A stretch of DNA of 29,421 bases from a virus. The notes below the pieces were generated by a model. The model saw nothing but the letters and a program-made list of their open reading frames with translations. It was not told the origin of the DNA and did no database searches. The translations under genes were made by a program, and so were the position numbers. Position 1 is the first letter of the stretch. Every line of letters begins with the position of its first letter. The DNA lies in the IMG/VR virus record IMGVR_UViG_3300022602_000310, positions 1 through 29,421 of that record, one strand, 5' to 3'. Below, in pieces: positions 1-29,421 of this stretch.

Positions 1-359
1 CTGATGGCCTTGGGTGACTTGATCCTGTGGCTTTCATCGAGCACCAATGTCTCATATTTGCCAATTTCGCACAATGATCCAAGCACATCGTAATTGATGA
101 TCGTGATGCCACTGCATTGGCTCTCAGACGCTTGTTTTTTGCCAGTGATCACTCTGATCTCGCCCTTGAAATCCATGGCCTCAAATGCTTGTTTCCAAAC
201 ATTTTTGACAATGGCTGGGCAGACAATGAGAGCTGGCAAATGCTGCATGGCTGCTGCTGCTGTGGGTAGTGTTTTGCCGACCCTCGGCTCATCGGCCAGA
301 ATGGCTCTTTTTTGCCTCAAGAGGAAATCCCTCGAGGTGATTTGGTGTGGAAATAGCAT
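1..359 (-). CDS. SNF2/DEAD-like helicase, N-terminal part (cut by window edge)
   Basis: The reading frame runs from an ATG at 359 to the left edge without a stop, so only about 119 N-terminal residues are present. It begins MLFPHQITSRDFLL, then a Walker A-like ILADEPRVGKT and, about 85 residues later, a Walker B-like LVLDESHRIKSPKA. This order is typical of superfamily 2 helicases of the SNF2 type, which use ATP to move on DNA; phage members usually sit in replication or recombination modules. An ssDNA-binding protein gene diverges from it, which fits. The start has only a weak GGA upstream. The C-terminal helicase half (motifs IV-VI) lies outside the window, so the exact subfamily cannot be set. 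Confidence 0.85.
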   Translation of the reverse strand, partial: MLFPHQITSRDFLLRQKRAILADEPRVGKTLPTAAAAMQHLPALIVCPAIVKNVWKQAFEAMDFKGEIRVITGKKQASESQCSGITIINYDVLGSLCEIGKYETLVLDESHRIKSPKAI

Positions 360-391
360 TTTTGATCCAGTTTTACAGTTAAGGAATCCTC

Positions 392-397
392 AGTATA
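392..397 (-). promoter_or_regulatory. Candidate -10 box for the helicase gene
   Basis: The minus strand reads TATACT, one mismatch from the sigma-70 -10 consensus, about 33 bases upstream of the helicase ATG in an AT-rich divergent intergenic stretch (360-503). I do not see a good -35 box at 16-18 bases, so this is a weak prediction. Confidence 0.3.
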
Positions 398-437
398 TAT
401 TAAATTTTATGAAATTGTGGGAAATTTTGAGAAATTA

Positions 438-446
438 TGTTATAGT
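438..446 (+). promoter_or_regulatory. Candidate extended -10 promoter for the plus-strand operon
   Basis: TGTTATAGT contains a TGn extension directly before TATAGT, about 58 bases upstream of the ssDNA-binding protein start. The only -35-like word, TTGTGG at 415-420, is 20 bases away, too far for a standard promoter, but extended -10 promoters can work without it. A short inverted repeat, AGAAAT/ATTTCT (461-466 and 475-480), follows in the leader. It could be an operator or nothing. Confidence 0.4.
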
Positions 447-503
447 GCTTTCACTGACTTAGAAATGAGTCGGTATTTCTTTAACTTTTAACTGGAAAAA
501 ACT

Positions 504-1055
504 ATGTCTAAATTTATTACTGGTAAGGGTCGGTTTTCTTATTTGAATTGGGCCAGTCCCAAGGTCAATGAAATGTCTGGCAAAGAGGAATTCAGCACTG
601 AATTCATCATCCCCAAATCCGATACTGTCACTATTGCTGGCCTCAAAACCGCAATGAAAAATGCATTGGATAAAAAGTGGAATGGCAAATATCCATCCAA
701 TTTGAGAAATCCATTGCGTGATGGTGATATTGAAACCAAGCAAGATGGCTCGCCATTGGGTGACCAATACAAGGGTTGCTATTTCATTCGTTGTAAGACC
801 AATGAAAAGCCTGGCACTGTGGATTCGCATGGCAATGCCATCATGGCAGCCAATGATTTTGTATCGGGTGACTATGGCCGAGTTTCGGTCACTGCCTATG
901 CTTATTCCCAAGCGGGAAATAATGGTGTAGCATTTTGGCTCAATAACATCCAAATGCTAGAAAAGGGTGATGCACTGGGATCAAAAGCCTCAGCTCTCGA
1001 TGATTTTGGAATTGCCAAACCAGCTGCACAAGATAATGATATCCCATTCCCTTGA
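504..1055 (+). CDS. Single-stranded DNA-binding protein (DUF2815/Enc34-like)
   Basis: This 183-residue protein has the N-terminus MSKFITGKGRFSYLNWASP and internal features such as FSTEFIIPK and RVSVTAYAY seen in the DUF2815 family, now understood as a phage ssDNA-binding OB-fold group (Enc34 type). Its last residues, AAQDNDIPFP, form the acidic, phenylalanine-containing tail that ssDNA-binding proteins use to contact replication partners. It would coat single-stranded DNA during phage replication. It is first in a short plus-strand operon, diverging from a helicase gene. The ATG has a GGA about 8 bases upstream. Family assignment is from recognition of motifs and tail, not from a search. Confidence 0.85.
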   Translation: MSKFITGKGRFSYLNWASPKVNEMSGKEEFSTEFIIPKSDTVTIAGLKTAMKNALDKKWNGKYPSNLRNPLRDGDIETKQDGSPLGDQYKGCYFIRCKTNEKPGTVDSHGNAIMAANDFVSGDYGRVSVTAYAYSQAGNNGVAFWLNNIQMLEKGDALGSKASALDDFGIAKPAAQDNDIPFP

Positions 1056-1215
1056 TGTGAATGATTTCCACACTCTGCTGGCCAACAATGGAGTGTGGAT
1101 TTTGTTCAGAAATGAACCCACACTTTTGGACATTCAAGAGGCCAGACGATTACTTGCTGGCCTCACTGACCAAATTCTGAAAGATCAAATCAACAATGTA
1201 TCAGTACCTGATTGA
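1036..1215 (+). CDS. Small hypothetical protein (59 aa)
   Basis: I do not recognise this protein. The frame could extend back to 967, but that would overlap the ssDNA-binding gene by 89 bases; the ATG at 1036 (MISHSLDVNDFHTLL) overlaps by only 20. A GTG at 1057, just after the upstream stop, is another possible start. The centre reads GVWILFRNEP and the C-terminal half is helix-forming and charged (DIQEARRLLAGLTDQI). The next gene overlaps its end by 20 bases. The tight overlaps on both sides support a real operon member, but the Shine-Dalgarno signal is weak. Confidence 0.55.
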   Translation: MISHSLDVNDFHTLLANNGVWILFRNEPTLLDIQEARRLLAGLTDQILKDQINNVSVPD

Positions 1216-1396
1216 AAAATATGGTGTCCGAATGACACTCAAAGAGGCATCTGAGGTATTAAAAGTGCCAGTCGGTACTTTGTATAACAAACGATCCTCC
1301 GATGATTTGCCATTCAAAACATTTAAAGATGGCATCAAAGTGTTTGTGGATACCAGGGATTTGGCTGGGTACTTGGAGAACCAATCATGTATATAA
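1196..1396 (+). CDS. Small helix-turn-helix DNA-binding protein (excisionase/AlpA-like)
   Basis: The 66-residue product contains MTLKEASEVLKVPVGTLYNK followed by a short wing and FKDGIKVFVDTRDLAGYLE. This is the pattern of the winged helix-turn-helix fold found in excisionase, AlpA and PrtN-like phage regulators: a recognition helix after LKVPVGTLY and a beta-hairpin ending in a small C-terminal helix. It probably binds DNA as an early regulator. No integrase is in the window, so a role as excisionase is not supported. A second ATG at 1232 would give 54 residues and avoid overlap with the upstream gene. Neither start has a strong ribosome-binding site. Confidence 0.7.
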   Translation: MYQYLIEKYGVRMTLKEASEVLKVPVGTLYNKRSSDDLPFKTFKDGIKVFVDTRDLAGYLENQSCI

Positions 1397-1506
1397 AAGC
1401 AGAATTCACCAATGTAATGAATACTTGGAAAAGATTCGGGTTTGTCCCACCATCGACTTTGGTGGAATATCAAGCAAAATGGTATCTAGTTAAACATAAT
1501 CTTTAA
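1387..1506 (+). CDS. Very small hypothetical protein (39 aa)
   Basis: An ATG at 1387 lies inside the end of the helix-turn-helix gene (10-base overlap) and has a good GGAG about 8 bases upstream. It encodes 39 residues starting MYIKAEFTNVMNTWKRFGF and containing FVPPSTLVEYQAKWY. The clear ribosome-binding site, the operon-style overlap and the protein-like composition argue for a real gene. I cannot assign a function. The tryptophans and the PPS turn suggest a small folded or partner-binding peptide, but this is inference. Confidence 0.6.
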   Translation: MYIKAEFTNVMNTWKRFGFVPPSTLVEYQAKWYLVKHNL

Positions 1507-1509
1507 ATT

Positions 1510-1629
1510 ATGCAAAACCTTGATTGGTACAATATTTTTGCTTGGGTTTTTGGCCTTGGAATGGCTGGGATTATTTTTACAATCTCAGCCATTTTTTGGT
1601 TTGTCGTATTCTTAATGATTCAAGAATAA
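1510..1629 (+). CDS. Possible small single-span membrane protein (39 aa)
   Basis: This 39-residue frame, MQNLDWYNIFAWVFGLG followed by a long hydrophobic run to FVVFLMIQE, would be almost entirely membrane-embedded. It starts 3 bases after the previous stop. Two facts weaken it: there is no visible Shine-Dalgarno sequence, and an intrinsic terminator for the same strand (1560-1597) lies in the middle of it, so the hydrophobic codons may partly reflect the T-rich terminator. Its last 10 bases overlap the end of the convergent endolysin gene. It could be a genuine peptide expressed by read-through, or a chance frame. Confidence 0.35.
   Translation: MQNLDWYNIFAWVFGLGMAGIIFTISAIFWFVVFLMIQE
1560..1597 (+). 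terminator. Intrinsic terminator of the plus-strand operon
   Basis: Bases 1560-1572 (AATGGCTGGGATT) pair with 1581-1593 (AATCTCAGCCATT), giving a 13-pair stem with a single G-U wobble and an 8-base loop, followed by six T's (1592-1597). This is a strong Rho-independent terminator for plus-strand transcription. It lies just before the late minus-strand operon ends at 1620, so it would prevent transcription into the antisense of the lysis genes. On the minus strand the hairpin has no T-tract after it. Confidence 0.8.
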
Positions 1630-2051
1630 AGTCTTGTCCCAGCCTTATCAATAATCAATGCTTGCCGTCTGGGTTGGCCAGCTGGATCATTTGGCACTGA
1701 TACATGAGTCCATCGATCAAATTCCCTGATCACCTGGTCAAATGGCAAACTGCTGGCAATAATCGCTTTGACTACCTCGTCTGGAGTCATGCCAGGCACT
1801 CTCAAATCGGCTGCACATCCTACTCGATGCTGGCTTGAGTCTTTTGATCCAACAGCGTCATTCACTTGTTTTGACCGAAATGCTGAGTTAACCATGATTG
1901 GCTTATTGCCCAGCAGCTCCTTGACCATTTCAAGAAATTGAGCCAAACGCTCAAGATTTTTTGTTTCAGATTCATTGGGTACATTGTCAAATTCCCTGTG
2001 ATCGGTGAATGTCAATTCTTCCAGGCTGAAATGTGGTGTGAGCTGTGTCAT
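1620..2051 (-). CDS. Endolysin, M15-family peptidase (D-Ala carboxypeptidase type)
   Basis: The 143-residue protein carries the zinc-site signature of M15 peptidases: SSQHRVGCAAD (His75 and Asp82) and WTHVSV (His116), with Glu110 in VIREF as a possible catalytic acid. The N-terminus, HFSLEELTFTDHREFDN, is usual for phage Peptidase_M15_3 endolysins. It would cleave peptide cross-links in peptidoglycan at the end of infection. There is no signal peptide, so release needs a holin; a holin-like gene lies directly upstream with a 4-base ATGA overlap. The length is normal for a single-domain endolysin. Confidence 0.9.
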   Translation of the reverse strand: MTQLTPHFSLEELTFTDHREFDNVPNESETKNLERLAQFLEMVKELLGNKPIMVNSAFRSKQVNDAVGSKDSSQHRVGCAADLRVPGMTPDEVVKAIIASSLPFDQVIREFDRWTHVSVPNDPAGQPRRQALIIDKAGTRLYS

Positions 2052-2542
2052 TTGATGGGTGTGCTTTGATGGAGTAGTTGATCTTTATTTTGGCTCGATG
2101 CTGATGATCCAAAATAAAACCCAATGATGCCAGTCCATGCAGTGCCCAATGAACCGAGCATAATATCAATCTGTGGTGCGTGTTGGATTTGGCCATACAT
2201 CAAGCCCCAGAGAATGCCAAAAAAGCCAACAGTCACGCCAATGGACAACAATGGTGGAATCCAGCTCTTGGTGTTGATCTGCATATCCCGAGCTGATTTC
2301 CTGTCCGCTGTGGCCAATTGCTCAAAATCCAGCCCCAGCTCTTGCGCTTTGGATTTGAGGTTAGTCTCGGCCAGCTGTAATGCTGCAATCTGATCGGCAG
2401 TCATTTTGCCACTATTAATGGTGTCCTGAACCTTATCGGCATCGATGCCGAGTGCCTTGGACACTCCTTCGACCGCCAAGCCAGCCAATGGGCCACCAAG
2501 GCAGCTGGCCACTGTCGGTGCAATACTTTCAATCCAGCTCAT
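2048..2542 (-). CDS. Holin-like protein (GTA-type 3TM holin family)
   Basis: The 164-residue protein starts MSWIESIAPTVASCLGGPLAG, a hydrophobic glycine-rich segment. A helical, charged middle (KMTADQIAALQLAE, then a long heptad-like stretch) follows, and two more hydrophobic spans lie near residues 95-115 and 125-145 (WIPPLLSIGVTVGFFGILWG; GTAWTGIIGFYFGSS). This order is typical of the 3TM holins found in gene transfer agents and aquatic phages. It would form the inner-membrane lesion that lets the endolysin out. It overlaps the endolysin by ATGA and the upstream small membrane ORF by another ATGA. Confidence 0.8.
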   Translation of the reverse strand: MSWIESIAPTVASCLGGPLAGLAVEGVSKALGIDADKVQDTINSGKMTADQIAALQLAETNLKSKAQELGLDFEQLATADRKSARDMQINTKSWIPPLLSIGVTVGFFGILWGLMYGQIQHAPQIDIMLGSLGTAWTGIIGFYFGSSASSQNKDQLLHQSTPIK

Positions 2543-2697
2543 GGTTTATCCTCCAAATGATATTTACTTTTCTGATAGTCCAAATGAATGCCATACATCA
2601 AACCGCAAAACGTCAAAAACAATATCAAAATGCCAGCGCATAACGCTGCCCTGACTTGCCATTTGTCGATGAACTGCCTTCTTTTGAGTGCAGCCAT
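2539..2697 (-). CDS. Small membrane protein of the lysis cassette (52 aa)
   Basis: The frame starts at an ATG inside the 3' end of the upstream coiled-coil gene (73-base overlap) and ends in an ATGA overlap with the holin start. The product has a basic N-terminus (MAALKRRQFIDKWQVRAA), one strongly hydrophobic segment (LCAGILILFLTFCGLMYG) and a polar tail (HLDYQKSKYHLEDKP). This is a single-pass membrane protein, probably with the tail outside. Its place directly before the holin suggests a lysis accessory such as an antiholin or small spanin-like partner, but it lacks a clean lipobox and I do not assign a specific role. Confidence 0.65.
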   Translation of the reverse strand: MAALKRRQFIDKWQVRAALCAGILILFLTFCGLMYGIHLDYQKSKYHLEDKP

Positions 2698-3098
2698 CTC
2701 AATGGCTTTTTTTGTTCACGCTCGAGCTTTTCTCGCTCTTTCCTGACAATTTCACGCATTTGCGTGAATTTCTCCCAAAGACCAGGCATTCCGACCTGGT
2801 ATATGATCATTTCTCGCAATTCTGTTTCCATGCGCTGGATCTGCTCTTGACGCATGATCCGATTCATCGCCTCCTCGTTGATGCTGGTTTTTTTATCGAG
2901 TGGCTTGAGTCGTTCTTCTTTTTCTGCTTCTTTGAGTGTCTCTTGATGGGTGAAGAATGCTCCCAAATTCTTGCCAATGTCGTTGACGATATCCCCAACA
3001 TCTTTGCCATCTTTTTTAAAGTCTTGGTATAAATCGATGCACTCCCGAATGCCAGCATGGGCAGCCTTACACGCTGCAAATACTGTGATTGGATCCAT
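2625..3098 (-). CDS. Coiled-coil phage protein near the lysis genes (157 aa)
   Basis: The N-terminus MDPITVFAACKAAHAGIREC is followed by a mostly helical, highly charged protein with a long coiled-coil-like region (QIQRMETELREMIIYQ, then MREIVRKEREKLEREQKKP). Proteins with this layout are common next to lysis genes in aquatic siphoviruses, but I know of no proven function. The gene starts within the stop of the upstream 56-residue ORF (TAATG). Its last 73 bases are shared with the start of the 52-residue membrane protein in another frame, and the C-terminus (KEGSSSTNGKSGQR) looks unstructured. Confidence 0.75.
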   Translation of the reverse strand: MDPITVFAACKAAHAGIRECIDLYQDFKKDGKDVGDIVNDIGKNLGAFFTHQETLKEAEKEERLKPLDKKTSINEEAMNRIMRQEQIQRMETELREMIIYQVGMPGLWEKFTQMREIVRKEREKLEREQKKPLRWLHSKEGSSSTNGKSGQRYALAF

Positions 3099-3268
3099 TA
3101 TTTGTGCGTCAAAATAAACGTGAATATGGTGCCAACACAGCTGACAATGACCACGCCAGCACTGGTGATCATAATCTGCTCGATTCGCTTGAGCCTGGCA
3201 TTGATCTGCTCATACCTCAAGGCACAAACCGCCTCATGCGAATTCAGTCTGGCCTCAGTATCATCCAT
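3098..3268 (-). CDS. Small coiled-coil/membrane protein, XhlA-like (56 aa)
   Basis: The product starts MDDTEARLNSHEAVCALRYE, continues with QINARLKRIEQ and ends with one hydrophobic span (MITSAGVVIVSCVGTIFTFI) and a short THK tail. A short amphipathic coiled coil followed by a C-terminal membrane span is the layout of hemolysin XhlA-type phage proteins, which work with holin and endolysin at the membrane. The start has a clear GGAGG about 9 bases upstream. It ends in a TAATG overlap with the next gene. XhlA likeness rests on architecture only. Confidence 0.7.
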   Translation of the reverse strand: MDDTEARLNSHEAVCALRYEQINARLKRIEQIMITSAGVVIVSCVGTIFTFILTHK

Positions 3269-3296
3269 GCCCAAATCCCTCCAAATATGTTGAATT

Positions 3297-3734
3297 TTAG
3301 AGCAATTCTAGACTTTTGATAACCTCATTGGGATGGATGAATGCGTCTTTTTGGTAAACCTGATCCTCCCACCAGAGAAATTGATCTTTGGCCAAATTGA
3401 CTCGATCCTTCAATAAATTGATATTTTCTGGGTGGCCAAAAATCAATGGGTCTGAAACCGACCATAAAACAATGCCAGGCTTACCTTCCAGCCAAGCCAA
3501 GTGCTGAAAAAATGAATCACAAGCAATCCACGTTCTGCATTGTTTGAGCAATTTGCTCAATTCGGCCATGGGCAGATTTGGCCGAAAATCCTCGACCAAT
3601 GGCTGCTCGCCCTCGATGCCGATCTGGATGATTGGCTCTTTGATCTGGGCAATCAATTCTGGCCAATATGGGTAATTTTTGGGATTGGGTTTCCCATTCA
3701 TCAGTTTTTTGGAATAAGGGGAAATGATGATCAT
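3297..3734 (-). CDS. GT9-like (heptosyltransferase) C-terminal half
   Basis: The 145-residue protein begins MIIISPYSKKLMNGKPNPKN followed by YPYWPELIAQ, then has LSKLLKQCRTWIACDSFFQH and GKPGIVLWSVSDPLIFG. These are the marks of the C-terminal Rossmann half of glycosyltransferase family 9 (ADP-heptose:LPS transferase-like), where the nucleotide-sugar is bound. It is too short to be a complete GT9 enzyme; usual members exceed 300 residues with two Rossmann halves. The missing N-terminal half appears to be the tail of the upstream gene, which overlaps by ATGA. It probably works together with that protein. Confidence 0.75.
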   Translation of the reverse strand: MIIISPYSKKLMNGKPNPKNYPYWPELIAQIKEPIIQIGIEGEQPLVEDFRPNLPMAELSKLLKQCRTWIACDSFFQHLAWLEGKPGIVLWSVSDPLIFGHPENINLLKDRVNLAKDQFLWWEDQVYQKDAFIHPNEVIKSLELL

Positions 3735-4702
3735 AAATACAATTTCCTGAATGCTGCCTCAAGTGGCTGATTCCATTTCCACTGGGCCATTTTGAGATAG
3801 ATATTCCACTGATCGATATTGCCAAATAGGCTTTGAGCAGCAGCAATGGATTCGCCTGGTATCACCTCAGGGTAGCAGCTGAACACCACTGGATTTTTAA
3901 TATCTGGCAGCACTTTCCTGAAAACCAAATGATCGCCAAGTCCACAATTGAGCACCACAATGGTCTTGTCCTTGTATTTAAGGAAATTCTGAAATATCTG
4001 TTCGTCATGGGCATACATCGATGCATCAGTCTCTGATCTGATCCCACCAGTTGGATTTTTCAAATGCCAAGTGATGGCCTCTGGAATAATGAATAGCCCA
4101 AACCCTTTTTTGTGCAGTCCATAAGTAAATAGGGTTTCTTCTCGATGGGCCACTCTGGACAATCCCAAATTGTAGTCATGCACTCCAGCTCGATACAAGA
4201 ATGAGCAATGCAAATGCTCGACTTGCTGCCGTCTGTTGATGATTCGCCATTGTGGGTTTGGCTCGCTGTTTATATTTTCAATTTTGCCAGTTGGGTTGGT
4301 ATCTTGATAAAGCAATGGTGGAGTGAGTATTGAGCCACCAACTGCACCAGCATTGCTGAAAATGGCAAAACTGAGCAATGACCTCAAAACATCAGACTCT
4401 GGTATGGCATCATCATCCATTCGCCAAACCCATTTGTATCCCATGGTGTTGGCAGCCTGGTGGTTGTAATGGGTGCCCTTTTTGGCAGCAAATAGCCACT
4501 CCCATTTGATGCCCTTGATGTCCATCATTTGGAATAAATTTCGGTAGATCAGCTCATTCCTGACATCCCTTGGATTGTCATTATCATCAAAGATGACCAC
4601 CTTGTCTGGCCGTTTGGTCTGATTGATGATAGCAGCCAATGCCAATGGTAATGTGGTGTCGTATCGGCCTCTGGTGCCAATGCTGCAAAGTACACTATCC
4701 AC
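3731..4702 (-). CDS. GT2 glycosyltransferase with a GT9-like N-half at its C-terminus
   Basis: I choose the GTG at 4702 because GAGG lies 7 bases upstream; a TTG at 4717 would add five residues. From the GTG the first ~240 residues are a GT-A glycosyltransferase family 2 domain: DSVLCSIGTRGRYD, nucleotide-binding VVIFDDNDNPR, and the metal-binding acidic motif WRMDDDAIPE (Asp 96-98). The last ~75 residues (TIVVLNCGLGDHLVFRKVLP onward) look instead like the first Rossmann strand-loop-helix of GT9 enzymes. It would transfer a sugar from a nucleotide donor; the acceptor is unknown. The gene overlaps the methyltransferase by 8 bases and the next gene by ATGA. Confidence 0.8.
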   Translation of the reverse strand: MDSVLCSIGTRGRYDTTLPLALAAIINQTKRPDKVVIFDDNDNPRDVRNELIYRNLFQMMDIKGIKWEWLFAAKKGTHYNHQAANTMGYKWVWRMDDDAIPESDVLRSLLSFAIFSNAGAVGGSILTPPLLYQDTNPTGKIENINSEPNPQWRIINRRQQVEHLHCSFLYRAGVHDYNLGLSRVAHREETLFTYGLHKKGFGLFIIPEAITWHLKNPTGGIRSETDASMYAHDEQIFQNFLKYKDKTIVVLNCGLGDHLVFRKVLPDIKNPVVFSCYPEVIPGESIAAAQSLFGNIDQWNIYLKMAQWKWNQPLEAAFRKLYL

Positions 4703-5342
4703 GATCAAACCTCGCAATCATTAAATTAAAGTGATTGTCTTGGCTGATGGCCACTGGCAAATCAGATATCCGACCATGCTGATCAATGTAGTTGAATTCA
4801 AAGCCAGGGAAATTGGTTTCATTGAGGCCATGCAATTTGTGGTGTTCGCCCCAAAAGCCTGGTGGCTCATTCCATGGCACTGTGATGAGTAATCGCTTGG
4901 TATGCTGCTTTAATCGCTCCACCAGCTCGAGGCCATTGTCCAAATGCTCGATCACTTCAAATGCAATGATGGTGTCGAATTTGGCCAATTCCATTTGATT
5001 GATATCGGTGCATGAGAATTTGACGTTATCGCCCCAATTCTGATCATGCGCTACATCGATGATGATCGGATCATAATCCAGCCCCAGATAATTGATATCG
5101 TTGGGGAGGAATTGGCAGCCATATCCTGTGGAGCAGCCGACCTCGAGGATATTTTTGCCGTATAGATTCTTATTGGCCCAAATATACCTCGATGCCTCCC
5201 TTGGCAATACTGGATCGTTTTTTAGGAAAACTGCACGTTCATAATTGTTTGTGAGTTTCCATCGATAATATTCTGGATTATGTTGCTTGGCAAAATTCAG
5301 CTCATTGATCAAGAGCATTTGCTCCCATTGTTTTGTATTCAT
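4695..5342 (-). CDS. Class I SAM-dependent methyltransferase
   Basis: The 215-residue protein shows motif I ILEVGCSTGYG (residues 65-75), an acidic residue after the second strand in YLGLDYDP, and FDTIIAFEVIEHLDNG plus RLLITVPWNEPP further on. This order is standard for class I methyltransferases of the Methyltransf_11/23 kind, which often methylate sugars or small metabolites. It lacks the DPPY or IPCQ motifs of DNA methyltransferases. With two glycosyltransferases downstream and a cupin upstream it most likely belongs to a glycan-modifying set, but the substrate cannot be told from sequence. Confidence 0.85.
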   Translation of the reverse strand: MNTKQWEQMLLINELNFAKQHNPEYYRWKLTNNYERAVFLKNDPVLPREASRYIWANKNLYGKNILEVGCSTGYGCQFLPNDINYLGLDYDPIIIDVAHDQNWGDNVKFSCTDINQMELAKFDTIIAFEVIEHLDNGLELVERLKQHTKRLLITVPWNEPPGFWGEHHKLHGLNETNFPGFEFNYIDQHGRISDLPVAISQDNHFNLMIARFDRG

Positions 5343-5368
5343 ATTGTTTTGTGGTTTGTTAAAAATTA

Positions 5369-5704
5369 TTATTTTGCTGAAGATGATAATGGATTATGTC
5401 TATCTTCATACATTTCATCTACTACATTACCATCATTATCTCTAAGAGCAAAAACACAATAATAAACAACATCATCAGTCAAAGCAGTCAATTTGTGTTC
5501 GTGTTCTTTTTTGATAATTATAAATGTTGGTGCAGTAAATTCTTTTGGATCATACCCTTCCACCTGCACTTGTACTTTACCTTTGACCAATAATGTAACA
5601 TGGTCAAAGTAATGTTTGTGGCCATCAAATGTTTCACCAATTTTTTCAAGCTCGTTTTGACGAACCCAAATATTTCCAAAATAGCCTAATTCGTAATTTT
5701 TCAT
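5369..5704 (-). CDS. Cupin-fold protein
   Basis: The 111-residue product has a histidine-rich first cupin motif, GHKHYFDHVTLLVKGKVQVQ, and a second part, FIIIKKEHEHKLTAL, which together supply metal-binding histidines of a small beta-barrel. Single-domain cupins include sugar isomerases and epimerases, dioxygenases and metal-sensing proteins. Phages often carry them beside tail fibre genes. Being next to methyltransferase and glycosyltransferase genes favours sugar metabolism, as inference. The region is visibly more AT-rich than the neighbouring head and tail genes. It overlaps the upstream gene by ATGA. Confidence 0.7.
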   Translation of the reverse strand: MKNYELGYFGNIWVRQNELEKIGETFDGHKHYFDHVTLLVKGKVQVQVEGYDPKEFTAPTFIIIKKEHEHKLTALTDDVVYYCVFALRDNDGNVVDEMYEDRHNPLSSSAK

Positions 5705-6093
5705 GTTGCACTCTGTATTGATGTTGCGTTATTTGCAATCAAATCCCACGTTTTTGTTATTTCATTCCAATTATATTCTTTGCGATCAATTGGATATGGT
5801 GTAGGTGGTTCCCATTGTGCAGTATTTGTATTTAAAGTCCATGACGCAAATGGCTGTGGATATATAAAAGCATCTATATCTGATCTATAAGTAAAACCAA
5901 TACCAGCATAATTTTTTCTAATTTTTGCGTTGTAACTTGTTTGTTTCCATAAAGTATCTTGACCAAATAAATTTTGTAGATATGTTACGCCATTTATTTC
6001 ATTTTCTTGACCATTAATTGTTGTCACTGAATTATCAACAACTACTACATTAATGACCAAATTATTATTATCTAATTGTGCAAAATGCGCCAT
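5701..6093 (-). CDS. Conserved phage protein after fibre genes (130 aa)
   Basis: The N-terminus MAHFAQLDNNNLVINVVVVD, the middle WKQTSYNAKIRKNYAGIGFT and the C-terminal FASWTLNTNTAQWEPPTPYP match a pattern I know from small proteins found beside fibre genes in cyanophages and other aquatic phages. The function of this family is not established; association with fibre assembly or decoration is plausible. The repeated aromatic-containing strands suggest a beta-rich fold. It has no signal peptide or membrane span. The downstream cupin gene overlaps by ATGA. Confidence 0.7.
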   Translation of the reverse strand: MAHFAQLDNNNLVINVVVVDNSVTTINGQENEINGVTYLQNLFGQDTLWKQTSYNAKIRKNYAGIGFTYRSDIDAFIYPQPFASWTLNTNTAQWEPPTPYPIDRKEYNWNEITKTWDLIANNATSIQSAT

Positions 6094-6101
6094 GTTTTAC
6101 C

Positions 6102-6932
6102 TTAAAAAGTAATAGAACCTGTTCCTGTAAATGTATAGTATCTATATCCGCCTGATGTAGTAATGGTAGCAGTTGTTGACGTTGCTACTGGAGTGCTTGT
6201 AGGTGTTCTCAATATGACAATTCCACTTCCACCTGATCCACCTGCCCCATAATTACCATAATAATTACCTGATCCACCGCCTCCACCTCCTGTATTAGAT
6301 GTTCCACTACCGCCTGGCCCTGCTGACGCTTCTGCATTTCCATTTCCACCACCACCTGTTCCACCTGTTCCACCTGCATAATAATTACCACCACCAGCAC
6401 CACCACCAGCGTAAGTATTACCATCAAGCCAAGTTAAACCATTACCACCATTACATCCATGATTGGTTGCTGATGTTGAACCCCCTACTGCTCCTGCTCC
6501 TCCACCACCTGATCCAGAGTTTCTTGGATATGTAAAGTAACCTCCTGCATTACCTTGTCCAGCAACACCAGTACCACCTACTGCACTTGATATAGCTCCT
6601 GCACCACCACCTGAACCACCTCCTCCTCCACTTGCAGCGTGTGCACCATAACCACCACCATAAGCAGTTAAAGTGGAAAATATTGAATTTGTACCATTTA
6701 CACCATTAGAAGCATTTGGGCTTGCAGTACCTCCGCTACCTCCAGATCCAACTGTAACTGTGTAAGATTTTCCAAAAGTAACTGAAAATGATGTGGATGA
6801 TAAATAACCACCAGCACCACCTCCACCACCAACTGCCGATGCTGCACCACCTCCACCAGCAACTACTAGAGCGTCAACTAATACTACTCTTTTAGAAACG
6901 CCAGTAAAGAAAAAATCTAATGCGCCAAACAT
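6102..6932 (-). CDS. Glycine-rich tail fibre tip/adhesin-like protein
   Basis: The chosen start at 6932 (MFGALDFFFTGVSKRVVLVD) gives 276 residues and a 1-base TAATG overlap with the upstream fibre gene. After about 25 residues the protein becomes extremely glycine-rich, with many blocks such as VVAGGGGAAS, GGGGGSGNYYG and GGSGGSGIVILRTP. These are like the poly-glycine type II helix bundles of phage adhesins (for example gp38 of T-even-like phages) and the Gly_rich family. The last 40 residues are beta-like (GGYRYYTFTGTGSITF). It probably forms or caps a receptor-binding fibre. An earlier in-frame start at 6965 would overlap more. Confidence 0.75.
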   Translation of the reverse strand: MFGALDFFFTGVSKRVVLVDALVVAGGGGAASAVGGGGGAGGYLSSTSFSVTFGKSYTVTVGSGGSGGTASPNASNGVNGTNSIFSTLTAYGGGYGAHAASGGGGGSGGGAGAISSAVGGTGVAGQGNAGGYFTYPRNSGSGGGGAGAVGGSTSATNHGCNGGNGLTWLDGNTYAGGGAGGGNYYAGGTGGTGGGGNGNAEASAGPGGSGTSNTGGGGGGSGNYYGNYGAGGSGGSGIVILRTPTSTPVATSTTATITTSGGYRYYTFTGTGSITF

Positions 6933-7867
6933 TATGCAAACGCCTGTGCTGCTGTTCCGTACCAAACACTATTGATACAGACAAAACTCAAAATATCCAA
7001 TCCTGTGGATGCCGTTGTCGTTATCGTAGGAGCAGTACCGCCAGGCCATTTAACGCCTGTAAACGTAGCAGTCCTCGATCCAGTGCCATCTTGAATTAGT
7101 TTGACAATAAATGATGTTCCACTTGTTGCTGTTGGCATGGTAAACGTGCAATTGCCAGTCAATGTATAGCTTAACACTGTACCGCTGGCCAGACTCAATG
7201 TGACTGCTGTGCTGGAATTGGTAATGGCTGGAGCTGTTTCAGTGTATCCAGTGATCACTGGTGTGGTAATGCTTGGAGTGGTCTGCAATACCACTGCACC
7301 AGAGCCTGTGGTGGATCCAATCGTACCAGAGTAGCCACTGTATCCCGAAATTCCTGATGCACCGCTATAACCCGAAATGCCTGATCCTGAATAGCCAGAA
7401 TATCCACTGTATCCAGACAATCCATTCGTACCATTGGTGCCACTATATCCAGAAATTCCACTGTATCCGCTATATCCTGAATATCCACTAATGCCTGATA
7501 CACCAATAGTTTTGGCATTGCCATTGGCATCAAATACACCATCAATTGACCAATTATCTCCGACCGCCAATGTCATCTTTTGAATATTTCTGAGAGTGCC
7601 AGAATTGTTCAAAGTCACAATGATGGTCACTGGTGCAGTGTCATTGTTCTCGATGAATATGGATTTGATCAATCTGCGAGTGGATGCAGCTGGTGCAGCC
7701 ACCATGGTCACTTGGGTGGTGCCATTCAGCTGGCCATCGCTCGACCCTTCCACGAATGTGGTGCCATTGTCATCAGAGTATGCAGTCACAAATGATGGAT
7801 TGGTGGTCGCTGGTGCCCCAGTCATGGCCACTGTGATCGTCTTGCTTGTTGTATCTAAAACTAACAT
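6932..7867 (-). CDS. Tail fibre protein with short collagen-like Gly-X-Ser block
   Basis: The 311-residue protein has three parts. Residues 1-120 form a beta-rich head (MLVLDTTSKTITVAMTGAPA; RLIKSIFIENNDTAPVTIIV). Residues about 122-182 are a repeat of Gly-aromatic-Ser triplets (SGYSGYSGISG). Residues 183-311 are a second beta-rich region (TLSLASGTVLSYTLTGNCTF; SFVCINSVWYGTAAQAFA) resembling phage fibre end domains. It is probably a trimeric fibre with a collagen-like stalk. It lies 9 bases after the long fibre gene and ends in TAATG with the glycine-rich adhesin. Confidence 0.8.
   Translation of the reverse strand: MLVLDTTSKTITVAMTGAPATTNPSFVTAYSDDNGTTFVEGSSDGQLNGTTQVTMVAAPAASTRRLIKSIFIENNDTAPVTIIVTLNNSGTLRNIQKMTLAVGDNWSIDGVFDANGNAKTIGVSGISGYSGYSGYSGISGYSGTNGTNGLSGYSGYSGYSGSGISGYSGASGISGYSGYSGTIGSTTGSGAVVLQTTPSITTPVITGYTETAPAITNSSTAVTLSLASGTVLSYTLTGNCTFTMPTATSGTSFIVKLIQDGTGSRTATFTGVKWPGGTAPTITTTASTGLDILSFVCINSVWYGTAAQAFA
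7320..7500 (-). repeat. Gly-aromatic-Ser triplet repeat (311-aa fibre)
   Basis: Imperfect tandem 9-bp units encode SGYSG, SGISG and SGASG triplets. The DNA words (for example ccactgtatcc and ccagaatatcc on the plus strand) are the same as those in the neighbouring long fibre gene and in the J-like gene. Confidence 0.9.
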
Positions 7868-7876
7868 TTTGAACCC

Positions 7877-9925
7877 TTATCTTGAAATGAACCAGGCAAA
7901 TGCCGAACCACCAGTGCCAGTCGATCCAGCTCCAGAATAGCCAGAATATCCGCTGAATCCAGAAATTCCCGATCCACTATATCCACTATATCCCGAAATG
8001 CCTGATCCTGAATAGCCAGAATATCCGCTATATCCCGAAATGCCTGATCCACTAAATCCCGATTGGCCAGAATAACCGCTGATGCCTGAGTATCCACTGT
8101 ATCCCGATGTGCCACTGTATCCACTTTGGGTATACATCACTTGAGTGACATTCACATTCACGCTTGGGCTGGATGGCCTTGTCGGTGATGTGGTGGCTGC
8201 CTGATAAACCATGGATACTGATGTGCTTGGTGCAGACCAATAAATCACATAATAATCATTGGCACTTGAATTGACCAAATAATTCCATGATGCGACTGTC
8301 AATGCACCAGATCCACCAGTCAATTGGACTTGCTGATCGGTGCCTGTGACATTGGTGCCATTTTTTGAAATCCAAACATCGATAACAGTATTTGATCCGC
8401 TAGAGCTGGTAAATTGTGCAGCAAACTCAATCAAATAATATCCAGCATTGGCAAATGTAATTTGTGAGCTGGATGCAATTGAAACGCCACTGGCTTGCAC
8501 TGTGGTGTTCAATGTCATTGCATTGGCCGTATTGGCCACTGGATTGGTTTGAGTAACAGTCGAATAGAAATTGCCGTAATAACCAATGGTGCCACCCACG
8601 CCTGGTGTGCCTGAGTAGCCACTATATCCAGAAATTCCGCTGTATCCTGATGTCCCTTGGGCACCAGAATAGCCAGAGTATCCCGAAATTCCTGATCCAG
8701 AGTATCCGCTGAATCCTGAGAATCCAGACACGCCAGAGCCAGAATATCCAGATATACCGCTAAAACCAGATATACCGCTGAACCCTGATATGCCTTGGGC
8801 ACCAGAGTAGCCAGAATATCCAGACACGCCAGAACCACTGTATCCTGAATATCCAGAATAGCCACTGATCCCTGATCCAGAGTAGCCACTAAATCCAGAA
8901 TAACCAGAAATACCCGATGCACCTTGGGCACCACTGTATCCGCTAAATCCAGAAATGCCAGATCCAGAATAACCAGAAATGCCAGAATAACCACTGTATC
9001 CTGATGTGCCTGATCCTGAATAGCCACTGTATCCAGAAATTCCCGATTGACCAGCTGGGCCAACTATTTGGCCAACATTATTCCATGCAGTGCCAGTCCA
9101 AATGTATAGATCACCATTTGAATCGACAATGTAGGCATCATTGGGATTGTTCCCAGTCGGTGGCAAGGCAGCTGGATTGGCCACTGAGCCTTTAATATTG
9201 ATCGATGTACCTTGCTGGCCAGAGTAGCCAGAAAAACCGCTATACCCCGAAATTCCTGACCCAGAATAGCCACTGTATCCCGATGTGCCTGATGCACCAG
9301 CTGCGCCAGTAGCACCGCTGAATCCACTAAATCCACTGGCACCGACTTGGCCACTATATCCAGAAATTCCACTAAATCCTGATATCCCCTGGGCACCAGA
9401 ATAACCAGAATATCCACTGACACCAGATCCGCTAAATCCTGATTGACCAGAATATCCACTAAATCCTGATATACCGCTATATCCTGATGTGCCAATACCG
9501 CTGAATCCTGAATAGCCAGAAATACCCGATGCACCTTGGGCACCACTGAATCCTGAAAATCCCGAAATGCCTGATCCAGAGTAGCCACTGAATCCAGAAT
9601 ATCCAGACACGCCAGATCCGCTGAATCCTGATTGGCCAGAATATCCACTGAACCCCGATTGGCCAGAATAACCGCTGGCACCAATTTGGCCACTATAACC
9701 ACTGTAACCACTGTAACCAGAATAGCCCGAATATCCAGAGTAACCGCTATGGCCACTTTCGCCACCAGCTTGGCCACTGAATCCTGAAAATCCAGAATAA
9801 CCCGATTGGCCACTGAATCCAGAATTGCCAAATGCTGATCGGTTTACATTGATGATCTGTGCAGCTGGTGGAGTGACATTGATGCTGACATTGTTGTCAT
9901 TAATGACTGTGACTTTGGTGCTCAT
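7877..9925 (-). CDS. Long collagen-like tail fibre protein (682 aa)
   Basis: The N-terminus (MSTKVTVINDNNVSINVTPP) is followed by three blocks of proline-poor collagen-like triplets, Gly-(Tyr/Phe/Ile/Val/Gln)-Ser. The blocks are at about residues 34-238, 290-445 and 600-668. Between the first two lies a small domain (AYIVDSNGDLYIWTGTAWNN) often seen in phage fibres. Between the second and third is a 150-residue beta-rich domain (GYYLIEFAAQFTSSSGSNTV and TVIDVWISKNGTNVTG) that looks like a C1q/TNF-type jelly roll. The likely form is a trimeric stalk carrying a receptor-binding head, with more stalk after it. Proline is nearly absent from the triplets, and Ser is extremely abundant. Confidence 0.85.
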   Translation of the reverse strand: MSTKVTVINDNNVSINVTPPAAQIINVNRSAFGNSGFSGQSGYSGFSGFSGQAGGESGHSGYSGYSGYSGYSGYSGYSGQIGASGYSGQSGFSGYSGQSGFSGSGVSGYSGFSGYSGSGISGFSGFSGAQGASGISGYSGFSGIGTSGYSGISGFSGYSGQSGFSGSGVSGYSGYSGAQGISGFSGISGYSGQVGASGFSGFSGATGAAGASGTSGYSGYSGSGISGYSGFSGYSGQQGTSINIKGSVANPAALPPTGNNPNDAYIVDSNGDLYIWTGTAWNNVGQIVGPAGQSGISGYSGYSGSGTSGYSGYSGISGYSGSGISGFSGYSGAQGASGISGYSGFSGYSGSGISGYSGYSGYSGSGVSGYSGYSGAQGISGFSGISGFSGISGYSGSGVSGFSGFSGYSGSGISGYSGYSGAQGTSGYSGISGYSGYSGTPGVGGTIGYYGNFYSTVTQTNPVANTANAMTLNTTVQASGVSIASSSQITFANAGYYLIEFAAQFTSSSGSNTVIDVWISKNGTNVTGTDQQVQLTGGSGALTVASWNYLVNSSANDYYVIYWSAPSTSVSMVYQAATTSPTRPSSPSVNVNVTQVMYTQSGYSGTSGYSGYSGISGYSGQSGFSGSGISGYSGYSGYSGSGISGYSGYSGSGISGFSGYSGYSGAGSTGTGGSAFAWFISR
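7925..8120 (-). repeat. Collagen-like repeat block 3 of the long fibre
   Basis: Tandem 9-bp units encode SGYSG, SGISG and SGQSGFSG after the jelly-roll-like domain. It ends in GAGSTGTGGSAFAWFISR at the C-terminus. Confidence 0.9.
8595..9055 (-). repeat. Collagen-like repeat block 2 of the long fibre
   Basis: About 150 codons of Gly-X-Ser triplets are interrupted by GSG and GAQG steps. The GAQG interruptions recur at roughly regular distances and could mark stalk hinges. Confidence 0.9.
9215..9830 (-). repeat. Collagen-like repeat block 1 of the long fibre
   Basis: About 200 codons of Gly-X-Ser triplets contain longer higher-order duplications (for example SGQSGFSGSGVSGYSG occurs more than once). 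This is the longest repeat in the window and a likely site of repeat-number change. Confidence 0.9.
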
Positions 9926-9927
9926 TA

Positions 9928-10410
9928 TTACTCCACCACAATGCCATCAGACCGCACAATGAAGAACAAAAATATGATGATGTCCTCTGCTGGGGTCGAG
10001 CCACTTGCTGGATAACTGATCTTGATTCGGCCAGAATAGCCAATGCCATTGGGGTCGGCAATGTCCAAGCCTGGATCAGTGGCCATCAGCCCCCAAGAGC
10101 TGTCATCCATTACCAATGTAAATGAGCCACCTGTGTAATTGATATTGGTGACTGTTAGAGTGATGGGTGTGGGTGTTGGTGTGTAATCGCCAATGGTGAA
10201 TGTGAGGCCATTTCTGGTGTCAATCACATTGGTTAAAACTCTGCGAATGATTTGTGCATCGATGGTGGCACCAGTCAAAGGCAGAATGCCAGCATCGTTG
10301 GTCATAAAAATGTTCCAGAATGCTTTTTGCTCCCAGACCAATTCGCCAGACAATATTGGGTTGTCAAATCCACTGACTTGAGTCAATGAATTACGATTAA
10401 AAACAGCCAT
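9928..10410 (-). CDS. Tail-associated protein of unknown function (160 aa)
   Basis: The protein starts MAVFNRNSLTQVSGFDNPIL and has beta-rich stretches (FTIGDYTPTPTPITLTVTNI; YSGRIKISYPASGSTPAEDI) ending in FLFFIVRSDGIVVE. I recognise the general type as a small protein between J-like and fibre genes in aquatic siphoviruses, perhaps a baseplate or fibre-adaptor component, but no function is established. A good ribosome-binding site, AGAGGAATC, precedes the ATG. The long fibre gene starts only 2 bases after its stop. Confidence 0.7.
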   Translation of the reverse strand: MAVFNRNSLTQVSGFDNPILSGELVWEQKAFWNIFMTNDAGILPLTGATIDAQIIRRVLTNVIDTRNGLTFTIGDYTPTPTPITLTVTNINYTGGSFTLVMDDSSWGLMATDPGLDIADPNGIGYSGRIKISYPASGSTPAEDIIIFLFFIVRSDGIVVE

Positions 10411-10419
10411 TTGATTCCT

Positions 10420-10518
10420 CTACTGAGTAATGACGCTCCCAATGTCCTCACTGGGCACGAATGTCTTGTTTTGTTTTGTGGTTATTTTACTAGGTTTTGG
10501 CTCTTTGTAAATCCACAT
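10420..10518 (-). CDS. Very small ORF (32 aa) between tail genes
   Basis: An ATG at 10518 overlaps the previous gene by 29 bases in another frame and encodes MWIYKEPKPSKITTKQNKTF followed by VPSEDIGSVITQ. It fills the gap (10420-10489) that would otherwise be non-coding, and its stop lies 9 bases before the next start, overlapping that gene's ribosome-binding site. The basic, threonine-rich sequence ends in an acidic turn. This fits the compact packing of the operon, but I have no family for it and it might be a chance frame. Confidence 0.45.
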   Translation of the reverse strand: MWIYKEPKPSKITTKQNKTFVPSEDIGSVITQ

Positions 10519-10762
10519 AATGCCACAAATCATCATTTCTATATGTGCCAGTTGGCTTGTCTGGTGCCCATGATGTGGGTGGGCCATTCAATTCTTTGTA
10601 ATCATCACCATTGACAACAAATGTTTGCATATTTTGGCCAAGAATCCAATTCCCATTGGAATCCTTATTGCCCACCAAAAACCTGACGCAAACGCCTGGT
10701 ATCTCTTGAATGTCGTTGATATCCTCAGTGACTGAGGTCGATGGAATTGTGATTGTTCTCAT
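10490..10762 (-). CDS. Small tail-region protein (90 aa)
   Basis: Translation most likely begins at the ATG at 10762, which overlaps the J-like stop as TAATG (MRTITIPSTSVTEDINDIQE). An upstream in-frame start at 10774 would lie inside the J gene. The protein has VCVRFLVGNKDSNGNWILGQ and a C-terminal PPTSWAPDKPTGTYRNDDLW pattern that suggests a small beta-rich virion or assembly protein. No function is known to me. It is between the tip protein and fibre genes, so association with the tail tip is likely. Confidence 0.65.
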   Translation of the reverse strand: MRTITIPSTSVTEDINDIQEIPGVCVRFLVGNKDSNGNWILGQNMQTFVVNGDDYKELNGPPTSWAPDKPTGTYRNDDLWHYVDLQRAKT

Positions 10763-13680
10763 TATGATGCCCACACTGGTATTTGATAAGATGATCCGTT
10801 GATGATAACTTCAATCCAAGTATTGCTGCCACTGGTAGTGCCTGGTTTATTTGCTGGATTAAATGTCGCTGTACTGGCTCCAGTGGTTGGCCCAGTTTGA
10901 AAATAAAGCAATGTGCCACTTCCTTGGCCAACTAAATTTTGAGTATATTGTGCATATAAATTATTAACAAATGCTGTGCTGGATGTGCCAAATGGCCCAG
11001 CTGAATACACTCCATTAGTTGATCCAGAGCCATAAACCCCAGTACCATAAACAGAATATCCAGAAACGCCAATTGCTCCACTTCCTTGAGCATTGGCTGC
11101 AATTGTTGGATATGTGCCTGTTGAGCTTGCAACAATTGCACTATTGGCTGCCGATGTAAATGCACCAGCCACATTGTTATATGTGGCTTGACCAACAACA
11201 GCAGCAAATGGAAACGACAAACTGCTGCCTGAATTTTGAGAATAAGCCAATATACCGCCATATGCTCCATTGGCTTGATTGGCAATCAATGAAAATGTGT
11301 TTGATCCAACAGCTGTGGCTCCATTGAATATACCTTGGCCAGTGATATTAATGTTTGATCCACCACTGATATCACCTCTGGCACTGATGGCATTGAAATA
11401 TGCATTGCCAGTATCTCGCTGGATCTGCCATCCTGATGTGTTTAAAACGTAATTATCAGACTGAATGGTTGTTGGAAATCCTTGGGTCAAATATGGTGCA
11501 GACCATGATGTTTGATTTGTATTCGGGTTGTATGTCCCATCGATGGCCCATAGTGACTGGCCAGCAGCTGGTGTCGTGATCAAGCCAGACCATGCCACTG
11601 ATGTCGGAAATGATGTTGATCCAGTCGTTGGATTTGGGCTGACCGATGGTGCAGCCAATGATTGTGATTGTGTGTAATAAGCCTCTCGAAAACTATTTCC
11701 TTGAACTCCACTGTATCCTGATAAACCGCTATATCCAGACAATCCAGACACTCCAGACAATCCAGAAAATCCGCTATAACCTGATGCGCCAGACGCTCCA
11801 CTGGCTCCAGAAATGCCGACTGGTGTCCAAACAAAAGCAGTGGATATTGGACTCAATGGAGTCGATGTTTTTTCGTTGCTGGCCGTATAAGCAAAATAAT
11901 ATGTGGCAGCTGGTAAAACCACATCGGCAAATGTGAAATAAGTATTGTTTAAAACTGGCTGATTACTGGTGTTGGTATAAGTAGCCCAAGTCTGCCAATC
12001 CGACAATGATGGTGTGGATACTGTGGTGTAAAACAATGTGCCAGTGGTCACTCTGCCTACCATTGGCACATATACTTGCACATCAAAATTGGGAATTGTT
12101 GCAGTCTCTCGATGTGCTGAAATAGTGGGTGCAGCCAATGCGCTGAAATAAGTGGGTGATGCCAATCCCGAATTGGGTGTTGGTGTGTACTGGGTAATAT
12201 CGCCAGTAGCATAAACATTGGCATCATAATCAATCAGCTGCAATGATGCGCCAAGAGTCCCATCGGGCAATGATGATTCCTTGACTTGCATCACCCTAAA
12301 TTGCTGATTTGTCCAGCCATAACTTGAATTGGTCACTGTGACCACATCACCAGCATTGACTTGAATGCCAGTGTAATTGGTGGAAAAACTGACAATCAAA
12401 TCAAGTCTGTTTTGCTCGAGTGTTCGATTGGCCAAATATTGAGCCGTGACCGAATTGTTGATCAAATCATATGAGACAGTGAATTTGTTGACTGGCTCGT
12501 TTTGATATATCAAATTGGCTGGGGTTTGTAGATTCACATAACCAGCCTGATCCCTATTTGTTGAATCATTAAATTTGGCCTCAATCTGATTCACCATTTG
12601 GGTGATATCCAGCTCCCCCACTGTGATTGATCCAACAATATTATTATCATCAAATGCAAATGATGGTGAAATCGATTGATTGATCACCACTTGCCAATAT
12701 CCAGTGGCTGCCTGATATGCTTGCCATGAATCACAGCAAGTCATCATCAAATCGATATTTGACAATACAGTCTGGCCAGTATCCAAAACACCATTAAATC
12801 GGTATCTGGCTTGTGATGCTGTGCCACCTCCTGCTGGTGTATAGGTGATCAATTCATCTGAATAAGCATTCAGAGCTGCGCCTGAGGCAGAGCTGACAAA
12901 TGATGGATCAATGGCACCGCCATAAATCGGATTGGTAATGTAGTCATACCAAACATCGCCTGGCTTGGCACATCCAGCTCCATTCAAATAATGGCTCACA
13001 TAAAATGTAACTGGCTGCAATGAAGTTGTGCCAGGTGCATTTTGGTTGTACACCAGCTGCACAATGGCAAATGCCAAACCATTCATATTTCGATTGGTGC
13101 TGGCCCATTCTTGGCCTGATGGACAAGTATTTTCATCACCAGCATCATATTTCATTATTTCCCATGGCATATAAGTCGTATTGATCGGTGTGATCGTGCC
13201 AGTAGGGGAAGATGTGTACAAATAGATATACAGTTGATTTGCAAATGGAGTTACATTGTTTGCGCCATCGGTCAAAGTAGATACCATGGCTGGATATAAA
13301 GCATCAAATGTAATGATCTGATCTTGATAGTAAAAATTGGATGGATTGCCTGGTGTTGGCAAATTGTAAATAAATTGGCCATTTGGACTAATATTTGAAA
13401 TAACCATCACATAAAACATTTGCTTTTGATTTTGTGATAAAACCGCATCACAAAACCGACCGCCAGTGTATGCATCACCATAGACCAATGGAATGCCAGC
13501 CGTTGGATCTGGTGGCACTTGCTGCCTAATATTGTTTTGCTGGGCCTGTGGCACATTGGGTGCAAATATCCTCGATGCAACTACTGAAATGGCAAATGTC
13601 ACTGCCATTTGTGTTGCTATCCCAGCTGTGGCATACCATGCAGAGAATGCCTCATATGCTGCAATTGCTGATTCGATCAT
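10762..13680 (-). CDS. J-like tail tip / host specificity protein (972 aa)
   Basis: The first ~60 residues are hydrophobic (MIESAIAAYEAFSAWYATAG; MAVTFAISVVASRIFAPN). Then come IPLVYGDAYTGGRFCDAVLS and a long region with Phage-tail_3/J-type features: MMTCCDSWQAYQAATGYWQV, VGELDITQMVNQIEAKFNDS and IQVNAGDVVTVTNSSYGWTN. Residues about 622-660 form a short collagen-like block (GASGASGYSGFSG). The C-terminal 300 residues are beta-rich, with many alanines and serines, and probably form the central fibre that meets the host. It should sit at the end of the tail tube. It follows the GNAT gene by 3 bases. Confidence 0.85.
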   Translation of the reverse strand: MIESAIAAYEAFSAWYATAGIATQMAVTFAISVVASRIFAPNVPQAQQNNIRQQVPPDPTAGIPLVYGDAYTGGRFCDAVLSQNQKQMFYVMVISNISPNGQFIYNLPTPGNPSNFYYQDQIITFDALYPAMVSTLTDGANNVTPFANQLYIYLYTSSPTGTITPINTTYMPWEIMKYDAGDENTCPSGQEWASTNRNMNGLAFAIVQLVYNQNAPGTTSLQPVTFYVSHYLNGAGCAKPGDVWYDYITNPIYGGAIDPSFVSSASGAALNAYSDELITYTPAGGGTASQARYRFNGVLDTGQTVLSNIDLMMTCCDSWQAYQAATGYWQVVINQSISPSFAFDDNNIVGSITVGELDITQMVNQIEAKFNDSTNRDQAGYVNLQTPANLIYQNEPVNKFTVSYDLINNSVTAQYLANRTLEQNRLDLIVSFSTNYTGIQVNAGDVVTVTNSSYGWTNQQFRVMQVKESSLPDGTLGASLQLIDYDANVYATGDITQYTPTPNSGLASPTYFSALAAPTISAHRETATIPNFDVQVYVPMVGRVTTGTLFYTTVSTPSLSDWQTWATYTNTSNQPVLNNTYFTFADVVLPAATYYFAYTASNEKTSTPLSPISTAFVWTPVGISGASGASGASGYSGFSGLSGVSGLSGYSGLSGYSGVQGNSFREAYYTQSQSLAAPSVSPNPTTGSTSFPTSVAWSGLITTPAAGQSLWAIDGTYNPNTNQTSWSAPYLTQGFPTTIQSDNYVLNTSGWQIQRDTGNAYFNAISARGDISGGSNINITGQGIFNGATAVGSNTFSLIANQANGAYGGILAYSQNSGSSLSFPFAAVVGQATYNNVAGAFTSAANSAIVASSTGTYPTIAANAQGSGAIGVSGYSVYGTGVYGSGSTNGVYSAGPFGTSSTAFVNNLYAQYTQNLVGQGSGTLLYFQTGPTTGASTATFNPANKPGTTSGSNTWIEVIINGSSYQIPVWAS
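11700..11812 (-). repeat. Gly-X-Ser repeat inside the J-like protein
   Basis: About 38 codons of GASG, GYSG, GLSG and GVSG triplets use the same DNA words as the fibre genes downstream. They form a hinge between the J core and the C-terminal fibre part. Confidence 0.85.
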
Positions 13681-13683
13681 GTT

Positions 13684-14130
13684 TTATTCTCTGAAAAAAG
13701 TTGTATGCAATTGTTTGAATCCACGTTTTGAATAATCAATGCTTGGACTGTTGGCCATAAGTGATGTCATCACTACATCGATGCGCTTTTCATCCAATAA
13801 TTTTTGAGCCTGTTTGTTAAATTCTAGCCATAATTTGCCACCAAGCAAACCATTCCTTTTTTCTGGAGCCACCCACCATGCCAGCTCATTGAGTTGATTT
13901 GATTTTGGACACCAAATATTTGGTGTAATCATGGCAATGATCATTCCATTCAAATCCTCGTCAATGACAATAAAACCTCGACCCAAAATCAAACTGTAAA
14001 GCAAATTCCCCACATATTTTTTATCCCACAATGTTTGATCTTTGTATTTTTGAATCAATGTTTCTCTTGAGAATTCCTCAATCATTGCAATCAAAATTGG
14101 AATATCAAATTTGTTTGCCAGTCTGATCAT
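13684..14130 (-). CDS. GNAT-fold acetyltransferase in the tail operon
   Basis: The 148-residue protein shows the GNAT layout: an N-terminal MIRLANKFDIPILIAMIEEF, a beta strand GRGFIVIDEDLNGMIIAMIT, then LAWWVAPEKRNGLLGGKLWL (the pyrophosphate-binding turn region) and DVVMTSLMANSP before a final GFKQLHTTFFRE. Such proteins transfer an acetyl group from acetyl-CoA to amines. GNAT genes inside tail operons recur in siphoviruses of Proteobacteria, and their substrate there is not established. The gene overlaps the upstream tail gene by ATGA, so it is made with the tail proteins. Confidence 0.75.
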   Translation of the reverse strand: MIRLANKFDIPILIAMIEEFSRETLIQKYKDQTLWDKKYVGNLLYSLILGRGFIVIDEDLNGMIIAMITPNIWCPKSNQLNELAWWVAPEKRNGLLGGKLWLEFNKQAQKLLDEKRIDVVMTSLMANSPSIDYSKRGFKQLHTTFFRE

Positions 14131-14930
14131 GTGTTTGAAAATTTCACCAATGGCACTGGATTGGTTTGAGTTGATCCGATAACTTTGGTGGCCGAGCCTG
14201 GTATTGGGTTTTGGCCAAAATTAAAATAAGTCGATGCAATCACTGGCACTCGATCCATGCTGGTATCGTTGGGATATAAGAATCGCCAATTGGATGGATT
14301 GGTTTTAATGCCAGCCAATCTCGAATCCAGCACCAATCGCATCGATGCACAAGACACAATACAAACAACAGTGCGCTGCCTTTTTTGATCATCAAAATTT
14401 TCATTGATGGCCACATTGTTGATGATGCCTTGGTATCTTTGGAAAAACTGTTGTACACCGCCAATGGTTTCAATTTGATTGCTGGCATCGAGAAATCCAC
14501 GCCAAATTTTTACAGTGCTGCCTTTGACTGGTGATGCCAATATCAGTGAAACCACATTGATATCTAGTCCAGACAAAGATAACTTTATATCCACACTACT
14601 GGCTTTCATATCTTGCTGAATTTCACTCACGCCAAGATATGTGCCATAACCAGCATATCTGATCCCATTGATTGTGACTGGGCCAGCTGCATTACAGAAT
14701 GTAAATATCTGCTGCGCTTTACCTGTTCCTGATCCCACGCCAGTAGCCGTGAATGTCACTCCGACTGTATTGGATGATGCACCGATAGCTGTAAAATCAG
14801 TCGTGCCAACAACAAAAATAGTATAAGTGCTGCCAACAATAAATTCTCCAGCATAAACTGTAAGAATCAATTCGACAAATTCAGCATATCGAATTGAACT
14901 GGATCCAAGTGCTGCAATTGCTGTTGACAT
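14127..14930 (-). CDS. Minor tail / tip protein with an inserted small domain
   Basis: The 267-residue protein has a main part recognisable as a distal tail or baseplate protein of gpL/DUF2163-like position (YLGVSEIQQDMKASSVDIKL; SRLAGIKTNPSNWRFLYPND; SMDRVPVIASTYFNFG). Near the N-terminus, about residues 28-75, lies a distinct module containing TIFVVGTTDFTAIGASSNTV, which is widespread as a mobile insert in unrelated phage structural proteins. The protein lacks the cysteine cluster of lambda gpL. It probably builds the tail tip below the tape measure and above the J-like protein. Confidence 0.65.
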   Translation of the reverse strand: MSTAIAALGSSSIRYAEFVELILTVYAGEFIVGSTYTIFVVGTTDFTAIGASSNTVGVTFTATGVGSGTGKAQQIFTFCNAAGPVTINGIRYAGYGTYLGVSEIQQDMKASSVDIKLSLSGLDINVVSLILASPVKGSTVKIWRGFLDASNQIETIGGVQQFFQRYQGIINNVAINENFDDQKRQRTVVCIVSCASMRLVLDSRLAGIKTNPSNWRFLYPNDTSMDRVPVIASTYFNFGQNPIPGSATKVIGSTQTNPVPLVKFSNT

Positions 14931-14932
14931 AA

Positions 14933-15535
14933 TTATCCTGTAATGTATTCACGAAATACAAATGGCCCAGACCATTCGACAAATGCACCATTGGTCATTG
15001 GTGTCAATGAGTATGTGGGACATTGCTCGGCCACCACATAAAACGAACACGCATTGCCCAAAAGAACTGGTGCAGCCGATGTCGGTTCGCCAATCAATGG
15101 TCGATTAATATAAATTACTGATCCAGTCGAATCGTTGGTAATCTTGTAAACATAACCATTGATGGATATGAAATCGCCAGCCTTATAAGTGCCATTTGAG
15201 GTTAAATTGATTGTTTGGCTGTTGGGTGTTGGTGTGCCACTTAAACTGGCCACTGTGGCCGTTCCTTGGTTTTGCGTGAACCATGATAACTGGCTCGATG
15301 CAAATGTAATGTAATCGGGCAGTTGCCGATCCAAATTATCAATGGCTTGGATAATGTCTCTGACCTGTGGGTAATACAAAAAATTATGTGGGACTATTGT
15401 AAAAACCCATGGCACTGATGTTAAGTATTGAGCCACTGTGACTTGCCCTGATCGTGACACTTGTTGGCCAATCATCCTACGATTATTTACTGTCATCTTT
15501 TGTTGAATATCAACAATGTTTTGGAAACCAGCCAT
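14933..15535 (-). CDS. Distal/minor tail protein (200 aa)
   Basis: The likely start is the ATG at 15535 (MAGFQNIVDIQQKMTVNNRR), a TAATG overlap with the tape measure stop; an upstream in-frame start at 15592 would lie inside that gene. The protein has PWVFTIVPHNFLYYPQVRDI and a beta-hairpin-rich middle (AGDFISINGYVYKITNDSTG), ending in FVEWSGPFVFREYITG. Its place right after the tape measure matches the M or distal-tail position of lambda-like operons. No direct family identification is possible from memory. Confidence 0.65.
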   Translation of the reverse strand: MAGFQNIVDIQQKMTVNNRRMIGQQVSRSGQVTVAQYLTSVPWVFTIVPHNFLYYPQVRDIIQAIDNLDRQLPDYITFASSQLSWFTQNQGTATVASLSGTPTPNSQTINLTSNGTYKAGDFISINGYVYKITNDSTGSVIYINRPLIGEPTSAAPVLLGNACSFYVVAEQCPTYSLTPMTNGAFVEWSGPFVFREYITG

Positions 15536-17472
15536 TATGTTCTGCTCCTCGTTGTGGCAATGTTTTTGGTAGCATATTGATTGGCCGCCCAAATCGCACC
15601 AGAACTGCCATATAGCCTATCCTCAAACGATTTGGTGTCAATGGCTTGTATATAGTTGTTTGTGATGTTTTGAGTTGATCCACCAATCCCCATCAATTTA
15701 TTGTTGGGGATAACAGTACCTGATCCTTTAGGGACAATCAATTCTGGGCCTTGTTCTCCCACCAAATATGGTGTTCCACCAGATACATCACCACCAACTG
15801 CTTTAGGCCCACCAAAATAACTGGAAATGCTCATTGTGCCTTCACCTGGTACTGACACATTGCCAGATTGGAAAAAACTACTAAATACACTTCCACCTAA
15901 TCCACTAAATAATTGAGTGGCTTGAGCTTTAATTTGAATAGCAATTAAATCTTGAATAATGCTAGCAGCCAAACTAGAAAAACTAATTTTTCCAGTTTTT
16001 GCAAAATTCTCCAATGCTGTTGACATTGAATCCACAATTGTGTTGAATGATTTTCTGCCAGCATCGGCCATTGTTTGTGCATTATCTCGATATTGAGCAA
16101 ATGCTTCATTCCATCCAGTGCTGAATTCTGTTCTTGCCTTTTGATTGGCTGCGACTACTTTTTCAGTTTTAGCAATGTAATCAGTGGTTGAAAATTCAAC
16201 CAATTCTTTTTGTCTTTTTAATTCATTTTCTAATTCGCTTGCACCTGGCTTATTTTTATCAATTAATGCCATTTTTTGATTAATGGCATCCAATGTTTTT
16301 TGACGCTCATTCAATACTTGATTGATGGCATCTTGCATTTCTTTTTCGTTTTTTGTTATATCTTTATCTAATTCTTTTTGTCCTAATATTTTTAAATTTA
16401 ATTCTTCCCTATTTTGATAGGCAGCAAATAATTCTTTTTCTGCTAATAATTGTTTTGAATAACTTTCAACAACATTTCTTTTTGCATCTTCTTGTTTTTT
16501 GGGTGTTGATACTTTTTCATTTGCATCATTAATTTTTTTCATTGATGCAACATACTCATCAGAATCTTTTGCCCATTCTGTCGTGAACTCATTCAAATTA
16601 TCGGTGAGCTGCTTGAAAAATGTGCCCTGTGTATAACTCCGAATATCAAAAAGAGTGTACAGATCCTTGGCCAACAATTTAATGATGCTGCCAAAATGCT
16701 GAAATGCTGTAACAGCTGCTTCAACAAAATCGCCAATTGCTTGGGCACCAATTTTGAGCCAGCCAAAAAACATTTCCATCATGGTGCCAGTTTTATGAAA
16801 ACTATCATAAACCGCATTCATTGTCGGTATAAATGCATTGGTGAATTGTAATGATAGATTTCTGCTCGATGCATCGAGCTTGAGTGACAATTCATGGGCT
16901 TGATCGATGGCATTGGCATATTTGTCCATGGTGCCTTTGCTTTCGGCCATAGTGGCTGCCAAGCCTTTTAGATCCACTCCCCTAATCGATTTGCCCAATG
17001 TTTCAAATGCAAGGCCATTTCGCTCGGCTGAATCCTTCATATTGCCAAGAGCTGATACAGTCTTTTCAAATAAATCCTGTTCAGACAAATGCTTTAAATC
17101 ATTAAGGGAAACCCCTAATTTCTCAAATGATGTCTGAGCCTTGGCATTGCCCTGGACTGCTGACTCTAGCTTGGATGTGAATCCAGAATAGATTTTGCTG
17201 GTGGCATCGGCTGAACCGCCATTTTCCTCAAGAGCCTTGGCCAGCTCCAAAACCGATGCTGTGGCCACATCATTGGCTTTGGCAGTCTCCACAATCTTGT
17301 TGGAAAACTCCATTGCTGATTTGGTCATTTCAACAAATGCAGCCACTGACAAAATTTCGGGAATATATTCTTTTAAATCTTTGAGTGAGTTTTTGGCCTC
17401 AGAAATGCCTTTTCTGAATTCGGTGGTATCAAGTCCCAGTTGGGCACCTAAACCAGCAATAATATTGGCCAT
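15535..17472 (-). CDS. Tail tape measure protein (lambda family)
   Basis: At 645 residues this is a mid-sized tape measure. The N-terminus (MANIIAGLGAQLGLDTTEFR) and coiled-coil first half are typical, with hydrophobic spans near residues 230-270 (IGDFVEAAVTAFQHFG). The C-terminus has the signature GGDVSGGTPYLVGEQGPELI of lambda-family tape measures. The protein sets tail length and helps DNA entry; by the usual rule of about 0.15 nm per residue the tail would be near 95-100 nm. Its start overlaps the GT stop (TAATG). The middle third is strikingly AT-rich compared with both ends. Confidence 0.92.
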   Translation of the reverse strand: MANIIAGLGAQLGLDTTEFRKGISEAKNSLKDLKEYIPEILSVAAFVEMTKSAMEFSNKIVETAKANDVATASVLELAKALEENGGSADATSKIYSGFTSKLESAVQGNAKAQTSFEKLGVSLNDLKHLSEQDLFEKTVSALGNMKDSAERNGLAFETLGKSIRGVDLKGLAATMAESKGTMDKYANAIDQAHELSLKLDASSRNLSLQFTNAFIPTMNAVYDSFHKTGTMMEMFFGWLKIGAQAIGDFVEAAVTAFQHFGSIIKLLAKDLYTLFDIRSYTQGTFFKQLTDNLNEFTTEWAKDSDEYVASMKKINDANEKVSTPKKQEDAKRNVVESYSKQLLAEKELFAAYQNREELNLKILGQKELDKDITKNEKEMQDAINQVLNERQKTLDAINQKMALIDKNKPGASELENELKRQKELVEFSTTDYIAKTEKVVAANQKARTEFSTGWNEAFAQYRDNAQTMADAGRKSFNTIVDSMSTALENFAKTGKISFSSLAASIIQDLIAIQIKAQATQLFSGLGGSVFSSFFQSGNVSVPGEGTMSISSYFGGPKAVGGDVSGGTPYLVGEQGPELIVPKGSGTVIPNNKLMGIGGSTQNITNNYIQAIDTKSFEDRLYGSSGAIWAANQYATKNIATTRSRT

Positions 17473-18307
17473 TATTTCACCTCAAATAAATGTGTCGGGC
17501 AATCTGGTGCCATCATTGCAAATGCCAAGAGTTTTTGATTGGCTGTTTCCTTTTTATCCTCCTCGCTCAATGGTGGATAAATATAGTCATAAGCCCTTGA
17601 AATTATATCCTCGAGTGTATAGGGTGACTTGCCTTTGGGCAACATTTTATTGAATTGCCCAGCTGTGAGATTTCCCAAAACCTCCAAAACGCCACGATTA
17701 CCAATTAAGCCATCGGCATACATAATGGCAATGTCGTTGAATGTGCCCTCGTCAATTGCTGCTGGATCGGCCCCATGGGCTGTGATGTAGGCTTTGACTT
17801 GCCTACGAACCGATCCAATTATTTTCCCTTGGTGGCCGTGTAATTAGGTGAAATTACGCTATTGATCTGCTCGATCAATTCCATTTGAATTGAAAAGGGG
17901 AATAATTCCTCGATGTCGGCATAGGTGATCGAGGCCATATCAAAATCTTTATTCTCTGGCACCAATAATCGCACCAGCTCAGTAATCCTGTTTTCAGTCA
18001 AAACCTTATTTCTCGATGTCTCTTTGATCGATGTGCCCTTGACCTCGATGTCATTATCCAAGTATTTGATATCTGGATCATTTTCATATTTGGCTCGATT
18101 GTCCAAAAACTCCTTGGACATATCCTCATAATACTTTTGAGCCTTGGCCTCGTCAATGATCTTGACTCGCTCAAACATGGCATCAGTTTCGCTTGTCAAT
18201 GGCACTTTGACCTTGAATGTGTGGCCATTCAATTCAAATGATTTGATCCTGAGTGAATCTTTGTTTTCTGTAAATTTTTGGCCAAAAGCATTTGCAAGTT
18301 GATTCAT
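17472..18307 (-). CDS. Tail assembly chaperone GT fusion made by -1 frameshift
   Basis: Reading starts at 18307 as the G protein, slips back one base at GGGAAAA (17828-17822) and continues from 17822 to a stop at 17472. This gives 162 + 116 = 278 residues. The extension begins IIGSVRRQVKAYITAHGADP and includes MYADGLIGNRGVLEVLGNLT; it has no start codon suited to independent expression. In lambda the GT fusion binds the tape measure while the G part coats it during tail polymerisation. Lying directly before the tape measure gene is the classic arrangement. Here the frame continuity is exact, with no stop between slip site and 17472. Confidence 0.88.
17763..17828 (-). promoter_or_regulatory. 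Programmed -1 frameshift signal (slippery site plus nested stem)
   Basis: The minus-strand heptamer GGGAAAA at 17828-17822 is in the correct X XXY YYZ phase for the G frame (AAG GGA AAA then TAA). Four bases later an 8-pair stem TGGATCGG (17817-17810) with CCGATCCA (17770-17763) encloses a second 6-pair hairpin, GTAGGC with GCCTAC (17806-17801 with 17792-17787, loop of 8). Both parts match the usual layout of phage tail-chaperone frameshift sites. Confidence 0.88.
17819..18307 (-). CDS. Tail assembly chaperone G
   Basis: The 162-residue protein begins MNQLANAFGQKFTENKDSLR with a KSFELNGHTFKVKVPLTSET strand region that is typical of G-like chaperones, followed by acidic helical segments and LFPFSIQMELIEQINSVI near the end. 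It terminates at TAA directly after the slippery heptamer. It would be made in excess over the GT fusion and help load tail tube subunits on the tape measure. It overlaps the upstream HK97-gp10-like gene by ATGA. Confidence 0.85.
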   Translation of the reverse strand: MNQLANAFGQKFTENKDSLRIKSFELNGHTFKVKVPLTSETDAMFERVKIIDEAKAQKYYEDMSKEFLDNRAKYENDPDIKYLDNDIEVKGTSIKETSRNKVLTENRITELVRLLVPENKDFDMASITYADIEELFPFSIQMELIEQINSVISPNYTATKGK

Positions 18308-18870
18308 TTTCCTGTTCCCATGTGTTTTGATTTGTATTTTATTAATGCGTCTTTTAAATCGCCAGCCAATGAATTGGTCACTTGAACTGCATTGCTTTCA
18401 AGTGCTGGCCGAATGAATGGACTGCCCTCGCCCTTGAGCCATCTGGCTGTGCCAAACTCGATGGCAAATGCCCTGGCATCACTGACCATATGCTGCAATT
18501 TGTTGGTCTTTTTGTTTTTGAATGTCTTGGACAAAAGTCTTTTTTCGCCTTCGACATCGGGTTGGAATTTCTTGCCTGGTGCGACTGTCACTCTGGATAT
18601 CATCACCATTGTGGGTGTAGAGTACAGTGAATGCTTGTCTTTGCTGGTAGGTTTTCTGGCCTCAATTTGCAGCGACTTAATGAGCTGGCCAGTATCAATG
18701 TGTGGCTCCAAAAGCACTCGAGCTGTTTCCAACACTGGATTCATGGCTGCTCGACAAGCATTTTTTAAAATATTATTGGCATCCTTTTCACCAAAATCAT
18801 CATCGATCTGATCAAGCAAATCCTCAAATTCCTTGAATCCAGACCATTCGATTTTGATATCAGTGGCCAT
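18304..18870 (-). CDS. HK97-gp10-like tail completion/connector protein
   Basis: The 188-residue protein starts MATDIKIEWSGFKEFEDLLD and has the family hallmark in its C-terminal part, RAFAIEFGTARWLKGEGSPF followed by IRPALESN, where the fixed phrases are EFGT and PFIRPALE. HK97-gp10 proteins act at the junction of head and tail. Usually they are coded before the tail tube gene; here the gene lies after it, next to the chaperones. It begins exactly after the stop of the 76-residue ORF. Confidence 0.85.
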   Translation of the reverse strand: MATDIKIEWSGFKEFEDLLDQIDDDFGEKDANNILKNACRAAMNPVLETARVLLEPHIDTGQLIKSLQIEARKPTSKDKHSLYSTPTMVMISRVTVAPGKKFQPDVEGEKRLLSKTFKNKKTNKLQHMVSDARAFAIEFGTARWLKGEGSPFIRPALESNAVQVTNSLAGDLKDALIKYKSKHMGTGK

Positions 18871-19101
18871 TTAATTGAGCTTTCCAATGATGATTTTTTT
18901 GAAAATCATGCTATTGAGCTGGATGACGTAATCGACCACTTCCTCTGGGGTCATCGAGTCGGCATGATGTTTGGCAATATCAAACGCCAAATTAATACCA
19001 GTAATTTTTTGTTGAGAAAAACCAAACCAGTCTTTTTTACCTGACTCGGCTTGGTTTATCAAATATCCCAAAAGATCATTATTGTTTTGTATTATTGTCA
19101 T
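18871..19101 (-). CDS. Small protein between tail tube and gp10-like genes (76 aa)
   Basis: The product, MTIIQNNNDLLGYLINQAES onwards, is helical with KKDWFGFSQQKITGINLAFD and a C-terminal SMTPEEVVDYVIQLNSMIFK. I do not recognise a family. The gene ends one base before the next start and begins 6 bases after the tail tube stop, so it is part of the tail operon and probably an assembly factor. No membrane span or signal peptide is visible. Confidence 0.7.
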   Translation of the reverse strand: MTIIQNNNDLLGYLINQAESGKKDWFGFSQQKITGINLAFDIAKHHADSMTPEEVVDYVIQLNSMIFKKIIIGKLN

Positions 19102-19107
19102 TTTGTT

Positions 19108-19629
19108 TTATGTGTTGTTTGACCAGCCGTACAAATTACCTCTGGGGTGAATGCTGAATGTGCATTTTGCCTCGGCCTTGGTGTTCATATCAATTTTAAA
19201 CTCTGATACTCGACCGATGAATGCATAAGCCACTGTATTCGCACCAGCTGTGGCAGCCACCACAAAAGTCCGATCAATCACGCCAGAATAGGCATCAGCT
19301 CTCATCAAAAGCAAACCAGCATCTGATGGATTCCATGCAGCCACAATAGTCATCGATGTGGGCTTGGCTTGAGTTGGAATAATGTCGGATTGTCTTGATC
19401 CAGCCACTGCAAAATTGACTGATGCATCATCTTGGCCAAATGCTGGAATGTCCTCCACAAGCAATTGCTCGCCAGTAGTGCCAGTGCCGTTGGCAATAGT
19501 GCCAACAATAGGAGCCACTTCCCCAGTCCAAGTGGACAATTGGGTCAATGTTAATGGGGTTGGAGTTGCTCCAGTTTGACACCAGAGTGACGCACTAAAG
19601 CCAGGTAAAACTTGATTTGGTAATGCCAT
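19108..19629 (-). CDS. Major tail (tube) protein
   Basis: The 173-residue protein begins MALPNQVLPGFSASLWCQTG and continues with beta-strand-rich, alanine/threonine-rich sequence: TPTPLTLTQLSTWTGEVAPI, TQAKPTSMTIVAAWNPSDAG, VVAATAGANTVAYAFIGRVS. It ends FSIHPRGNLYGW. This resembles the tube proteins of lambda-like siphoviruses (phage tail tube / TTP fold). The position after the tail terminator-like gene and before the chaperones supports it. It has no extra C-terminal Ig-like domain. A 43-base gap with no obvious signal precedes it. Confidence 0.8.
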   Translation of the reverse strand: MALPNQVLPGFSASLWCQTGATPTPLTLTQLSTWTGEVAPIVGTIANGTGTTGEQLLVEDIPAFGQDDASVNFAVAGSRQSDIIPTQAKPTSMTIVAAWNPSDAGLLLMRADAYSGVIDRTFVVAATAGANTVAYAFIGRVSEFKIDMNTKAEAKCTFSIHPRGNLYGWSNNT

Positions 19630-19672
19630 GATTAAATCCTTTGAGAAAAATTAAACGAATTGTTTTGTTTTA

Positions 19673-20098
19673 TCAGCATGGGATGTCCATCCGACAATCC
19701 AAGATTATCTGGTGCAATTTTACTTGATCATCATAGGTATTGTATAGCATCGAAATATCAATTTTTGATACCAAAATGCCAGCAAATGACCCATTCACAC
19801 CAAAAAATCCAGCAAATCCATGCAGAGCCTGAATGATCGTATTTGATGCGCCAAAACAATCACTCATATTGGATGCAAAAACCGATGTTTGAAACACTGG
19901 TGTGTCAATGCCTTTGTTGGATTGTGTCGGCCCTGTATAGACTGGCTGATGCACATTCCTCAATTGCCAAGTGACAAATGTTGGCTCATTAGCAAAATTC
20001 CTGTTGAAATTTGCATACACTGGCACTGGGTTAACAGTGGCAGCCAATTGATTTTGAATGCACTGGGCATAGACAACAATACTTTGCTGGGTTGTCAT
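19673..20098 (-). CDS. Tail terminator-like protein (141 aa)
   Basis: The ATG at 20098 gives an ATGA overlap with the upstream gene (MTTQQSIVVYAQCIQNQLAA); a longer in-frame start at 20128 is less likely. The C-terminal half has ILVSKIDISMLYNTYDDQVK followed by LHQIILDCRMDIPC, a pattern of strand-helix-strand that fits the U/gp-like terminators. The call relies mainly on place: between head-tail adaptor and tail tube. It would cap the tail tube and join it to the head. Confidence 0.6.
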   Translation of the reverse strand: MTTQQSIVVYAQCIQNQLAATVNPVPVYANFNRNFANEPTFVTWQLRNVHQPVYTGPTQSNKGIDTPVFQTSVFASNMSDCFGASNTIIQALHGFAGFFGVNGSFAGILVSKIDISMLYNTYDDQVKLHQIILDCRMDIPC

Positions 20099-20439
20099 AC
20101 TGCCACCGATGGTGCATTTCTGTAACACAAGAATGAAACATTCATTCTGTCGTTCGATTCCATCACATCATTGATCCGATAATCTTGGCCACGCCAGCTG
20201 ATGGAATAGTAACTTTGATTCATGGACATGGTTTGTGTGTTGGGTGTGAAATTCAAAGTGAATTTAACATTCTTTGTATAAGTCCGATCATCTCTGCTAA
20301 TTTGTGCAGCATCCCTCACATCCTGAACCAATGCTCGAGTCGCAAACCACAATGTGATTGTGGTGGTCTGCTGCCCAATACTGTCCACGCCATTGGTAAC
20401 AGTGTTGACATTGATCTGTTCAAAACGTGCAATGGCCAT
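20095..20439 (-). CDS. Head-tail adaptor (HK97 gp7/H_T_join-like)
   Basis: At 114 residues the size is right for the Phage_H_T_join family. The N-terminus MAIARFEQINVNTVTNGVDS and the middle VKFTLNFTPNTQTMSMNQSY lead to a C-terminus with SWRGQDYRINDVMESNDRMN and VSFLCYRN, which recalls the usual beta strand-turn of the adaptor fold. The position between gp6-like connector and tail terminator supports the call. Stop of the upstream gene and start of this one are adjacent. Confidence 0.75.
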   Translation of the reverse strand: MAIARFEQINVNTVTNGVDSIGQQTTTITLWFATRALVQDVRDAAQISRDDRTYTKNVKFTLNFTPNTQTMSMNQSYYSISWRGQDYRINDVMESNDRMNVSFLCYRNAPSVAV

Positions 20440-21108
20440 TTATAGCACCAATGGTTTGTAGGGTCTGAGCAATGCAGCTGCGCCCATGGGAATCTGTTTC
20501 AGATTCATTGATGTGGTATCTGATCTGTTGTTGTACAAATGCGTGAGAATCATCAGCCCAGCTTGTTGGATCACTGGATATGATGCATATGGGCTGGAAT
20601 TTGACGTATAGATAACAACAATCGGGTTTGATATTGCCTGGTTGATTTCGCTTGGAATGCTATTGCAAATCACCTTATTACCAGTTGGATCGTAAAAATA
20701 AGTCGTTGGACTGACAATTGTATAAACTGGTGGAGTGCTGCTGTCCCAATAGCCCACCTCATTGATGATAACGCCTGGGCCATATTGGGTGGATTGACTG
20801 ACTTCAGGCAAATCCAAACTGGCCTGAGTACCGCTTTCGCCATTGTAGGCACCATAATAAACACGATACTTTGTCGGGAATATGCTCATTCCCAAAAAGT
20901 CCTCAACCATCATTCTGGTGGCCAGCTCTAGCCCAGACAAATAATCATCCTGACTTTCATCATTGTATAAATTGAGCTGATTGGTGATCTGGCTTAATGT
21001 TAACCATGGGGTTGAAACATCACGATCAATCTGCTCAATTTTCTCATAAGAAAATGGATTTCTATTTGTGCCCAAAAATGGGCCATTGGTGTAACTGTCC
21101 AGAGCCAT
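20440..21108 (-). CDS. Head-tail connector (gp6-like)
   Basis: The 222-residue protein has the helical N-terminal layout of phage gp6-like connectors: DVSTPWLTLSQITNQLNLYN, then a charged DESQDDYLSGLELATRMMVE and FLGMSIFPTKYRVYYG. The C-terminal helix is VIQQAGLMILTHLYNNRSDT. It has a beta-rich insert in the middle (IINEVGYWDSSTPPVYTIVS). It would form a ring under the portal after packaging. It follows the second capsid gene by 9 bases. Confidence 0.8.
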   Translation of the reverse strand: MALDSYTNGPFLGTNRNPFSYEKIEQIDRDVSTPWLTLSQITNQLNLYNDESQDDYLSGLELATRMMVEDFLGMSIFPTKYRVYYGAYNGESGTQASLDLPEVSQSTQYGPGVIINEVGYWDSSTPPVYTIVSPTTYFYDPTGNKVICNSIPSEINQAISNPIVVIYTSNSSPYASYPVIQQAGLMILTHLYNNRSDTTSMNLKQIPMGAAALLRPYKPLVL

Positions 21109-21117
21109 TTTGAGCCT

Positions 21118-22146
21118 TTAAGTTGAAAGTCTCACGCCACCAAATACGTCACGAATTGTGCTGCAAACTCGCTTTTCAGCAAATAAAGTCAAAAATCCTG
21201 GCTGTGTTTGTTCAAACCATTGGAATGACATTTCTTCATGGTCGGCAATCGTGACAAATCGCTCCCATGCTGCCAAATAAATTGGGAAATTGCCAGCACC
21301 AATTTGCTGCATATAGGGATTGGGAATCACTCGATGGCCAAAAATATTGCCGACTGAATAGCCGTCTTTATCGCCAATTTCAAGAAATAGTGGCAAACCA
21401 CCAGAGTCCTTCAATTCACGCAAATAAGCAATGGTATTGGGATGCATCATCCATGCTGTGGATGGCATATTGTAGTATTGGGGAGGCAATGCAGCATTGA
21501 GTGCAGCAATGTCGTTATAAACAATTGTACCGCCAGTGGTGGATGACACTGTCAAAACTGTGTGAATACCATTGGTGATGGCCGATCCATTCGATCCAAA
21601 TGCAGCTGTTGATCCACTGGTATAACTATTCAAACCACGCAATCCCAATGTCCCACCATAAACAGTCGTTGTCGTGCCAGACTGGTCATTGTTCAACATC
21701 ATGGATAATGCTTCTTGCTGTGAAAACTCTAAACCGACATCGGTCAAAATGGTTTCATTCAAAGCATTGATATCGCTCAAAACTGCTGTACGAACTGGCA
21801 CTTGAGCTGCAATTGATCTGATGGGCAATTGCCAAAATGATGTGTCAGTGTTGGGTGTTCCCACGTTGGGTGTGAATGTATATCCCCAAGGATTGGTCGG
21901 ATTGGTCACATTACCAGTCTTGACCACAAATGCCTCATCTGAGCCAATGGTCATAATTTCTCTTGATCCAGCTGCTCTGAATGGGTTTGCTAAACGCAAT
22001 GCTGCAAACGCATCATCATAAATAACTCGACCACCGACACCAGAGCCTGAGCCAGTGAGTGCTGATGCCTCTTTCAAATTGATCGTCACTCGCTTTTGCT
22101 TTGTGAGTGATTTTTGAATGGCCTCAAGAATGATGTTTGTGCTCAT
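21118..22146 (-). CDS. HK97-fold capsid protein paralogue without delta domain
   Basis: The 342-residue protein (start ATG at 22146 with GGA about 8 bases upstream; a TTG at 22158 is possible) aligns by eye with the neighbouring major capsid along almost all its length. Shared words include LKE(A/S)SALTG, LRL(A/I)NP, NNDQ, YGGT.GLRGLN and FF/LFAEKR. Its N-terminal part before LKEASALTG is only about 24 residues, so it lacks the delta-like coiled coil. It could be a minor capsid such as a vertex protein, a second major subunit, or a recent duplication. The intrinsic terminator at 22173-22201 sits directly upstream. Confidence 0.85.
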   Translation of the reverse strand: MSTNIILEAIQKSLTKQKRVTINLKEASALTGSGSGVGGRVIYDDAFAALRLANPFRAAGSREIMTIGSDEAFVVKTGNVTNPTNPWGYTFTPNVGTPNTDTSFWQLPIRSIAAQVPVRTAVLSDINALNETILTDVGLEFSQQEALSMMLNNDQSGTTTTVYGGTLGLRGLNSYTSGSTAAFGSNGSAITNGIHTVLTVSSTTGGTIVYNDIAALNAALPPQYYNMPSTAWMMHPNTIAYLRELKDSGGLPLFLEIGDKDGYSVGNIFGHRVIPNPYMQQIGAGNFPIYLAAWERFVTIADHEEMSFQWFEQTQPGFLTLFAEKRVCSTIRDVFGGVRLST

Positions 22147-22172
22147 AAATAAATCCAAAAAATTTTAATGAT

Positions 22173-22201
22173 AAAAAGGTAGGGGAGCAATGCTCCCCCA
22201 C
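22173..22201 (-). terminator. Intrinsic terminator between the two capsid genes
   Basis: On the minus strand the RNA would read a 10-pair stem, GUGGGGGAGC with GCUCCCCUAC (one G-U pair), loop AUU, then C and five U's (22177-22173). It lies 4 bases after the stop of the first capsid gene. It should lower, not abolish, transcription into the second capsid gene and the rest of the late operon. Confidence 0.85.
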
Positions 22202-22205
22202 ACTT

Positions 22206-23567
22206 TTAGTTTGCTGCCGTAGCAGTTGAGCGATAAGCAATGATCGAGAATGGATCGACATTGGATGCAGCCAAACGCTTCTCACCGAAGAATGTGATAT
22301 AGCCTGGCAATGTCTGATCGTATCTGCGTAAAACCATGTTCAAACGATCAACAATGGTGTGGCCACGTTGCCAATCACCAAAGTACATTGGGAACTTGTT
22401 CAATGTACCAGCTGATGCTGTGGTGGTTTGTGAGGGATTATCAAGATACTTGTTAACCACCACATCAAAGCCAAGCATTGTGCCCACGATACCTGTGCCA
22501 GGGCCATCGTTCAAGGGATGCATACGCTCGAAAATTGGTGTGCCATTAGAGTCTTTCAATCCGCGGATTTGAGACAACATGAATGGGTTTACCAAGAACT
22601 TAGCAGTAGGAGTCCAGTATTGTTGTGGCAATGAGTAGATGAAATTGACCACATCGGTATACGTTACATTGGCTGCGCCAACAGTATTGCCGTTAGTTGT
22701 CAATTGATCATAAACAGCCAAACTGTTCAAACCATTGCTAGTTGAAATACCAGACGAACCGAATGCAGCAGTAGTAATTGCACCACCACTGTATGAACCA
22801 GCTGCGCCATTATTTGCATATTGATTCAAACCACGCAAACCTTGAGTGCCACCATATGTATTGGGTGAATCAGTTTGATCGTTGTTTTGGATCATGGATT
22901 GACCCTCGACCTGGCTGAATTCCATTAGCATATCGTCAACAACATTGGCCTCTAAGCCATCGATGTCATCGAGTGCAGCAGTACGGATTGGGAATTGCAC
23001 GTTCAAGTCTTGCAAAACCAATTGCCAAATATTGGTGTTTTCGGTTGTTGCTGAACCATTGTTCTGAATGGAATAGCCCCAAGTTGCACCAGCATTACCG
23101 ACTTTAGCCCTGAACTGATAGGTTGAACCTTCAGTGGTCACGTTGCGAGACAAACCACGCATGGGGTTAATCAAACGCAATGTGTGGAATACTGGATCGT
23201 AGGCTGTGCGACCACCGACATTGTAACCGCCACCAGTCAATGCAGAACTTTCCTTCAAGTATGCTTGATACTGATCATCAGATTCAAACAATTTGATTTC
23301 TTTTTCCATTTTGCCTTTTTTGACAAATTTGGATAATTGCTCACGAACCATCTTGTTCACATCGCCTTTGATGGATTTGGATGGTTTGATAATGGATGGA
23401 GCTGTATTGATCTCAGACAATTTGGCCTCGATGGCTGCCAATTTCTCTGTGGTTGCAACAGAAATTTCTTCCACTTTTGCTAGGGTTTCGGCTTTGACTT
23501 CTTCAATCTTGGCCACGTTTGATGCCTCAATGGCATCGACTTTTTCAAGAATTTTTTCGACTGACAT
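22206..23567 (-). CDS. Major capsid protein, HK97 fold, with N-terminal coiled-coil domain
   Basis: The 453-residue protein starts MSVEKILEKVDAIEASNVAK and has a charged heptad-rich first ~60 residues, typical of a scaffold-like delta domain. A helical link follows (SIKGDVNKMVREQLSKFVKK), then the HK97 core, where LKESSALTGG begins the mature N-arm. Later core words are LRLINPMRG, AALDDIDGLEANVVDDMLME, NDQTDSPNTYGGTQGLRGLN and the C-terminal GEKRLAASNVDPFS. The prohead protease coded just upstream probably cuts before the SSALTGG region. The gene has AAGGAAA before its ATG and is followed by a strong terminator. Confidence 0.93.
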   Translation of the reverse strand: MSVEKILEKVDAIEASNVAKIEEVKAETLAKVEEISVATTEKLAAIEAKLSEINTAPSIIKPSKSIKGDVNKMVREQLSKFVKKGKMEKEIKLFESDDQYQAYLKESSALTGGGYNVGGRTAYDPVFHTLRLINPMRGLSRNVTTEGSTYQFRAKVGNAGATWGYSIQNNGSATTENTNIWQLVLQDLNVQFPIRTAALDDIDGLEANVVDDMLMEFSQVEGQSMIQNNDQTDSPNTYGGTQGLRGLNQYANNGAAGSYSGGAITTAAFGSSGISTSNGLNSLAVYDQLTTNGNTVGAANVTYTDVVNFIYSLPQQYWTPTAKFLVNPFMLSQIRGLKDSNGTPIFERMHPLNDGPGTGIVGTMLGFDVVVNKYLDNPSQTTTASAGTLNKFPMYFGDWQRGHTIVDRLNMVLRRYDQTLPGYITFFGEKRLAASNVDPFSIIAYRSTATAAN

Positions 23568-23577
23568 AATAATTTCC

Positions 23578-24375
23578 TTATTTAAGACGCTTTGAAAGTG
23601 CTTTCAACAATTCTCTTTCCTCTAGGGCTTTCAGAATTGAATCGGCCTCGTTGACCACCGCATCCGATTCGCTCGGCTTTGGGGTTTCCTGAATAGTTTC
23701 CTTGGCAGCATCACGCTGCTCAATTATCTTCTTCAGCATTGAAGATGCAGTGGTCGCATCTTTTCTTGAAAGCCCAGCATCACGCAGTGCCTTCTCGATC
23801 ACTCTTGGATTTGCCTGGCCTTGGCCATCGAAATATTCAAGATTCATTACTTCAGCTTTGGGATTGTTTGGGTACATGACAACAGATACCTCACGCAAAC
23901 CGCCTTTGGTGATCTGGAAATAAGATTCGTCATCCATATCATCATCGCATGGATTACCATCGGCATCGACCATTTGCGCCTCATCGGCATAGGCACCGAC
24001 TGAAACACCACCAAACATATTGGGTGATTCTTTTAAGACATTGTATAAATCAGAGCCACCGACTGTGCTTAAATATAATTTGCCCTCGGCAGTCATGCCA
24101 TCATCATCGAATTGGAATTCATTCCATTCCCCGACTGGCATTCCCATATCATTGTGATTCAAAAACATTGGCAGTGGTTTGCCAGATTTTGCAAATTCAT
24201 TGGCCCAGTCCATGAATCCTTCAGGCTGGTAATTGAATCGTCTGCCATCCTCACCATCCCTTGGCCCCCAAGTGGTCACTCTGGCTGCAATTTTTCCACT
24301 AGGTGAGTTTTTTGGGTCTGCCTCTTTTTTTAGACTGACCTTTGCCTCGCAAATTAAATTCAATGTTTGCTTCAT
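23578..24375 (-). CDS. HK97-type prohead protease
   Basis: The 265-residue protein matches the S78 herpes-like serine protease family. His74 lies in MFLNHND, Ser125 in FGGVSVGA, and a conserved acidic turn in LREVSVVMYPNNPKA (Glu162). It would remove the delta domain of the major capsid during maturation. The long charged C-terminal part (KKIIEQRDAAKETIQETPKP) may help it enter the procapsid. The ATG at 24375 lies 77 bases inside the small AT-hook-like gene. Both frames look coding, and its first 25 residues have no obvious alternative start. Confidence 0.88.
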   Translation of the reverse strand: MKQTLNLICEAKVSLKKEADPKNSPSGKIAARVTTWGPRDGEDGRRFNYQPEGFMDWANEFAKSGKPLPMFLNHNDMGMPVGEWNEFQFDDDGMTAEGKLYLSTVGGSDLYNVLKESPNMFGGVSVGAYADEAQMVDADGNPCDDDMDDESYFQITKGGLREVSVVMYPNNPKAEVMNLEYFDGQGQANPRVIEKALRDAGLSRKDATTASSMLKKIIEQRDAAKETIQETPKPSESDAVVNEADSILKALEERELLKALSKRLK

Positions 24376-24508
24376 TGATTACCCCGTTATGTATAGACTG
24401 ATTAATATCTTGTATTGTAGGGGTTTTATCGGGAATTTGTGCTAGTTTAACATCACTCGATTTCACTTGTGAAGATAAAACCCGAATTATTTTTTTTATA
24501 TTGCTCAT
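24299..24508 (-). CDS. Small AT-hook-like basic protein (69 aa)
   Basis: The product begins MSNIKKIIRVLSSQVKSSDV and ends with GKGQSKKRGRPKKLT, where RGRPKK is the core of an AT-hook, a short peptide that binds the minor groove of AT-rich DNA. It starts in TAATG overlap with the portal stop and its last 77 bases are shared with the protease gene. This tight placement supports a real gene. A role in binding packaged or replicating DNA is a guess from the motif. Confidence 0.65.
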   Translation of the reverse strand: MSNIKKIIRVLSSQVKSSDVKLAQIPDKTPTIQDINQSIHNGVINEANIEFNLRGKGQSKKRGRPKKLT

Positions 24509-25953
24509 TATTTGGCAGTATTAATGGCCATTTTTGGTGCCGTTGATCCACCACCGCCACCTGTATCCTGTGGGCTGGATCCAGCAATTGGATCGATTTT
24601 TGCCACTGGTTTACCGCTGATCGGCACGTTGGTTTTGGATATATTGGCTGGATCAAGAGCTGGCAGCTGATCACCACCAGGCACTTTGGGCATATTCAAA
24701 TATTCCCGAGCCTCATTGGGTGTGAATATCCCAGCTGAAACGCCAGCAGTGACAAAATTCATTTGATCGAGTGCAGCACCTTTTAAAAAGTCCTTGGTAT
24801 CGAATCTCATGCAAAGATTTGGGTATCCCCTGAATAATTGCTTGTTGAATTTTTGCTCGATGTTGATGATCATTGGATACATTGTCGTTTTGTAAAACTC
24901 ATCCAATAGTGTCTGGGTGTTGTTGTACTTGCCGACCTCGAGGCCCAGCAGCTGCGCTGGCACACCAAACAATGCACAAATGCGCTTTGTGGTCTGGTCT
25001 TTTAATTTGGCTGCATCGGCATCTTGCAAAGTCAACATCTTGACTGTCTCAAATGTCATCCCCTGATCTAATAGCATTCCTTGGCCAGGCTTACTGGTAT
25101 CGGTCGGCTTGGATCCAGTCATCGATGCCCATGCTTCTTTTAGCCTGGCTGCAATCTCCTTGTATTTGGCATCTGGAATCACCTGATCTGTCTTAAATAA
25201 GCCACTGGGTTTTGCACCATTTTGCATGATGTAGTTGGCATACAAGTCAATATCAGTGTCGAGTGCCACCAGCTCTGTGGCCAAAATACCCTTATTAAAA
25301 CCAGCCGAGCCTTGCCACGCTGCCTCAGTAATATGGATCACCTGGTAAGGCAACAATGGCTCATCCATGTTAAAACCATAGGTCGGTGTGGACATCCGAT
25401 AACTTGGATATCGCAAATTGGTCATCTGCACTGTGATCAATGTGGCATCGAGGTTATACATCTCGATTGGGGTCTGCATCGAATCTTTATTGTCTTTTCT
25501 CAATAGCAAAGTAAAGCACTCACCAGCCAAATCTTGCCACATACACCATTGATACCAAAACTCATATGCATTTTGAAAATTATTGGGATCTTGCAATAAA
25601 TTCAATACTTGCTTGGCCTTGGTCTTGTCTCTAGTGCCTGGCAGATTAGATTCCAGCGCATTGACAAATGTGCCATCATCCAATTTGTACATAATGCTGA
25701 TACCGCACTGGGCCAATGCTCTGGCCTTGACCCCCACGCATGACATGATCGTGCTGTTGCGTGATAGCACCGACATATCGACAATTCGGCCAGCATTGGT
25801 GACGCTGGATGTCGTGACGTACAGTAACTGAAAGGCAGAGCCTTGCTGGCCATTCTGATTTGTCCTGACAATCTGGTTTCCCAGCTGAGTTTGGCCAAAT
25901 AAAGTATTGGATTCTTTGGTCGTTTTACTCTTGAAAATGTCGAATAATCCCAT
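24508..25953 (-). CDS. Portal protein (HK97 family)
   Basis: The 481-residue protein has the standard portal N-terminus (MGLFDIFKSK) and VTNAGRIVDMSVLSRNSTIM, then VKARALAQCGISIMYK and AYEFWYQWCMWQDLAGECFT. In the C-terminal half it shows FGVPAQLLGLEVGKYNNTQT and EYLNMPKVPGGDQLP, matching Phage_portal of the HK97 type. It forms the dodecameric gate through which DNA is packaged. AGGGG before the ATG is a good ribosome-binding site. There is a 31-base gap to the terminase with no clear promoter. Confidence 0.93.
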   Translation of the reverse strand: MGLFDIFKSKTTKESNTLFGQTQLGNQIVRTNQNGQQGSAFQLLYVTTSSVTNAGRIVDMSVLSRNSTIMSCVGVKARALAQCGISIMYKLDDGTFVNALESNLPGTRDKTKAKQVLNLLQDPNNFQNAYEFWYQWCMWQDLAGECFTLLLRKDNKDSMQTPIEMYNLDATLITVQMTNLRYPSYRMSTPTYGFNMDEPLLPYQVIHITEAAWQGSAGFNKGILATELVALDTDIDLYANYIMQNGAKPSGLFKTDQVIPDAKYKEIAARLKEAWASMTGSKPTDTSKPGQGMLLDQGMTFETVKMLTLQDADAAKLKDQTTKRICALFGVPAQLLGLEVGKYNNTQTLLDEFYKTTMYPMIINIEQKFNKQLFRGYPNLCMRFDTKDFLKGAALDQMNFVTAGVSAGIFTPNEAREYLNMPKVPGGDQLPALDPANISKTNVPISGKPVAKIDPIAGSSPQDTGGGGGSTAPKMAINTAK

Positions 25954-25984
25954 GTTTTTCCCCTATTTTGGCCTCATAGTATCA

Positions 25985-27646
25985 CTAAAATGATCTAAAT
26001 CCAAACGAACTCGATGCATATGGATTATCCAAACTGCAATGGGCTGCAATGATCATTGCAATAATGCCATCGACCTTGGCTGCTTTATCGGCTTCATTCT
26101 TCCTGACTTTGATGTTTCCATTGACATCCTCATAAACCTCGCAGTTGGATAATTGCCATCCCAAGAATGGATTCCCATCATGTTTGATTTGTTTATTTAA
26201 TATCAATTTTTCAACATATTTGCTCGGATTTGATAAAACTCCCATGCCTTGGCCGACTTTTTTCACTGGAATGCCAGCCTCATGCAATCTGGCCACCAGA
26301 CTCGATGCATTGTATGCATCGTATCCGACTTCCTTCACATCATATATCTGGCACTGTTGTTTGATGTAATCGCTCACTTCTCGATCATCCATCACATTGC
26401 CTTCAGTGATCTTGAGAATGCCAGAACCGACCGCCACTCTGAAAATGTCGGCATAGTGCTTGGGTATTAATTCCAGCCCAGCCTCGGGCAAAAAGAATTT
26501 GAACTCAGCTCGGTAGTCCAGCTCGCCATATCGTTTTAAAGTGCAAACCGCATTCAAGTCTCGGGTGGCTGCCAAATCAAATCCGATAAATACTGCCTCG
26601 GGCACTCGATCCTCAGTGGGTTGGGTAGCCTCATCCCAGAATGTCCGATCCAGCCAGGCACTCTGTGCCGACACAAATATATTCAAAGTCTTGCACAAAA
26701 ATTCATTGAGTGCAGCTGGTTTGTGTTTGGCCTCCTCGGCCCTCTGAGCAATGGCTTCCTCAAAAACCGATATCCCATGCATGGGATTGGCCTTGGCCCA
26801 GACTGTCGGATCACGCCAATCATCGTTTTGATCTAATGAATACAGCAGTCCAAACCATCTTGGATTGTCGGTGGCCTCGCCATATAGCATGGATTGGTAC
26901 ATCGAGAAATCTTCATAAAATTTGGTGTCTTTGGTAAAACTGGCAGTGGTGATATAAATCCTCAACGGATTTTGTCTGGCCACCATACCTGAGTGCAGCA
27001 CCTCGATCGAGTTTCTGTCCACAATCTGGGCGGCCTCATCAATGATCACGCATGATGGGTTTTTTCCATCCCCTGTTTTCTTTGTGTCTCGGCTCAATGC
27101 CTTAAACATTGTTTGTGTATCGCCAGCCTTTTTCATTTCGTATTTAGAAACAAAATATGTATTGGCCAATGCCGATGGCATATTTTCAACAAATCCCTTG
27201 GCCGAATCAAACACAATGGTGGCCTGTTCCCTGTTGGTGGCCAGGGTGAACACCTCGGCTCCAGCCTCGCCAAATTGCAGCTCATATAAAGCAATGATGG
27301 CCGTTAGTGTTGACTTGCCAGCTTTCCTTGGAATGTAAACGATCACATCGGTGACCATTCTTTTATTTCTATTTTTTTTTGCTCTAAAACCATAAACTGC
27401 ACAAATCAAAAATATTTGAAATGGTTCAAGCAAAATTGGCCGCCCAGCATCTGGCCCTTTGGTGTGCGTTAAAACGCTGGCAAATTTTAAAACGTGCTGT
27501 GGATAATCTGGATCGAAAATCCATTCCCAAGTCTTATTCTCATATTGATCGACAAATCGCTGGCACGCCAGTTGCACATCCCGACAAACATTAATCTCGC
27601 CTTTTGTTACTGCGATTGCATACAGTATTCCATCTTGATAATTCAT
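25985..27646 (-). CDS. Terminase large subunit
   Basis: The 553-residue protein has the Terminase_1 order. Walker A lies in IPRKAGKST (residues 105-113), Walker B with catalytic glutamate in SCVIIDEAAQ (203-204), and a coupling region in LRIYITTASFTKDT. The nuclease domain starts near FIGFDLAATRDLNA (Asp357) with VGYDAYNASS as the second acidic site. It powers DNA packaging and cuts the concatemer. Gene order small-large-portal is normal. It starts in an ATGA overlap with the small subunit. Confidence 0.95.
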   Translation of the reverse strand: MNYQDGILYAIAVTKGEINVCRDVQLACQRFVDQYENKTWEWIFDPDYPQHVLKFASVLTHTKGPDAGRPILLEPFQIFLICAVYGFRAKKNRNKRMVTDVIVYIPRKAGKSTLTAIIALYELQFGEAGAEVFTLATNREQATIVFDSAKGFVENMPSALANTYFVSKYEMKKAGDTQTMFKALSRDTKKTGDGKNPSCVIIDEAAQIVDRNSIEVLHSGMVARQNPLRIYITTASFTKDTKFYEDFSMYQSMLYGEATDNPRWFGLLYSLDQNDDWRDPTVWAKANPMHGISVFEEAIAQRAEEAKHKPAALNEFLCKTLNIFVSAQSAWLDRTFWDEATQPTEDRVPEAVFIGFDLAATRDLNAVCTLKRYGELDYRAEFKFFLPEAGLELIPKHYADIFRVAVGSGILKITEGNVMDDREVSDYIKQQCQIYDVKEVGYDAYNASSLVARLHEAGIPVKKVGQGMGVLSNPSKYVEKLILNKQIKHDGNPFLGWQLSNCEVYEDVNGNIKVRKNEADKAAKVDGIIAMIIAAHCSLDNPYASSSFGFRSF

Positions 27647-28119
27647 GCAGCTTTCGGGCCTCGAAACAAATCATTAATCACGCTATCTTCTTCTGATTTG
27701 TTATTGCTCAATCTGCTTTTTGGTGTCAGCCCCATTTCATTCATCAATTTAAGGCAATTTTCCATGGCCTTGTTTGCCACTGCAATATATGGATTGGGTG
27801 CAAATGTTTTGCCAGCATTTATTTTAATCACCAGTGGGTGTTTAAATTGCTCAGTTCTGGCATCAATGTATGTCTGCATTTGATCGGCCAGCATAAGCAA
27901 TGTGTGCCGATCTTGACCAGAACCAATCCCATATACATCAAATAAATAATCTGCGGTTTCTTTGACAAATCGCTCTCGATTAAATAGCTCTGGCTGGTTT
28001 GCCCATTCAGCAAATGGAATTCTTAGCTTAATTTTTTCAGGCAGCATGATTCCAGCATTCATGCCTTTGGTGCCATGAATCTGATGAATCTCTGGTGGTA
28101 GTTTGTTATTCCCGCCCAT
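27643..28119 (-). CDS. Terminase small subunit (P27 family)
   Basis: The 158-residue protein begins MGGNNKLPPEIHQIHGTKGM, has IPFAEWANQPELFNRERFVK and a helical C-terminal part ending in NEMGLTPKSRLSNNKSEEDS. The N-terminal PPEIHxxxGT pattern and the C-terminal GLTPxSR motif are typical of P27/Terminase_4 small subunits, which recognise the packaging start and regulate the large subunit. It begins 14 bases inside the end of the methyltransferase gene. Confidence 0.9.
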   Translation of the reverse strand: MGGNNKLPPEIHQIHGTKGMNAGIMLPEKIKLRIPFAEWANQPELFNRERFVKETADYLFDVYGIGSGQDRHTLLMLADQMQTYIDARTEQFKHPLVIKINAGKTFAPNPYIAVANKAMENCLKLMNEMGLTPKSRLSNNKSEEDSVINDLFRGPKAA

Positions 28120-29377
28120 TTATTAACTCTGCTTTCTTACCTGTAAAGTCTTCCCATCGCTTAACTATAACATCGCAATATTTTGGGTCAAGCTCCATCA
28201 ATCTTGCCTTACGCCCAATTTTTTCACAAGCAATTAATGTGCTGCCTGATCCACCAAACAAATCCAGAACAATTTCGCCATGCCTACTACTCCATTCAAT
28301 CATTCTTTGAACCAAATTAATTGGTTTCATTGTTGGATGCAAGTCTGATTTGCTTGGTCTGTTTTCTCTTAAAACTGTAGTTTTTTGTTCTGTTCTATAA
28401 CTGTTGACAAGAGCCTCAAGCTCTTTTTTATTCATTTTTTTTATGTCTATATCGTCATCAATTACAGTTGTCCGTGTAAAGTCACCACAAAAATAATGAG
28501 CTGCTCCTTCTTTCCATCCATATAAAATTGGTTCGTGTTGCCAATTAAAATCTTGCCGACTAAGGGTGCCAGCTTGTTTTGCCCATATCAAGACTTGACT
28601 TAATTTTAATCCTGATTCTTTAAAGCATTGAGTAAAATTAACTCTTTCCGTATCTGCATGAGCCACATAAATAACTGCTCCATTTTTCATGCTTAAATAA
28701 TAGCAAGAATAAATAGATGTTAAAAAATCTTTAAATGATGAATCGCTCATGTCATCATTCATTATTTTTCCAGCTGCCCCATCAATAGCTACGTTATATG
28801 GTGGATCAGTCCACACCATATCGCATTTCATTCCTTGCATCAATTCTTCAATTGAACCAATGTTTGTAGAATCTCCACACATTAATCTGTGATCGCCCAA
28901 TTGATATATATCACCAAGAATTGATTTGGGAATTTCTGGAGTTTCAGGGACATCATTTTCATCAACTAGTCCCTTAACTTCTTTTGGCTCAAGAGAAAAA
29001 ATTTCATCTTCAGAAAATCCAGTTATTTTTAAATCGAAACCTTCAAGTTTTAATGCTTCCAATTCAGCCAATAATGTTTGACTATCCCATCCAGCATTTA
29101 ATGCCAATTTATTGTCAGCAATAACTAATGCTCTTTTTTGCGTTTCAGTTAAATGAGACAGCTCAATCACTGGAACTTTTTCCATGCCAAGTTTTCTGGC
29201 AGCAGCCAATCTTCCATGGCCAGCAATAATGACATTATCGCCATCCACCAAAATTGGGTTAGTCCATCCAAACTCTTTTATGCTGGCAGCAATTTGAGCC
29301 ACCTGGTCATCACTATGAGTCCGAGAATTCCTTGCGTAGGGAATTAATTTTTCAATTTCAACTTGTATTATTTTCAT
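28106..29377 (-). CDS. ParB-like domain fused to an N6-adenine DNA methyltransferase
   Basis: Residues 1-90 form a ParB/Srx-type domain with the nucleotide-binding box AGHGRLAAARKLG (52-64). The rest is a DNA methyltransferase with catalytic DPPY (residues 191-194, in TDPPYNV) before the SAM-binding LDLFGGSGSTLIACEK, the order of beta-class enzymes. Family members methylate adenine in double-stranded DNA. In phages they may protect against restriction or alter packaging and gene expression. The gene is more AT-rich than the terminase genes. Its start has AGG about 7 bases upstream. The specificity is not visible. Confidence 0.92.
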   Translation of the reverse strand: MKIIQVEIEKLIPYARNSRTHSDDQVAQIAASIKEFGWTNPILVDGDNVIIAGHGRLAAARKLGMEKVPVIELSHLTETQKRALVIADNKLALNAGWDSQTLLAELEALKLEGFDLKITGFSEDEIFSLEPKEVKGLVDENDVPETPEIPKSILGDIYQLGDHRLMCGDSTNIGSIEELMQGMKCDMVWTDPPYNVAIDGAAGKIMNDDMSDSSFKDFLTSIYSCYYLSMKNGAVIYVAHADTERVNFTQCFKESGLKLSQVLIWAKQAGTLSRQDFNWQHEPILYGWKEGAAHYFCGDFTRTTVIDDDIDIKKMNKKELEALVNSYRTEQKTTVLRENRPSKSDLHPTMKPINLVQRMIEWSSRHGEIVLDLFGGSGSTLIACEKIGRKARLMELDPKYCDVIVKRWEDFTGKKAELINGRE

Positions 29378-29421
29378 GTTTTACCTGTTGTTTTTTGACC
29401 ACCCCCCTTGCTCGCTGGTTT
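29374..29421 (-). CDS. C-terminal end of an upstream gene (cut by window edge)
   Basis: A frame entering from the right edge ends KPASKGGGQKTTGKT at a TGA that overlaps the methyltransferase ATG as ATGA, the usual junction in this operon. The lysine-rich end suggests a nucleic-acid-binding protein. Another frame (ending at TAA 29381-29383) is also open to the edge, so the choice is uncertain. Confidence 0.35.
   Translation of the reverse strand, partial: KPASKGGGQKTTGKT

Follow-up and report, generated by a model that had tools for sequence, protein, structure and literature searches.

Shells built from two paralogous proteins of the HK97 fold are already known, both in bacteriophage T4 (gp23 and gp24) and in the two-component encapsulins. 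In T4, gp24 is probably the product of a gene duplication, some of the mutations by which gp23 can take the place of gp24 map to the A domain, and proteolysis trims 65 residues from gp23 and 10 from gp24 (PMC9958956). The family 2B encapsulins of Streptomyces lydicus likewise combine two HK97-fold paralogues in one shell (PMC12407261); unlike a phage head, this shell, whose tiling is mixed and irregular, is a bacterial nanocompartment, and neither genome packaging, scaffold nor portal is involved. HK97 itself, in which one capsid gene makes both hexons and pentons, carries its scaffold fused to the capsid protein as a delta domain made up of a coiled coil (residues 2-66), a helix (76-88) and a strand (92-97) ahead of the cleavage site at K103/S104; order in the coiled-coil towers is confined to the hexons that surround the portal, and the helix-turn-strand lies under all capsomers (PMC10275583).

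We analyzed a 29,421-nucleotide stretch of viral DNA (IMGVR_UViG_3300022602_000310, hereafter the window) in which two capsid genes lie side by side within a head module on the minus strand. We refer to their products as the major capsid protein (MCP) and the capsid paralogue (PAR). The module reads in the order listed here, with the predicted elements of the two capsid genes given at their places:

27643-28119, minus strand: TerS
25985-27646, minus strand: terminase large subunit, TerL (Pfam 7.1e-42; phrog_9 1e-138)
24508-25953, minus strand: portal protein (Pfam 3.2e-57)
23578-24375, minus strand: S78 prohead protease, Peptidase_S78 (Pfam 7.7e-9, and PHROG)
22206-23567, minus strand: MCP, HK97 family, 453 aa including a scaffold (delta) domain fused at the N-terminus
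23406-23561, minus strand: MCP residues 3-54, predicted 52-residue helix, the delta domain's coiled-coil tower, which PAR lacks
23316-23372, minus strand: MCP residues 66-84, predicted second scaffold helix and inferred counterpart of HK97 S76-S88 (low pLDDT)
22179-22201, minus strand: intrinsic-terminator hairpin between MCP and PAR, 10-bp stem with 7 G-C pairs, tail CTTTTTATCA downstream
21118-22146, minus strand: PAR, HK97 fold, 342 aa, lacking the coiled-coil tower
22075-22146, minus strand: PAR residues 1-24, helix 5-12 and strand 20-23 in the PAR model, an apparent remnant of the scaffold helix-turn-strand
20440-21108, minus strand: head-tail adaptor Ad1, directly after PAR (phrog_40 7.7e-9), a conserved neighbour
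20095-20439, minus strand: head-completion-like protein, after Ad1

The order of the head genes, the fused scaffold, the S78-type protease, and the fold and family of the capsid proteins (Z 18-23 in structural comparisons) liken this module to HK97 and RcGTA, the difference from HK97 being the second capsid gene. The likeness to T4 lies in the presence of two HK97-fold paralogues, of which the minor one probably originated as a duplicate, in the changes to the A-domain, and in the removed N-terminus of gp24, which is much shorter than that of gp23 (PMC9958956, PMC3012670). In contrast to the window, where the scaffold is fused to MCP and the genome is of the ~37-kb class, T4 is a myovirus, large and prolate, whose scaffold is separate. 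Moreover, gp24 occupies the vertices, a place proposed here for PAR, and the resemblance is one of role, not of descent. Adjoining the terminase genes of the window, 28106-29377 encodes a protein in which an N6/N4 DNA methyltransferase is fused to a ParB N-terminal domain.

MCP and PAR align over 343 positions with 38% identity and 54% positives (BLASTP, E 9e-68), against ~20% identity for gp23 and gp24. This bears out the paralogy proposed in a first-pass annotation of the same DNA, which had also listed core sequence words common to the two genes, all of which are real; both open reading frames are present, on the minus strand, where it had placed them. The only coordinate that changes is the start of PAR: a TTG at 22158, which would give a protein of 346 aa, merely lengthens the mechanical open reading frame and was rejected, since the start kept in relatives is the ATG at 22146-22144. 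Both proteins far exceed the curated cut-offs for membership in the HK97-fold major capsid family, with Pfam Phage_capsid (PF05065, cut-off 24.2 bits) matching PAR at 2.7e-20 (73.4 bits) and MCP at 4.8e-26 (92.2 bits), and NCBIfam major_cap_HK97 (TIGR01554, cut-off 27.5 bits) matching them at 1.3e-22 (80.5 bits) and 1.2e-30 (107 bits), respectively; PHROG assigns both as major head protein. Like gp24, PAR is a paralogue, by duplication, of the major capsid protein encoded beside it.

Structure prediction from an alignment of 49 orthologues yielded a PAR model with a pLDDT of 76.8 and a pTM of 0.77, in which the spine helix, E-loop, P-domain and A-domain of the HK97 fold are all predicted. The model matches the RcGTA capsid (6tb9) with a Z-score of 23.0 and an rmsd of 3.9 Å over 257 aligned residues, and HK97 prohead I with a Z-score of 18.1, which passes the check, set in the first pass, that the second gene be predicted to adopt this fold. 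The MCP model is weak (pLDDT 60.9), and the assignment of its fold therefore leans on sequence as well; its nearest structures are those found for PAR, with the RcGTA capsid at Z 18.7.

The two proteins part company at their N-termini. MCP is predicted to form helices at residues 3-54 and 66-84, ahead of the N-arm and arranged as in the HK97 delta domain, such that the fused-scaffold layout of coiled coil plus helix is present. The coiled coil is absent from all PARs in the family alignments, where only a helix-strand remnant is left. In the joint alignment PAR is without a counterpart of MCP residues 2 to ~81, and the structural alignment of the PAR model with HK97 prohead I begins at PAR residue 4, which corresponds to HK97 residue 76. 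Because the profile-profile alignment of the two families spans only PAR 22-342, homology of the N-terminal helix is outside its reach and is drawn from the structural alignment, the MAFFT alignment, and the MCP motif E-I-K-M-F-E, which that alignment shows to be kept in basal PARs (the PAR of L221 reads ...SEIKMFES...NEAS, against ...KELKMFED...KEAS in MCP; L191 and P19250A are similar). The simplest reading of this weak local similarity is that PAR lost the coiled-coil tower and kept the capsomer-proximal part of the scaffold. The earlier description of PAR as a protein without the delta domain thus holds for the coiled coil (MCP residues 1 to ~65) and not for the helix-strand resembling HK97 76-97, which is kept. 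Its corollary, a shell of one processed and one unprocessed subunit, is unsupported as stated, given that PAR retains both this HK97-like helix-strand and the N-arm motif KEASALTG in common with MCP; on the strength of these two elements, a short peptide may still be cleaved from the N-terminus of PAR, as happens to T4 gp24.

To place the pair among its relatives, viral contigs were scanned with profiles of the two families, which matched at least 591 relatives for PAR and at least 536 for MCP; the best of these were analyzed, with four metagenome-assembled genome contigs and the isolate P19250A added. MCP is followed by PAR in 218 of the 231 loci examined, where the 231 include some overlapping stretches of one contig and the 218 include two stretches of the window itself and two loci with an interrupted MCP frame. 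Each of the other 13 has a contig-end cut or an insertion, and we rejected them as relatives lacking one gene, since the contig ends or an insert stands between the two genes, an endonuclease in L106 and an extra domain in L170. PAR is therefore present in every testable relative among these loci. Both genes are complete in 105 distinct protein pairs, and the order TerL, portal, protease, MCP, PAR, Ad1 is identical across all 231 loci wherever the contig is long enough. The cultured Methylophilaceae phage P19250A has the same pair in the same order, with gp5 as MCP (63.6% identical to that of the window) and gp6 as PAR (52.2%). Its record annotates gp5 as 'gene transfer agent capsid protein' and gp6 as 'hypothetical protein', without naming the latter a capsid paralogue, an entry that can be corrected now.

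Such pairs had been called uncommon in HK97-type siphoviruses. This agrees with the few outgroup phages examined, in that each of four phages whose capsids are distantly related carries a single annotated MCP and no second annotated capsid gene, and it does not describe the present large group, in which the pair is universal. In the open-access literature we found no published siphovirus pair with a fused-scaffold MCP, which given that scope is weak evidence of absence, and one Clostridium phage and one Bacteroides phage turned up with two-gene annotations. Venkman (MT375522, our L237), published as syntenic with P19250A (PMC8163748), was rejected as a relative informing on the pair, as its head module at 30815-35297 is of another type, in which a single MCP is annotated and the scaffold has a gene of its own.

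Several loci carry insertions or interruptions at the pair. A free-standing HNH endonuclease lies exactly between MCP and PAR, in place of the hairpin, at L068 2078-2400, and the same insertion occurs in L070, L093-L096 and L106 (Pfam HNH 3.6e-5, phrog_2255 8.8e-11). Another homing endonuclease, with a GIY-YIG-like look (phrog_314 1.7e-15), sits between the MCP hairpin and PAR at L134 5920-6520. One subgroup (L152, L163, L165, L166 and L170) has a ~100-aa domain of unknown function in frame before PAR with no intervening stop (L152 5701-6010; phrog_2859, 5.6e-24), either as an N-terminal fusion or through two overlapping starts. The MCP frame is split in two at L015 257-1669 and L049 3106-4459, probably through assembly or sequencing errors.

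Both genes are under strong purifying selection. Across 277 comparisons with dS between 0.05 and 1 in both genes, which are not independent of one another, the median dN/dS was 0.075 for MCP and 0.103 for PAR, with maxima of 0.33 and 0.29, respectively; 26 disjoint pairs gave the same picture, and no subset suggested relaxation. Disrupted PAR genes were absent from the loci examined, and the protein distances of MCP and PAR correlate (r 0.75). A maximum-likelihood tree of 102 proteins places PAR and MCP on one side each (SH-aLRT 94 and 89), with the outgroups apart, and a single old duplication that preceded the group's radiation is therefore sufficient to explain the pair. PAR is a real, old and selected second capsid protein, and the comparison of selection that had been suggested as a way to recognize a decaying duplicate gives no sign of one.

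The differences between the two families are unevenly distributed over the fold. Consensus identity between them is 17/20 in the N-arm, 26/43 in the post-spine loop and 22/42 in the strand and spine helix, and falls to 32/100 in the core of the A-domain. Among columns conserved at 80% or more in each family, 10 of 23 in the A-domain differ between MCP and PAR, as opposed to 13 of 82 elsewhere (Fisher p 0.009, with region limits that we set from predicted secondary structure). Fixed family differences thus concentrate in the A-domain, at the center of the capsomer; MCP alone has insertions at residues 254-261, 290-295 and 381-388. Since the A-domain is generally less conserved, some of this divergence could reflect rate and not function, an effect that restricting the comparison to doubly conserved columns lowers and does not remove. 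Kept lattice contacts together with an altered capsomer center would be the pattern expected of a dedicated penton.

The arrangement of the two genes bears on how much of each protein is made. The terminator read between them in the first pass is real: the hairpin at 22179-22201 is followed by CTTTTT and is richer in G-C pairs than any other of the 23 terminator-like sites found in 14000-29421. Among 99 distinct relatives, 95 have a G+C-rich hairpin of five or more G-C pairs directly after the MCP stop, and in 85 at least 4 T stand within the 9 bases that follow it. The stem sequence varies while the pairing is kept, and shuffled sequences seldom match. With a gap between MCP and PAR of ~55 bases there is little room for a promoter, and PAR and the tail genes are presumably reached by read-through. 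The Shine-Dalgarno energies have medians of -5.6 kcal/mol for MCP and -3.3 kcal/mol for PAR, with MCP the stronger in 78 of 105 pairs, and the bias toward C-ending codons is stronger in MCP (TTC 58% versus 32%, ATC 50% versus 27% in PAR). Judged from these features of the DNA, PAR is probably a minor product, made in smaller amounts than MCP. Because the terminator affects all the downstream tail genes too, it argues for less PAR than MCP and not for the stoichiometry of a vertex protein.

On the reading that we favor, PAR is probably a minor subunit of the shell that co-assembles with MCP. The head would be built from two HK97-fold subunits, the products of one old gene duplication: MCP, made in bulk with its fused scaffold, would form the hexon lattice, and PAR, made in smaller quantity through terminator read-through and a weaker ribosome-binding site, would join the MCP shell via the common N-arm, spine-helix and loop contacts. 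With its specialized capsomer center, PAR would most likely form the pentons at the eleven non-portal vertices, like T4 gp24, and would keep the helix-strand that lies under each capsomer and not the coiled-coil tower. Of the three readings offered in the first pass, a gp24-like vertex subunit has the best support; by this analogy we place PAR at the vertex tentatively, regarding it as close to an even call. Counting against PAR pentons is the fact that ~37-kb genomes fit a T=7 head, where well-studied phages build pentons from the MCP itself. The copy number of PAR, its incorporation into the virion, its vertex position and its proteolytic state are all features that we infer.

PAR could instead have no set place in the lattice, enter hexons and pentons alike in variable composition, and tune the stability or surface of the shell. 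The HK97-fold paralogues of Streptomyces lydicus co-assemble in just this manner, with variable composition and irregular tiling (PMC12407261), and the lattice contacts kept in the N-arm and post-spine loop would permit it. We nevertheless consider such mixing unlikely, as fixed differences at the capsomer center favor a dedicated capsomer and the conservation of an arrangement for low expression points to a defined stoichiometry. It is also conceivable, and distinctly unlikely in our estimation, that a few copies of PAR sit at the portal vertex or neck, or act transiently in assembly through nucleation, portal placement or control of the protease. The place of the gene, flanked in all loci by MCP and the head-tail adaptor, its expected low expression, and the subclade with the extra in-frame domain before PAR would fit this role, whereas a full HK97 fold (N-arm, E-loop, spine helix and P-domain) under purifying selection suggests lattice contacts, and the coiled coil that PAR is without is the part that binds the portal in HK97.

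An alternative capsid of different size built from PAR, the third reading of the first pass, has nothing in its favor other than that a second capsid gene exists, and is very improbable: the longest relative contigs among the matches listed cluster at 36-39 kb (P19250A, 38.7 kb), most of the fused scaffold is missing from PAR, and no separate scaffold gene was seen adjoining it. A decaying duplicate, for which we found no supporting point, is refuted by a dN/dS of ~0.1, intact genes in the loci examined, presence in all testable relatives and a single ancient duplication, leaving it a negligible chance.

The co-assembling minor subunit that we favor would matter in two ways. A conserved two-gene capsid found in hundreds of aquatic phage contigs, with ~37-kb genomes and a cultured representative in P19250A, would give an independent and simpler test case for how pentons are told from hexons, and would test whether a fused scaffold requires its coiled coil nowhere but around the portal. 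A further step, that a small HK97/GTA-type siphovirus group independently evolved a vertex protein by dropping the tower from its own capsid gene, is one we lean somewhat against; if true, it would be a second origin of the gp23/gp24 division of labor, in a head of a size believed to do without one, with the tower retained only on those subunits that need it for portal placement.

Elsewhere in the window, three tail-region proteins (7877-9925, 6932-7867 and 10762-13680) contain long collagen-like GYSG/GFSG/GISG repeats, with a Pfam Collagen match within the last of these, and glycosyltransferase and SAM-methyltransferase genes lie downstream of the tail genes at 3731-5342.
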